Shown here piece by piece: positions 1-47,974 of a stretch of DNA of 47,974 nt. A model generated the notes under the pieces. The model was not told the DNA's origin, did no database searches, and worked only from the letters and a program-made list of their open reading frames with translations. The DNA lies in IMG/VR virus record IMGVR_UViG_3300045947_000044, positions 1-47,974 of that record, one strand, 5' to 3'. Within the stretch, counting starts at the first letter, position 1. Every line of letters starts with the position of its first letter. Source of the DNA: a virus. The position numbers and the translations under genes are program-made.

Positions 1-48
1 GGTTGACGGTTGACTTTCAGAGGGTGACAGGTGAGCACGGCGGTTGAC
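1..48. promoter_or_regulatory. Three GGTTGAC heptamers at the terminase start (possible packaging or promoter element)
   Basis: GGTTGAC occurs at 1-7, 8-14 (in tandem) and 42-48. In lambda-like phages cos and the terminase-binding sites lie next to the small terminase gene, so these repeats could be small-terminase binding sites. TTGAC also resembles a -35 box, so a late promoter is an alternative. No cleavage site can be recognised by eye. Confidence 0.3.
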
Positions 49-127
49 ACTCCCGGATCGGGCTCGTTCGCGGACTACGCCAAGCATCGAGGCGTCAGTC
101 GGAACGCGGTCTCGAAAGCCCTGAAGA
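1..127. repeat. Left copy of 127-bp terminal direct repeat
   Basis: These bases are identical to 47848-47974. The length equals a commonly used maximum assembly k-mer (127), so the repeat most likely marks circular closure of the contig rather than a physical phage end. The unique genome is therefore 47,847 bp. The repeat includes the ribosome-binding region and first codons of the small terminase gene. Confidence 0.95.
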
Positions 128-642
128 AGGGCTGGCTCGCCGAGGCGCTCGGCGACCGGGGCGGGCGACCGTTCGTCCGGGACTTCGCCGCGGCGGATCG
201 GTCCTGGGACGCGCATTCCGACAAGACCCGGGCCTCGATCCGGGAGAAGGAGCGGCCGGACTCGAGCGCGGCTCTGCCGGATGCTGACCGCACGCGTGGT
301 CCAGAGGTGCACGTCGTCGAGCCTGAGGAGCAGCCTCCGGTCCTGTCGCCGGCGATGTCGCTGACGGACGCGACGAAGGCCGACAAGTACTGGTCGGCGA
401 TGCGGAAGAAGCAGGAGTTCGAGAAGGCCTCCGGCGAGCTCGTGCACGCAGCCGATCGGGATCTCGCGGAAACGACCCGGATCGCGTTCGCGAAGACGAA
501 GATCCTCGCCGTGCCGAGCCGGATCAAGGCGGGTCTGCCGCACTTGTCGCATTCGGACATCGCGACGATCGCCGGGCTGCTGCGAGAGGCGCTCGAGGAA
601 CTCGGCACGCCGTCGCCGCCCGCGAAGGGAGCGGCCGCGTGA
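31..642 (+). CDS. Terminase small subunit (Nu1-like)
   Basis: 203 aa with a GTG start after GAGGGTGACAG. The N-terminus (residues about 13-35, FADYAKHRGVSRNAVSKALK) is a helix-turn-helix of the type used by lambda Nu1 to bind cos. A charged linker follows, then a helical C-terminal half (about 110-195) that would contact the large subunit. It directly precedes and overlaps a GpA-family large terminase by a GTGA, which is the usual order. In the virion-assembly pathway it recognises the packaging site and regulates the packaging ATPase. The assignment rests on position and the HTH, since small terminases diverge strongly. Confidence 0.82.
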   Translation: MSTAVDTPGSGSFADYAKHRGVSRNAVSKALKKGWLAEALGDRGGRPFVRDFAAADRSWDAHSDKTRASIREKERPDSSAALPDADRTRGPEVHVVEPEEQPPVLSPAMSLTDATKADKYWSAMRKKQEFEKASGELVHAADRDLAETTRIAFAKTKILAVPSRIKAGLPHLSHSDIATIAGLLREALEELGTPSPPAKGAAA

Positions 643-2624
643 TCCCGGCGCTCGACTCTCCCGTGATGTCGGCCTGGCTGGCGCCGCGACGGTTGAAGCT
701 CTCGGATTGGGCTGATGAGTTCTTCTACCTGTCCGCCGAGTCGGCCGCGGAGCCGGGACGCTGGAAGACGCTCCCGTACCAGCGCGGGCCGATGGACGCG
801 ATCACGGATCCGCTCGTCGAGTCGGTCGCCTTCATGAAGTCGGCGCGGGTCGGCTACACGAAGATGCTGAACGCGACGGTCGGGTACTACATGCACAACG
901 ATCCGTGTCCGATCATGATCGTCCAGCCGACGATCGAGGACGCGGAGGGGTATTCGAAGGAAGAGATCGCGCCGATGCTCCGGGACTGCCGGGCGCTGAC
1001 GCCGCTCGTCTCGGATCCGAAGTCGAAGGACGGCGAGAACACGATCCTGCACAAGCTGTTCCCTGGCGGGTCGCTGTCGATGGTCGGGGCGAACAGCGCG
1101 CGCGGGTTCCGGCGCGTCTCGCGAAAGGTCGTCGGGTTCGACGAGACCGACGGGTATCCTCCATCGGCCGGCACGGAAGGCGATCAGATCAAGCTCGGCA
1201 TCCGCCGGACGGAGTACTACTGGGACCGCAAGATCATTTACGGGAGCACGCCGACGATCGCCGGGCTGAGCCGGATCGAGCGGTTGTTTCAGGCGGGCGA
1301 CCAGCGACGCTACTACGTGCCGTGTACGCAGTGCGGCGCGATGGACTATCTCACGTTTCGCCGCGAGACGACGGAAGACGGGGAGCCACGCGGGCATTTC
1401 ATGCACTGGCCGAAGGATCAGCCGGCGCGCGCGCACTTCATCTGCCGGACCTGTGGCGGGGTTATCGATCACAAGGACAAGCGAGCGATCGTCGAGGCCG
1501 GCGAGTGGCGGGCGTCAGCCCCGTTCAACGGGCACGCGTCGTTCCATATCTGGGCGGCCTACAGTTACTCGCCGAATGCCACGTGGGGGCATCTCGCCGC
1601 GGAGTTCCTCGAGGCGAACGCGGGCGGACCCGAGCAACTGAAGACGTTCGTCAACACGGTCCTCGGCGAAACGTGGCAGGAGCGCGGCGAGGCGCCTGAA
1701 TGGGAACGGCTCTATCACCGGCGCGAGGACTACGAGATCGGGACGTGTCCCGCGGGCGTGCTCTTCCTGACGGCCGGCGTCGACGTCCAGAAGACGCGGC
1801 TCGTGTACGAGGTCGTCGGCTGGGGGCGCGGGAAGCGGTCGTGGTCGGTCGACTACGGGATCCTCGAGGGCGACACGTCCGACGAGTCGGAGACGGGCCC
1901 GTGGTTCGACCTGAACGCGCTCCTCGCGCGGTCGTATCAGTCGGCGCTCGGCGTCATGCTGCCGATCCTCCGGCTCGCGGTCGATTCCGGCTTCAACACG
2001 CAGGTCGTCTACAACTGGGCGCGACAGCATCCGCTCTCGCGGGTCATCGCTGTGAAGGGCGTCGACACCGGGAGCGTGCTCATCGGGACGCCGTCCGTCG
2101 TCGACGTGTCGGCGAAGGGCCAGAAGTTGAAGCGGGGGTATCGGGTCTGGCCGGTCGTCGGGAGCATCGCGAAGTCGGAGCTCTACGGCTGGCTCAAACT
2201 GGGCCGCCCGACGGACGAAGCGCGCGAGGTCGGCGCGACCGAGCCTCCCGGGTTCTGTGCGTTCCCGATGCACGGTGAGGACTACTTCAAGCAACTGACG
2301 GCGGAACAACTTGTGAAGCGGTCGACCCGCACCGGGTTCGTCAAGCTGACCTGGGAGCCGATCCCGGGCCGCGAGAACCACGTGCTCGACTGCCGGGTGT
2401 ATGCACGGGCGGCCGCGGCGGTCGTCGGGATCGATCGGTTCCAGGAGTCGGACTGGCGGAAGCTCGAGGCCGGCGCGGGCGGCGTGCAGCCGACCGTCCG
2501 TCAGGGGCAACCGACGCCGCGTCCGGCGACGCGGGACACGGCGCCGACCTCGGCGCGGGCGACACCAGGGAAAACGCAGGGCTGGCTCGGCGGCGGTCGT
2601 GGGTCGTGGCTGAAGGGACGGTAA
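639..2624 (+). CDS. Terminase large subunit, GpA family
   Basis: 661 aa, close to lambda gpA in length. Seen: a P-loop-like SARVGYTK (residues 68-75), a Walker-B-like VVGFDETDG (164-172), and a zinc-knuckle pair C229/C232 and C269/C272 typical of the GpA family. The C-terminal nuclease half contains FLTAGVDVQKTRL, where GVDVQ is the usual first acidic nuclease motif. The last about 50 residues are proline/glycine-rich. The enzyme translocates DNA into the prohead and cuts concatemers. GpA terminases usually make cohesive ends, so cos packaging is inferred. The GTG start overlaps the small subunit stop. Confidence 0.95.
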   Translation: MIPALDSPVMSAWLAPRRLKLSDWADEFFYLSAESAAEPGRWKTLPYQRGPMDAITDPLVESVAFMKSARVGYTKMLNATVGYYMHNDPCPIMIVQPTIEDAEGYSKEEIAPMLRDCRALTPLVSDPKSKDGENTILHKLFPGGSLSMVGANSARGFRRVSRKVVGFDETDGYPPSAGTEGDQIKLGIRRTEYYWDRKIIYGSTPTIAGLSRIERLFQAGDQRRYYVPCTQCGAMDYLTFRRETTEDGEPRGHFMHWPKDQPARAHFICRTCGGVIDHKDKRAIVEAGEWRASAPFNGHASFHIWAAYSYSPNATWGHLAAEFLEANAGGPEQLKTFVNTVLGETWQERGEAPEWERLYHRREDYEIGTCPAGVLFLTAGVDVQKTRLVYEVVGWGRGKRSWSVDYGILEGDTSDESETGPWFDLNALLARSYQSALGVMLPILRLAVDSGFNTQVVYNWARQHPLSRVIAVKGVDTGSVLIGTPSVVDVSAKGQKLKRGYRVWPVVGSIAKSELYGWLKLGRPTDEAREVGATEPPGFCAFPMHGEDYFKQLTAEQLVKRSTRTGFVKLTWEPIPGRENHVLDCRVYARAAAAVVGIDRFQESDWRKLEAGAGGVQPTVRQGQPTPRPATRDTAPTSARATPGKTQGWLGGGRGSWLKGR

Positions 2625-2628
2625 GGCG

Positions 2629-2847
2629 ATGGCATTCACAGCGGAAGACGTCGAGGCGCTCGAGCGGGCGATCGCGGACGGGCGCGGGGCGAAGACGATG
2701 ACGTTCGGCGATCAGTCGGTCACGTTCAACTCGATCGCGGACATGCTCGCCCTCCGCGACAAGATGCTCGGCATCGTGGCGGCTGAAGAAGCGGCGGCGA
2801 CCGGCACGAGCCGGACCCGGTTCGCGGCGACGAGTAAAGGCGTATGA
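2629..2847 (+). CDS. Head-tail joining protein, gpW-like
   Basis: 72 aa, the usual size of lambda gpW. It has an N-terminal helix (EDVEALERAIADG), a small beta hairpin (KTMTFGDQSVTFNS) and a second helix (IADMLALRDKML), which matches the alpha-beta-alpha gpW fold. It lies between the large terminase and the portal, exactly as in lambda, and overlaps the portal gene by four bases. gpW-type proteins join the portal vertex to the tail after DNA filling. Confidence 0.85.
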   Translation: MAFTAEDVEALERAIADGRGAKTMTFGDQSVTFNSIADMLALRDKMLGIVAAEEAAATGTSRTRFAATSKGV

Positions 2848-4442
2848 CACCGGCAACTTGGATCGACCGAGCGATCGGCTACCTCTCGCCGCGCCGCGGG
2901 CTCCAGCGGATGCGCGCGCGAGTGGCAACCGATCTGCTTGCACGGCATTACGAAGCGGCCTCGACAGGACGGAGGACGCAGGGCTGGCGCCGGACGTCGG
3001 GCGATGCCAATGCCGTGATGGGGTCGAGCCTTGCGTCGCTCCGGGATCATGCGCGGGACCTCGTGCGGAACAACCCGCACGCGAGCCGAGCCGTCGGGAC
3101 GATCGCGAACCAGACCGTCGGCTGGGGGATCGTGGCGAAGCCATCGGAACCGAACCGCGCCGCGGCCGAGGCCTGGAAAGCCTGGGCGCTCACGACGGCG
3201 TGCGACGCGGACGGGCGTCATGACATCTACGGGCTCCAGAAGCTCGTCATGCGGTCGATCGCGGAGTCGGGCGAGGTGCTCGTCCGTCGTCGCTGGCGGC
3301 TCCCGGAGGACGGGCTCCCGCTCCCGATGCAGTTACAACTCCTCGAGCCGGACTACATCGACACGTCGAAGACGGGGATTAAGCTCCCGAACGGCGGCCG
3401 CATCATTCACGGCGTCGAGTTCGACGCGCTCGGGAAGCGGGTCGCCTATTGGCTCTTCCCGGAGCATCCCGGATCGGCGCTCTCGATGTTTGCCTCCGGC
3501 AGTCTCAGCGGGAGTTCGGTCCGGGTCAGGGCCGAGAACATCCTGCACGTGTTCCACCAGGATCGGATCGGTCAGGTGCGCGCGGCGTCCTGGCTCGCGC
3601 CGATCATTCTGACCCTGAAGGATCACGACGAGTATGCCGACGCGCAGTTGATGAAGCAGAAGATCGCGGCGTGTCTCGCGGTCCTGACCAGCGACGCGGA
3701 CAGCGCAGGAACGGCGCTCGGAACGGTCGCCGATACGGACGCCTCGCCGCAGATCGACAGCCTCGAGCCGGGGATGATCCTGAACGTTCCCGCGGGCCGG
3801 ACGATCGAGGTCGTGCAGCCTCCGAGCGTGAACGAGTTCTCGGACTATTCGGAGGTCACGCTCCGGACGATCGCGGCCGGGATCGGCGTCACGTACGAAG
3901 ACCTTACGGGCTGCTACACGGATCTCCCGTTCTCGGCGGCGCGCATGTCGCGGATGGCGCATCACGCGCGGGTCGATGACTGGCGCTGGCGGACGCTGAT
4001 CCCGCAGTTCTGCGATCCGGTGTGGGGCTGGGCGATGGAAGCGGCGGCGATCATGTCGCTCGTCAAGGGTGAGGCGCCAGGCGCGACGTGGACGCCTCCA
4101 CCGGTTCCCTATATCGACCCGGAGAAGGAAGGGCTCGCGTTCCAGCGGAACATCCGCGGCGGGGCGCAGACGTGGTCGGAGTCGGTCCGCGAGCGCGGGT
4201 ACGACCCGGATGAAGTCCTCGCCGAGATGGTGTCGGATAACACGAAGTTCGACGAGCTCGGGATCGTGCTCGACAGCGATCCACGGAAGACGAGCCAGGC
4301 CGGACTGACGCAGGCGCGGCCGAGCGGGACCGTGTACCCGCCGACGGGGGCGCCGCCGAAGACCGCGGCCGAGACGCCGCTCAGCGGGGCGACGCAGACG
4401 CCGAGCGCAAAGGAGACCGATGATGGCAGCGACGGCAATTGA
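2844..4442 (+). CDS. Portal protein, lambda gpB family
   Basis: 532 aa. The N-terminal part carries the family-typical RDLVRNNPHASRAVGTIANQ (about residues 69-88), followed by MRSIAESGEVLVRRRW and a later ITYEDLTG-like segment (GIGVTYEDLTGCYTDLPFSA). The portal is the dodecameric ring at one capsid vertex through which DNA is packaged and ejected. The C-terminus is a disordered Pro/Thr-rich tail. The gene overlaps both its upstream gpW-like neighbour and the next small gene. Confidence 0.94.
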   Translation: MTPATWIDRAIGYLSPRRGLQRMRARVATDLLARHYEAASTGRRTQGWRRTSGDANAVMGSSLASLRDHARDLVRNNPHASRAVGTIANQTVGWGIVAKPSEPNRAAAEAWKAWALTTACDADGRHDIYGLQKLVMRSIAESGEVLVRRRWRLPEDGLPLPMQLQLLEPDYIDTSKTGIKLPNGGRIIHGVEFDALGKRVAYWLFPEHPGSALSMFASGSLSGSSVRVRAENILHVFHQDRIGQVRAASWLAPIILTLKDHDEYADAQLMKQKIAACLAVLTSDADSAGTALGTVADTDASPQIDSLEPGMILNVPAGRTIEVVQPPSVNEFSDYSEVTLRTIAAGIGVTYEDLTGCYTDLPFSAARMSRMAHHARVDDWRWRTLIPQFCDPVWGWAMEAAAIMSLVKGEAPGATWTPPPVPYIDPEKEGLAFQRNIRGGAQTWSESVRERGYDPDEVLAEMVSDNTKFDELGIVLDSDPRKTSQAGLTQARPSGTVYPPTGAPPKTAAETPLSGATQTPSAKETDDGSDGN

Positions 4443-4656
4443 GAACGCGGAGCGCGACCTGACGGTGCAGAACCGCGAGGCGAAGACCGCGAAGAAGGTC
4501 GGGCCGGACGCCGAGGAGCGGCTGCACGAGATCCGCCGGCGGATCAAGGCCGGGCTGAACGTGGTCGGGACCGACCCTCGACCGAAGGACGCGCCGATCT
4601 GCAAAGAGTGCTTCCAACGCGGATGGATGGCCGCGCTCCGGGCGCTCGAGGAGTAA
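4420..4656 (+). CDS. Small conserved-position protein with a C-x2-C motif
   Basis: 78 aa, not recognised. AGGAG at 4411-4415 lies before tandem ATGs (4420 and 4423). The gene overlaps the portal C-terminus by 23 bases and ends in TAATG with the next start. The first half is a charged helix, probably a short coiled coil. The C-terminus contains PICKECFQRGWMAALRALEE, whose CKEC could be half of a metal site. Its place between portal and protease might suggest an assembly factor, but nothing in the sequence proves a function. Confidence 0.7.
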   Translation: MMAATAIENAERDLTVQNREAKTAKKVGPDAEERLHEIRRRIKAGLNVVGTDPRPKDAPICKECFQRGWMAALRALEE

Positions 4657-4910
4657 TGGACTTTCTCCGAGCCTCCGGCGTCGACCCGGAGATCGTTCCG
4701 GCGCATCTCCTCCCGACACGGCAGCGGGTCGTCCTCGAGGCGATCCACGAATATACCGCCGTGACGGGAGAGCCCTGCCCGGGGCGGTATCTAGCGCGGC
4801 GCCTCAACTTGCATTTGACTACGGTTCAAGATCACCTGATCACGCTCCATCGTAAGGGCTGGCTCCGTTCTCCGAACGCTCCGGCCTTCCTCCGTCGCAC
4901 GCTCCGCTGA
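4656..4910 (+). CDS. Winged-helix protein resembling the LexA DNA-binding domain
   Basis: 84 aa. The ATG at 4656 overlaps the previous stop (TAATG); an upstream in-frame start at 4608 would only duplicate another gene's bases. The segment TRQRVVLEAIHEYTAVTGEP, followed by YLARRLNLHLTTVQDHLITL and HRKGWL, matches the layout of the LexA/MarR-like winged helix: helix 1, a Pro-containing turn, then the recognition helix. There is no autoprotease domain. A DNA-binding protein is unexpected between portal and capsid genes. A double palindrome directly downstream (4914-4945) is a candidate target. Confidence 0.7.
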   Translation: MDFLRASGVDPEIVPAHLLPTRQRVVLEAIHEYTAVTGEPCPGRYLARRLNLHLTTVQDHLITLHRKGWLRSPNAPAFLRRTLR

Positions 4911-4913
4911 CCC

Positions 4914-4945
4914 CCGTCACAATGACGGCCCGTCAAGTTGACGGG
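4914..4945. promoter_or_regulatory. Two adjacent palindromes built from CCGTCA half-sites
   Basis: Seen: CCGTCA-CAA-TGACGG (4914-4928) followed by CCCGTCAA-G-TTGACGGG (4929-4945). The half-sites alternate in orientation with centre spacings of about 9, 7 and 9 bases. The block fills the 70-base gap between the winged-helix gene and the protease-capsid gene. It could be an operator for that winged-helix protein, or an RNA hairpin tuning capsid expression. There is no U-tract, so a simple terminator is unlikely. Confidence 0.5.
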
Positions 4946-4980
4946 TTCACAACTCTCGCCGCAGGTTCGACCATGAACCT

Positions 4981-6987
4981 GTGAAGTCTCAGACTGTCGA
5001 CGTCTCGCCGCTCTGCATCCGCGCTGATGTCGCGGCTGTGAGCGACGAGAACCGGACGGTCGAGCTAATTTTCAGCACGGGCGCGGCGGTCGAGCGGTTC
5101 GACTGGTCGACCGGTCAGAGATACCTCGAAAAGCTCTCGCTGAAGGCCGAGCACATCAAGCTCGATCGCCTGAACAGTGGGGGCGCTCCGCTCCTTGATT
5201 CGCATTCGGCCTGGAGCCTCTCCGATCAGATCGGCGTCGTCGAGCCGGACAGTGTGCGCCTGACCGCGAAGGAAGCGCGCGCGACCGTGCGTTTCTCGAA
5301 GCGCGCCGAGGTCGAGCCGATCTGGCAGGACGTTCGCGACGGGATCATCAAGAACGTCTCGATCGGCTACCGGGTCTACAAGTTCGAAGAAGAGAAGGCC
5401 AGCGGCAACCGGCTCGCGGTACGGACCGCGGTGGAATGGGAGCCGTTCGAAGTCTCAATGGTCACGATGCCGGCCGACGCCGGCGCACGCGTCAGATCCG
5501 GCGACAAGTCCAATACCAATAGCTGCGTGATCGTCACGCACCAGGAGACGAAGATGTCCGACGAAATCCGCTCCTCCGAAACCATCGTGGAGCAGAATCC
5601 TCTCATCCCGGCGACGCCCGCGACGACCCCGGCGCCGGAGCCGAACGAGCAGGACGCCGCGCGCGACGCCGAGCGATCGCGTATTCAGGGCATCATCGCC
5701 GGCTGCCGTGCGGCGCGACTCCCGCAGTCCTACGCCGACCGGCTCATCGCCGACGGCGTGACCCTGGTCGACGCGCAGACGCGCATCCTCCAGGAGCTCG
5801 CGGCGCGCGGCAACCAGAACAACGGCCCGACGTCGACGCCGACGGGTTCGCGCGACCTCATCGTCGGCGAAGACCCGCTCGTGCATGTCCGGGCGGGCGT
5901 CGAGAACGCGCTCCTCCACCGGATGCATCCCTACGTCCCGGCCTCCGGGAAGCTCGCCGCGCGCGGCTTCCAGTTGACCGAGGAAGGCCGCCAGTACCGC
6001 GGGATGACCCTGCTCGATGTCGCGAAGGCGTATCTCTCGGCGCGCGGGATCCGCGTCACCGGCCTGTCGAAGATCGACGTCGCCGGCGTCGCGCTCGGTC
6101 TGCGCGGCGGCCACCACACGACCTCGGACTTCGCGAACCTCCTCGCCGATCTGCCGAACAAGATCCTCCGTCAGGCCTACCTCGAGGCGCCGCAGACGTT
6201 CGGCCCGATCGTCCGCATGATGACCCTCGCGGACTTCAAGAAGTCGCGCCTCCTGCAGCTCGGCGAAGCGCCCGCGCTCCTCGAGGTCGGCGAGCACGGC
6301 GAGTACACCGACGGGACCATCGGCGAGAGCAAGGAAGAGATCCAGCTCAAGACCTACGGCCGGAAGTTCTCGATCACGCGTCAGGCGCTCGTGAACGACG
6401 ACACGGATGCTTTCTCGCGCGTCCCGATGGCGTTCGGCCGCCAGGCGCGGAACAAGGAAAGCGATCTGGTCTGGACCGAGATCACGGCCAACGCGGCGAT
6501 GGGCGACGGCGTGACGCTGTTCCATTCGACGCACGCGAACCTCTCGGGCACGTCGGACGCGATCGCGGTCGCCTCGATCGGTGCCGGCCGGACGGCGATG
6601 CGCCGGCAGACCGGGATCGACGCCGTGACGCTGATGAACCTCGAGCCGAAGACGCTCATCGTCCCGGCGACGAAGGAAACGCTCGCGGATCAGTTCGTGA
6701 GCACGGCGCTCCTCGCGAGCCAGTCGAGCAACGTGAACCCGTTCGGCGGGAAGCTGGCGGTCGTCGCCGAGCCGCGCCTCGACGTGAACAGCACGGTCTC
6801 TTGGTATCTGGCGGCGTCGCCGGATCAGATCGACATCATCGTGCTCGCGACGCTCGAGGGTGAGAGCGGACCGCGCGTCGACAGCCGGATCGGCTTCGAT
6901 GTCGACGGCGTGGAAATCAAGATCAGCCACGACATCGCGGCGAAGGTCGTCGACTTCCGCGGTCTCTGGAAGAACCCCGGCGCGTAA
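4981..6987 (+). CDS. Prohead protease / scaffold / major capsid fusion protein
   Basis: 668 aa. Residues 1-175 are an HK97-type (U35/S78) prohead protease with His75 (LLDSHSAW) and Ser127 (NVSIGY) as likely catalytic residues, and the family-typical PFEVSMVTMPADAGA. Residues about 192-290 are a charged, Pro-rich and helical scaffold-like segment. Residues about 295-668 are the HK97-fold major capsid protein (RQALVNDDTDAFSRVPMAFG, VPATKETLADQF). Such single-chain fusions are known in other phages. The protein builds the procapsid and cleaves itself. GTG start; a competing ATG at 4973 stops after three codons. An internal ribosome site before Met192 suggests a separate scaffold-capsid product. 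Confidence 0.93.
   Translation: MKSQTVDVSPLCIRADVAAVSDENRTVELIFSTGAAVERFDWSTGQRYLEKLSLKAEHIKLDRLNSGGAPLLDSHSAWSLSDQIGVVEPDSVRLTAKEARATVRFSKRAEVEPIWQDVRDGIIKNVSIGYRVYKFEEEKASGNRLAVRTAVEWEPFEVSMVTMPADAGARVRSGDKSNTNSCVIVTHQETKMSDEIRSSETIVEQNPLIPATPATTPAPEPNEQDAARDAERSRIQGIIAGCRAARLPQSYADRLIADGVTLVDAQTRILQELAARGNQNNGPTSTPTGSRDLIVGEDPLVHVRAGVENALLHRMHPYVPASGKLAARGFQLTEEGRQYRGMTLLDVAKAYLSARGIRVTGLSKIDVAGVALGLRGGHHTTSDFANLLADLPNKILRQAYLEAPQTFGPIVRMMTLADFKKSRLLQLGEAPALLEVGEHGEYTDGTIGESKEEIQLKTYGRKFSITRQALVNDDTDAFSRVPMAFGRQARNKESDLVWTEITANAAMGDGVTLFHSTHANLSGTSDAIAVASIGAGRTAMRRQTGIDAVTLMNLEPKTLIVPATKETLADQFVSTALLASQSSNVNPFGGKLAVVAEPRLDVNSTVSWYLAASPDQIDIIVLATLEGESGPRVDSRIGFDVDGVEIKISHDIAAKVVDFRGLWKNPGA
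5543..5556 (+). promoter_or_regulatory. Internal Shine-Dalgarno and start inside the protease-capsid fusion
   Basis: AGGAG at 5543-5547 is followed after six bases by ATG 5554, in frame (Met192). Translation from here would give a 477-aa scaffold-capsid protein lacking the protease. Lambda makes its scaffold (Nu3) from such a nested start within the protease gene, so the arrangement has a precedent. It would solve the stoichiometry problem of making few proteases and many capsid subunits. Confidence 0.6.
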
Positions 6988-7021
6988 GCGGCGGCGAGGT
7001 CGGCAGCACAGGGAGACAGAC

Positions 7022-7366
7022 ATGAAGACCTTCGTCCAGGACAGTCACCAGTTGACGTTGACGCCGACGGCGGACGTCAACAGCGGGATCGGGTTTCTCT
7101 TCGGCGCTGGGCTCTTCGGCGTCGCCGTCACGGATGCGAAGAACGGCATCGCGTCGGCCTTCAGGATCGAGGGCATCGTGACGATCGCGAAGACCTCGGC
7201 GCTCGCGATCTCGGTCGGGGATCGGCTGTTCTGGGATCCAGGCAACAAGGTCGTGAACAAGACCTCCGCGGGTCAGCAGCAGGTCGGCGTCGCGGTCGAA
7301 GCGGCAGGCAACCCGAGCCCGACGGTCAAGATGAAGATCGGCGGCTATCTGCCGGTCGCCACGTAA
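7022..7366 (+). CDS. Capsid decoration (cement) protein, DUF2190-like
   Basis: 114 aa, start chosen at ATG 7022 after GGGAGACAGAC. It begins MKTFVQDSHQLTLTPTADV and contains GDRLFWDPGNKVV and a terminal VKMKIGGYL, the pattern of DUF2190 small beta-rich proteins that sit on or stabilise HK97-fold capsids. It lies directly after the major capsid gene, as usual for decoration proteins. The next gene is a longer relative. The family link is recognised from residue pattern only. Confidence 0.8.
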   Translation: MKTFVQDSHQLTLTPTADVNSGIGFLFGAGLFGVAVTDAKNGIASAFRIEGIVTIAKTSALAISVGDRLFWDPGNKVVNKTSAGQQQVGVAVEAAGNPSPTVKMKIGGYLPVAT

Positions 7367-7393
7367 CAGCATTCGCATCGTCTCAGAGGCGAC

Positions 7394-8104
7394 ATGAAGA
7401 ATTACGTACAGCCCGGAGAAAACCTCGACCTGACCGCGCCCGCTGGCGGGGTGACGAGCGGCGTCGGCGTGCTCATCGGCCGGATCTTCTCGATCGCGAC
7501 GGCGACGGTCTCGGCGACGTTCGCGTTCGTCGGGAGCGTCTGGGGTGTCGCGTCCGTCGCGAAGACGAGCGCGCAGGCGTGGGTCGCCGGCGAGCCGATC
7601 TATTGGGACAACGCGAACGCGCGCGCCGACAACGTCGTGACGGCGGGCTTCCGCCGGATCGGCGTGGCGGTCGCGAGCGCGGCGAACCCGTCCTCGACCG
7701 GGAAGGTGCGGCTCGACGGGGCGATCGGTCCGATCCAGGGCGAGCAGCTCCCGGCGCAGACGTCGATCACGACCGCGGGCAACGTGACGTACACCGCGGC
7801 GCAGATCCTTGGCGGGATCATCAACCGCGATCCGAACGGCGGCTCACGGTCCGACACGCTCCCGACGGCGGCGCTCCTGGTCGCGGCGATTCCTGGCGCG
7901 AAGGTCGGCGACATTGTGCGCTGCCTCATCGTGAACGGCGCGGACGCGGCCGAGGTGATCACGGTCCTCGCCGGATCTGGTGGCACCTACGACGCGGCGC
8001 AGACGGCGGCGTCGCAGATCATCGGCCAGAACAACTCGAAGACGCTCACGCTCCGGCTGACGAACGTCACGGCGTCGTCCGAGGCGTACACGATTCACCT
8101 GTAA
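7394..8104 (+). CDS. Second DUF2190-like decoration protein with C-terminal extension
   Basis: 236 aa. Residues 1-112 align in pattern with the preceding gene: VQPGENLDLTAPAGGVTSGV, GEPIYWDNANARADNVV and GKVRLDGAIG. A further about 120 residues (from GPIQGEQLPAQTSITTAG) form a separate Thr/Ala-rich domain unlike the first gene. The C-terminal part might project from the capsid or form a trimeric knob. Tandem duplication followed by domain gain is the simplest explanation. AGAGGCGAC precedes the ATG. Confidence 0.75.
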   Translation: MKNYVQPGENLDLTAPAGGVTSGVGVLIGRIFSIATATVSATFAFVGSVWGVASVAKTSAQAWVAGEPIYWDNANARADNVVTAGFRRIGVAVASAANPSSTGKVRLDGAIGPIQGEQLPAQTSITTAGNVTYTAAQILGGIINRDPNGGSRSDTLPTAALLVAAIPGAKVGDIVRCLIVNGADAAEVITVLAGSGGTYDAAQTAASQIIGQNNSKTLTLRLTNVTASSEAYTIHL

Positions 8105-8128
8105 GTCGAGCGTCGAGGCGCTCTCGAA

Positions 8129-8467
8129 ATGAACCTGTGGCCCTTGCGCGAATTGGTTCTCGACTTGAACCTCCTCGCGCATGGGGTCGCGGCGATCGTG
8201 ACGCGGCCGGCTCCGAACAATACCCCCATCAACACCACCGGGATCTGGGGTCTGCCGCTCGAGGAGGGTCCGCCCTACGGGGCGGCGATCAAGCGGCGGG
8301 AGCCGAGACGTGTGTTCTACATCCCGCGCGAGGACGTGCCGACGCTGCCGAACGGAACGACGGTGCAGGCGCCTGAGAGCACGGGCGGGACGCCGGTGAA
8401 CTGGAAGGTCGACGGGTATCTCGAAGCGGTCCGGCCGGGGTTCTGGTCGGCGCTCCTGGTGCAGTGA
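8129..8467 (+). CDS. Probable head-closure / head-tail connector protein
   Basis: 112 aa, no family recognised with certainty. It starts MNLWPLRELVLDLNLLAHGV and continues with a beta-rich, Pro-rich body (FYIPREDVPTLPNGTTVQAP; a C-terminal GYLEAVRPGFWSALLVQ). It lies between decoration proteins and the gpZ-like gene, where lambda has gpFI/gpFII head-completion proteins. Function is therefore inferred from order. Its stop overlaps the next ATG. Confidence 0.6.
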   Translation: MNLWPLRELVLDLNLLAHGVAAIVTRPAPNNTPINTTGIWGLPLEEGPPYGAAIKRREPRRVFYIPREDVPTLPNGTTVQAPESTGGTPVNWKVDGYLEAVRPGFWSALLVQ

Positions 8468-9039
8468 TGGAGATCGTGATCAGCGGCGACGAGGCGCTCG
8501 AGGTCGACTTCAAGGAGAAGCCGCAGGAGGTCTCTCGTGCGCTGGTGCGTGCGCTGAACCGCGGGATCAATGCCGGCCGGACGTTCATGGTGCAGAACAT
8601 CGCGAAGGATACCGGCCTGAAGTCGGGCGACGTCCGCGAGGCGATGCGGATGAAGGAGGCGACGCTCTCGAACCCGACGGCGACGCTCGGGACGTCGCTC
8701 AAGCGGATCCCGCTGATCAAGTTCGGCGCGAAGCAGACACGGCGCGGCGTCAGTTACAACCTCGGCGGCCGGAAGGTCATCCCGGGATCGTTCCTCGCGA
8801 CGATGGGCAGTGGGCACCAGGGCGTCTTCACGCGCAAGCCCGGGCCTGGTCGGCGCGGGCCGCGGCCGATGCGGTCGCAGTTGCCGATCGTCGAGCTCTT
8901 CGGGCCGTCGCTCGGGCACGTGTTCGCGAAGTTCCGGGCGGGTGGTCTGCAACGGGCGCAACAGGTCTTCGTCGAGCGGTTCGACTCCGAGCTGAAGTTC
9001 GCATCGGGTGCGGCGGGCGGGGGCGATGCCTCCGGCTGA
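8467..9039 (+). CDS. Minor tail protein Z-like (tail completion)
   Basis: 190 aa from ATG 8467, with a GTG just upstream as an alternative. The basic helical N-terminus (EVSRALVRALNRGINAGRTF), then IAKDTGLKSGDVREAM, and a mid-protein GHQGVFTRKPGPGRRGPR match the gpZ family pattern. gpZ helps attach or complete the tail at the neck. It sits directly before a gpU-like gene, as in lambda (Z-U-V). The glycine-rich tail overlaps the following gene by 14 bases. Confidence 0.75.
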   Translation: MEIVISGDEALEVDFKEKPQEVSRALVRALNRGINAGRTFMVQNIAKDTGLKSGDVREAMRMKEATLSNPTATLGTSLKRIPLIKFGAKQTRRGVSYNLGGRKVIPGSFLATMGSGHQGVFTRKPGPGRRGPRPMRSQLPIVELFGPSLGHVFAKFRAGGLQRAQQVFVERFDSELKFASGAAGGGDASG

Positions 9040-9517
9040 CCCGATTGAATACCGGATCCTGATCAACCTGCAAGACGCCTTACAGACGATCACGGCCGGA
9101 GCGAATTACCACTACACGGTCACGTCGACGGCCGTGAAGCTGGATCCGAACTCGGATGTCGACGCGCTCATTGCGCCTGGCGGGACACGGCCGTTCGTGA
9201 TCATCCAGGCGCTCGCGGAAACGTGGGAGTACCCGGAGAAGCCGAACGGATGCCGGATCGTGCTGCCGTTCCGGATCGTCTGGGTGCATGAGTCAGACAT
9301 CACGGTCGACGAGCGCGGGGTGCAGACGTACTTCAAGGGGATCGCGGACGTCGAGCGGGCGATCGCGCAAGACCCCGGACGAAACGGGCTGGCGGTCGAC
9401 ACCTTGATTCGACAGCGGCAACGGTTCGAAGACGAGCAGCAACCGGGATCGCAGGTCGTCGCGATCGTGGATGTGATGATTCCGGTCCGCCGGACCTACG
9501 GACTGCCGAACGGATAG
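9026..9517 (+). CDS. Tail terminator-like protein (gpU position)
   Basis: 163 aa from ATG 9026; an upstream in-frame start at 9008 would deepen the overlap with the Z-like gene. An N-terminal helix (IEYRILINLQDALQTI) is followed by beta strands and a long helix (DVERAIAQDP). The region VAIVDVMIPVRRTYGLPNG near the C-terminus resembles tail terminator proteins, which end with a strand recalling published gpU topology. Its place between Z and tube genes supports tail-length termination. Family membership is inferred, not proven. Confidence 0.65.
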   Translation: MPPADPIEYRILINLQDALQTITAGANYHYTVTSTAVKLDPNSDVDALIAPGGTRPFVIIQALAETWEYPEKPNGCRIVLPFRIVWVHESDITVDERGVQTYFKGIADVERAIAQDPGRNGLAVDTLIRQRQRFEDEQQPGSQVVAIVDVMIPVRRTYGLPNG

Positions 9518-9528
9518 AGGGCGAGGAC

Positions 9529-9747
9529 ATGAAGGAACCGGCGATCTGTCAGCTCTCGGAAGTGATGGTGCGGACGACGACGAAAGGCCTCGCCATTGTG
9601 GCCGGCCAGACGGTCGACCTCGCGCTGGAGCTCGCGCCTGGGTTCACGCTGCGCGAGGCGCTCGGCAAGTACGTCGCGGGGTTCGTGCCGGTGGGGAAAG
9701 ACGTGAAGGCATCCAGACGGCCGACGCCGGCTGTCGCTGAGGAGTAG
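9529..9747 (+). CDS. Small protein before the tail tube gene
   Basis: 72 aa, unrecognised. GAGGGCGAGGAC precedes the ATG. It contains a short beta-rich region (GLAIVAGQTVDLALELAPGF) and a Lys/Arg-Pro tail. Its place between terminator and tube genes suggests a structural or assembly accessory protein. It is separated from the tube gene by only two bases, so the two are likely translated together. Confidence 0.6.
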   Translation: MKEPAICQLSEVMVRTTTKGLAIVAGQTVDLALELAPGFTLREALGKYVAGFVPVGKDVKASRRPTPAVAEE

Positions 9748-9749
9748 AC

Positions 9750-10916
9750 ATGGCGGTTCAACTCGGTCGACAGGGGCAGCTCTACGTTGTTCCCGAAATC
9801 ACGCAGGGCACGATCCCGGCGTTCGCTTCGGCCGATGCCGTGCGGCACATCAACTTCGGGATCACGTACGACCCGAAACAGCGACGCCATTCGCCGGAGA
9901 AGACCATCGGCCCGGGCCGGAACGTCCGGTTCGACAGCCGCGAGATCGCGGCGTGGAACCTCGAGTGCCTGATCCGGCCGAGTGGCGTGATCAACACGCT
10001 CCCGGAAGCGTCCGAAATCTTCGAGGCGGCCTTCGGCGCGAAGAGTAACGTCGTCCTGTCGACGACGGTCGCGTCGGGCGGAACGGTCAACGGCTGCACG
10101 CTGACGAGCGGTGCCGGCCTCGTCGCCGATCAGTCGGCGCTCCTGATCACCTGTCCGGACGGGAAGAAGCGCGTCCGGGTGGTCGACACGGTCGCCGGCG
10201 CGGTCGTGACGTGGACGCCCGCGCTCCCGGTCAGCCAGCAGCCGAGCAACGGCGCCGCGGTCAAGTCCTGCCTGACCTACTACCCGACGACGGTCCTGAC
10301 GGCGACGCTCTCGATCGCCCACTACCTCAAGAAGATCGACCTCTCGGCCGGGCTGTCGCGCGTGATCAATATGGCGATGGTCGAGAAGTTCGCCTTCATG
10401 GCGGATGCGAACGAAGAGCCACGGTTCACGGCCAGCGGCCCGGGGCAGCGGCTCGGGACCGCGGCGGCGCAGCCGGGGTCGTTCACGACGGTCGGCGGCA
10501 ACCCGCCGAACGGGACCGTCGGCGAGATCGCGATCGGGGCGACGGCGCTCGCGCCGAAGTTCCTGAAGCTTGCGATCGAGATGTCGAACGGTACCCGCCT
10601 CCGCAATGAGAGCTACGGCTTCTCGGCGCCGGAAGAAGGCTATCGGTCCGCCCGCCGTGATTGCACGGTCGCGCTCGACATGCGAGCGGAAGATCAAACG
10701 CAGTTGTACGACCTGGCGATCGCCGGGACGAACGTGCAGCTCGGGCAACAGACGGGCTTCACGGAAGGGAACATCGTGTACGTGCACTGCCCGAACGTGG
10801 AATTCAAAGTGCCGGACACGGACGACCCTGACGAAGAGGTCAACTGGCCGTTCAAGGGGATCGCGCTGGAGTCGGCGATCGGCCTGAATGACGAGTTTCG
10901 TCTCTGTTTGGCGTAG
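9750..10916 (+). CDS. Major tail tube protein
   Basis: 388 aa. It begins MAVQLGRQGQLYVVPEITQG and carries a beta-sandwich-like core (FGITYDPKQRRHSPEKTIGP; RVINMAMVEKFAFMADANEE). A Thr/Gly-rich stretch near residues 110-150 (CTLTSGAGLVADQSALLITC) may be an inserted surface domain. It is the gene before the G/GT chaperones and tape measure, where siphophages encode the tube. The tube forms stacked hexamers through which DNA is ejected. The length is larger than a minimal tube protein, consistent with the insertion. Confidence 0.82.
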   Translation: MAVQLGRQGQLYVVPEITQGTIPAFASADAVRHINFGITYDPKQRRHSPEKTIGPGRNVRFDSREIAAWNLECLIRPSGVINTLPEASEIFEAAFGAKSNVVLSTTVASGGTVNGCTLTSGAGLVADQSALLITCPDGKKRVRVVDTVAGAVVTWTPALPVSQQPSNGAAVKSCLTYYPTTVLTATLSIAHYLKKIDLSAGLSRVINMAMVEKFAFMADANEEPRFTASGPGQRLGTAAAQPGSFTTVGGNPPNGTVGEIAIGATALAPKFLKLAIEMSNGTRLRNESYGFSAPEEGYRSARRDCTVALDMRAEDQTQLYDLAIAGTNVQLGQQTGFTEGNIVYVHCPNVEFKVPDTDDPDEEVNWPFKGIALESAIGLNDEFRLCLA

Positions 10917-10943
10917 GTTTCTCTCGGGTCTCTCGGCGCTCGT

Positions 10944-10984
10944 CGCCGGCCTCCTCGTACTCTCCATGAGAACGAAGGCCGGCG
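10944..10984 (+). other. Strong stem-loop between tail tube and chaperone genes
   Basis: CGCCGGCCT (10944-10952) pairs perfectly with AGGCCGGCG (10976-10984); inside the loop TCGT/ACGA and CTC/GAG can pair as well. The surrounding 125 bases hold no convincing gene. There is no U-run, so it is not a classic terminator. It could stabilise the abundant tube mRNA or partly terminate transcription before the less-needed chaperones. Confidence 0.5.
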
Positions 10985-11041
10985 CCCTCCTCGGGCGCTT
11001 CCTGGTGCGTGCGTGGCTCGTTCACTCAACCCAGGAGGCGT

Positions 11042-11731
11042 ATGTCTGCAAAGCTCTCAATTCAGCCCTATCACCCGGCGCACGTGCTCATCGAGACGGC
11101 CTTCGTGCGGATCCGCGTCGCGCGGTTCACGCTCGAGCAATTCAAGGTGTTCAAGCGCGAGTTCGACCAGATCAACAGCGAAGCCCATAAGCGGGCGCTC
11201 CTCATCAGGACGCCGGGCGACGAGGAGCAGGTCGGCGACGACGGGAAGACGTTCGTCATCCCGGACGCCGAGATCATGCGGCGCCGGCTGGCAGAACTCG
11301 CGCCGGATGCGCGCCTCGCGTTCGACAAAGCCGAGCAGGCCGCAGAGGACTTCGCCGAGGGCTTCATTCGGCGGTCGCTGACCGACTACGTCACGGTCGA
11401 AGAGGGCGAGATCGAGATCACGGAGAACGGCGTCGCGCGCTGGCTCACGAAGGGCGCTGAGCTCGTCGAGTTCTTCGGCGCCCGGCAGGAGGTCTTGCGG
11501 AACGTGCTCGCCGAGGTCTACCTGCAAAACACGGCGAGCGACGCCCTAAAAAACGTCTGGCGGTCGCAGCTCGATTCCGGCGATTCCTCGCTCGAGCGCG
11601 ACCCGGAAGCCAATGGAGCGAGACCGGAGCCTCCTGCCGAAAGTGTCAAGAGCGAGGGCTCTGCCGGCAGAGAAGCTGCGACGGCGTCGAACGGGGCGAT
11701 CTCGTCTGGGTCGACGGCGACCTTGCACTGA
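11042..11731 (+). CDS. Tail assembly chaperone, G-like product
   Basis: 229 aa, start at ATG 11042 with AGGAGG at 11033-11038. Residues 1-170 are well folded in appearance (FVRIRVARFTLEQFKVFKRE; NVLAEVYLQNTASDAL). After the slippery site the zero-frame part is low-complexity Ser/Glu/Ala and probably carries little function. In lambda-like phages G and the frameshifted GT protein coat the tape measure during tail assembly. Position just before the tape measure gene and the A AAA AAC site support this role. Confidence 0.82.
   Translation: MSAKLSIQPYHPAHVLIETAFVRIRVARFTLEQFKVFKREFDQINSEAHKRALLIRTPGDEEQVGDDGKTFVIPDAEIMRRRLAELAPDARLAFDKAEQAAEDFAEGFIRRSLTDYVTVEEGEIEITENGVARWLTKGAELVEFFGARQEVLRNVLAEVYLQNTASDALKNVWRSQLDSGDSSLERDPEANGARPEPPAESVKSEGSAGREAATASNGAISSGSTATLH
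11548..11554 (+). promoter_or_regulatory. Programmed -1 ribosomal frameshift site A AAA AAC
   Basis: In the G reading frame the codons run CTA AAA AAC, so A AAA AAC fits the X XXY YYZ rule exactly. Slipping back one base enters a frame that stays open from 11554 to 12015 without any stop. The new frame encodes a Cys-rich motif and then the T domain, while the zero frame turns low-complexity at the same place. No downstream pseudoknot was identified by eye. Confidence 0.85.
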
Positions 11732-12015
11732 CGACCTGCCCGGTACGGGTGTTGACCGGCGAGGTGCTCGAGGCCTTCGAGTGGTTCGAGTGGACGCACG
11801 AGATCACGGTGAGCGGGTTCGGGGCGGCCTGGTGGTCGCTGGTGCGGTTGCCCGGTGAGGGGTCGATCGGGGCGCAGGACGCGCGGCTGATGGCGACGCT
11901 CGAGGCCGTTCGGGAGATCGAGAACGGTCTCCTCCGGGAGAAGTCGACGAAGGGCGACCCGGACGCCGAGCGAGAAGCCTGGCACGAGGAAGTGAAGAAC
12001 CGAGACCGAGGATAG
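11554..12015 (+). CDS. T domain of the frameshifted GT tail chaperone
   Basis: Read in the -1 frame after A AAA AAC, this segment adds 153 residues, giving a predicted GT protein of about 324 aa. The overlap region encodes CRKCQERGLCRQRSC, a possible zinc-binding cluster, followed by GDLVWVDGDLALTTCPVRVL. The distal part (FEWTHEITVSGFGAAWWSLV) is the T-like domain expected to bind tube protein. An independent GTG start exists at 11749 (88 aa), but frameshifting explains the upstream coding signal better. It abuts the tape measure start with no gap. Confidence 0.8.
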   Translation, partial: RLAVAARFRRFLARARPGSQWSETGASCRKCQERGLCRQRSCDGVERGDLVWVDGDLALTTCPVRVLTGEVLEAFEWFEWTHEITVSGFGAAWWSLVRLPGEGSIGAQDARLMATLEAVREIENGLLREKSTKGDPDAEREAWHEEVKNRDRG

Positions 12016-14715
12016 ATGGCTGACGACCGAGAAATTCAGATTCGGATCACGGCGAAGAACCTGACCTCGGACGAGTTCGAGAAGGTTCGGAAGAACGTCG
12101 CCGCGGTCGCGAACGAGACGAAGACCTCGACGGATCGGATGTCCGGATGGGCGAACTCCGTCAAGGGTGCGGCCGGTCTGGTGGGGCTCACGTTCTCTGT
12201 CGGCGCCGTCGTCGAGTTCGGGAAGAAGGTATTCGACACGGCGAGCCAGATCCACGATATGGCGCTCAAGCTCGGCGTGTCTGCCGAGGCGGCGCAGGGG
12301 TTCAAGTTCGCCGCCGAGCAGGGGGGCTCGTCGATCGAGGCCGTCGGGAAAGCGATCACGAAGATGAACGGCCTTCTCGTGGAGGGCGACAAGGGCACGG
12401 TCAAGGCGCTCGAGAAGCTCGGGCTCAAGTTCTCCGACATCCGCGGGATGAAACCGGAGGACGCGTTCCTCGCGATCGCGGACGAGATCAAGAAGATCCC
12501 GGATCCGATGGAGCAGTCGCGGGTCGCGGTGGAACTCTTCGGGAAGACAGGCGCCGAACTCCTGCCGGCCATCAAGGAAGGGTTCCGGGAAGTCTCTGAC
12601 GGCGCGTCGAAGATGTCGAACGACACGATCGACAGCCTCGAGGCGGCGCAGGACGCCTGGTCCTCGCTGTCGAACAGTGTCGTCATTGCGACCGGGACGA
12701 TCATCGGGCACACGATCAGCGCGGCGAAGGAGATGACCTCGAGCGCGAGCGGGTTCGCGACGTGGGTCCAGAACGCGATCAAGCACGGACCGGCGGTCGC
12801 GTTCACGTTCGCCGACGCGGCGACGCAGGCGAAGAAGGCCGCGAAGGAACTGACCGAGGAGCAGAAGACCGGGATCCAACATCTGATCAAGATCGGCAAT
12901 TCCGCGGAGGCCGTCTCGGAACTGTTCGGCGAGGCGTCCGAGGCGGCGCTGAAGTACGGCCGGTCGCTCTCGGAAGCCGCGAAGCCGACCGCGAAGACGA
13001 AGGAAGAGACCGAGGCGCTCGAGAAAGCTCAGAAGAAGGCGCAGCAGGCCGCCGAGCAACACGCGGCCGCGATCACGAGTCTGCGGGATTCGATGTTCGG
13101 GAACGGCGCGATCAAGGCAGCGAACGACCTGACGCAGGCGCTCGGCTCCGTGACGAACATCTCGAAGCTCAGTAAGGAGCAGCAGGCCGAGGTCAACGTC
13201 AAGATCGGCGAGGCGACTGAAGCCCTGACCCGGCTCGGGAAGAAAGCCCCGGAGACCTATCGCGCCTGGTTCGAGGCGACGGCGCCGGCCGCGGCCGAAC
13301 TGAAGAAGCTCGACCTCGGGCTGATCAACCTGAAGGGGACAGTCGAGACCCTCCCGTCGCGGCCGATCCAGGAACTCTCCGAGCGGACGCTGTCGCTCGT
13401 CGAGAACCTGAAGCTCCTGCCGATCGGGAAGCGGGCGATCGATGGACTGGCTGACGCGACCGAGGAGTTCAGTCGCGAGGCGAAGGAGGCCGAGGAGCGG
13501 CAGAAACGCTGGAACGACGCCACGAAGGTGGCCGAGGAACGGTCGAAGAGGTTCGATCAGAGCATCGGCGAGCTCGCGTCGTCGCTGTCGAACCTCGCCA
13601 ACATTGCCGGCGGGACGTTCGGCGGGATCGTTCGGGACATCGGCACGATGATCTCGGCGCTCGACACGGCCAAGAAGTCACAGAAGGCGTTCTCCGAAGG
13701 TCTGGGCGACTTCCGCTCGGGCGACACGCTGACCGGGATCCTCGGGATGGCGTCCGGGATCGGCGGGATCGCGTCCGCGGCGATCTCGGCGGGCAAAGCG
13801 ATCTGGGGGATGTTCTCGAAGACGGAGTCGAAGAAGGTCAACGACCTCCGGGACGAGTTCCTCCTCACGTTCGGCGTGACCGGGACGCAGATCGGGAGCG
13901 GGTTCGCGACGCTCGCGGCGAAGCTCGCCGAGATGGGCCAGGCCGGCGTCGACGCCTTCGACCGGCTGGTCCGGGCGAAGAAACAGGCCGAGTACGACAA
14001 GGCGCTCGCCGAAGTGAACAGGCTCCTCGACGAGCAAAAGAAAAAGCACGAGGAGTCTGCGAAAGCGGCCGAGGACGCCTCCGCTCGAGAGCGCGCGGCG
14101 GCCGACGCCTACACGGACCGGATCAAGGCGCAGCTCGGCGAACTCGACCGGCAGCAGCAGACGCTGATGGAGTCGATCGCTGGTGAAGCTCCAGAAGAGT
14201 TCATGGGCGCGGTTGAGGCGCAGACGCGTGCGCGCATCGCGCAGATCGAAGCCGAGAAGCAAGCCCTCCTCAAGCAGCAGGGCGACGCCATCCAGGAAGC
14301 CGAGAAGGTCCGCGACCGGGTCGAGGACATCTGGGACGACCCGATCCACGTGCCGATCGTCTACGACTACCCGAACGGATCGAGTTCGCCTCTCCCGGAA
14401 CCGACGGAGCGGTTCGCGTCCGGTGGGATCGTCTCGCGTCCGACCGTGGCGCTCGTCGGCGAGGCTGGGCGGAAGGAGATCATCGGCGATCAGTCCTTCA
14501 TGACGTCGGCGCTGATGGGCGCGATCAACCGGATCGGGTCGTCGGGACTGTCGGCGGCCGGCGTCGCCGGGAGCGACCGACCGATCGTGATCGAGAACGT
14601 GCTCGTCCTCGACGGTCAAGTGATCGACCGGCGCACGCTGAAGACGGTTCAGGCGGCCGCGCTCTCCGGCCAGGTGCAGATCCCATCGCGGGCCATCCGG
14701 GGGCCGAACGGATAG
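12016..14715 (+). CDS. Tape measure protein
   Basis: 899 aa, the longest gene here. It is helix-rich with long coiled-coil stretches (KAQKKAQQAAEQHAAAITSL; about residues 650-775), a central Gly/Ala/Ile hydrophobic region (ILGMASGIGGIASAAISAGK, about 575-600) that may insert in the host membrane, and a C-terminal RFASGGIVSRPTVALVGEAG motif common in tape measures. By the usual rule of about 1.5 angstroms per residue, a tail near 135 nm would be expected. It sets tail length and is ejected first during infection. Confidence 0.93.
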   Translation: MADDREIQIRITAKNLTSDEFEKVRKNVAAVANETKTSTDRMSGWANSVKGAAGLVGLTFSVGAVVEFGKKVFDTASQIHDMALKLGVSAEAAQGFKFAAEQGGSSIEAVGKAITKMNGLLVEGDKGTVKALEKLGLKFSDIRGMKPEDAFLAIADEIKKIPDPMEQSRVAVELFGKTGAELLPAIKEGFREVSDGASKMSNDTIDSLEAAQDAWSSLSNSVVIATGTIIGHTISAAKEMTSSASGFATWVQNAIKHGPAVAFTFADAATQAKKAAKELTEEQKTGIQHLIKIGNSAEAVSELFGEASEAALKYGRSLSEAAKPTAKTKEETEALEKAQKKAQQAAEQHAAAITSLRDSMFGNGAIKAANDLTQALGSVTNISKLSKEQQAEVNVKIGEATEALTRLGKKAPETYRAWFEATAPAAAELKKLDLGLINLKGTVETLPSRPIQELSERTLSLVENLKLLPIGKRAIDGLADATEEFSREAKEAEERQKRWNDATKVAEERSKRFDQSIGELASSLSNLANIAGGTFGGIVRDIGTMISALDTAKKSQKAFSEGLGDFRSGDTLTGILGMASGIGGIASAAISAGKAIWGMFSKTESKKVNDLRDEFLLTFGVTGTQIGSGFATLAAKLAEMGQAGVDAFDRLVRAKKQAEYDKALAEVNRLLDEQKKKHEESAKAAEDASARERAAADAYTDRIKAQLGELDRQQQTLMESIAGEAPEEFMGAVEAQTRARIAQIEAEKQALLKQQGDAIQEAEKVRDRVEDIWDDPIHVPIVYDYPNGSSSPLPEPTERFASGGIVSRPTVALVGEAGRKEIIGDQSFMTSALMGAINRIGSSGLSAAGVAGSDRPIVIENVLVLDGQVIDRRTLKTVQAAALSGQVQIPSRAIRGPNG

Positions 14716-14718
14716 GTT

Positions 14719-15486
14719 ATGCCCAATTTGCGCCTACTCCTGACGAACTTCTACGACGACGCCTCGACGGTCCTGTCGGCCTCGACGGAGGCGGCCGGTC
14801 TGCCGGTCGGGAACTCGAAGACGACCGACCGGACGGCCGTCTGGCGCTCGACCACGGGCACGGGCACGCAGACGATCGACATCGACCTCGGCTCGGCGCA
14901 GTCCATGACCTGCGTCGCGATCGCGAACCCGAAGATCCTCGGGGCCGGGGCGATCGAGGTCTACGAACGCGGGAGCGCGGGCTCGCCGGGGTCGGCGAAC
15001 CTCGTCGCGACGCTCCCGGCGATCGAGGTCGAGACCCGGATGCACTACGTCTTCTTCAACGCGAACAGCAAACGGCACTGGCAATTGAAATGGACGAACC
15101 CTGGCGGCGCGAACGACTACGCCGAGGCCGGCTACGTGTTCCTCGGGACGTTCATCGAGCCGGCGGTCAACGTCCGGGCACCGTTCCAGGTGTCCCGCGT
15201 CGACCCGTCGGTCTCTCGGATGTCGGTCGACGGGCAGCAGAGCTTCGCGACGCGGACGAAGTACTACGCCGGGGCGTGGCAGTTCTATAACGCGCCGGAG
15301 GCGGACCTGACGAACCTCCGGACGATCTTCCGGACGATCGGGGTGAACACGCCGATCTTCGCCGTGCTCGACACGTCGATCGCGTGGATGGCCTGGTTCC
15401 TCCGGATCACGAACGCGCTCGGGGTGAACCCGGAGGAACTCGTCGGACGGTACACGCCTGAGATCGCCTGGGAGGAGGCGCGGTAA
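14719..15486 (+). CDS. Distal tail / tail tip protein with a discoidin-like fold
   Basis: 255 aa. The N-terminal half shows a discoidin/galactose-binding pattern (DIDLGSAQSMTCVAIANPKI). The C-terminal half looks like a tail-tip domain (NLRTIFRTIGVNTPIFAVLD). It follows the tape measure immediately, where distal tail proteins are encoded in siphophages. It may start the baseplate ring and bind host glycans. The fold assignment is pattern-based and moderate. Confidence 0.65.
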   Translation: MPNLRLLLTNFYDDASTVLSASTEAAGLPVGNSKTTDRTAVWRSTTGTGTQTIDIDLGSAQSMTCVAIANPKILGAGAIEVYERGSAGSPGSANLVATLPAIEVETRMHYVFFNANSKRHWQLKWTNPGGANDYAEAGYVFLGTFIEPAVNVRAPFQVSRVDPSVSRMSVDGQQSFATRTKYYAGAWQFYNAPEADLTNLRTIFRTIGVNTPIFAVLDTSIAWMAWFLRITNALGVNPEELVGRYTPEIAWEEAR

Positions 15487-17364
15487 ATGGCGCCGACTTT
15501 TGCAGAGTTCCTCACCTGGCCGACGCGCGAGGAGGTCATCCTCTGCGAGCTCACACCGTCGCTGACGGTGACTGGCTGGACGCTGCAAACGGGCAGCACG
15601 TACAAGGCGGCCCTCTCGCGGTTCGACACGGCCGCGGGCTTCTCAGTGTATCGGCGCGTCGTGGCGGTCTGGCAGAACGCGACGGTCCTGACGGCGCAGA
15701 CCTCGATCCCGAACGTCGACGCGAACCCCGGATCGTACTGGTGGGACGAGACGAACTCCCTCCTCTACGTGCGGACGACGAGCGGGGCCGACCCGGACAC
15801 CTTCACGGCGATGCAGGCCTTCGTCACGTTCTACTGCGGCTCGAAGGGGATCGTCCTGAACCGCACGGACGGGAGCCCGGACACCGGGATCTACTATCAG
15901 CCCTGGGTCACGACGGACCTCCCGAGCGCGATCTTCACGATCGACGACCCGGTCTCAGGCGCGAAGACGGCGGCGACCGCGGAGCTTGCGCTCCTGAACG
16001 GGCACGGGTTCTTCCACTACGCCTATCGCAATTACAACTGGCGGAACAAGAAGGTCAAGCTGTTCCTCGGCGGCGACTACAACAGTCAGGCGCTCCTCCG
16101 CTCACAGTACACGTCGTGTCTGACGATGGTCGTCGAGAACCTCGCGCCGAACGAAGACGTCTGTCGGTTCACGCTCAAGCCACAACTCCGGCTCCTCGAC
16201 CAGTCGATCCCGGTGACGCCGTTCTTCACGGACTCGTATCCGAACCTCGGCGACGGGGTGCTCGGGACACGCAAGTGGATCGGCTATGGACGGGCGACGA
16301 TCGCGCCTGACCTGACCGACATTCTCACGAGTTACGGGGTGTGGACTCTCGCGGATGCCGCGTATCAGACCCTCTTCGCGATCAATGCGGTCTATGCGAT
16401 CAAGCGGGACAACACCGAAGGCCCGCAAGGGCTGACGGTCGGGATCCACTACACGCAAGACCTGACGGCCTGCACGATCACGATCACGGATCCGGCCTAC
16501 AGCTACCAGGACTACCGGCTGTCGGTCGACGTGACCGGGAAGCCGGACGGGGGCGGGAGCTACTTCAAGACCTTCTCGGCGATCACGAAGGATCTGCTCA
16601 CGACGTTCCTCGGCGTCTCCTCGACGGACATCGACACGACGGCCTTCACGAATGCCGCGGCGGACGCGCCGCAAGAGCTATCGCTCTGGGTCAAGGACCA
16701 GCGGAGCCTCGCGTCGATCCTCGCGACGACCGAAGAGGATCAGCCGGCGCTCGAGCGGTCCGTGCTCGGCCGCATTCTCCAGACGCCGGCCGGGCTCTGG
16801 ACGTGCTCGATCTTCCAGCCGGGCGGCTCGGCGACGGCATCGCTCAGGAAGGAAGACCTCGCGCGGTTCGAGTGCATTCCGGTGCTCGACGCCATTGCTC
16901 CGACGGTCGAGATCCAGTACGCCCACGACCACGACGCGGACACCTGGAAGAGCACGTCGAAGACGACGAGCCTCGTGCAATACGTCGCGGAGACGACGAA
17001 CCGGATCGTCCTGAAGACGTTCCTCCGGAACCCGTCCGACGCCGAGGTGCTCTGCTCGCGGATGGCGCGGTTCCTCGCGGTCACGCCGGTGACGGCCGAG
17101 TTCGAGGAGCGCGGCACGCTCCTCGCGACGGCGCTCCCTGGTGACAAGGTGTCCGTTACGTACAGCCCGGCGCCCGGGGTCGGCGGGGCGTTCTCGGCGA
17201 CGCTCTTCGAAATCGCGGAACTCGAGCGAAGCCTTCGGCCGGCGCTGACCATCAGCGGGAGACTCGTTATCAACCCGCTCGAGAGCAGTGGGGTCTACGG
17301 GAAATGGCTGACCGGGGCCGGGGCCGGACATTGGGGCGGCGGTTCGCCTACGCAGTGGTACTGA
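15487..17364 (+). CDS. Tail hub / baseplate protein
   Basis: 625 aa. It starts MAPTFAEFLTWPTREEVILC and is beta-rich, with many aromatic and Asp residues in turns (SYWWDETNSLLYVRTTSG). The C-terminal half (from about residue 320) resembles tail hub domains (ATALPGDKVSVTYSPAPGVG; FEIAELERSLRPALTISGRL). Order after a distal-tail-like gene supports a hub that opens the tube and anchors the fibres. A specific homologue was not recognised. The start directly follows the previous TAA. Confidence 0.65.
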   Translation: MAPTFAEFLTWPTREEVILCELTPSLTVTGWTLQTGSTYKAALSRFDTAAGFSVYRRVVAVWQNATVLTAQTSIPNVDANPGSYWWDETNSLLYVRTTSGADPDTFTAMQAFVTFYCGSKGIVLNRTDGSPDTGIYYQPWVTTDLPSAIFTIDDPVSGAKTAATAELALLNGHGFFHYAYRNYNWRNKKVKLFLGGDYNSQALLRSQYTSCLTMVVENLAPNEDVCRFTLKPQLRLLDQSIPVTPFFTDSYPNLGDGVLGTRKWIGYGRATIAPDLTDILTSYGVWTLADAAYQTLFAINAVYAIKRDNTEGPQGLTVGIHYTQDLTACTITITDPAYSYQDYRLSVDVTGKPDGGGSYFKTFSAITKDLLTTFLGVSSTDIDTTAFTNAAADAPQELSLWVKDQRSLASILATTEEDQPALERSVLGRILQTPAGLWTCSIFQPGGSATASLRKEDLARFECIPVLDAIAPTVEIQYAHDHDADTWKSTSKTTSLVQYVAETTNRIVLKTFLRNPSDAEVLCSRMARFLAVTPVTAEFEERGTLLATALPGDKVSVTYSPAPGVGGAFSATLFEIAELERSLRPALTISGRLVINPLESSGVYGKWLTGAGAGHWGGGSPTQWY

Positions 17365-17368
17365 GGGT

Positions 17369-17839
17369 ATGAGCTACGACGCGACGACGACGCCTTCGTC
17401 TGGTGACGACACGCAACTCGCGGACTACACGCGCCTCCGCGATAACGACAAGTCCCTCGCGGGCTCTGGGTCGTCGCACGACCTCGGCGGGTCGCTGAAC
17501 AAGTTCGTCGAGGATACCTCCTTCGTCGACCTGCCGGACGGCTGGGATCTGGAGATTGACGGGACGCAACTCGGCGGCCGGACGGTGAAGCTTGAGTTCA
17601 ACGTCATCGGCGAAACAGGGACCGCGGTCACAGTGAACGTGCGGCTCTTCAACATTACGGACGCGGGCGCGGTGGCGTCCTCGGATACTGCGGTCGTCAA
17701 TCCAGGCACAACGCGGACGCGCGGGATCTCGAGTGCGCTGACGCTCCCGACGGCGGCGAAGCGATACAAGGCGCAAATCAAGGGCTCGGTCGGCGCGGCT
17801 GCGAAGGTCGCCGCGCGTGCGCGGGTGATTATCACATGA
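17369..17839 (+). CDS. Small tail structural protein
   Basis: 156 aa, beta-sandwich-like: GRTVKLEFNVIGETGTAVTV and a C-terminal AKRYKAQIKGSVGAAAKVAA. The N-terminus is Ser/Thr/Asp-rich and probably flexible. It sits between the hub and the S74 fibre, with its stop overlapping the fibre start (ATGA). It may be a fibre adaptor or a carbohydrate-binding tip protein. No family is recognised with certainty. Confidence 0.6.
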   Translation: MSYDATTTPSSGDDTQLADYTRLRDNDKSLAGSGSSHDLGGSLNKFVEDTSFVDLPDGWDLEIDGTQLGGRTVKLEFNVIGETGTAVTVNVRLFNITDAGAVASSDTAVVNPGTTRTRGISSALTLPTAAKRYKAQIKGSVGAAAKVAARARVIIT

Positions 17840-18996
17840 AGAAGCCTCTCATTCTGGCTGCCGTGCTCTCGTGCGTGGTCGCGGCGGCGCTCGTCGCGCA
17901 GACGATCACGGACGTCCATCTCGGGAAGGTCCGGATCAACTCGACGGCCTCGGACGCGCTCTGCGTCGGGAGCTCCGGCGGATCCTCGCCGACGTGTACG
18001 GGCGGGATCAAGGCGGATGATGCCGTGTTCGGGAATACGGTGGCGATCGGCACGTCGGCGACCGTGGCGAGTTGGGTCTCGCTGTCGTCAGGGGTGATCC
18101 GTGTCTCGAACGGGAGCACACAGGGGGTGCTGCAAGCCTTCGACGCGTCCTACCGGCCGCTGTTGATCGACGGCTCGACCCTCAATTTCTACATCAGCGG
18201 CGCGGAGAAGGGGCGGATGCACGCCTCTGGCGGCTTCTCCTGGGGCGACACGACAGATCCGGGAAGCACCAACTTTCGCGTTGCCGGCCAGCTCCGTCCG
18301 GCGGATGGATCGGTGTCCGCTCCAGCGTATAGCTTCGGCTCGGATACAAACACCGGCGTGTATTCAATTTCCGGAGACCTCCTCGGTTTCGCAATCGGTG
18401 GAATCGAGGGCGTTCGCATCGGGAAGACTGGGACCGGGAATCCCTACATCTCGATCAATCCGGCCGCGTGGGGAACCGGGGCGGTGAGCGGTGGCTACCT
18501 GTCTCTCGGGAGGAATACCTCCGGGAATGGCGCTCCCGGTGTCATTGCGTACGGCGATCAATCGGGCACGTTTTGGTACTCGTGGGCTGATACGTCTGGC
18601 AACCTCCGGATTTCGAGCGGCGGGACCTATCCAGAGGAGGACGGTACGCCCTCTGAGACCTCCGGGACCGTCGTTGGCACGCAGACGTCAACGCGGGATA
18701 CGAAAAACTTGCTCGGCGCGTTCACGGACTATCGCGGCGCGCTCGACCTGATCACGCAAGTCCCGATCTACCGGTTCACGTACAAGAGCGGCGCCTACGG
18801 CGGAACGATCTTCACGGGCATCATCGCCGATGAACTGCCGGTCGTGATGATGGACCCGGATCCCGCGCATCCGGAGGGCCGATCGTTCTCGCCGGTCTCG
18901 GCCTTCGGCTACACGGCCGCGGCGATCAAGGCGCTTCAGGCTGAGATCGAAGAACTGCGCGCGGAAGTCCGCGACCTGAAAGCGAGGCAGCGATGA
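17836..18996 (+). CDS. Tail fibre with C-terminal S74 chaperone domain and an N-terminal signal peptide
   Basis: 386 aa. The C-terminal about 110 residues match the peptidase S74 intramolecular chaperone: TQTSTRDTKNLLGAF (Ser in STRDTK is the expected cleavage nucleophile), a conserved FTGIIADELP, then AIKALQAEIEELRAEVRDLK coiled coil. The middle is a Gly/Ser-rich beta-helix-like shaft. The start MKKPLILAAVLSCVVAAALVAQ is a textbook Sec signal peptide, which is odd for a virion protein made in the cytoplasm. The fibre trimer likely recognises the host. The signal could also be a relic of a host-derived secreted S74 protein. Confidence 0.82.
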   Translation: MKKPLILAAVLSCVVAAALVAQTITDVHLGKVRINSTASDALCVGSSGGSSPTCTGGIKADDAVFGNTVAIGTSATVASWVSLSSGVIRVSNGSTQGVLQAFDASYRPLLIDGSTLNFYISGAEKGRMHASGGFSWGDTTDPGSTNFRVAGQLRPADGSVSAPAYSFGSDTNTGVYSISGDLLGFAIGGIEGVRIGKTGTGNPYISINPAAWGTGAVSGGYLSLGRNTSGNGAPGVIAYGDQSGTFWYSWADTSGNLRISSGGTYPEEDGTPSETSGTVVGTQTSTRDTKNLLGAFTDYRGALDLITQVPIYRFTYKSGAYGGTIFTGIIADELPVVMMDPDPAHPEGRSFSPVSAFGYTAAAIKALQAEIEELRAEVRDLKARQR

Positions 18997-19244
18997 CCCC
19001 TGGCAACGGGAACGGCTGGAAGACGCCGGCGATCGGGGCGCTCTGGGCGATCCTGCTCCTCCTCGCGGGCTGGTTTGTTCAGGACTCCGCGGCCTTCCGG
19101 TCGGAGATCACGAAGCAGATCGGCGAGAGCACGGCGCGGATCGCAGTGCTCGAGGAGGCGAACCGCAACATTCGTGAATCCCTCGCGCGGATCGAGGCGG
19201 GCGTCGCGCGGCTGAGCGAGCAGCAGCAGGAGCGGCGCCGGTGA
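18993..19244 (+). CDS. Single-TM coiled-coil protein, possible inner-membrane spanin
   Basis: 83 aa. One TM segment at about residues 15-30 (ALWAILLLLAGWFV) is followed by a charged coiled coil (RIAVLEEANRNIRESLARIE). This N-in/C-out layout is that of Rz-like i-spanins, and the gene abuts the endolysin. No outer-membrane lipoprotein partner was found nearby, so the spanin call is tentative. A structural membrane anchor for the lysin is an alternative. The ATG overlaps the fibre stop (ATGA). Confidence 0.65.
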   Translation: MTPGNGNGWKTPAIGALWAILLLLAGWFVQDSAAFRSEITKQIGESTARIAVLEEANRNIRESLARIEAGVARLSEQQQERRR

Positions 19245-19699
19245 CGGACGAGCAGGCCGTCGCGGCGCTCGATGACGCCCAGGCCGTCGCGCTGACGCTC
19301 TGGGGCGAGGCGCGCAACCAGGCGATCGAGGGGCGCTTCGGCGTCGCGAGTGTCATCCGGAACCGGGTCCAGGCGCAGCGGCCGTCGTTCGGGCTCGGGT
19401 TCAAACAGGTCTGTCTGAAGGCGTGGCAGTTCTCGACCTGGCTCCCGCAGGGCGGCGAGCAGAACTACCGACGGACGATGGACACGGCGAAGACCGTCGT
19501 CGCGGGGCTCGAGCTCCCGGCGCTCGTGCGCGAGTGTCTGTGGATCGCCGACGGCCTCATCGCCGGGGCGTTCGGCGACACGGTGCGCGGGGCGAACCAC
19601 TATCTCACGCTCGACCTGTACCGGACGACGCCGCCGAAGTGGACGCAGGGCGTCACGCCCACGATCCAGATCGGCGATCACGTGTTTTTGAAGTTATGA
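19241..19699 (+). CDS. Endolysin, SleB-type cell wall hydrolase
   Basis: 152 aa, GTG start overlapping the previous stop. ALTLWGEARNQAIEGRFGVA carries the Hydrolase_2 signature, with Glu23 the expected catalytic residue. Typical family segments follow: VASVIRNRV, a KAWQFSTW-like CLKAWQFSTWLP, and GANHYLT. SleB-like enzymes cleave the peptidoglycan sugar backbone as lytic transglycosylases. It has no signal peptide, so it would need the holin-like protein encoded at 21054. It is in the lysis cluster with ATGA overlaps. Confidence 0.88.
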   Translation: MTDEQAVAALDDAQAVALTLWGEARNQAIEGRFGVASVIRNRVQAQRPSFGLGFKQVCLKAWQFSTWLPQGGEQNYRRTMDTAKTVVAGLELPALVRECLWIADGLIAGAFGDTVRGANHYLTLDLYRTTPPKWTQGVTPTIQIGDHVFLKL

Positions 19700-21057
19700 G
19701 TTCGACGATCCTCCCGGGCTCCTATTGCGACGTCTGTCGCGTCCCGGGCGGGTATGCCTTCGTGCGAACCCAGGACAAGACCGTCACGTGTGACGTGAAC
19801 GGCGTCTTCCTGTGGCGCGTCCACGGGCCGGAAGTCCTGATGGAGGTCCGATGCTCGGCGCTCCCGGATGGCACCGTCGTCGCGGTCTGCAAGGGCAACG
19901 AGACCGGGACCGCGTATGTCACGGTCGATGGGCGGGCGCTCCGATCGGCGGCGCCGGTCTTCGGGGTCCAGTCGGTCGCGGTCGAGGGCGCCTGGCTGTA
20001 CTTGATGCGCTCGGCGACGGTGCTCGAAGTCCTGTCGGTCAGCGGCGAGATCGTCGATATGCGCGCGGTCATGCCGACGTCGCAGGGGATCCGGGACGTC
20101 GTCGACGGCGAGGTCCGGATGGCCGATGACTGGTACGTGCGACAGGTCGGGACACTGCGACTGCATCAGGTCGTGGCGCGGCCGGGGATCATGATCGGGC
20201 AGGCGGATCCGTCGCAGATCGCCGGAGAGTGGCAGGGCGGCTACTTCACGGCGATCGAGGGCGTCGCGTTCGAGCCGCATCTCGCGGCCCTCGACAACGG
20301 CCGGTTCGCGATCTGCGCCAGGACGCCGGCGGGCGCGGCGCTCGCGATCGTGCCGCCATATCCAGCCCTCGTGACCGGCTCGGCGCCGCTCCCTGACCCG
20401 CAACCGGAACCCAGACCTATGCCTCAGCCTGACGTCGCTCGTCTGACCGATACACAGTTCGCGACGCTCGAGCGAGAACGCGCGAAGTTCTCCGCCGAGA
20501 CCCTGACGCCGGAGGAGATCGGGATCATCCTGAACGCCACGGCATTCGCGCACCGGCACGATCCGGATCAACAGCTCGGGCTGCAACGGAAGGATCACGG
20601 CACGCGGGCGATCCAGCCGGTGACGGGCGTCGGGATCTGGAACGGCCTCCGGATCATCCGGGACGGGACGCACTACGGCGGCGACGTGTGCGGGTCGTGT
20701 TCGATCGGGCGGTTCGTCCCGGTGCGCGCGGACTTCCTGCCGGCCGAGCCGGTCGGGCCGAACGGGTTCGTCGAGCCGGTGATGACGTCCGCCCAGCCGA
20801 CGCCAGACCCGGCGCCGGCGCCGAACCCGGCGCCGCCCGCAGCGGATCTCGGGCCGGTCCTCGCGCAACTCGTCGAGATCAACAACGCGCTCGGGCTGCT
20901 CTTGCAAGGGCAGGCGCAACTGAGCGAACAGTTCGCGGCGCTGCGGGCGCTCGTGATCCGGCCGACGCCGACGCCGGCGCCGGCGGTGTCCTTCCCGGAC
21001 TATCAGGCGCGCATTCTCGGACAGACGGTCACGCTCCGACCGATGGTGAAACCATGA
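19696..21057 (+). CDS. Propeller-like protein with Pro-rich hinges and a coiled coil
   Basis: 453 aa from ATG 19696 (ATGA overlap with the lysin). Residues 1-230 form repeated beta blocks of about 40 residues (SALPDGTVVAVCKGNETGTA; GALF-like strands), suggestive of a beta-propeller. Pro-rich hinges follow at about 233-248 and 360-385. Between them is a helical domain (LTPEEIGIILNATAFAHRHD). The C-terminus is a helix (LGPVLAQLVEINNALGLLLQ) and a second Pro hinge. Sitting between lysin and holin, it could be a late virion accessory or a host-surface protein. Function unknown. Confidence 0.65.
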   Translation: MSSTILPGSYCDVCRVPGGYAFVRTQDKTVTCDVNGVFLWRVHGPEVLMEVRCSALPDGTVVAVCKGNETGTAYVTVDGRALRSAAPVFGVQSVAVEGAWLYLMRSATVLEVLSVSGEIVDMRAVMPTSQGIRDVVDGEVRMADDWYVRQVGTLRLHQVVARPGIMIGQADPSQIAGEWQGGYFTAIEGVAFEPHLAALDNGRFAICARTPAGAALAIVPPYPALVTGSAPLPDPQPEPRPMPQPDVARLTDTQFATLERERAKFSAETLTPEEIGIILNATAFAHRHDPDQQLGLQRKDHGTRAIQPVTGVGIWNGLRIIRDGTHYGGDVCGSCSIGRFVPVRADFLPAEPVGPNGFVEPVMTSAQPTPDPAPAPNPAPPAADLGPVLAQLVEINNALGLLLQGQAQLSEQFAALRALVIRPTPTPAPAVSFPDYQARILGQTVTLRPMVKP

Positions 21058-21296
21058 CGCAGACGGTCCGATTCTGGCTCAAGGGGCTCCTCTCGGCGGC
21101 GATCTCCGCCGCGGCGAATAGCGTCGCGGTCGTCATCGTCGACCCGCAGGACTTCAATCTGTTCCAGGGCGGCGCGACGAAGCTCGGCGCGGTCGCGCTC
21201 GTCTTCGCCCTCGTCGCCGCGGCGGGGTTCCTGGCGAAGCATCCGCTCCCGGACGACGGAGACCCGCTCACGGGGATTACGCCGCGGCCCAAATGA
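21054..21296 (+). CDS. Holin-like small membrane protein
   Basis: 80 aa. Two hydrophobic segments, about residues 8-29 (WLKGLLSAAISAAANSVAVV) and 44-62 (LGAVALVFALVAAAGFLAKH), flank an FNLFQGG loop; the tail is polar. I know this pattern from small phage membrane proteins next to endolysins, which are usually called holins. It would form the membrane lesion that lets the SleB-like enzyme reach the wall. Its ATG overlaps the preceding stop and its TGA overlaps the next gene. Confidence 0.7.
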   Translation: MTQTVRFWLKGLLSAAISAAANSVAVVIVDPQDFNLFQGGATKLGAVALVFALVAAAGFLAKHPLPDDGDPLTGITPRPK

Positions 21297-21550
21297 CCGA
21301 GCATCTGTTCTCGCCGGCGGCGCTCGAGGCTCGTCCGCCGGTGACGGACCCGATCCGGCAGGCGATCCGGGACGCGTTCGCGATCGTGCCGCCGGGACGC
21401 TCGAGCGCGGTCGTCGCGATTGCCGACGAGCACGGCGCGCGGATTCACGCGGCCGTCAAGGTCGGCGGGCACTGGGAAGTCGGCGGGCAGATCGGGATCC
21501 CGATCCACGGACCTGTGATAGGGCAGGTCATCATCGCGGCGAGCTGGTGA
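21293..21550 (+). CDS. Small protein in the lysis cluster
   Basis: 85 aa, not recognised. It has a short helix (PIRQAIRDAFAIVPP) followed by a compact beta segment (SSAVVAIADEHGARIHAAVK; GGQIGIPIHGPVIGQVIIAA). It is translationally coupled to both neighbours by ATGA-type overlaps. Its role in lysis or late function cannot be judged from the sequence. Confidence 0.6.
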   Translation: MTEHLFSPAALEARPPVTDPIRQAIRDAFAIVPPGRSSAVVAIADEHGARIHAAVKVGGHWEVGGQIGIPIHGPVIGQVIIAASW

Positions 21551-21741
21551 CGATGCGCCCGTGTGCTCACTGCGGCGAGGACCAGCAGCTCGAGCCGCTC
21601 GGCGAGGGGCTGGTCCTCTGTCTGCGGAAGGGCTGCGGAAAGATCACGCGCCCGTCGTTGAGCGCGGCGCAGCAGGCGCGGGCCGATGCGCGCGTTCCAT
21701 TCGACCTCCAAGGGTTCTGCGGGCAGGCTCCGGAAGACTGA
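21547..21741 (+). CDS. Zinc-ribbon small protein
   Basis: 64 aa, GTG at 21547 (ATG 21553 is an alternative). CAHCGEDQQLEPL and LCLRKGCGKI give two Cys pairs about 20 residues apart, which is a zinc ribbon. Such small proteins in phages can bind nucleic acid or RNA polymerase. No specific family is recognised. Overlap with the preceding gene shows it belongs to the same operon. Confidence 0.62.
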   Translation: MTMRPCAHCGEDQQLEPLGEGLVLCLRKGCGKITRPSLSAAQQARADARVPFDLQGFCGQAPED

Positions 21742-21758
21742 GACAAAAAGGAGTGGCC

Positions 21759-22637
21759 GTGGTCTATCGACTCGGCGTGATCTCGGATCTGCACGCGCTC
21801 GGGCGCTACGCCCTCGTGCCGCCGAAGTGGTGGCCCCAGGGCGGCGAGCACGTGCATCCGGCCGCGAAGTTCTACTCGTACATGTGGGCGTGCTGGGCTG
21901 ACTTCGTGAAGCGGTGTCCGTCGCTCGATGCGCTCATCGTGAACGGCGACCTCATCGAGGGCGAGTCGCCGTCGAAGCGCGACACCGTCGAGGCGCTCTC
22001 CGACAGTTTCCTCGAGCAGGGCGCTGCGGCCGAGGAAATTATCGGGATGCTGACACCGAAGGTCAGCGGCCCGATCTGGATCGTGCGCGGCACGCCATAC
22101 CACGACGGGAAGCACTTCGAGACGCTGGAGTCGGTCGCCCGGAACCTCGGCGCGGAGCAATGGTCTCCGGGTCGTTACACGGGCTACGTGCTCGAGGGCA
22201 CGTGGCGCGGGCTTGCGCTGAATGTGACCCACCACATGACGACCGGCGCGATCTACCGCGGCACGCTCGCGGACCGCTCGGCGCTCTTCTCCGCGACCGC
22301 GGAGGGACTCGGGAAGGCGAATCACGCCGACCTGATCATTCGGTCGCATTTGCATATGAAGTACATAGGGAAGTCGCACGGGCGCTGGATCGTGCTGACG
22401 CCCGCGTGGAAACTGATCACGCCGTACGCGATCAAGAAGATGGAGTTTTATCGTGCGACGCTCAACAGCGACCTCGGGGCGATCCTCATCGAGACCGACG
22501 GGAAGGGCAAAGTCACGATCGACGACTCGTTCCAGTACGAACCGTACAAGGCCGAGCTCCGCACGCTCGACGCCGGCTCCGACCTTCACCGCCGACGAGC
22601 TGGTCGCCGCCCTGCAAAGTCCGGCCGGAACCGCTGA
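21759..22637 (+). CDS. Calcineurin-like metallophosphoesterase, C-terminus out of frame
   Basis: 292 aa from GTG 21759, chosen because AAGGAG lies five bases upstream. The metallophosphoesterase motifs are present: SDLH (Asp10/His12), VNGDLIEG, THHM and RSHLHMKY. The usual GNHD is replaced by RGTPYHDG. The last about 17 residues (after DAGSD) are Arg-rich and have poor third-position GC, as if read in the wrong frame. The +1 frame there continues as a winged-helix domain to 22803. The true product may be a 347-aa fusion. The substrate could be a nucleotide, nucleic acid or phosphoprotein. Confidence 0.82.
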   Translation: MVYRLGVISDLHALGRYALVPPKWWPQGGEHVHPAAKFYSYMWACWADFVKRCPSLDALIVNGDLIEGESPSKRDTVEALSDSFLEQGAAAEEIIGMLTPKVSGPIWIVRGTPYHDGKHFETLESVARNLGAEQWSPGRYTGYVLEGTWRGLALNVTHHMTTGAIYRGTLADRSALFSATAEGLGKANHADLIIRSHLHMKYIGKSHGRWIVLTPAWKLITPYAIKKMEFYRATLNSDLGAILIETDGKGKVTIDDSFQYEPYKAELRTLDAGSDLHRRRAGRRPAKSGRNR

Positions 22638-22803
22638 CGGACTCTCCGTCTACGAACTGGGTAAGGTCACCGGGATCAACCTCCACCGGTTGCACTGGCG
22701 GCTCCGCGAATTGAGCCAGGCCGGACGGCTGGCCGCGATGCGCGTCATGCGTCCGGCGATCGACGGCATCCTGCGGCCGACGACGGTCTACCGGTTGAAG
22801 TAA
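22582..22803 (+). pseudogene. Winged-helix domain with no start codon, probably the displaced C-terminus of the metallophosphoesterase
   Basis: The +1 frame encodes TFTADELVAALQSPAG, then GLSVYELGKVTGINLHRLHW and a short wing, about 73 aa to a TAA. High third-position GC shows it is coding. No ATG, GTG or TTG precedes it closely in frame; the nearest (GTG 22453) would add an Arg/Ser shadow of the upstream gene. Removing one base near 22575-22582 fuses it to the phosphoesterase. A +1 programmed shift, a real mutation or a sequence error are all possible. Confidence 0.6.
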
Positions 22804-22807
22804 GGCG

Positions 22808-23227
22808 GTGAGAGCGAAGCGCCGCGGCATCAAGGTCGTTTCGCAGCGGAAGCCGTGGGACTGCGGCCTCGCCTGCCTCGCGATGCTGACCGGCGAACCG
22901 TACGGCGACATCGTGGTCGTCGCGCGGGATCTGGTCGATCCGATCAAGGCGCGCCGGCGCGGGTTGATCATCCCCGACATGCTGCTCGTCGCGGGCGTCT
23001 TCGGGATGCGGCTACGCCCGATTCGCAAGCAGAAGGATTACCTCGTTGGGCGGACTGGGATCCTCGGCCTGGTCGGTGGCGACCTCGACAGGTCAGGGCA
23101 TTGGGTGATGTTGAAAGCCGGCGCGATCGTCGAGCCTGACGCCTCGCCGCCGGAAGTCTGGAGTGTTCTGGATTACCTCGCCGAGCACAAGGCGCGGCTG
23201 GCGACGCTACTCGTGGAGGACCGTTGA
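22808..23227 (+). CDS. C39-like papain-fold cysteine peptidase
   Basis: 139 aa, GTG start. SQRKPWDCGLACLAMLTG contains the oxyanion Gln13 and nucleophile Cys19 of C39-type peptidases. SGHWVMLKAGAIVEPD supplies His98 and a following Asp. The spacing is right for an active enzyme. In bacteria C39 domains cut bacteriocin leaders; phage versions are little studied. Possible roles are processing a virion protein or degrading a host protein. The gene overlaps the kinase gene downstream (TTGA). Confidence 0.75.
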   Translation: MRAKRRGIKVVSQRKPWDCGLACLAMLTGEPYGDIVVVARDLVDPIKARRRGLIIPDMLLVAGVFGMRLRPIRKQKDYLVGRTGILGLVGGDLDRSGHWVMLKAGAIVEPDASPPEVWSVLDYLAEHKARLATLLVEDR

Positions 23228-23757
23228 TCGATCGGGCTTTCGTTATAGGGCTGGGCCACAAGGCCAGACACGGGAAGGACTCGGCGGCGCGGATTCTGAT
23301 GGAGCGGTTCCCGGGCGACGTGCAGCGGTTCTCGTTCGCAGATGACCTGTACGCCGTCTGTCGCGCACTCCACGGCATGACCACGAAGGATCCGGTCCTG
23401 CTGCAGCGGGTCGGCGTCGCGCAGCGCGAGAAGGATCCCGGCACATGGATTCGCTGCGTGGACACGAAGATTCGAGAGGCGCAGCCCCGGGTCGCCGTGA
23501 TCACTGACGTGCGGTTCCCTAATGAGTTCGATTTTGTGAAACGGCACGGCGGTGTCTGCTGGAAGGTCGAGCGCCGGCTGTCGAATGGATCCCTGTTTGT
23601 CGATCCGTCTCGGCCGGCCGATCACGTGAGCGAGGTCGCGCTCGACACGGCGCCCTGGGACCGGCTCCTCGAGAATCCGGACGGTCATCCTGAGGCTTTC
23701 ACCGATCGCGTGCTCTGCGCCTACGTCGCGCAAGTGGTCGCCTGGGAGGCCGCGTGA
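23224..23757 (+). CDS. Deoxynucleoside monophosphate kinase-like P-loop enzyme
   Basis: 177 aa, TTG start overlapping the previous stop. GLGHKARHGKDSAA holds a G-x4-GKD P-loop (Lys18). FSFADDLYAVCRAL and VITDVRFPNEFDFVK match the phage dNMP kinase family (T4 gp1-like); DVRFPNE is a particularly typical segment. It would phosphorylate dNMPs released from host DNA to feed phage replication. A signal for unusual base metabolism was not seen. Confidence in the family is good, in substrate moderate. Confidence 0.82.
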   Translation: MIDRAFVIGLGHKARHGKDSAARILMERFPGDVQRFSFADDLYAVCRALHGMTTKDPVLLQRVGVAQREKDPGTWIRCVDTKIREAQPRVAVITDVRFPNEFDFVKRHGGVCWKVERRLSNGSLFVDPSRPADHVSEVALDTAPWDRLLENPDGHPEAFTDRVLCAYVAQVVAWEAA

Positions 23758-23999
23758 GCATCTACGCGCGGATGTTCCTGCGTGGCTGTCTTCAGGTGTC
23801 GCTTGTTGCGATGAACACGCGCCAGCTCGCCAAGGGACATATCGGCCCGGCGATGGTCGTCGGGTTCCTCATCTCGGCCCTCTGGTGGGCTAACAGTTCG
23901 AAGGACAGGCCGGCCGGCGCCGGCGTCGGTTGCGCGTACGCGCTCGGCGCGGCGTGCGGGACCGGCCTCGGGTACCTCATCGCCGAATGGCTGTCCTGA
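23754..23999 (+). CDS. Small membrane protein
   Basis: 81 aa, GTG start overlapping the kinase stop. Two membrane segments: about residues 30-46 (IGPAMVVGFLISALWWAN) and 58-76 (GCAYALGAACGTGLGYLI). A conserved-looking LVAMNTRQLAKGH precedes the first. I recall similar small membrane proteins of unknown function in other phages. It is the last plus-strand gene before the convergent lysogeny block; only nine bases separate it from the opposing gene. Confidence 0.65.
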   Translation: MSIYARMFLRGCLQVSLVAMNTRQLAKGHIGPAMVVGFLISALWWANSSKDRPAGAGVGCAYALGAACGTGLGYLIAEWLS

Positions 24000-24008
24000 G
24001 AACTGCCT

Positions 24009-24401
24009 TCAGCGTCCAGGCGGCAACCATCCGCCGTCGCGACAGGTCCAGTCCGGCCCCGGCTGAACGGTCGAGCACGTGCCGGCGGGCGGGTTCGGGT
24101 TCGGGTTCGGGACGACGAACACCGGGATCGGAACCTGCCCTTCCTTTCCCAGGTCGTGCACGTTGAAGTAGCGTCGAGCGGTGACGCTGCCATCTCCGCA
24201 TGTGAAGAACACGATCAGCGTCTTGTCGTACACAATCGGGGCTGAGCTCGACACGAACCCGCCGGGGCAGGCGCGATCCAGGGCCGGCAGGCGCCGGTCG
24301 GTGTAGGCCGCGAAGATGTCAAAGACAAACGTCTGCGCGGCGAGGCCGCCGGCGCACACCACGAGCAAGCACGCAGCGACGGCGAGGAACAGGCGCTTCA
24401 T
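24009..24401 (-). CDS. Secreted lysogenic cargo protein
   Basis: 130 aa, start at the complement of 24401 with GGGAGG upstream. A Sec signal peptide (MKRLFLAVAACLLVVCAGGL, cut near AAQ) is followed by about 85 exported residues and a Pro/Asn-rich hinge (PNPNPNPPAG). The end CSTVQPGPDWTCRDGGWLPP is a motif I associate with secreted Acidobacteriota proteins. The gene lies between attP and the convergent late genes. A role in altering the lysogen's surface is an inference. Confidence 0.72.
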   Translation of the reverse strand: MKRLFLAVAACLLVVCAGGLAAQTFVFDIFAAYTDRRLPALDRACPGGFVSSSAPIVYDKTLIVFFTCGDGSVTARRYFNVHDLGKEGQVPIPVFVVPNPNPNPPAGTCSTVQPGPDWTCRDGGWLPPGR

Positions 24402-24433
24402 GGGATGCCTCCCGGATCGACTCCTCGCAGTTT

Positions 24434-24466
24434 GTCCCACAGATCGGACAGATTGCCGTCCCACAG
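24434..24466. promoter_or_regulatory. Left arm-type integrase sites (two GTCCCACAG repeats)
   Basis: GTCCCACAG occurs exactly at 24434-24442 and 24458-24466, 24 bases apart, to the left of the attP core. Near-identical sites lie on the other side of the core (24683-24703). Direct repeats on both sides of a core are typical of arm-binding by the N-terminal domain of tyrosine integrases. Confidence 0.6.
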
Positions 24467-24517
24467 GAGCCGCAAGGCGATCCGCGTTGTGAGGCCGTAT
24501 TTATTGGGGATTATTGC

Positions 24518-24562
24518 TGGTGAGCCGCGAAGGAATCGAACCTTCAACCCGCAGATTAAGAG
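24518..24562 (-). other. attP: attP core: 3' half of a tRNA-Lys(CUU) gene
   Basis: On the minus strand the 45 bases read as a tRNA from the anticodon loop CTCTTAA (anticodon CTT), 3' anticodon stem TCTGC, variable loop GGGTT, T-arm GAAGG-TTCGATT-CCTTC, acceptor strand GCGGCTC, discriminator A and CCA. The 5' half is absent: the bases before the loop (GTGAG) cannot pair with TCTGC. A tRNA 3' half next to an integrase gene is the classic attP arrangement; integration restores the host gene. The predicted attB is the host tRNA-Lys(CUU). Confidence 0.9.
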
Positions 24563-24614
24563 CTCACTCGATGCGCCCCAGTCAGGCCCCGGTTTTCCGC
24601 ATCGAACCACGCGA

Positions 24615-25889
24615 TCAACGATCCGCCGCTCTCGCAGGAGAGCGGCGAGTTTGCTTCGACATTTTCACGATCCGAGACGGACGTTCCACAGATTTTCCCA
24701 CAGGTCGCTTGATGACATCCGCGACGGGCATCCGGGCGCCGAGCGCCTCGAGCGGGGCCGTCTCATCGGCCGCGACGAGGTGTGTGTATATCTGGGTCGT
24801 CGTCAGGTCAGCGTGTCCCATCAGCCGCGCGCGGAGCGCCTCCGGGAGGCCCATGCGCGCGAGCTCGGTCGCCATCGTGTGCCGGAGCGAATGAAACGTG
24901 ACGCCCTTCGCTCGGCCCCACAGGAGCGCCGGCGCGACGGGCTTGCCCGTCGCCTCCGACTGGCGCTTCGCGATCGCGCCCGCGGCGGCCTGGACGGCGT
25001 GCTTCAGGGCGGTCTTGATGTCGTCGACGTGCTTGCCGCGGTAGTGCACCACGTATCGCCCGCGGCGGTGCGCCTGCGCGGTCTCGAGCACGGCCCGGAG
25101 TTCCTTCGACACGTTCACGACGAGTGGGAGGCCGGTCTGTCGATCGGTCTTGTGGTCGGGGTCGACGATCTGTGTCAGTGACTCGTCGACGTGCTCGCCC
25201 CACTTCAGGTCGAGGATGTTCCGGAGGCGGAGCTTCGGGGCGAGCGCGCCGATCCCGAGGGCGATCCCGACGTGCGCCGGCGCTTGGGTGATGATCTCGC
25301 GGAGCTGCTCCAGGGTGAAGGTCCGGATCCGCTTCGGGACGCGATCGCGGATCCCGCGCTCGAAGGGGTTCTCGCGGACCTGGCTCCGCTTCCGGTGCGT
25401 CGGCATCAGCCCGACCCGATAGAGCGCGCTGCACGCCGAGCGGTAGGCATTCCGCCGGCTGCCGCTCAACTTCCGCGCGTCCATCCAGAGTTCGAACTTC
25501 TCCAGCCATTCCGGATCGGCGATCGGGTCGCCGAGTCGGAGGTTGTGATACGGCGCCGGCTCGTCGACGGGCTCCTCCTTCGTCGGCCGCCGGCCCCAGA
25601 ACGCGAGGATCATCTTCAGGTTGATCTTGAACTGTTCCGGGCGCTTCAACTTCTTGCGCTTGACGGCGTGTGTGTAGGTCGCGCCGGCCCATTCGGTGAA
25701 GGTGGGCGTGTCCTCGGGCCCGGCCGGGTCTAGGCCGGCTTTCCGGCGCCTGAGCTTCGCGCGGAGCGCGGCTTCGAAGGCGTCGGCGTCGGCCTCGGTC
25801 GTGACGAACGTCGACCCCGTATGCCGCTGGCCGAAGAGCCAGAAGTCATAGCGGTACGTCACGCAGTCCCGCGGGCGAAAGACGGTCAC
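24615..25889 (-). CDS. int: Tyrosine integrase
   Basis: 424 aa, GTG start at 25889 with GGAG five bases before it and a GTGA overlap with the upstream gene. The central core-binding domain is at about residues 80-190 (FTEWAGATYTHAVKRKKLKR onwards). The catalytic domain holds the first Arg region (APKLRLRNILDLKW), FHSLRH with His333 and Arg336, MGHADL with His359, and the nucleophile Tyr368 (TTTQIYTH). The C-terminal tail is basic. It recombines attP with the host tRNA-Lys(CUU) gene. Its stop lies 52 bases from the attP core. Confidence 0.94.
   Translation of the reverse strand: MTVFRPRDCVTYRYDFWLFGQRHTGSTFVTTEADADAFEAALRAKLRRRKAGLDPAGPEDTPTFTEWAGATYTHAVKRKKLKRPEQFKINLKMILAFWGRRPTKEEPVDEPAPYHNLRLGDPIADPEWLEKFELWMDARKLSGSRRNAYRSACSALYRVGLMPTHRKRSQVRENPFERGIRDRVPKRIRTFTLEQLREIITQAPAHVGIALGIGALAPKLRLRNILDLKWGEHVDESLTQIVDPDHKTDRQTGLPLVVNVSKELRAVLETAQAHRRGRYVVHYRGKHVDDIKTALKHAVQAAAGAIAKRQSEATGKPVAPALLWGRAKGVTFHSLRHTMATELARMGLPEALRARLMGHADLTTTQIYTHLVAADETAPLEALGARMPVADVIKRPVGKSVERPSRIVKMSKQTRRSPARAADR
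24624..24647 (-). terminator. Ten-base-pair hairpin at the 3' end of the integrase gene
   Basis: CGCCGCTCTC (24624-24633) pairs perfectly with GAGAGCGGCG (24638-24647) around a GCAG loop. It lies within the last codons of the integrase gene. No U-tract follows on the minus strand, so intrinsic termination is uncertain. It may protect the int message or affect attP structure. Confidence 0.4.
24683..24703. promoter_or_regulatory. Right arm-type integrase sites (GTTCCACAG and TTCCCACAG)
   Basis: GTTCCACAG (24683-24691) and TTCCCACAG (24695-24703) match the left-arm GTCCCACAG at eight of nine positions each. They lie inside the 3' end of int, so the arm overlaps coding sequence. Together with the left pair they bracket the attP core. 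Confidence 0.5.
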
Positions 25890-26149
25890 GCGAGCTCCGG
25901 ACGTGTCAGGTGTCGCAGGCGTGGCCCGTCTGGCGGAGCGGCGCTGTCGAACACGCGCGCGTTGGTGCGGACATCGTCGGCGACAGTTCGCGTCCACCGA
26001 CGGTCCGCGAGGATGGCGACGGCGTGCTCCTCGGCCTCCCGCCGCGAGCTCGCGCTTCGGACGAAGTACGGCCCGTCGTCCATCCGCTGGCCCCGATACC
26101 CGAAGACGAAGAAGAGACCGGTCGGCTGGCCACCGTTGATGATTGTCAT
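25886..26149 (-). CDS. Small protein upstream of integrase
   Basis: 87 aa from ATG 26149 (MTIINGGQPTGLFFVFGYRG). It looks like a compact alpha-beta protein, with YFVRSASSRREAEEHAVAIL suggesting a helix with a double Arg. The stop overlaps the integrase GTG, so the two are co-translated; a recombination-directionality or int-control role is possible but unproven. The longer reading from 26230 would overlap the neighbour gene and is unlikely. Confidence 0.6.
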   Translation of the reverse strand: MTIINGGQPTGLFFVFGYRGQRMDDGPYFVRSASSRREAEEHAVAILADRRWTRTVADDVRTNARVFDSAAPPDGPRLRHLTRPELA

Positions 26150-26154
26150 CCGTT

Positions 26155-27570
26155 TTACCTGCCGAGCCAGAACCCGTACTTTCGACGGTTTAGTTCGCGG
26201 TTGTTCTGAAGTTCCCCGAACGACTGCCACCGCTGCAGCGCGTTGGTCCTCAGCGACGTCAGCGACGAGACTCGCGTCCAGGTTCCGCAGTCGCTATCGC
26301 TACTGAAGCCGACGTCAGTCGCCGAGATGACGACGGCCTGCTGGCCAGCGCCAGAGACGAAGTCGTTCGCGATGATGCTGTCGAGTGTGCCTCGGAAGTC
26401 GCGGAGCCGCTCCCAGTAGCAGCCTGCTTGCGCGTTGGTCGTGTAGATCCCGGGTGTGATTTGACCGCCCACCAACCACATGCCCCCCGGGATGACTGTT
26501 TGCAGGCCCTTCAGCGGTGTGTTGAACCAGGTCCCGCAGTCCGCGTCCGTCTGGAACGCAAGATCCGTCGGCAAGATGTCGACGATCGTCTGCGCCGCGG
26601 CGAATCCTATGAAGTTATTGGCGATGATGTCGTTCAGGCTGCCGCTCAAGCCCGACTGACGCTCCCAGTAACAACCGCTCGCAGGGATGCTGTAGTACCG
26701 GCCCGCGGCGATCTCGCTGCCCACTCGCCATTGACCCGCGCCAAACGTCGTATTCGGGCCGCCGTTCGCGACGGTGAAAAACCGGCTGCCGAGGCCCTGC
26801 GTGTTGCCTCGGTTGTCGGTGGCCACCCAGAAGATCGAATGCACGCCATTAGTGAGTTTCGTCGTGTCGATCTGGAAGATGCCGATCGCGCCACTGGTGT
26901 TTGCGAGGCCAGGAAAGAGCCCGGCCACGTCCGGTCGAAAGTGACCATACGATGGATTCCCACGCGGGATGCTATCGATGTAGACCGTGATGGTTGAGCC
27001 GTTGGTCGGAATCATCCCCGGTTGCGGCGTCAAGGCCCAACCGAAGTTGATGATCGTTCCGCTGACGGTCTGGCCTTGCGCAGGCGTATCGATTGTGCCG
27101 AATGGCAGGCGACTAGTGCTGTTGGTCGCCGTCACCGTCCGTTGGCCCAGTGTGACGGAGTTGCCTGAGTTGTCCGTGGCGATCGCGTGCAGGCGGAACG
27201 TGCCGTTGCCGCCGTTGGGCAGGAAGTTCGAGAGGAGCATGTAGCCCCACCCGGCCCGTGTGCTATTCGGATAGGTCGGGAACTTTGCTGCGACGTCCGG
27301 CCTGGCGCCGGCAACGAACGTCGCATCGCCGACAAAGACTAGAAGACCTGACACTTCGCCAACAACCGGATCTCGATACACCTTGACCGACACGATCCCG
27401 GAGTTGTCGAGCGCCCATCCCGTGACGGCGACCTCCCCCGCTATCCCTACGCCGTCCGAAGGTGAATCGAACGAGCCGAAGGGTGGGCCCACGGCTTGAC
27501 CGTGTGTCGTGGTGTTGATGAGCACGAGGGACACGAGGAGGAGCATCCACCCGACCAGGCGACGGAGCAT
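26155..27570 (-). CDS. Secreted Ig-like surface protein with duplicated Cys modules (lysogenic cargo)
   Basis: 471 aa. A signal peptide (MLRRLVGWMLLLVSLVLINT, cut near HGQA) leads into two Ig-like domains: FGSFDSPSDGVGIAG with VTGWALDNSGIVSVKVYRDP, and FGTIDTPAQGQTVSG with NFGWALTPQPGMIP. The C-terminal half has two copies of a module: WRVGSEIAAGRYYSIP, SGCYWERQSGLSGSLNDI, DADCGTW; and MWLVGGQITPGIYTTN, AGCYWERLRDFRGTLDSI, DSDCGTW. GGGAAGGA precedes the ATG. Proteins with this Ig pattern are, to my knowledge, common in Acidobacteriota. It is probably made by the lysogen and alters its surface or blocks superinfection. Confidence 0.82.
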   Translation of the reverse strand: MLRRLVGWMLLLVSLVLINTTTHGQAVGPPFGSFDSPSDGVGIAGEVAVTGWALDNSGIVSVKVYRDPVVGEVSGLLVFVGDATFVAGARPDVAAKFPTYPNSTRAGWGYMLLSNFLPNGGNGTFRLHAIATDNSGNSVTLGQRTVTATNSTSRLPFGTIDTPAQGQTVSGTIINFGWALTPQPGMIPTNGSTITVYIDSIPRGNPSYGHFRPDVAGLFPGLANTSGAIGIFQIDTTKLTNGVHSIFWVATDNRGNTQGLGSRFFTVANGGPNTTFGAGQWRVGSEIAAGRYYSIPASGCYWERQSGLSGSLNDIIANNFIGFAAAQTIVDILPTDLAFQTDADCGTWFNTPLKGLQTVIPGGMWLVGGQITPGIYTTNAQAGCYWERLRDFRGTLDSIIANDFVSGAGQQAVVISATDVGFSSDSDCGTWTRVSSLTSLRTNALQRWQSFGELQNNRELNRRKYGFWLGR

Positions 27571-27644
27571 CGCGGTCCTTCCCTTTCAGGGTTACTGTTT
27601 CCGCCGCCGCGTGCGCTCCAGACCTCACGGTCGCGCGTAGGTCG

Positions 27645-27923
27645 TCACCGTAGAAGTTCCTGCACGCCTCTAGCGAACACGTATGGCACGATGGCAATGA
27701 GACACGCCACGGCGGCGCCGGCAGCCTCCTGCGGGGCCCCATTGGCGAGCGTGACGGTGACGAACCCAAACAGCCCGGCGACGAGCGCCGCGAGCATGGA
27801 GACCACCCAGAAAATTTTCGCGACCACTGGGTTCCGTTGCTGCGCGACCACGTAGGCGGCGCTCGGCGCGGCGCTCTGCCAACCCGGCGCGGGTGTATGT
27901 GCCGGTTCTTCGATGGTTGTCAT
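27645..27923 (-). CDS. Two-TM membrane protein
   Basis: 92 aa, start preceded by AGAGGGGGGC. A soluble Pro/Ala N-terminus (about 30 residues) is followed by IFWVVSMLAALVAGLFGFVT and AAVACLIAIVPYVFARGVQE, two membrane helices. It lies between the Ig-like cargo gene and small lysogeny genes, so a lysogen-expressed superinfection-exclusion protein is possible. Similar membrane proteins occur in many bacteria without known function. Confidence 0.68.
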   Translation of the reverse strand: MTTIEEPAHTPAPGWQSAAPSAAYVVAQQRNPVVAKIFWVVSMLAALVAGLFGFVTVTLANGAPQEAAGAAVACLIAIVPYVFARGVQELLR

Positions 27924-27936
27924 CGCGTGCCCCCCT

Positions 27937-28152
27937 CTACTTCAGTGACGCGAGGCGTCGGCGGATCGCGCAATCGATCATGACTTCGACCACTCGCGCA
28001 GCTCCGGGATCCAGTCGTTCAAGATGCGCGGCCTTTGAGGCCAGTGAGGACTGCGGCGTTGGTAACTTCGCGCGCAGCATTTCAAGCTTTCGCCCCGTGA
28101 GTTCGTCGAGCCTCCTGCCCTGGTTTGAGTACGCGAGCCGCAACGTCATCAC
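27937..28152 (-). CDS. Small helical protein in the lysogeny operon
   Basis: 71 aa, GGAGG eight bases before tandem ATGs. Mostly helical (RRLDELTGRKLEMLRAKLPT; ARVVEVMIDCAIRRRLASLK). No family is recognised. Codon usage is slightly less GC-biased than the late genes. It lies 13 bases upstream of the two-TM gene and probably shares its transcript. Confidence 0.6.
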   Translation of the reverse strand: MMTLRLAYSNQGRRLDELTGRKLEMLRAKLPTPQSSLASKAAHLERLDPGAARVVEVMIDCAIRRRLASLK

Positions 28153-28264
28153 CGTCGCCTCCGCGCTGCGCCTCAGAGCGCGCAGCAGCAGAGCTTCGGC
28201 GATCGGTATGACAGGTCAGGTCCATCGCTACCCGTGGTGCGGCGGCCGGTGTCACTACCTCAAC

Positions 28265-28290
28265 CGGTAGTGTCGACGCGACACTCACCG
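28265..28290 (-). terminator. Hairpin at the end of the repressor operon
   Basis: GTGTCG-ACG-CGACAC (28270-28284) is extended by CGGT (28265-28268) and ACCG (28287-28290) with a small internal mismatch. It overlaps the stop codon of the gene ending at 28285. There is no U-run, so it may be a partial terminator, an mRNA stabiliser or a protein-binding palindrome. Confidence 0.4.
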
Positions 28291-28602
28291 TTTCTTGCGT
28301 CGCATCTTGACGGCGGCGCCCATCATGTCACCCATCGCGAGCGACCAGTCGCAGACCCATTCCTTGTCCGGTTCTTCCGGCTGCGCCGCCACGATGCCGA
28401 CCAGCGCGCACCCGGCGTAGTACTCGTCGAGCGTGATCTGCAGCGTCGCTGGGACCGCGGGCGGACGGGGGTTGACCAAGAGCGTGCGCCGTCGGGATCG
28501 TTCCCATCCTGAGATTGGCGTTTCATTACGATCGCCGTCTCCACGGGCCGGTGCGCGGCGTCGAACGATGCCAGGCGTGCGGGCCTTTGATGGGCGTTTC
28601 AT
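28285..28602 (-). CDS. Small phage protein of the LDEYYAGCAL type
   Basis: 105 aa if started at 28602. The C-terminal half (LQITLDEYYAGCALVGIVAA; KEWVCDWSLAMGDMMGAAVK) resembles a small family often seen in phage early regions, function unknown. The N-terminal about 40 residues are Arg-rich with weak third-position GC and overlap the displaced repressor C-terminus, so the real start may be TTG 28479 (64 aa) or elsewhere. The gene is on the repressor transcript. Confidence 0.55.
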   Translation of the reverse strand: MKRPSKARTPGIVRRRAPARGDGDRNETPISGWERSRRRTLLVNPRPPAVPATLQITLDEYYAGCALVGIVAAQPEEPDKEWVCDWSLAMGDMMGAAVKMRRKKR

Positions 28603-28709
28603 CGGTGGCCCGCCTTTCGCTTGGGATGTCCAGGCCGCTGTCCGCGATCCTTTCGATGGCTCGCATCTTCTCGGGGAACAGGAGCGCGAGTTCCTGGAGC
28701 TTGTCCCCC
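28526..28709 (-). pseudogene. Displaced C-terminal segment of the HTH repressor
   Basis: In the frame one base ahead of the repressor, the minus strand reads LGDKLQELALLFPEKMRAIE then RIADSGLDIPSERRATDETP with strong G/C third positions, ending at 28526. The repressor's own frame over the same bases has poor codon usage and looks non-coding. Deleting one G from the run of five (complement of 28705-28709) joins the two into a smooth 220-aa protein. See the repressor entry. Confidence 0.65.
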
Positions 28710-29189
28710 AAAGCTCTCTTCGGCTTCTCGGGCGAAGTGGTCGAGAGCGTCCTTGACGACGTTGCCGAATCCTCGAAGGTCGTTGCTAAAGGCTGTGAGT
28801 GTACGAGCCGGATCCTGGTCACCGATGGCCCCTCCCTTGGTTCGGTCTTGATGAGCTGGAGGGGTCTCTTTTACACCAGAGCCAGGCTGATCGCGTATGG
28901 TTTTTTTACTGGGAATTTTTCCGCGCCGCAAGATGTCGTAGTCCGCATCGACGCCAACAACAAGATCCTCGATGGTCGCGCGAAGCCGTCTCGCTAGTTT
29001 CAGCAGCGTCTCCCCTTCCGGCACGCCGCCCTTTTCGTTGATCCAATTGCTGAACATCGACGGGGTGACGTCGAGTTCGGCAGCGATCTCCTTTTTCTTC
29101 TTTCCTGGGAACCGGGTAGAACAGAGAGCCTTCAGGTTGCGGCCGAACGCCGCTGGGTCAAGCACACCGGGACGATAGCCCGTCTCCAT
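28599..29189 (-). CDS. HTH repressor (CI-like), apparently frameshifted
   Basis: 196 aa as read, from ATG 29189. Residues 10-75 are an XRE-type HTH (KEIAAELDVTPSMFSNWINE) followed by GETLLKLARRLRATIEDLVV. A charged linker and a helix (GFGNVVKDALDHFAREAEES) follow, then the frame is lost at a five-G run. No LexA-type autoprotease (Ser/Lys) domain is visible, so induction may not be RecA-dependent. It is divergent from a Cro-like gene across an operator region, the standard immunity layout. The ribosome site is weak (GCGAAAAAAT). The frame loss may be real, programmed or a sequencing error. Confidence 0.75.
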   Translation of the reverse strand: METGYRPGVLDPAAFGRNLKALCSTRFPGKKKKEIAAELDVTPSMFSNWINEKGGVPEGETLLKLARRLRATIEDLVVGVDADYDILRRGKIPSKKTIRDQPGSGVKETPPAHQDRTKGGAIGDQDPARTLTAFSNDLRGFGNVVKDALDHFAREAEESFGGQAPGTRAPVPREDASHRKDRGQRPGHPKRKAGHR

Positions 29190-29221
29190 ATTTTTTCGCA
29201 AGCAAGAATTTTCCGTAAGCA

Positions 29222-29240
29222 CAAGACCCGACACCACTTG
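29222..29240. promoter_or_regulatory. Operator 1, CAAG-N11-CTTG
   Basis: CAAG (29222-29225) and CTTG (29237-29240) are separated by 11 bases; the wider arms GCACAAG and CTTGCGC match in six of seven positions. The site lies 33 bases before the repressor start, so binding would affect repressor transcription. Confidence 0.55.
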
Positions 29241-29249
29241 CGCCTGACC

Positions 29250-29259
29250 GCAATATTGC
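29250..29259. promoter_or_regulatory. Perfect palindrome GCAATATTGC midway between operators
   Basis: GCAATATTGC is a perfect ten-base palindrome located between the two CAAG-N11-CTTG sites. It may be a third binding site for repressor or Cro, or part of the promoters. Confidence 0.4.
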
Positions 29260-29284
29260 TCCGTGTGTTCAAGCACAAATTTAT
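29256..29284 (+). promoter_or_regulatory. Candidate early rightward promoter
   Basis: TTGCTC (29256-29261), 17-base spacer, ATTTAT (29279-29284) is a reasonable -35/-10 pair placed just before the Cro-like gene. Operator 2 (29270-29288) covers the -10, which fits repression. The match to consensus is partial and host promoter rules are unknown. Confidence 0.35.
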
Positions 29285-29288
29285 CTTG
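29270..29288. promoter_or_regulatory. Operator 2, CAAG-N11-CTTG
   Basis: CAAG (29270-29273) and CTTG (29285-29288) again with exactly 11 bases between, 48 bases centre-to-centre from operator 1. The AT-rich middle overlaps the candidate -10 of the rightward promoter. Confidence 0.55.
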
Positions 29289-29312
29289 CAACACATGAAC
29301 TAGGGGTGTAGC

Positions 29313-29594
29313 TTGTGTTTCGACGCAATGCCGAAGCCGCTCAGTCCGGAACAAATCGACGCGATGCGAGCCGTCCCGCTCGGAGAAATGCCGAACAAGC
29401 TCCGGATCGCGATTGCGCTCGCGAAGGTGAAGCAGGCGGAGGTCTGCGAGGAGACCGGCCTGACGCCTTCGATGGTCAGTAACTTCGTGCTCGGCAAATA
29501 CACGACGTTGACCATCGACACGGCGCGGAAGCTCGCGGAGTTCTTCGGTTGCCAGATTGAGGATTTGTTCCCGGCGCGTGAGGCCGTCGCCTGA
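29313..29594 (+). CDS. Cro-like HTH regulator
   Basis: 93 aa from TTG 29313, which has AGGGG at 29302-29306 in good position; the ATG at 29328 lacks a clear ribosome site. The XRE/Cro HTH spans NKLRIAIALAKVKQAEVCEE, TGLTPSMVSNFVLGKY and TIDTARKLAEFFGCQIEDLF. It is divergent from the repressor and likely opens the lytic programme by binding the same operators. No dimerisation domain beyond the HTH is visible, as usual for Cro. Confidence 0.82.
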   Translation: MCFDAMPKPLSPEQIDAMRAVPLGEMPNKLRIAIALAKVKQAEVCEETGLTPSMVSNFVLGKYTTLTIDTARKLAEFFGCQIEDLFPAREAVA

Positions 29595-29684
29595 TGTCGT
29601 GTTCATCATGCCGACGAGTCTCGCCGACGACCGTGTCTCTCGTGAACTAGGCAGTTCTCAAGAGAGGAAAAAGCGAAGGCGCGT

Positions 29685-30038
29685 ATGACTTTCACACTCT
29701 GTCCGCCGTCGTGGGCCGCGGCCCTCCGTCGCGAGGATCCGGTCGTCCGGTCGATGGCGGATCGCTTCGACGAGATGCTCCGGATCTGCGACGTCAGCCG
29801 GGAGAAAGCGGCGCTCTGGATGGAGATCAGCCGGGCGCAGCTGGATCAGCAGCTCGCGGGCGACGGACATATCTCGCTCTACAGGCTCGCGATGCTCCCC
29901 GAGGATTGTGTCTCGACGCTCGCGGCCCTCGTGCTGCGCGATATGGGTCTCCCCCGGTTCCTCTGCGGGGCGGAGAACGCGCTCGACGCGGCGGATCGCG
30001 TGGCTGGCCGCCGGAAGATGGCGAGGGCCTCGCTGTGA
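29685..30038 (+). CDS. Putative early regulatory protein
   Basis: 117 aa, GAGAGGAAAAAG upstream of the ATG. The body is helical: RICDVSREKAALWMEISRAQ then LDQQLAGDGHISLYRLAMLP, a shape that could be an HTH with DVSREKAALWM as scaffold helix. Its place right after Cro is where CII-like or antiterminator genes occur, but no known family is recognised. The stop overlaps a small downstream gene (GTGA). Confidence 0.6.
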   Translation: MTFTLCPPSWAAALRREDPVVRSMADRFDEMLRICDVSREKAALWMEISRAQLDQQLAGDGHISLYRLAMLPEDCVSTLAALVLRDMGLPRFLCGAENALDAADRVAGRRKMARASL

Positions 30039-30160
30039 TCACGGTGCTCTGGGTGTCGTGCGTGGCGATCGGGTCGGTGCTCGCGGTGCGCTGGGTGGTT
30101 CGGCAACCGTGGCGGCGGTACTGGCACCTCTTCCTAATCGCGCTGTTCGAGGAGCGGTAG
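30035..30160 (+). CDS. 41-aa single-TM peptide
   Basis: GTG 30035 overlaps the upstream stop and gives ITVLWVSCVAIGSVLAVRWV followed by a basic, aromatic tail (RQPWRRYWHLFLIALFEER). GC-rich third positions and exact abutment with the next ATG after TAG 30158-30160 argue that it is real. It is a short membrane peptide of unknown function. Confidence 0.55.
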   Translation: MITVLWVSCVAIGSVLAVRWVVRQPWRRYWHLFLIALFEER

Positions 30161-30418
30161 ATGTTCTGGATTGAATTGCTGGTCTGGTCGTTCGGCTCGG
30201 TCTACGCGGTCCGCGGGTTGTACCGCGCGACGTCCGGGCGCGGGCGCGTGCTCTGGCGCACGGCGCAGGTGCTCTGCTGCCTGGGGCTGCTCGGCCTCGC
30301 GACGGCGGCGGGCGCGGATGTGATCATCGGCGATCCCGATCAAGCTCGCTGCGCGCTCTGCGCGACGCTCGAGCCGTACTCCTTCTGGTGGTTCTTCAAC
30401 GCGTGCTTCGCCTGCTGA
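30161..30418 (+). CDS. Small membrane protein with Cys-rich end
   Basis: 85 aa, starting directly after the preceding TAG. The hydrophobic N-terminus (FWIELLVWSFGSVYAV) and a second segment (TAQVLCCLGLLGLATAAGAD) suggest two TMs. The end has CALCATLEPYSFWWFFNACF, an unusual aromatic/Cys tail possibly in the periplasm. No family is recognised. Confidence 0.6.
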   Translation: MFWIELLVWSFGSVYAVRGLYRATSGRGRVLWRTAQVLCCLGLLGLATAAGADVIIGDPDQARCALCATLEPYSFWWFFNACFAC

Positions 30419-30431
30419 GCTGGGTGAGCGT

Positions 30432-30707
30432 GTGTCGACCTGGCGCCTTCTGTCGATCGGAGAGACGGCCGCGAAGCTCGGGCGGTCCGAGCGTGAAGTG
30501 CGCGGCATGGTCTCACGCGGAGAGTTTCCGGCGCCGTGCGTGAAGCGGATCGGGCGCCGGATCTTCCTGCGCGAAGTCGCTGTCGAGGCGTGGCTCTCCG
30601 AAGACGACATGCACCCGCCGCCGTCGCAGGCCAGCGCGTTCGAGGAAGCCGAGCGGATCGCGGAGTGCGCCCGGCTCGGGATCGAACCGGATCACGTGTT
30701 TAGTTGA
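30432..30707 (+). CDS. Excisionase-like / AlpA-type HTH protein
   Basis: 91 aa, GTG start. LLSIGETAAKLGRSEREVRG and MVSRGEFPAP with VKRIGRRIFLREVAVEAWL are typical of the MerR-like HTH_17 fold used by excisionases and AlpA regulators. In a temperate phage it could be the Xis that directs excision. Early-operon position fits expression after induction. A second protein of this fold is encoded at 41751. Confidence 0.7.
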   Translation: MSTWRLLSIGETAAKLGRSEREVRGMVSRGEFPAPCVKRIGRRIFLREVAVEAWLSEDDMHPPPSQASAFEEAERIAECARLGIEPDHVFS

Positions 30708-30715
30708 GGCTCCCG

Positions 30716-30787
30716 ATGAAGAAGTTGATCCCGTGGATCTTCGTTGTCGCGTCGGCCGGCTTTCTCGCGGGGGTGTTCACGTCATGA
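30716..30787 (+). CDS. 23-aa membrane peptide
   Basis: ATG 30716, preceded by GAGG, encodes MKKLIPWIFVVASAGFLAGV plus three residues and ends in an ATGA overlap with the next gene. It has two Lys and one hydrophobic helix. The clean start and coupling suggest a real micro-gene. It could be a signal-anchor or leader peptide for its neighbour. Confidence 0.5.
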   Translation: MKKLIPWIFVVASAGFLAGVFTS

Positions 30788-31212
30788 GAGAGAACCCGAT
30801 CGACCCGCCTACTCCACCCGGACCCGAGACGGATCCCGGCTACTACGAGCGGCCGTTTCTCCCGGAGCTTCCGCTCTGGGTGTGGCTCGTCTGGGGGCTC
30901 ATCGTCGGCGCGTCGCTCGCGGTCCTGATCTACCTCGGCGTCGAGACGGCGAGGGCGCAGGAGGCGCCGGCGCGGCCGATGAAGTCCTGGCAACTCGGAT
31001 GGTTGCCCGGGATCGACAACGCGGACACCGAGAACATGGACCGGCGCTTCAGGGTGGACGTGTACGACACCGAGGGCGTCTGTCTCTATGTCGTGAGCGG
31101 CTATCAGCGAACAGAGCCGATCAGGTTGGACGTTCCGATCGCTCTCGGAATGACGTCGGCGATCGCGGCCGTCCCGAAGACGCAACTCCCGAAAGGCGCG
31201 GGCTGTCAGTGA
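30784..31212 (+). CDS. Single-TM protein with extracytoplasmic domain
   Basis: 142 aa from ATG 30784. A Pro-rich cytoplasmic start, one TM (WVWLVWGLIVGASLAVLIYL, about 32-52), then an exported domain (RFRVDVYDTEGVCLYVVSGY) of about 90 residues. TARAQEAPA after the TM resembles a signal-peptidase site. Unknown function; early membrane proteins can affect superinfection or host takeover. Confidence 0.6.
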   Translation: MRENPIDPPTPPGPETDPGYYERPFLPELPLWVWLVWGLIVGASLAVLIYLGVETARAQEAPARPMKSWQLGWLPGIDNADTENMDRRFRVDVYDTEGVCLYVVSGYQRTEPIRLDVPIALGMTSAIAAVPKTQLPKGAGCQ

Positions 31213-31406
31213 CGCGCTGGTCACGGTTCCTCATCGCGATCGGTTGGACGCCGGATCTCCGTCTGGACACGGCGCGCAAGTTTGCGGCGTGGGGCGGCGA
31301 GCCGGTGCGGTACCGACAGACGCAGAAAGGCGACGAGGCTCGGCACCAGATCCGAAAGCCGATGTCGTTCGCCGAGTGGCTGAAGCGGTACGGCAAGGCG
31401 TCATGA
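31209..31406 (+). CDS. Small basic protein
   Basis: 65 aa, GTG 31209 overlapping the previous stop. It is basic with several Trp (TRWSRFLIAIGWTPDLRLD; KPMSFAEWLKRYGKAS). Might bind nucleic acid. Coupled to the next gene by ATGA. Not recognised. Confidence 0.58.
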   Translation: MTRWSRFLIAIGWTPDLRLDTARKFAAWGGEPVRYRQTQKGDEARHQIRKPMSFAEWLKRYGKAS

Positions 31407-31669
31407 GCCGACCGCGCGGCGCGCAGTTCGTTCGCATGTGGAAGGTGCTCGTCCTGCTCCGACAACGGTCCTGGCGTCTCTCGGAGTTGGCCGAGGAACT
31501 CGGATGCAGTACGCGGACGGTGCGTCGGGATCTGCGGGTGCTCGAGGCGGTCTCGTTCCCGGTGATCCGGGCGCGGAGTTGGCAGCCGAGCGACGTGACG
31601 ATCCGGCTCGGGTCAATGCCGGAATGGCCTCGACGGGAAGACGCGCCGATTCGAGAACTGAGGGCCTGA
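31403..31669 (+). CDS. Winged-helix transcription regulator (HTH_11 type)
   Basis: 88 aa from ATG 31403. LLRQRSWRLSELAEELGCST then RTVRRDLRVLEAVSFPVIRA is the DeoR/HTH_11 winged helix, with TRTVRRDLRVLE as recognition helix. No effector domain is present. It may switch early to late genes. Overlaps its neighbours at both ends. Confidence 0.72.
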   Translation: MSRPRGAQFVRMWKVLVLLRQRSWRLSELAEELGCSTRTVRRDLRVLEAVSFPVIRARSWQPSDVTIRLGSMPEWPRREDAPIRELRA

Positions 31670-31833
31670 TGCGGAACGGGATGAAACAGATCGTCGGGAT
31701 GCTCTGCGTCGCGGGTCGCTGGCGAGCGGTGCTCTCGTGCGGGCACGAAGAGGACGCGCGGCACGACACGAAGCTCGGGGGGTTCCGGTTCTGTGCGATC
31801 TGTCGGCTGGTGACGTGGAAGAGGACGGCCTGA
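31669..31833 (+). CDS. Small zinc-binding protein
   Basis: 54 aa, TGATG overlap with the upstream stop. MLCVAGRWRAVLSCGHEEDA and FRFCAICRLVTWKR provide Cys, His and a CxxC, enough for one zinc site. Small zinc proteins of this kind are common in phage early operons. Followed by a hairpin at 31843. Confidence 0.58.
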   Translation: MRNGMKQIVGMLCVAGRWRAVLSCGHEEDARHDTKLGGFRFCAICRLVTWKRTA

Positions 31834-31842
31834 AAAGGAAAA

Positions 31843-31865
31843 GGCCCGGGCTGCAAAACCGGGCC
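31843..31865. terminator. Hairpin GGCCCGG / CCGGGCC
   Basis: GGCCCGG (31843-31849) and CCGGGCC (31859-31865) pair perfectly around GCTGCAAAA. A-rich DNA lies on both sides (AAAAGGAAAA and AGAAAGGAAAA), so the U-tract needed for termination exists only on the minus strand. On the plus strand it may be an mRNA processing or pausing site ahead of the recombination genes. Confidence 0.45.
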
Positions 31866-31878
31866 AGAAAGGAAAACC

Positions 31879-32367
31879 GTGTCCTTACACAAGATACCCG
31901 TTACCCATTCGATGAGTCAACCTCCGACCGCCCGGTGCGCCTGTGGCGTCTCCCGGGCGAATCACTTCGCGCTTGGCGGCGTGCGCCTGTCCTGTGAAGA
32001 CGCGCAGTCGGTCGTCCTCGAGAAAGCCACGCGCGACTTGGAACAGGTCGAGGGGATCGCGAACGTGCTCGCGTCGATCGTCTCGACCCGGCACGAGTTG
32101 CCATTCTCCGACATCCGGGCGCTCGCGACGCAGGGGGTCGCAGGGCTCGAGGAAGCCTCCGTCTATCGCGGCGTCGCACGGCGGGCGATCGCGTCCTGCC
32201 TGCCCTCACGGTGCGCGGAGGCGCGGCTCGAGGCGCGGCGTGCGGCGGTCGGGAAGGCGCTCGAAGCCTTCGGCGTCCGGATGATGACGACGAACGAGCG
32301 GATCTTCTTCGAGACCCTCGCCGACGCCGCGGTCATGGCCTACGGCCGATCCTTGGAGGCGCTCTGA
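31879..32367 (+). CDS. Protein preceding the recombinase gene
   Basis: 162 aa from GTG 31879 (AAAGGAAAACC upstream; ATG 31912 is an alternative). The N-terminus has CACG and CED cysteines. The rest is helical (ATRDLEQVEGIANVLASIVS; AEARLEARRAAVGKALEAFG). It is separated by one base from the annealing protein, so a recombination accessory is possible. Not recognised. Confidence 0.6.
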   Translation: MSLHKIPVTHSMSQPPTARCACGVSRANHFALGGVRLSCEDAQSVVLEKATRDLEQVEGIANVLASIVSTRHELPFSDIRALATQGVAGLEEASVYRGVARRAIASCLPSRCAEARLEARRAAVGKALEAFGVRMMTTNERIFFETLADAAVMAYGRSLEAL

Positions 32368-32368
32368 C

Positions 32369-33358
32369 ATGTCCGCGATCGAGCTCGTCCAGAAGTCGGA
32401 TCTCCCGGAACCCGTCATCAAGCGCGGCATCACCGAACCGCAGTGGCGGACGCTCTTCAACCTATATCCGGGCGCGCGTCCGGACTCGGCGCTGATGGTC
32501 TGGGACTACTGCAAATCGCGGCAGCTCGACCCCATGAAGAAGCCGTGCCATATCGTGCCGATGCGCGTGAAGGTCAACGGCGAATGGGCCTGGCGCGACG
32601 TCGTGATGCCGGGGATCTACGAATATCGGACGACGGCGCAGCGGACCGGGCTCTATCTCGGACACACCGAGCCGGTGTTCGGGGAGCCCCTCGAGCTTCT
32701 CGGCGTCAAGGCCCCGGCCTGGTGCGCGATGACCTTTTACCGGTGGAACGAGAAGGCGCAGGAAAAAGTCCCGTTCCCGGTCAAGGTCTGGTTCGCCGAG
32801 TGCGTCGGGACGAAGGTCAAGAACGACGTCGAGACGGTCAACGAGCGATGGACGAAGGCGCCGATCCAGATGCTCACGAAGTGCACGGAGGCCGCCGGCC
32901 TGCGTGAAGCGTTCCCGGAAGAATTCGGCGGCGAGCCGACGGCCGAAGAGATGGACGGCCAGCGCGCCTACGACGACGCGCCGGTCGTGTCGGTCGTCTC
33001 GAGCCCGAAGCCGTCCGTCCGGAAATCCGAGCAGTCGTCCCAGCCTGTCCCGGTCGTCAACCCTCAGCCCCCTGCAACGTCGGCGGCTCCGGAGCCTCAA
33101 CCCGAGCCGCCGGCTACGGCGCCGGCGAATGCGCCGGCCTGGGTGGGGATGATCGTGACGGTCGACGAGCGTCCGGGCGGGACGCTGATCACGCTCAGTA
33201 GCGGGTTCAAGTGCGCGACGCGGAACGCGGACTTGATTGCCGCGGCGAAGGGGCTCAGGGACACGCAGGCCGTCGTCGAACTCTCGACGCGGGCCGCGAA
33301 GCAGGCCGGCAACGCGCCGATCCTGGAATCGATCGAGCCCGTCGGCGAGGACGCATGA
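32369..33358 (+). CDS. bet: Single-strand annealing protein, Bet/RecT family
   Basis: 329 aa. Residues 1-190 match phage recombination protein Bet: WRTLFNLYPGARPDSALMVW, DYCKSRQLDPMKKPCHIVP, DVVMPGIYEYRTTAQRTGLY and KAPIQMLTKCTEAAGLREAF. A Pro-rich linker (about 215-250) leads to a small C-terminal beta domain (GMIVTVDERPGGTLITLSSG) that lambda Bet lacks. It anneals complementary ssDNA and works with the nuclease encoded next. The C-terminal domain could contact SSB or replication proteins. Confidence 0.92.
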   Translation: MSAIELVQKSDLPEPVIKRGITEPQWRTLFNLYPGARPDSALMVWDYCKSRQLDPMKKPCHIVPMRVKVNGEWAWRDVVMPGIYEYRTTAQRTGLYLGHTEPVFGEPLELLGVKAPAWCAMTFYRWNEKAQEKVPFPVKVWFAECVGTKVKNDVETVNERWTKAPIQMLTKCTEAAGLREAFPEEFGGEPTAEEMDGQRAYDDAPVVSVVSSPKPSVRKSEQSSQPVPVVNPQPPATSAAPEPQPEPPATAPANAPAWVGMIVTVDERPGGTLITLSSGFKCATRNADLIAAAKGLRDTQAVVELSTRAAKQAGNAPILESIEPVGEDA

Positions 33359-34017
33359 GGGCCGCCGTGCTCACGGGCGCCGACCTCGCCTTCGAAGCGG
33401 AGACGCACACGTATCGCCGGCCGGACGGCGTCATCGTGCCGAGCGTCACGCAGATCCTTCGCGCGGTCGGGATCTCGGCGGACTTCGAGCACCTGAAGAG
33501 CCTCTCGGGCCGGCTCGGCGATCGCATCGACTACCGGCGCGATCTCGGGACCGCGGTGCACGCGGACTGCCATGCCTTCGACGACGACGACATCGTCTGG
33601 GGCAACGTGCATCCGGACGTCGCGCCGTTCGTCGAGGCCTGGGCGGCGTTCCTCGAGAACACCGGCCTCGTGCCGTCGACCAGGGAACGGCGTCTCTTTC
33701 ACGCCGGCCTCGGCGTGTGCGGCACGCTCGACGGGATCTTCTCGCGGTTCCCGGCGCCGGAACATCGCATCTTGATCGACATCAAGATCGGCGACCCGCG
33801 CGACGCCGGCGCCGACGTCCAGACGGCGGCCTATCAACTCCTATGGGACGAAGAACATCCGGGCGAGCCGATCGCGGAACGCTGGAGCGTGCAGCTCACG
33901 CCCGAACTCGGCGTGCCGTATCGGATCCACCCCTACACCGACTGGACGGACGCCGCGGCTTTCCGTGCGTGCGTCTGCGTGTACCAGCGCCAGGCGGCGC
34001 GGAGGACTGCCCGATGA
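33355..34017 (+). CDS. PD-(D/E)XK exonuclease partner of Bet
   Basis: 220 aa from ATG 33355. GVCGTLDGIFSRF and ILIDIKIGD give the Asp and D-x-K motif of the PD-(D/E)XK fold, followed by QTAAYQLL, the usual Q-x3-Y. VPSVTQILRAVG near the start is also typical of phage/Cas4-like nucleases. It probably resects DNA ends to give 3' tails for the annealing protein. Start overlaps the bet stop. Confidence 0.82.
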   Translation: MRAAVLTGADLAFEAETHTYRRPDGVIVPSVTQILRAVGISADFEHLKSLSGRLGDRIDYRRDLGTAVHADCHAFDDDDIVWGNVHPDVAPFVEAWAAFLENTGLVPSTRERRLFHAGLGVCGTLDGIFSRFPAPEHRILIDIKIGDPRDAGADVQTAAYQLLWDEEHPGEPIAERWSVQLTPELGVPYRIHPYTDWTDAAAFRACVCVYQRQAARRTAR

Positions 34018-34958
34018 TGCCCGAGACGCTCGAACTCGACGACGAGCCCGCGATCCCGCTCGACGAGGAGCCGGAGATCCCGCTGACGGACGAACCGGCG
34101 ACGGAGACGAGGCAACCTCCCGCGCCGCCGGCCGAGCCGCCCGCAGTCTCGCTGATGGAGATCCTCCCGCCGGACTTCCCGCTCCCTGGCCTGATCCGGT
34201 TCGTGCCGAATGTGGCACTTCGGGCGGCGCTCGACGAGGCGGCTCGCTACGCGCTCGCGGTCGACATCAAGGGGGGAGACGGCCTGAAACGCGCCGACGT
34301 GGCTCTGACGGCTGTCAGGGCAAGCCAGAAGGCCGTCGAGGAGCACTTCGCGGACCCGCGGGAGATCGCGAACCGGCTGCACAAGGGGATCACCTCGACG
34401 CTTGCCGAGTGGCTCGAGCCCGGACGTCAGGCGCTCGCGACGGTCGGCGAGCGGATAAAGGGCGAGCATCGTCGGCTCCAGGCGATCGAGGCCGAGGCTC
34501 GACGGAAGGCGCAGGAAGAAGAGAACCGGAAGGCGCGGGAAGAGTTCGCCGCGCGCGCGCGGGAAGCCGAACAAAGCAAAGCCCCGGCCGCCGTCGTGCA
34601 GCAGCTCCAGCGCGAAGCCGAGACGGCCGTCGCGCCGCCGGTGCAGGCGCCGCCGACCGCGGCCGCGCCGGTGCTCAAGGGCTCGACGGTCGTCGAGAAC
34701 TGGACGGCCACGATCGCCGGCACGCCGCGCGACGCCGACCAGGCGCCAGACATCGAGGCCCTGAGCGACGCGCAGAAGGTCGAAGTCCTGAAGCTGTTGA
34801 AGGCCATCCTCGACACCCGCGCGCCGCTGGCGTGCATCGCGCTCAACTGGAGTTACCTCCGGAAGCGGGCGAAGGCGGACAAGTCGACGCTGGCGATCCC
34901 TGGCGTCGAGTCGTACGACGCCGGGGGCGTGCGGGCGAAGGCGACGCGGACGAAGTAG
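34014..34958 (+). CDS. Coiled-coil protein of the recombination module
   Basis: 314 aa from ATG 34014 (ATG 34017 also possible). An acidic Pro-rich N-terminus (LDDEPAIPLDEEPEIPLTDE), then a helical region with a long coiled coil (about 145-205, EAEARRKAQEEENRKAREEF). The C-terminal domain (VEVLKLLKAILDTRAPLACI, LNWSYLRKRAKADKS) looks conserved and basic. Similar proteins sit next to RecT and exonuclease genes in other phages; nuclease regulation is possible. Function not known. Confidence 0.65.
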   Translation: MMPETLELDDEPAIPLDEEPEIPLTDEPATETRQPPAPPAEPPAVSLMEILPPDFPLPGLIRFVPNVALRAALDEAARYALAVDIKGGDGLKRADVALTAVRASQKAVEEHFADPREIANRLHKGITSTLAEWLEPGRQALATVGERIKGEHRRLQAIEAEARRKAQEEENRKAREEFAARAREAEQSKAPAAVVQQLQREAETAVAPPVQAPPTAAAPVLKGSTVVENWTATIAGTPRDADQAPDIEALSDAQKVEVLKLLKAILDTRAPLACIALNWSYLRKRAKADKSTLAIPGVESYDAGGVRAKATRTK

Positions 34959-35381
34959 ATGATCCGCGCCTCTGTCTCGACGGCGATCCGGGTGAAGAGC
35001 GGCCGCATCGAGTACGCCGATCTGCCGGCCTTTATCCGCTCGCTCCGTCGGCTGCCGGACTTCGACGGATCGCTGACCGTCGAGCAGACACCCCGGCAGC
35101 GGACGCACCCGCAGAACGCCTACCTGCACGCCGTCTGCTTCCCGCTCGTGGCGGAATTCTGCGGGCAGAGCGTCGAGGAGACGAAGCGGGATCTCATGGG
35201 GGAGTGCTGGGGCTGGATGACCTCGCCGATCAGCGGCCGCGAAGTCCCCGTGCGGCCGCACACGTCGGAGATGTCGGTTGAGGAGTGCATCTACTTCATC
35301 GACTGGCTGATCCCGTGGGCCAAGACGAAGCTCGAGATCGACATCCCGTTGCCGAACGAGGACATCCGGAGGGCTTCATGA
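34959..35381 (+). CDS. NinB/Orf-like recombination protein (tentative)
   Basis: 140 aa. SLTVEQTPRQRTHPQNAYLH carries the R-x2-x-QN pattern near the N-terminal third that marks NinB (lambda Orf) and related proteins. The C-terminal part (EECIYFIDWLIPWAKTKLEI) is helical. Lambda Orf is a recombination mediator for annealing proteins, and the position after bet and the nuclease fits. It overlaps the next gene by ATGA. Confidence 0.55.
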   Translation: MIRASVSTAIRVKSGRIEYADLPAFIRSLRRLPDFDGSLTVEQTPRQRTHPQNAYLHAVCFPLVAEFCGQSVEETKRDLMGECWGWMTSPISGREVPVRPHTSEMSVEECIYFIDWLIPWAKTKLEIDIPLPNEDIRRAS

Positions 35382-35842
35382 AAGACGACTTCGAACGCCG
35401 ATCGAAGCACTGGCAGGACGGCGACATTGTGACGACCGTCCTCCGATCCTCCGGTGAGAAGGTCACGGCGGTCGTGAAACGGACCTATCCGCGGAAGTCG
35501 GACGGCAAGACGTTCGTCCGGGTGCAGTACCTGAGCGGCCCGAAACACGGGACGACGGACTGGGCCGGCCCGATCTGGACCTTCGGCAAGGGCGCGCACA
35601 AGCTTACGTGTCTCGATCCGGGCTGCAACCAGGTGTTCTACACGGACGACCACACGAAGGACTTCTGCCCCTGCTGCGAGCGCACGATGGAGCCGCGCAC
35701 GGGATCGCGGACGAAGGTCGAGCAGCGGAGGGACACGACGCGCCAGGTCGTCACGCCGGTCGCTCGGGTGTCGCGTCCGCCGATCGATGAAGAGGCCGCC
35801 GCTCAGCAGCGGGCGATCGACGACGCGGAGTCGAGGTTCTGA
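35378..35842 (+). CDS. Zinc-ribbon protein
   Basis: 154 aa from ATG 35378. Beta-rich N-terminus (GEKVTAVVKRTYPRKSDGKT), then LTCLDPGCNQVF and DFCPCCERTM forming a C4 zinc ribbon at about residues 75-105. The tail is basic. Could bind DNA in the recombination/modification module. TGATG overlap with the methyltransferase. Confidence 0.6.
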   Translation: MKDDFERRSKHWQDGDIVTTVLRSSGEKVTAVVKRTYPRKSDGKTFVRVQYLSGPKHGTTDWAGPIWTFGKGAHKLTCLDPGCNQVFYTDDHTKDFCPCCERTMEPRTGSRTKVEQRRDTTRQVVTPVARVSRPPIDEEAAAQQRAIDDAESRF

Positions 35843-37773
35843 TGTCAACGCGCGCGCCGCTCATTCGGCTCTACCAGGACGAAGCCGTGGCGGACCTGTT
35901 CGCCGGCGGCGGCGGAGCCTCGACCGGGATCGAGATGGTGCTCGGCCGTTCACCGGACATCGCGATCAACCACGACGCCGACGCGCTCGCGATGCACGAG
36001 CAGAACCACCCGGGAACCGAGCACCTGAAGGGCGACGTCTTCAACTACGACCCTGACACCGTCGCGACGACGCACGCCGGCGGCCGGCGGTTTGCGTTCG
36101 CGTGGTTCTCGCCGGACTGCACGTACCACTCGAAAGCCAAGGGCGGGAAGCCGTTCCGCGACAAACGGAAGTCGGTCCGGATCCGCGGGCTCGCGTGGGT
36201 GATGGTGCATTGGGCCGAGTCGACGATCGCCAAGCCCCGGTGCATCTTCATGGAGAACGTCGAGGAGCTTGAGGACTGGGGGCCGCTGATCGAAGTCGGC
36301 CGCGGCGAGTGGAAGCCCGATCCGACAAAGCGCGGCACCTACTGGAAGCGCCTTGTTCGGCGGTTGAAGAACGCCGGCTACGACCGGATCGAGTGGCGCA
36401 AGCTCCGGGCGTCGCACTATGGGGCGCCCACGTCGCGGCAGCGGATGGTGATGATCGCCAGGTGCGATGGCCTGCCGATCGTCTGGCCGGAGCCGACGCA
36501 TGGACCGAAACGAACCCGGCCGTTCCGGACGGCGGCCGAGTGCATCGACTTCAACCTGCCCGTCCCGTCGATCTTCCTGACGCCTGAAGAAGCGAAGGAG
36601 TGGGGGCGGTTCTACGGGGTGCCGGCACCGAAGCGCCCGCTCGCGGACAACACGCTGCGGCGCGTCGCGCGCGGCGTCGTCCGCTACGTCATCGAGGCGG
36701 TCGACCCATTCATCATCCCGATCGGCGAGAACGGCATCATCGCGCCTTACGTCGTGCCGCCGCGTGGCTACCGGCAGGACGAAAACATGGTCGACGCGAT
36801 CGGGGCTCCGCTACGGACGATCAAGGCCACCGACGCGCACGTCTTCGGGCTGGCGACGCCGTTCCTCGTCAAGCACTACGGTGGGGACCGGGGCCAGAAC
36901 GCCGGCAGGTTCTCTCAGCTCGACGACCCAATGGGCACGGTGACGACGTCGGACCATCACGCGCTCGTGGTGCCGACGCTCATCAACACCCGGAACGGCG
37001 AACGCCACGGGCGGCACGGGGAGCAGGCGCCGCGCGTGCTCGACATTCAGGCGCCATATCCGACCATCACGGCGCTCGGGAGTCAGGGCGCGCTGGTCGC
37101 GGCGTTCCTCGCGAAGCACAACGCCGGGCACGAGGCCACCGGACAGCATCCGGAGCGGCCGCTCGACACCGTCACGACCCGCGACACCAAGGCGCTTGTC
37201 ACGGCGCATCTGACACGGTTCAACACCGAGCGCACCGAGGGGAGCGTTCGCGGGCAAGGGATGCGCGAACCGCTGACGACGCTCGACACCTCGAACCGCT
37301 TCGGGCTCGTGACGTCGAACCTCGTGAAGCTCCGCGGCGGGCTGCTCGACCACGTCCACACATCGCAGGACGTGCGGGAGCCGGTCCCGACTCTGACGGC
37401 CGGCGGCACGCACCTGGCGGAGGTCAGGGCCTTCCTCGTGAAGTTCTTCGGGACCGGCGTCGCGCGCTCGCTCTGGAACCCGCTCGACACCGTGACGACG
37501 AAGGATCGCGTTGGGCTCGTCATCGTGACGATCGCCGGTGAAGAGTACGTGCTCGTCGACATCGGGATGCGGATGCTGACGCCCCGCGAGCTGTTTCTGG
37601 CGCAGGGCTTCCCGCGCTCCTACGTCATCGACCGAGGCAAGCGCGACGGCGTCACCCGGAAGTTCACGAAGGGCGTTCAGACGCGGCTCGTCGGGAACTC
37701 CGTGCCGCCGCATCTGGCCGCCGCGGTCATCAGCGCGAACCTCGGCTCAAACGTCATGGAGGCGATCGCCTGA
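35842..37773 (+). CDS. DNA cytosine-5 methyltransferase with repeat-built target domain
   Basis: 643 aa. Motif I DLFAGGGGAS (Asp18), motif IV with catalytic Cys93 in FSPDCTYHSKAKGG (not the usual PPC), ENV at 138-140, a QRMVMIAR motif VIII, and motif IX/X (TRLVGNSVPPHLAAAV). The variable region, about residues 300-570, contains seven related segments such as APLRTIKATDAHV, DPMGTVTTSDHH, RPLDTVTTRDTKALVTAHL and NPLDTVTTKDRVGLVIVTI. The enzyme likely protects phage DNA from host restriction. Target sequence cannot be read from the protein. Confidence 0.92.
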   Translation: MSTRAPLIRLYQDEAVADLFAGGGGASTGIEMVLGRSPDIAINHDADALAMHEQNHPGTEHLKGDVFNYDPDTVATTHAGGRRFAFAWFSPDCTYHSKAKGGKPFRDKRKSVRIRGLAWVMVHWAESTIAKPRCIFMENVEELEDWGPLIEVGRGEWKPDPTKRGTYWKRLVRRLKNAGYDRIEWRKLRASHYGAPTSRQRMVMIARCDGLPIVWPEPTHGPKRTRPFRTAAECIDFNLPVPSIFLTPEEAKEWGRFYGVPAPKRPLADNTLRRVARGVVRYVIEAVDPFIIPIGENGIIAPYVVPPRGYRQDENMVDAIGAPLRTIKATDAHVFGLATPFLVKHYGGDRGQNAGRFSQLDDPMGTVTTSDHHALVVPTLINTRNGERHGRHGEQAPRVLDIQAPYPTITALGSQGALVAAFLAKHNAGHEATGQHPERPLDTVTTRDTKALVTAHLTRFNTERTEGSVRGQGMREPLTTLDTSNRFGLVTSNLVKLRGGLLDHVHTSQDVREPVPTLTAGGTHLAEVRAFLVKFFGTGVARSLWNPLDTVTTKDRVGLVIVTIAGEEYVLVDIGMRMLTPRELFLAQGFPRSYVIDRGKRDGVTRKFTKGVQTRLVGNSVPPHLAAAVISANLGSNVMEAIA

Positions 37774-38294
37774 TGGACGAGCAGCTCCACAGTTCACTCC
37801 GCGCACAGAGCGGGGAACCGATCTGGAAGGGCGAGCCTCGGATCGTCTCGAAGAAGAAGGCGAAGCGCGACGAAGACGCGCATCAGCGGAAAGTCTACGC
37901 GGCCGTCGACAAGCGGGACGGCCTCCGCTGTCGGCTGACGGGACGGCGGGCGAACCCGCACTCGATCGAGGCGCTCGGTCGTCTGCACCATCACCACATT
38001 CTCCAGCGCGGCCGGGACTGCGGAGTTACCGAGACCTGGAACATCGTCAGCGTCGACCCGATCGTCCACGCCTTGATCGGGCTGAACAAGATCACGGTCG
38101 AGGGGAACGCGGACGTGGATCTGCTCTGGGTGGTCCGATCGGATGCGGTCGTCGAGGCGTTCGGGCATTCGAGAGTTCCGCAGTACGTCCGGGTCGTGGC
38201 CGTCGAGAATTGGGCGGCCTGGCTCCAGGAGCACGCCTGTCGGGTGCAACGGTTCACGCCGCCGACGCTGACGTTCGGGGATACGGGGGAGTAG
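37773..38294 (+). CDS. HNH-like endonuclease
   Basis: 173 aa, ATG overlapping the methyltransferase stop. RCRLTGRRANPH then LHHHHILQRGRDCGVTETWN and VHALIGLN give a His-rich core, Asn and a distal His, consistent with an HNH/His-Me-finger nuclease. Methyltransferase next to a nuclease could be a modification pair, or the HNH could aid packaging or recombination. Both readings are open. Confidence 0.75.
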   Translation: MDEQLHSSLRAQSGEPIWKGEPRIVSKKKAKRDEDAHQRKVYAAVDKRDGLRCRLTGRRANPHSIEALGRLHHHHILQRGRDCGVTETWNIVSVDPIVHALIGLNKITVEGNADVDLLWVVRSDAVVEAFGHSRVPQYVRVVAVENWAAWLQEHACRVQRFTPPTLTFGDTGE

Positions 38295-38594
38295 ATGCCC
38301 TACACCGACAGTGTCCTTCCGTTCTCTGGCGTCACGCCGCAGAGCCGACACGCGTCGCGCGCGGGCGCGGTGTCCGCCGAGCCGCGGGCACTGACGCAAA
38401 CGGTTCGGTATCTCGTGGCGCTGAAGGATCGACCGGTCGGGCTCACGGACCGCGAGGCCGCGGATCTCCTCGACCTCGAGCGGAACGTGATCAACGCGCG
38501 GCGGGTGCCGCTCGTGAAGGCCGGGCTCGTCGTCGCCGACGGGTTCCGTCCGGGCTCGAGCGGCGTCCGCAATACCGTCTGGAAGGCGGTCTAG
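38295..38594 (+). CDS. Winged-helix DNA-binding protein
   Basis: 99 aa. VRYLVALKDRPVGLTDREAA and DLLDLERNVINARRVPLVKA form a winged helix, with GLVVADGFRPGSSGVRNTVW as the wing. It lies directly before the replication initiator. It might control replication or gene expression. The start directly follows the previous TAG. Confidence 0.68.
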   Translation: MPYTDSVLPFSGVTPQSRHASRAGAVSAEPRALTQTVRYLVALKDRPVGLTDREAADLLDLERNVINARRVPLVKAGLVVADGFRPGSSGVRNTVWKAV

Positions 38595-38596
38595 GG

Positions 38597-39433
38597 ATGG
38601 CGCGGCCCGGTCTCACGGCGCATCGGAAGTTCAAGCGGCTCTCACGGGCGCTCGGCTCGCCGATGCTCGCGCGGGGCGCGCTCGAGCTGCTCTGGGATGC
38701 CTGTTACGAACACGGCGACGAGTACGTCGGAACGGCGGACGACATCGAGGCGACGGTCGGATGGACGGGCGAGCCTGGCGCACTGGCGCGGGCGCTCATC
38801 GATTGCGGGCAACCGGAAGGCCGAGGGTTCATCGAACCCGTGCCGGACGGTGTCGGCGGCTATCGCGTCCATGACCTGTGGCATCACGCGCCCGACTACG
38901 TCGCGAAGCGGCGAAAGCGCGAGCTGGAGCGGATCGCGAAAGTCGGCCCGGCGCCGAACGGCGGACAGTGTCCGCCGAGTTCGGACCGGCAGGACGGAGA
39001 TCGCCGCACTCCCTCACCCTCTCCCGCTCCCTCACCCTCTCCCGGGAAGAGCGTCAGCTCGGCGCCGCCAGCGGCGCGCGAGCCGGACGACTCGCCGGTG
39101 CTCCTGGAGTTCCCCACGATCGGACCGGACGGTCAGACCTGGTGTCTGCGCCGTCGGCAGGTCGACGAGTGGAAGGGACACTTCCCGGGGCTCGACGTGA
39201 TGGGGGAAATGCGGAAGGCGCTGGTCTGGGTGACGGGCAAGTCGGGGCGCCGGAAGACGGCGCGCGGGATGACGCGGTTTCTGAGCGACTGGCTGATCCG
39301 GGCCGTCGACCGGCCGGGACGGTCCGCGTACGCCTCGGGACGGTCGCGGCCCGATGTCGTGTATCCGCAGGCCGTCGACGCGGCGCCGCTCGTCGACGAG
39401 GCCTGGGTGCGACGGAAGGATCGGGCGTCGTGA
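38597..39433 (+). CDS. Replication initiator (lambda O-like)
   Basis: 278 aa from ATG 38597. Residues 1-105 resemble phage replication-protein N-termini: MLARGALELLWDACYEHGDE, DDIEATVGWTGEPGALARAL and HDLWHHAPDYVAKRRKRELE. A Ser-Pro linker (PSPSPAPSPSPGK) is encoded by an 18-bp tandem DNA repeat. The C-terminal part (VWVTGKSGRRKTARGMTRFL, DWLIRAVDRPG) is like segments that contact DnaC/helicase loaders. Lambda's origin lies inside O, so the repeat is a candidate origin. No helicase gene was found, so host helicase is probably used. Confidence 0.75.
   Translation: MARPGLTAHRKFKRLSRALGSPMLARGALELLWDACYEHGDEYVGTADDIEATVGWTGEPGALARALIDCGQPEGRGFIEPVPDGVGGYRVHDLWHHAPDYVAKRRKRELERIAKVGPAPNGGQCPPSSDRQDGDRRTPSPSPAPSPSPGKSVSSAPPAAREPDDSPVLLEFPTIGPDGQTWCLRRRQVDEWKGHFPGLDVMGEMRKALVWVTGKSGRRKTARGMTRFLSDWLIRAVDRPGRSAYASGRSRPDVVYPQAVDAAPLVDEAWVRRKDRAS
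39009..39044. repeat. Two 18-bp tandem repeats in the initiator gene (possible origin iterons)
   Basis: CTCCCTCACCCTCTCCCG occurs twice in perfect tandem at 39009-39026 and 39027-39044, within the linker region of the O-like gene. It is polypyrimidine on the plus strand. In lambda, iterons in O form the origin. Only two copies are seen, fewer than in lambda, and the repeat also explains the Ser-Pro peptide, so the assignment is tentative. Confidence 0.45.
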
Positions 39434-39720
39434 AGGTCTGGAAGCTCGCGACGGCGCCGCTCACGTGCGGACGGTGCGAGGGACATCAGACGATCCGTCC
39501 GGGCGACCCGTACCTCGAGGTGTCCGGGCAGGGTGACACGTCCGATCGCTGGGTGTTGCGACGGTGTCGCGATCACGCCGGGTCGCCGCCGCCGGCGGTC
39601 ATCGAGGCGCCGCCGCCGCGGAAGGCTCGCACGGTCCATGGGTTCACTGGGACGCACGACCTCGCGGCGACGGCCGTGCGGGATTACAAGCTCGAGCAGG
39701 CCGGCGATACGGGGGAGTGA
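39430..39720 (+). CDS. Small Cys-rich protein after the initiator
   Basis: 96 aa, GTG overlapping the initiator stop. TCGRCEGHQTIRPGDPYLEV and LRRCRDHAGSPPP provide C-x2-C, Cys and His for a zinc site. The remainder is Pro/Arg-rich with a short helix. Not recognised. Confidence 0.58.
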   Translation: MKVWKLATAPLTCGRCEGHQTIRPGDPYLEVSGQGDTSDRWVLRRCRDHAGSPPPAVIEAPPPRKARTVHGFTGTHDLAATAVRDYKLEQAGDTGE

Positions 39721-40167
39721 ATGGCTGACGACCTCTACGCGCGGATGTTGACCGACCTCGAGGGGAAGCGCGAGGCGCTGACGGAGCAACTGCGGAAGGT
39801 CGAGTCGCTCATCGTCTCCGTGCGCGAGGTGCTCTGTCTGGGGCCGGAGGCGCCGCCGCGGACGGTCACGATCGCGCGCAAGGTTCCGAAGCCGCGGCGG
39901 GTCTCGATGCTCTCGACGTCGACGGCGGTCAGCCCGCGCGAGGCGGCGATCCTGACGCGGATCGCCGGCGGCACGCGGCAGCTCGACGCGCTCCGGCGAG
40001 CGGTTCCGGTCGCCCGCGGCGCCTCGGCGGCGCAACACGACGCGGCGACGAGGAACACGCTCTCGCGGCTCCGGATCAAGGGGTGTGTTGTGCCATCGGA
40101 GCACGGCTGGACGCTCACGGACAAGGGGCGCAGTGCAGTCGGCACGCCGACGAAGGAGGCGCCCTGA
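39721..40167 (+). CDS. Coiled-coil plus winged-helix protein
   Basis: 148 aa. A coiled-coil N-terminus (RMLTDLEGKREALTEQLRKV), a basic linker, then a winged helix (SPREAAILTRIAGGTRQLDA; RNTLSRLRIKGCVVPSEHGW). This layout suits a dimeric DNA-binding regulator. Directly abuts the previous stop. Target unknown. Confidence 0.65.
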   Translation: MADDLYARMLTDLEGKREALTEQLRKVESLIVSVREVLCLGPEAPPRTVTIARKVPKPRRVSMLSTSTAVSPREAAILTRIAGGTRQLDALRRAVPVARGASAAQHDAATRNTLSRLRIKGCVVPSEHGWTLTDKGRSAVGTPTKEAP

Positions 40168-40285
40168 CGCCGCAGGCGAGGCGCTCGAGACCGTCTGGAA
40201 CGGGGCGATCGGGCGACGGGTGCCGCTCACGGAAGGGCGCGGGCTGGGTTCTTCGCTCGGGTCCGTGCATCAGGTCCGGATGTGA
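40133..40285 (+). CDS. 50-aa small protein
   Basis: GTG 40133 with AGGGG just upstream; it overlaps the preceding gene by 35 bases. The coding signal is strongest from ALETVWNGAIGRRVPLTEGR onward (GC-rich third positions). The Arg-rich first residues are less certain. It overlaps the next start (ATGTGA). I recall similar short proteins near replication genes but not their function. Confidence 0.45.
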   Translation: MQSARRRRRRPDAAGEALETVWNGAIGRRVPLTEGRGLGSSLGSVHQVRM

Positions 40286-40509
40286 CGCAGCGGCGTCTCT
40301 TCGCGGCGGACCTGGGCGAGGGGCTCGTCTGCGCGTTCGGCACGGCCTGGAGCGACCATCAGACGGCGGTCGGCTGCGCCCAGTGCGATCGGGCCGTCGC
40401 CGAGGCGATTGCGCGGTTCCAGGCCTCTGTGCGGCGAGGGGATTACATGGCGACAGGTCATAAGGTCGCGCGGCCCCGGTGGGACGGGCGGGATCCGGAT
40501 CCGCTGTAG
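40282..40509 (+). CDS. Small Cys-containing protein
   Basis: 75 aa, GTG overlapping the previous stop. RLFAADLGEGLVCAFGTAWS, then CAQCDRAVAEAIARFQASV and a basic tail. Two Cys two residues apart (CAQC) plus one upstream. Function unknown. Confidence 0.55.
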   Translation: MTQRRLFAADLGEGLVCAFGTAWSDHQTAVGCAQCDRAVAEAIARFQASVRRGDYMATGHKVARPRWDGRDPDPL

Positions 40510-40543
40510 AGGGCGCAGGACGGGAGAGAAGGAGCGATCAGGC

Positions 40544-41101
40544 ATGGAGGACACGATCCTGATGGACGAGCAGATCCGGGCGATCCGGGAGCGGGTAGCG
40601 AATGCCACGCCTGGGCCGTGGATTTACTTTGCCGGGTCGCGATCCGTTGTCGTGCAAGCCGACTTCGCTCAGTCCGTCGCGACGGTCAGTGCGGGCGATA
40701 GGAGATTTGTCTCGAATGAGGCGCGAGCGGCGCACCAAAGTGGTAATGGTGAGTTCATCGCCCATGCCCGCACGGACGTTGCCCTGCTGCTCTCGACGCT
40801 CGACGCCGCGCAGGCGCGAGCCGACGAAGTCAGGGCTGAGTTGATCGGCGTTGATGACGGCACGGTGAGCACGCGTGAACTGGCCCGACGCATGCGAAGC
40901 CGCGCGTATGCCGCGGAGGCCAAGGTCGCGGATCTCTCCCGGCAACTGGACGCGCTGAGAGCCGAGAAGCTGGAAGCCTCGGCGGCGGGCTTGCGTCGGC
41001 TGCTGGCAGACAGTCAGGCGAAGGTCGCGGACCTCGAAGCGCGGGCGGCTCGATACGAGAACGCGCAGTGCGTCACCTGCGGGCTGCGGGAAGCACCTTG
41101 A
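40544..41101 (+). CDS. Ead/Ea22-like protein
   Basis: 185 aa from ATG 40544 (GAGAGAAGGAG upstream). IRERVANATPGPWIYFAGSR with NGEFIAHARTDVALLLSTLD is the pattern of the Ea22-like family, accessory proteins of early phage regions. A coiled coil (AAEAKVADLSRQLDALRAEK) follows, ending in CVTCG. Third-position GC is lower here than in the late genes, suggesting a different origin for 40544-42000. Confidence 0.7.
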   Translation: MEDTILMDEQIRAIRERVANATPGPWIYFAGSRSVVVQADFAQSVATVSAGDRRFVSNEARAAHQSGNGEFIAHARTDVALLLSTLDAAQARADEVRAELIGVDDGTVSTRELARRMRSRAYAAEAKVADLSRQLDALRAEKLEASAAGLRRLLADSQAKVADLEARAARYENAQCVTCGLREAP

Positions 41102-41135
41102 TGCGCTGACCGCAGGCGACCGGGAGGGTAAGTAG

Positions 41136-41312
41136 ATGCCGACGTATGACGAATTACTGGATGCTCTCAAGGCTGTTCTGGCGTGTGAGACGCGCCACGA
41201 CGAGCGCGGCCATGCGTATCTGGCGGTCCCGGCGCGGTCGGTATTCGATCTGGCTGCGAGCATTTCGTGCCTCGTGAAAGCGGCTGAAGCGGAGAGGACG
41301 GCCCAGCGATGA
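41136..41312 (+). CDS. 58-aa helical protein
   Basis: ATG 41136 after GGGAGGGTAAGTAG. It encodes PTYDELLDALKAVLACETRH and LAVPARSVFDLAASISCLVK, a predicted helical protein, and ends overlapping the next start (ATGA). The ribosome site and coupling support it. Function unknown. Confidence 0.6.
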   Translation: MPTYDELLDALKAVLACETRHDERGHAYLAVPARSVFDLAASISCLVKAAEAERTAQR

Positions 41313-41587
41313 GCGAGCGAGAGCAGGAGCCGCACGAGGACGCAGGCAGGGAAGGAGTAGCACGCATGGCGAAATGGTTTTGGTCGCTGCGTCGGCATCG
41401 CTGGGGTCTGTGGACGATTCACAAGCGCGACAATGAGGGGCTCGCGAGAGCGTTTACTGGAGAGGTGTCGTGGGTCCAGCGTAGGCGCTGTGAGGATTGC
41501 GGCTTGATACAGGAAGTCTCGCTAGATCCGCAGTATCAAGACGTGGCGTGTTGGGCCTCCCGCGGTGATCAGGAGCAGGGAGAATAA
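41309..41587 (+). CDS. Small protein with C-x2-C
   Basis: 92 aa from ATG 41309; an alternative ATG at 41366 has GGAAGGAG upstream and starts MAKWFWSLRRHRWGLWTIHK, which looks more protein-like. RRCEDCGLIQEVS gives a zinc-knuckle half. The end GDQEQGE is encoded by bases repeated after the next gene. Stop overlaps the next ATG (TAATG). Confidence 0.55.
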   Translation: MSEREQEPHEDAGREGVARMAKWFWSLRRHRWGLWTIHKRDNEGLARAFTGEVSWVQRRRCEDCGLIQEVSLDPQYQDVACWASRGDQEQGE

Positions 41588-41754
41588 TGACAGACCAAGG
41601 CGCGCGCAAACTCGTCTCGTGGATGTGGTTCGCGTCGTTGATTGGCATCGCCGGGGCTTATGGTCTCGGCGCGGCTTCGCTGGCGCTCTTTGTCGCGTTG
41701 ACGTTGGACGAGCTAGTCGAAGACTTTAGGCGCGGCGATCAGGAGCAGGCATGA
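41587..41754 (+). CDS. 55-aa membrane protein
   Basis: ATG 41587 overlaps the upstream TAA. KLVSWMWFASLIGIAGAYGL and AASLALFVALTL form a membrane hairpin, with an acidic end (DELVEDFRRGDQEQA). It overlaps the next ATG. Location near the end of the early operon. Function unknown. Confidence 0.58.
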   Translation: MTDQGARKLVSWMWFASLIGIAGAYGLGAASLALFVALTLDELVEDFRRGDQEQA

Positions 41755-41969
41755 GCGAACCGCGCTGGATGACGCCACAAGAAGTGGCCGTCATGGCTGG
41801 GTTCTCAGACAGTTTCATCCGGGCCGAGATCAAGGCCGGTGAATTGCCGGCGGTGTTAGTGCGGTCACAGTCCAAGCCGCGGCAGCGGGGCCGGTGGCGT
41901 ATCGCTCGAGCGGACGCTGTGGCGTATGTCCAGCGTCTCGGTGTCCAGCACCACACACAGCGCACATAG
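41751..41969 (+). CDS. Second HTH_17 / excisionase-like protein
   Basis: 72 aa. MTPQEVAVMAGFSDSFIRAE, IKAGELPAVLVRS and GRWRIARADAVAYVQRLG match the MerR-like HTH of excisionases. It is the last gene before a probable terminator. Either this or the protein at 30432 may be Xis; the other may regulate transcription. Confidence 0.68.
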   Translation: MSEPRWMTPQEVAVMAGFSDSFIRAEIKAGELPAVLVRSQSKPRQRGRWRIARADAVAYVQRLGVQHHTQRT

Positions 41970-41974
41970 CGCAC

Positions 41975-41998
41975 AGACGGCGCAACCCACTGCCGTCT
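41975..41998 (+). terminator. Possible terminator at the end of the early operon
   Basis: AGACGGC (41975-41981) and GCCGTCT (41992-41998) pair perfectly around ten bases, directly after the HTH gene. GACTGACTCTCTTTCAT follows, only moderately T-rich. It separates the early genes from the adsorption cassette. Confidence 0.4.
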
Positions 41999-42027
41999 AG
42001 ACTGACTCTCTTTCATACTGCCAGTTA

Positions 42028-42342
42028 GTGAAAACCCGCGAGTTGGGCCGTGCGGATCTCGCCCAGTTGGCGGCGATCTATGTGGCGCTCCCACTGGCGC
42101 GACGTGACGCCTGGCTGTCGAGGCTGACGCCGGAGGTGCGGATCCGCATTGCCAGCCGAGCCCGGCACGGGGTGACGTACACCGGATCCGGCCAGCAGAC
42201 GGCCGAGGCGTATCTGGCCCCGATCCATCAGGGGGCAGTGCGGGCAGCCGCGACACGGCGAGCGCGTCTGACGCAGGCCGATCGGGCGCGGGAGATTGAC
42301 GACGCCATGGCCGCCAAACTGAACGAAAGGAAACACGCGTGA
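42028..42342 (+). CDS. First gene of the adsorption cassette
   Basis: 104 aa, GTG start. Helical and basic (ADLAQLAAIYVALPLARRDA, VRAAATRRARLTQADRAREI). It is coupled to the next gene (GTGA). Its role could be regulatory or assembly-related. Unrecognised. Confidence 0.55.
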   Translation: MKTRELGRADLAQLAAIYVALPLARRDAWLSRLTPEVRIRIASRARHGVTYTGSGQQTAEAYLAPIHQGAVRAAATRRARLTQADRAREIDDAMAAKLNERKHA

Positions 42343-42821
42343 AGAAGTACTACGCTCTGGTGAGTCTGTGTCTGCTCCTGCCTGTGGTGGCGTCGGCGCA
42401 GACGTCCATTGACGCGGGCAAGGCGTTCAAAGTCATGCTGACGCACGACGGCGTGAACGCCTCCGAGTATCAGATCACCCTGGATCCCCCCGGCACGACA
42501 GCCCCGAACATTGTGCAGACGGTGCCAGCCTCGGCTCGAGATACCGCTACGGGGGATGTCACCTTTGACGTGCCGGCGCAGACGTCGGCGGGCAGTTGGA
42601 CGGTCACGGGCTGTGCCCGCAACGTGGATCCGCTGAAGGTGGCCCAGACGGCGACGGCGTGTACCACGGCGCTGGCCTTCTCGGTGGTGATCCCGAAGAT
42701 GCCGAGCCCCACGCTGCCGACGATCCGGATCTCGGGCACGCTCACCATGGCCAATGGCCAGGTGCAGCCGTTCACGGCCACGGTGGACGCTATCACGCTG
42801 GCGCTGCCGGCGGTGAAGTAA
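42339..42821 (+). CDS. Secreted beta-rich protein in the adsorption cassette
   Basis: 160 aa, GTG overlapping the previous stop. A Sec signal (MKKYYALVSLCLLLPVVASA, cut before QTS) is followed by a beta-sandwich-like body (FKVMLTHDGVNASEYQITLD; SAGSWTVTGCARNVDPLKVA) of Ig-like appearance with two Cys. As a putative structural-module protein it should not need export, so it may act in the periplasm or at the cell surface instead. Not recognised. Confidence 0.65.
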   Translation: MKKYYALVSLCLLLPVVASAQTSIDAGKAFKVMLTHDGVNASEYQITLDPPGTTAPNIVQTVPASARDTATGDVTFDVPAQTSAGSWTVTGCARNVDPLKVAQTATACTTALAFSVVIPKMPSPTLPTIRISGTLTMANGQVQPFTATVDAITLALPAVK

Positions 42822-43370
42822 GTGCGCCACGCTCACCGAACCCTGCTCGTTCTCGCGCTCGCCCTGCTGGTGCTGGCCCCGCTCCATGCGCGTGGCGTCG
42901 TGCTCTCCACGGCCCAGCGCAACGCGCTCAAGGCTGACATTCTCGCCAACTCCGACGCGCTGGCGATCTACACCGTCGGCAACCTCGAGGCTTTAGCGGC
43001 GCTCTACAACGCCAATGCCTCGCCGGCCTTCACGGTCTGGAAGTCCAACGTCAGCATCAATGCCGTCGGGAAAGCCTTCAACGGCTCCGAGCTCGCCGGC
43101 CTGACGTCGGCCAACCAGACACGGCTGCAAACCATCGCGTTGTATCTGCAGGACGGCGTGAACCCGTCCATTGCCAGCAACCGCGCGTTCTTCGATGACG
43201 TGTTCAGCGGGGCGAGTGGCGCCAACACGCGGGCGGCGCTGCTGGCGCTCTGGAAGCGGGCCGCGACACGCCTCGAGAAGCTGTTCGCGACGGGCACGGG
43301 TTCAGATGCCTCGCCGGGGCTCTTGGTGGTCGAGGGCTCGATCTCTCCCGATGATCTGATCGGGCTGTAG
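42822..43370 (+). CDS. Phage structural-type protein with signal peptide
   Basis: 182 aa, GTG start directly after the previous TAA. A signal-like N-terminus (TLLVLALALLVLAPLHARGV) is joined to a body I recognise from phage tail-region proteins: LSTAQRNALKADILANSDAL, FTVWKSNVSINAVGKAFNGS, then RAALLALWKRAATRLEKLFA and TGTGSDASPGLLVVEG. Such proteins normally have no signal. Family function is not established. The fusion with a leader is notable. Confidence 0.65.
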   Translation: MRHAHRTLLVLALALLVLAPLHARGVVLSTAQRNALKADILANSDALAIYTVGNLEALAALYNANASPAFTVWKSNVSINAVGKAFNGSELAGLTSANQTRLQTIALYLQDGVNPSIASNRAFFDDVFSGASGANTRAALLALWKRAATRLEKLFATGTGSDASPGLLVVEGSISPDDLIGL

Positions 43371-43374
43371 ACGA

Positions 43375-43857
43375 ATGGCCGACTATCCCACCAAGCAATT
43401 CGTCGGCTCGGCGGTCACGGTCATCAGCACCAGCACGGACATTGCCTCCGGCAACTTCTCTGGTGCGCCGGCCTCGACGTTCTCCAACGACGATGCGACC
43501 TACCCGAACGCGCCCTATGCCAATGCAATGGCGGAGTTCCCGGATTGGGCGGCGGCTCCCGTCGCGGGCACAGTGGTCGAGCTCTGGGGGCTGCTGAAGG
43601 ACACCGACGGGACGGACGACGACACGGACGCCCCGTCAGGCTCGGCGCCCGGTGGCGCGCGGTATTTCGGATCCTGGGTGATTGCGGCGGCCGACGCCCT
43701 CCAGCGTCGGACGATCGTGATCTCGCTGGCGGGGATCGGCAACGGCATCGACGTCGATTTCTACATCCGCAACGGCACGGCCCAGAACATGAACAACGAC
43801 GGCGGCACCAGTGCGGTTGTGAAGATCACGCCCTGGACCTACGGGATCACGGTGTAA
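43375..43857 (+). CDS. Putative virion structural protein
   Basis: 160 aa. Beta-rich: KQFVGSAVTVISTSTDIASG, AAPVAGTVVELWGLLKDTDG, DVDFYIRNGTAQNMNNDGGT. Asp/Gly-rich turns suggest a lectin-like or tail-tip fold. It precedes the LamG-like gene with no gap. Function inferred from context. Confidence 0.6.
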   Translation: MADYPTKQFVGSAVTVISTSTDIASGNFSGAPASTFSNDDATYPNAPYANAMAEFPDWAAAPVAGTVVELWGLLKDTDGTDDDTDAPSGSAPGGARYFGSWVIAAADALQRRTIVISLAGIGNGIDVDFYIRNGTAQNMNNDGGTSAVVKITPWTYGITV

Positions 43858-44718
43858 ATGGCGGTTATCTCTGTTCCATTCGTCCCACAGGTGACGCCCC
43901 TTCGGCCGGCGCAGCCGTCTGCTGGGGTGAAGCTGGAGGCGCAGTGGCACGACGTCTGGGATCAGACGCGCGGGCTGCTGTTCTACTGGAACGATCCGAT
44001 CGCCTCAGTGAACCAGATCCGGCCGCTGACGCAACTCCCTCGGCTCGCGAGCACGGTCACGAACGGCACGCAGTTCGGTCTCGGGCTGAACTGCACGGCC
44101 AACAACCGGGGCGCTCGCGTGGCCTCGCCGGCGTATCTCAACGGCCTGCTCCCGGTGTCCTTGATGGCGGTCTGGTGGCAGGTGGCGGCGCCGGCCAACT
44201 CGTCAGAAATCTTCTGTGTCACGTACACGAACACGGACACGACGCCGTTCATGCAATACAAGATCGGCTACACCAACACGGGCGTCTACGACGGCGGATG
44301 GAATGACGGCGCGACTCTGCGGCACGTCACGGGCTCCGGAGCCCCCGCGAACACCCGGCTGCATGTGGGCGTGTTCACGATCGTCAACGGGGCACAGTTC
44401 CTGTACCTCGACGGCGTGCAGGCGGCGTCGGACACTCGAGCGGCGAGCGCCGCCATTTCTGTGACGCCGCAGATCGGGATCGGCTGTGCGTCGTCGGACA
44501 TCACCACGCGCAATCCAGGCTGTCATGTGCTCGAGGCGCGGATTTACAACCGGGCGCTGACGGCGTTTGAGGCGCGCGAGTACTCGCGGCGGTGGGCTGA
44601 ACTGGCGAACCTGCCGATCCCGGAACTCTCGGTGGCGCTGTCGATCGGCTCTGGAGGGGTCACGTATCCGCGTCTCGAGCGTCGGCACGGGCGCGGCGTG
44701 TTGCGAGGAGCGGCGTAG
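43858..44718 (+). CDS. LamG/concanavalin-like lectin protein, probable receptor-binding
   Basis: 286 aa. The middle 200 residues match LamG-type lectin features: RLHVGVFTIVNGAQFLYLDG (strand with an exposed loop), then CHVLEARIYNRALTAFEARE, a hallmark LamG ending. An N-terminal Pro-rich linker and a C-terminal segment probably attach it to the tail. Likely binds host sugars. Start abuts the previous stop. Confidence 0.72.
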   Translation: MAVISVPFVPQVTPLRPAQPSAGVKLEAQWHDVWDQTRGLLFYWNDPIASVNQIRPLTQLPRLASTVTNGTQFGLGLNCTANNRGARVASPAYLNGLLPVSLMAVWWQVAAPANSSEIFCVTYTNTDTTPFMQYKIGYTNTGVYDGGWNDGATLRHVTGSGAPANTRLHVGVFTIVNGAQFLYLDGVQAASDTRAASAAISVTPQIGIGCASSDITTRNPGCHVLEARIYNRALTAFEAREYSRRWAELANLPIPELSVALSIGSGGVTYPRLERRHGRGVLRGAA

Positions 44719-44721
44719 GCC

Positions 44722-46077
44722 GTGAACTTCCTCAGCAAGTACGGCGTCGCCAGACACATTTACGTGCCGATCGTAAAGCGCGCGGTTGTTGATTTCGCGG
44801 TCGGCGCGGACTGGACCCCTGCCGCTGGGGATTGCAAAATATCCAAGGATGGCGGCGCGGCGGCGAACGTGACGAACCTGCCGACGGCGATCACGATGGG
44901 CAATACGGCGATGTGGGATTTCTCGCTGACCGCCACAGAGATGGAGGCCGCGCAGGTCGTCGTGATGGTCGCGGATTCGGCGACGAAGGTCGTCGAGGAT
45001 CAGTCGTTTCTCATTGAGACGTACGGGAACGCGAGCGGACAGCACGCCGTCGACCTCGACGATGGGGTCCGTGCGGGACTGACGGCGCTCCCAAACGCGG
45101 CCGCAGAAGCCGCCGGCGGGCTCTACACGCGCGGGAGCGGCGCCGGCCAGATCAACCAGCCGGCGAACGGCATGATCGACGCGAACGTCGTGCGGAACGC
45201 GGGATCGGCCATCGTCGCGTCGGGCGGGCGCCAGGAAGTCAACGTCTCCCACTTTGGCGGCAGCGCGGGCACGTTTGCGTCAGGGCGGCCGGAGGTCAAC
45301 ACGACGCATTGGCGCGGGACCGCGGCCCCAGCGGAGCACACGGCCGGCTATCCCATCGTGACGATCAAGGACGGGACTGGAACGGGCGAGCTCGCGACGA
45401 CTTCAGGGGCGATCGACACGGTCACGACCTTGACGAATGCGCCGCCGGACTCGGCGGGCGTGACGACCCTGCTCTCGCGGATCCCGTCGGCGCTCTTCTC
45501 GGGGATCACGTCGCTCGCGCAGTGGCTCGGGCTGCTGGCTGGGAAGCAGGTCGGGAACTCGACGGCGCGCACGGAGATCCGGGCGACTGGCGCTGGGAGC
45601 GGGACGTTCGACGAGACGACCGACTCGCTCGAGGCCACGCGGGACAACATCGGCACGACGGGCGCGGCGCTCTCGCTGGCGAAGGGCGCGCAGATCACGG
45701 GGTTCAATGACCTCTCGGCCGCTCAGGTGAACACGGAAGCGGACACGGCGCTCGCCGACGTGGGCGTGACGACGACGGTCACGGGCCGGATCGACGTGGC
45801 GGTGAGTTCCAGAGCGACGCCGGCTCAGGTGAACGCGGAAGTCCTCGACGTGCTGAACGTGGACACGTTCGCCGAGCCTGGTCAGGAAGCGCCGCCGGCG
45901 ACGACGACGCTCGTGAAAAAAATTGGGTGGTTGTACAAGGCGTTCAGGAACCGAGTCACTCAGGACGCGACCACGATGAAGATTTACGCGGATGACGGGA
46001 CGACCGTCGACGCGAAAGCGACGGTCAGTGATAACGGGACTACGTACGACCGGAACGAGGTCGTTTCAGGGCCATGA
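44722..46077 (+). CDS. Large tail-associated protein
   Basis: 451 aa, GTG start. The N-terminus (FAVGADWTPAAGDCKISKDG, MWDFSLTATEMEAAQVVVMV) is a beta domain common in tail-associated proteins. The middle is a Thr/Ala/Gly stalk. The end (AQVNAEVLDVLNVDTFAEPG, KKIGWLYKAFRNRVTQDATT, MKIYADDGTTVDAKATVSDN) is a pattern I associate with environmental phages. Its place after a lectin gene suggests fibre or tip. Stop overlaps the next ATG. Confidence 0.68.
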   Translation: MNFLSKYGVARHIYVPIVKRAVVDFAVGADWTPAAGDCKISKDGGAAANVTNLPTAITMGNTAMWDFSLTATEMEAAQVVVMVADSATKVVEDQSFLIETYGNASGQHAVDLDDGVRAGLTALPNAAAEAAGGLYTRGSGAGQINQPANGMIDANVVRNAGSAIVASGGRQEVNVSHFGGSAGTFASGRPEVNTTHWRGTAAPAEHTAGYPIVTIKDGTGTGELATTSGAIDTVTTLTNAPPDSAGVTTLLSRIPSALFSGITSLAQWLGLLAGKQVGNSTARTEIRATGAGSGTFDETTDSLEATRDNIGTTGAALSLAKGAQITGFNDLSAAQVNTEADTALADVGVTTTVTGRIDVAVSSRATPAQVNAEVLDVLNVDTFAEPGQEAPPATTTLVKKIGWLYKAFRNRVTQDATTMKIYADDGTTVDAKATVSDNGTTYDRNEVVSGP

Positions 46078-46466
46078 ACCTGGACACGCGATCGAAGCGG
46101 GCGTCGTCGTGCGGGATCCTCCTGGCGTTCCTGCTGCATCCGGTCGCGCCGGACGGGGCGATCGACGCGACCGACCGGCCGCACATTGCCTGGAGTTATT
46201 CGGGTGTGTCGTCGGGGATTACCCCGGCGACCTCGATGCTCGCGGGCGGGATCGTACGGACCCCGATCGTCACGGGCGGGGTCATCACTGGCACGCCGAT
46301 CGCCGGTGGCATCGTGACGCCGCAGCCGACGGCGGGCGGGGTCGTGGCGCAGATGGTCGCGGGGGGCATCGTGACGCCGACACCAGTCGCGGGCGGCATT
46401 GTGACGGGAACACCGATCGCGGGCGGCATCCTGACCCCGACGCCGACGGCAGACGGAGCCTACTGA
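46074..46466 (+). CDS. Repeat-built protein (GGIVTxTP units)
   Basis: 130 aa. After about 58 residues of non-repeat sequence come about seven units of 9-11 residues: AGGIVRTPIV, TGGVITGTPIA, GGIVTPQPTA, GGVVAQMVA, GGIVTPTPVA, GGIVTGTPIA, GGILTPTPTA. Such repeats could form a narrow beta-solenoid or collagen-like fibre. The DNA repeats about every 30 bases, so copy number can change by recombination. Coupled by ATGA and TGATG. Confidence 0.65.
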   Translation: MNLDTRSKRASSCGILLAFLLHPVAPDGAIDATDRPHIAWSYSGVSSGITPATSMLAGGIVRTPIVTGGVITGTPIAGGIVTPQPTAGGVVAQMVAGGIVTPTPVAGGIVTGTPIAGGILTPTPTADGAY

Positions 46467-46876
46467 TGGCCGAAGAGACGAACTACACCGACGACGATCA
46501 CTGGTTCATCGGGGAAGACAAACGGCATCGGATCGGCGGCGGATCCGGGAAGCACATCCTCGTCCATCCAGGCGGCGGCGGCGCGGCGGTCGTCGACATC
46601 TCCGGATGGCTGATCCACAACGCGCAGCGGGTCAGCGTGGACGACGCGAACGCGGTCTTCACGATCCCGACGGACGGCGGGACGATCACGATCGGCGGGG
46701 TCTACAACGCGAGCCAGGGCAGTAACACGCAGTACGTCGAATCGTTCATGCCGGACAACCTGACGGGCCTTCACACGCCCGGGACGAAGGCGTGGGCCTT
46801 CAAGCGGATGGACGCCGACCAGGAGACGGTCTTCGCCTTCGGGACGGTCCCGTGGCGCAATGCGGCGGTTCACTGA
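46466..46876 (+). CDS. Putative structural protein, beta-rich
   Basis: 136 aa from ATG 46466. EDKRHRIGGGSGKHILVHPG, VVDISGWLIHNAQRVSVDDA and GGTITIGGVYNASQGSNTQY give alternating strands with Gly turns. Probably a tail or fibre accessory. Not recognised. Confidence 0.6.
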   Translation: MAEETNYTDDDHWFIGEDKRHRIGGGSGKHILVHPGGGGAAVVDISGWLIHNAQRVSVDDANAVFTIPTDGGTITIGGVYNASQGSNTQYVESFMPDNLTGLHTPGTKAWAFKRMDADQETVFAFGTVPWRNAAVH

Positions 46877-46877
46877 G

Positions 46878-47207
46878 ATGCAGACGATCCAGCCAGGCGA
46901 GCGCGTCGCTGTTCCTCTCGAGGGGGTCGTCCTCCGTCTACCCTCCGACGTCTGGTGGACACCTGTGAAGGTGAAGCCGCACGAGGCGGTCTCGGTTGGG
47001 GTCGGAGTGACGAAGCTCACGGAGACGGACAGTCGGCGGCCGAACATCACGGTCACGGTGGAGCAGAGCGAGGAGGCCGGCACGCTCCTCCGGGTACAGG
47101 GCGCACCAGGCGAGGCCGGGGGCGTGATCATCTCCTACGAGTACCCCAAGGGCTTTTGGACGATGAAGGGGTTCAAGGTGGAGATCGTAGGGGCGGGCCA
47201 GGCATGA
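46878..47207 (+). CDS. Beta-rich protein, paralogue A
   Basis: 109 aa from ATG 46878. QTIQPGERVAVPLEGVVLRL then PSDVWWTPVKVKPHEAVSVG parallels the gene at 47386 (RTVNPGEIVTLPAEGAVLGL, PFDLWCAPFGVEPIGARVDI). The two probably arose by duplication. Short secreted-like protein 47204 lies between. Function unknown; context suggests virion surface. Confidence 0.6.
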   Translation: MQTIQPGERVAVPLEGVVLRLPSDVWWTPVKVKPHEAVSVGVGVTKLTETDSRRPNITVTVEQSEEAGTLLRVQGAPGEAGGVIISYEYPKGFWTMKGFKVEIVGAGQA

Positions 47208-47386
47208 CCAGGCGAGCCGTGCTGTCGCTGCTCTGCGGGGCCGGGGCTCGGTCTGCGCCGACTCCTCCTGTTGCACTGAAGCCGGTCGCCGTCGTGGTGG
47301 ATGGCGACCTGATGACAACCGCGTGGGCGAACGCGGTCGCCGAGGCCATCAACGCGCTCGTGCAGAGGTCAGGTGGGGCGCACTGA
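47204..47386 (+). CDS. Small protein with signal-like start
   Basis: 60 aa from ATG 47204. MTRRAVLSLLCGAGARSAPT resembles a short export signal with Arg pair and Cys. AVVVDGDLMTTAWANAVAEA may be the mature part. It overlaps both flanking genes. Only weakly supported as secreted. Confidence 0.5.
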   Translation: MTRRAVLSLLCGAGARSAPTPPVALKPVAVVVDGDLMTTAWANAVAEAINALVQRSGGAH

Positions 47387-47757
47387 TGCGCACGGTAAAC
47401 CCTGGGGAAATCGTGACGCTCCCCGCCGAAGGCGCCGTCCTCGGCCTGCCGTTCGATTTGTGGTGCGCCCCGTTCGGTGTGGAGCCCATCGGCGCGCGGG
47501 TAGACATCGAGGCGTCCGGGGTCAGGGCCTCGCTGGTGCAGCACGCCACAGGCCAGCGCGTGACCTTTGTACGGGTCGAGGGCGGGCGTCCAGGGCCAGT
47601 CTATTACGTGCACGTATCCTTCACGCCACGGAAGGGGCAGGCCACACGACAGACGTTCCCCGTACGCGTCGAAGGCTCACACGAGAACACTCCAGCGGAC
47701 ACGAGCGTCGCCGGCTGGCGCAAGCGGTTCGATGAACAACGCGAACAACGGGGATAG
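47386..47757 (+). CDS. Beta-rich protein, paralogue B
   Basis: 123 aa from ATG 47386, overlapping the previous TGA. The N-terminal half matches paralogue A. The remainder (RVTFVRVEGGRPGPVYYVHV; QTFPVRVEG) continues the beta fold and ends in a charged tail. It is the last gene before the packaging region. Confidence 0.6.
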   Translation: MRTVNPGEIVTLPAEGAVLGLPFDLWCAPFGVEPIGARVDIEASGVRASLVQHATGQRVTFVRVEGGRPGPVYYVHVSFTPRKGQATRQTFPVRVEGSHENTPADTSVAGWRKRFDEQREQRG

Positions 47758-47792
47758 GGGTGGGGCGGGGTGGAGTGCCGTAGGTTCTTCCG

Positions 47793-47808
47793 GCCCAACA
47801 CCTTGGGC
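47793..47808. terminator. Hairpin GCCCAA-CACC-TTGGGC in the pre-terminase gap
   Basis: A perfect six-base stem with a four-base loop lies in the non-coding stretch between the last structural gene and the terminase. No U-tract follows. It might be a terminator, a packaging-site element, or both. CCACGGTGG at 47841-47849 is a further small inverted repeat nearby. Confidence 0.35.
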
Positions 47809-47847
47809 GGGTGGTTCGGCGACCGAAAACCAACTAGGTTCCACGGT

Positions 47848-47974
47848 GGTTGACGGTTGACTTTCAGAGGGTGACAGGTGAGCACGGCGGTTGACACTCC
47901 CGGATCGGGCTCGTTCGCGGACTACGCCAAGCATCGAGGCGTCAGTCGGAACGCGGTCTCGAAAGCCCTGAAGA
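47848..47974. repeat. Right copy of 127-bp terminal direct repeat
   Basis: Exact copy of bases 1-127. It should be trimmed to obtain the true circular map. Confidence 0.95.
47878..47974 (+). CDS. Terminase small subunit, duplicate 5' fragment
   Basis: The first 32 codons of the small terminase gene reappear here only because the contig end repeats the start. It is not a second gene. Confidence 0.9.
   Translation, partial: MSTAVDTPGSGSFADYAKHRGVSRNAVSKALK

Follow-up and report, generated by a model that had tools for sequence, protein, structure and literature searches.

What a tailed phage gains by placing genes for apparently secreted proteins inside a run of virion-type genes is the question raised by a block at positions 42028-47757 of the window, by which we mean the whole 47,974-nt stretch of viral DNA analysed here (IMG/VR record IMGVR_UViG_3300045947_000044). 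A sequence-only reading had described the block as eleven structural-like genes, including a lectin, a stalk protein and a repeat protein, and had proposed that they might specify an exported surface complex or receptor decoy expressed late.

The block directly precedes the terminase genes on a closed circle

The block consists of eleven consecutive plus-strand ORFs with a coding-like GC3 of 0.74-0.89, whose junctions overlap or leave no more than 5 nt. They are listed below with the two terminase genes.

42028-42342, + strand: ORF a, 104 aa, opens the run
42339-42821, + strand: ORF b, 160 aa, predicted Sec signal peptide, putatively secreted
42822-43370, + strand: ORF c, 182 aa, predicted Sec signal peptide (residues 1-23) followed by the domain of a phage-only family with the pattern LT.AQ...EKLFATGTG
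43375-43857, + strand: ORF d, 160 aa, beta-sandwich or jelly-roll-like, second gene of a triad
43858-44718, + strand: ORF e, 286 aa, LamG (concanavalin A-like) lectin, third gene of the triad
44722-46077, + strand: ORF f, 451 aa, stalk or fibre protein
46074-46466, + strand: ORF g, 130 aa, short repeats (AGGIVTPTPV units)
46466-46876, + strand: ORF h, 136 aa, possibly virion-type
46878-47207, + strand: ORF i, 109 aa, Ig-like adaptor, paralogue of k
47204-47386, + strand: ORF j, 60 aa, weak Tat/Sec-like N-terminus, then a fibre-type GDLMTTAWANAVAEAINAL motif
47386-47757, + strand: ORF k, 123 aa, weakly similar to the podophage fiber-tail adaptor Gp77 (PF23148)
31-642, + strand: TerS, 120 nt downstream of k across the circle junction
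639-2624, + strand: TerL of the lambda gpA type

Because the first and last 127 bases of the record are identical (1-127 = 47848-47974), the assembly represents a closed circle, and since its ends repeat, the block directly precedes TerS, TerL and the head genes. Its placement upstream of the terminase was therefore correct, the block ending 120 nt before TerS, but its supposed position on the far side of the genome is an artefact of where the circle was cut. All eleven ORFs were recovered, as were the stalk protein (44722-46077) and the repeat protein (46074-46466), which match their description. The lectin at 43858-44718 was likewise borne out, with a match to the carbohydrate- or receptor-binding domain Laminin_G_3 above the Pfam cut-off (E 2.9e-7). 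The term structural-like could not be upheld for 42028 and 47204, which are without relatives; ORF a also had no Pfam or PHROG match and no sign of a structural role.

The complete block was present in no other contig, and in the relatives search for whole-block conservation b and e gave none; only its two halves recur elsewhere. Conservation as a unit, which had been suggested as a check, was thus seen for the triad formed by c, d and a LamG protein and not for the block as a whole.

Protein c defines a phage-only family and a triad within head-gene clusters

The c family is marked by two signatures, LT.AQ close to the N-terminus and EKLFATGTG close to the C-terminus, and has 32 distinct members in IMG/VR, the window included. 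We found no clear match for c in cultured phages or PHROGs. Scanning GTDB contigs for the motif gave no copy either, nor did 297 genomes from the phylum of record L186, the last in a scan run without a positive control. By these searches c appears to be a phage-only, previously undescribed protein family. The predicted structure of c has a mean pLDDT of 89.9 and is mainly alpha-helical, with the N-terminal tag scored lower, and a fold search returned nothing at E <= 0.001 in the PDB or BFVD; on the model, the fold is apparently new.

The triad is conserved in about 25 otherwise unrelated uncultured phages, whose backbones are unrelated to each other, and lies mostly inside their head genes, in the TerL-portal, portal-MCP or MCP-connector interval (MCP, major capsid protein). 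The gene after c is of the d or d' type in 26 of the 30 loci with room for one, and usually encodes about 150-175 aa; homology between d and d' is unsupported (hhalign probability 2%). Protein d is predicted to be all-beta; its structural matches, to phage tail proteins, lectins and jelly rolls, are all weak. The third slot holds a LamG protein in 14 of 25 cases, window e among these. Searches of cultured phages with b, c, d and k gave no match.

In most of these relatives a portal, head protein, TerL or connector gene is adjacent. The portal gene lies just upstream of the triad in L017, L021, L022, L035 and L037, and the major head protein gene upstream of it in L015, L028 and L134. Elsewhere, the triad separates head genes from a head-tail adaptor (L031), or lies between TerL and the portal (L016), upstream of the portal (L023) or after TerL (L029), and d adjoins the portal in L127. 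The exception is L033, where c lies beyond the tail genes. The triad of the window itself is placed ahead of TerS. Since most c homologues lack a signal peptide and c travels with d and LamG genes, we regard c as a structural-module gene.

The export tag on c has been gained or lost repeatedly

Signal peptides were called by rule-based scoring, not SignalP, and 19 of 926 background genes (about 2%) passed. By this score the signal peptides previously noticed in 42339 (b) and 42822 (c) are both strong and of the Sec type, each an N-terminal signal peptide with a cleavage site, MKKYYALVSLCLLLPVVASA before QTS in b and MRHAHRTLLVLALALLVLAPLHA before RG in c; for c, comparison with homologues leads to the same result. 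The possible third signal peptide, at 47204, is doubtful, as this 60-aa product has only a weak Tat-like N-terminus.

Five of the 32 members of the c family carry the tag (the window, L015, L021, L022 and L035), a share far in excess of the roughly 2% among other genes (Fisher p 0.0009). The majority of the family has a stop codon in frame shortly before the gene, and the protein starts at or beside LT.AQ after a ribosome-binding site. In L015, L021, L022 and L035 c starts earlier, a ribosome-binding site precedes each signal-peptide start, and the predicted cleavage falls 0-1 residues ahead of the LT.AQ sequence. The predicted cleavage in window c falls 4 residues ahead of the point where untagged members begin, and its start is preceded by a weak ribosome-binding site only. 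An untagged form of window c from an internal start was also considered; there is a GTG at codon 27, but it lacks a good ribosome-binding site.

Parsimony on the c tree gives five changes of the tag, at least three of them forced by supported branches. Tagged L015 and untagged L019 are sisters, and their 85% DNA identity breaks off near the tag junction. The predicted export tag on c has, by these comparisons, been gained or lost repeatedly. Because c is single-copy in each of the eight records checked (five tagged), the window included, the tag replaces the cytosolic form instead of supplementing it. This pattern suggests that some phages may export a part of the virus particle from the cell. 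We found no description in the literature of signal-peptide-tagged structural-module proteins of this kind. The sisters L019 and L015 offer a natural comparison for the effect of exporting a structural-cluster protein.

The same data bear on the possibility that all eleven products are virion parts, their hydrophobic N-termini being either unused or used for export, with the products released by lysis and bound to finished particles outside. In favour of this explanation, tagged and untagged c genes share one position, following portal or head genes, and are single-copy, and a tail fibre of the phage bears a signal peptide as well:

17836-18996, + strand: tail-fibre protein, clear signal peptide, S74-like chaperone at the C-terminus (weak Pfam match)

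This S74-type fibre lies at the usual place for a tail fibre, and a search for its relatives gave one partial match only. The mature parts of the window's signal-peptide proteins contain 0, 2, 2, 4 and 4 cysteines (two in b), numbers that fit periplasmic disulfides. Against unused N-termini, the five signal peptides of c stop where the untagged proteins start, which suggests that they are used and cleaved, and we know of no Caudoviricetes appendage that is assembled via export. We consider it possible, but not probable, that all eleven products belong to the virion.

The second half of the block resembles fibre and adaptor genes

The N-terminal 110-160 aa or so of f are 68-85% identical to proteins in L002-L005, while the remainder is variable, and in L003 and L004 the proteins with this conserved N-terminus adjoin tail or other virion genes. 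Cultured phages gave two partial matches to f only. In L002, the f homologue is followed by a repeat protein and then by a clear Gp77 adaptor (PF23148, E 2.9e-26), with a signal-peptide fibronectin-III protein soon after this suite; L148 also holds a clear Gp77 member. The match of k itself to PF23148 (E 1.5e-4, 22.7 bits) is under the curated cut-off of 27, and the two Ig-like proteins i and k share 33% identity (blastp E 3e-12). Protein h has a weak relative (26%) in L041, a record that also holds a TerL relative.

The site next to TerS varies among relatives of the window's TerL. On the TerS side, L046 has large fibre-like proteins together with glycosyltransferases and L049 a repeat and Ig-like pair, and L186, L045, L057 and L058 have nothing block-like there and carry other, apparently early genes. 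Glycosyltransferase and nucleotide-sugar genes precede TerS in L046 (5637-9162) and are inserted between TerL and the portal in L049 (4021-10995).

These observations also address the earlier proposal that the whole block is given over to an exported surface complex or a receptor decoy. Two clear signal peptides and a lectin do occur in a single gene run. However, signal peptides are absent from d, e, f, h, i and k and from most c homologues, and in relatives most of the block is found among head genes: d and LamG homologues lie within head-gene clusters, and the f N-terminus is common to proteins beside tail or other virion genes (L003, L004). Export of the entire block is consequently very unlikely, and a receptor-masking or decoy role would be possible for c and b only.

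Small secreted neighbours and a temperate lifestyle

The mixing of virion-type genes with exported products, to which the sequence-only reading had drawn attention, does recur: beyond the five tagged c proteins, it is seen in L119, L025, L036 and L002. In the first three of these, small predicted secreted proteins lie beside the triad as b does in the window, b being presumably a small Ig-like secreted protein. As a class, small secreted neighbours of c are not significantly enriched (4/138 versus 5/223).

The phage is a siphophage, and its gene content marks it as temperate:

24615-25997: integrase (PHROG E 3e-27)
28599-29609: CI-like repressor

The window TerL is 63-65% identical to that of a Vicinamibacterales (Acidobacteriota) prophage, which has the window's head and tail genes in common. 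Between the integrase and repressor genes, 26155-27570 (- strand) encodes a secreted 471-aa protein with a signal peptide and a Big_7 Ig domain, relatives of which, at up to 60% identity, occur in 19 of 199 sampled genomes of the acidobacterial phylum; it is likely a host-derived lysogenic-conversion gene. From the kinship of TerL, head and tail genes to this prophage and the relatives of the 26155-27570 protein in the phylum, we infer that the host is probably an acidobacterium. A secreted 130-aa protein with four cysteines in its mature part is encoded next to the integrase (24009-24401, - strand) and has no family match.

A temperate phage with another secreted, host-type gene could alternatively carry c and b as morons for lysogenic conversion or superinfection exclusion that merely sit inside a structural operon. 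Lambda Lom provides a precedent: this signal-peptide protein is expressed in lysogens, and its gene lies between those for the tail spike and the tail fibre (PMC12309495). Only b fits this account well, given the association of c with d and LamG and the lack of a signal peptide in most c homologues, and we judge it unlikely for the pair.

Comparison with known systems and a proposed role

The lectin, the variable stalk with a conserved N-terminus, the Ig-like adaptors, the late structural setting and the variation between relatives are all shared with receptor-binding or tail-fibre and head-fibre cassettes. Unlike these, the window block lies before TerS and not after the tail genes, and holds the undescribed c family and two export-tagged products. 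Lambda lom and other signal-peptide outer-membrane proteins are similar in that a temperate phage encodes a signal-peptide protein within its structural region, but c is mainly an alpha-helical domain, not a beta-barrel, and its close relatives are untagged. T5 Llp and the Cor proteins of phi80 and N15 are small envelope-exported phage proteins that could block a receptor, as c and b might; in contrast to them, b and c lack a lipobox, their cleavage sites being without a cysteine, and gave neither a Pfam or PHROG match nor any sequence relation that we could find. T4 Hoc and phi29 gp8.5 are surface proteins encoded among head genes, a putative parallel to the c triad, although there is no sequence or fold match.

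We think it somewhat more probable than otherwise that the block is an accessory late virion-appendage cassette of a temperate siphophage, of which c and b would be exported while the rest would end up in particles. Such a cassette would join the widespread head-cluster triad to a stalk and adaptor suite (f, g, h, i and k). Proteins c and b, with their Sec signal peptides, would be exported to the periplasm, and d, e, f, g, h, i and k would stay cytosolic and most likely be built into particles as surface appendages aiding adsorption. Once exported, c and b could reach the host surface or receptor from the inner side and mask it against superinfection or progeny re-binding; alternatively, they may bind virions after lysis. 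A counterpoint is that the loss of c to the periplasm would be hard to explain if c were an essential virion part.

We advance more tentatively the broader idea that diverse phages switch single-copy c between intracellular and exported forms through gain and loss of the signal peptide precisely at the N-terminus, the exported form masking a receptor or decorating particles after lysis. If exported c does mask receptors or join particles after lysis, this would be an additional step in tailed-phage biology; to our knowledge, such a mode of virion maturation or self-exclusion has not been described for tailed phages. The analysis in any case defines an undescribed phage-only family and a conserved triad in the head-gene clusters of many uncultured phages.

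Other features of the window

PADLOC models gave no match to a known anti-phage defence system. By its translation, 35842-37773 (+ strand) encodes a putative DNA cytosine methyltransferase of 643 aa with an internally repetitive middle. Among the head genes, a single 668-aa ORF (4981-6987, + strand) fuses the prohead protease (S78) and the major capsid protein, and homologues of similar length occur in several of the TerL relatives.
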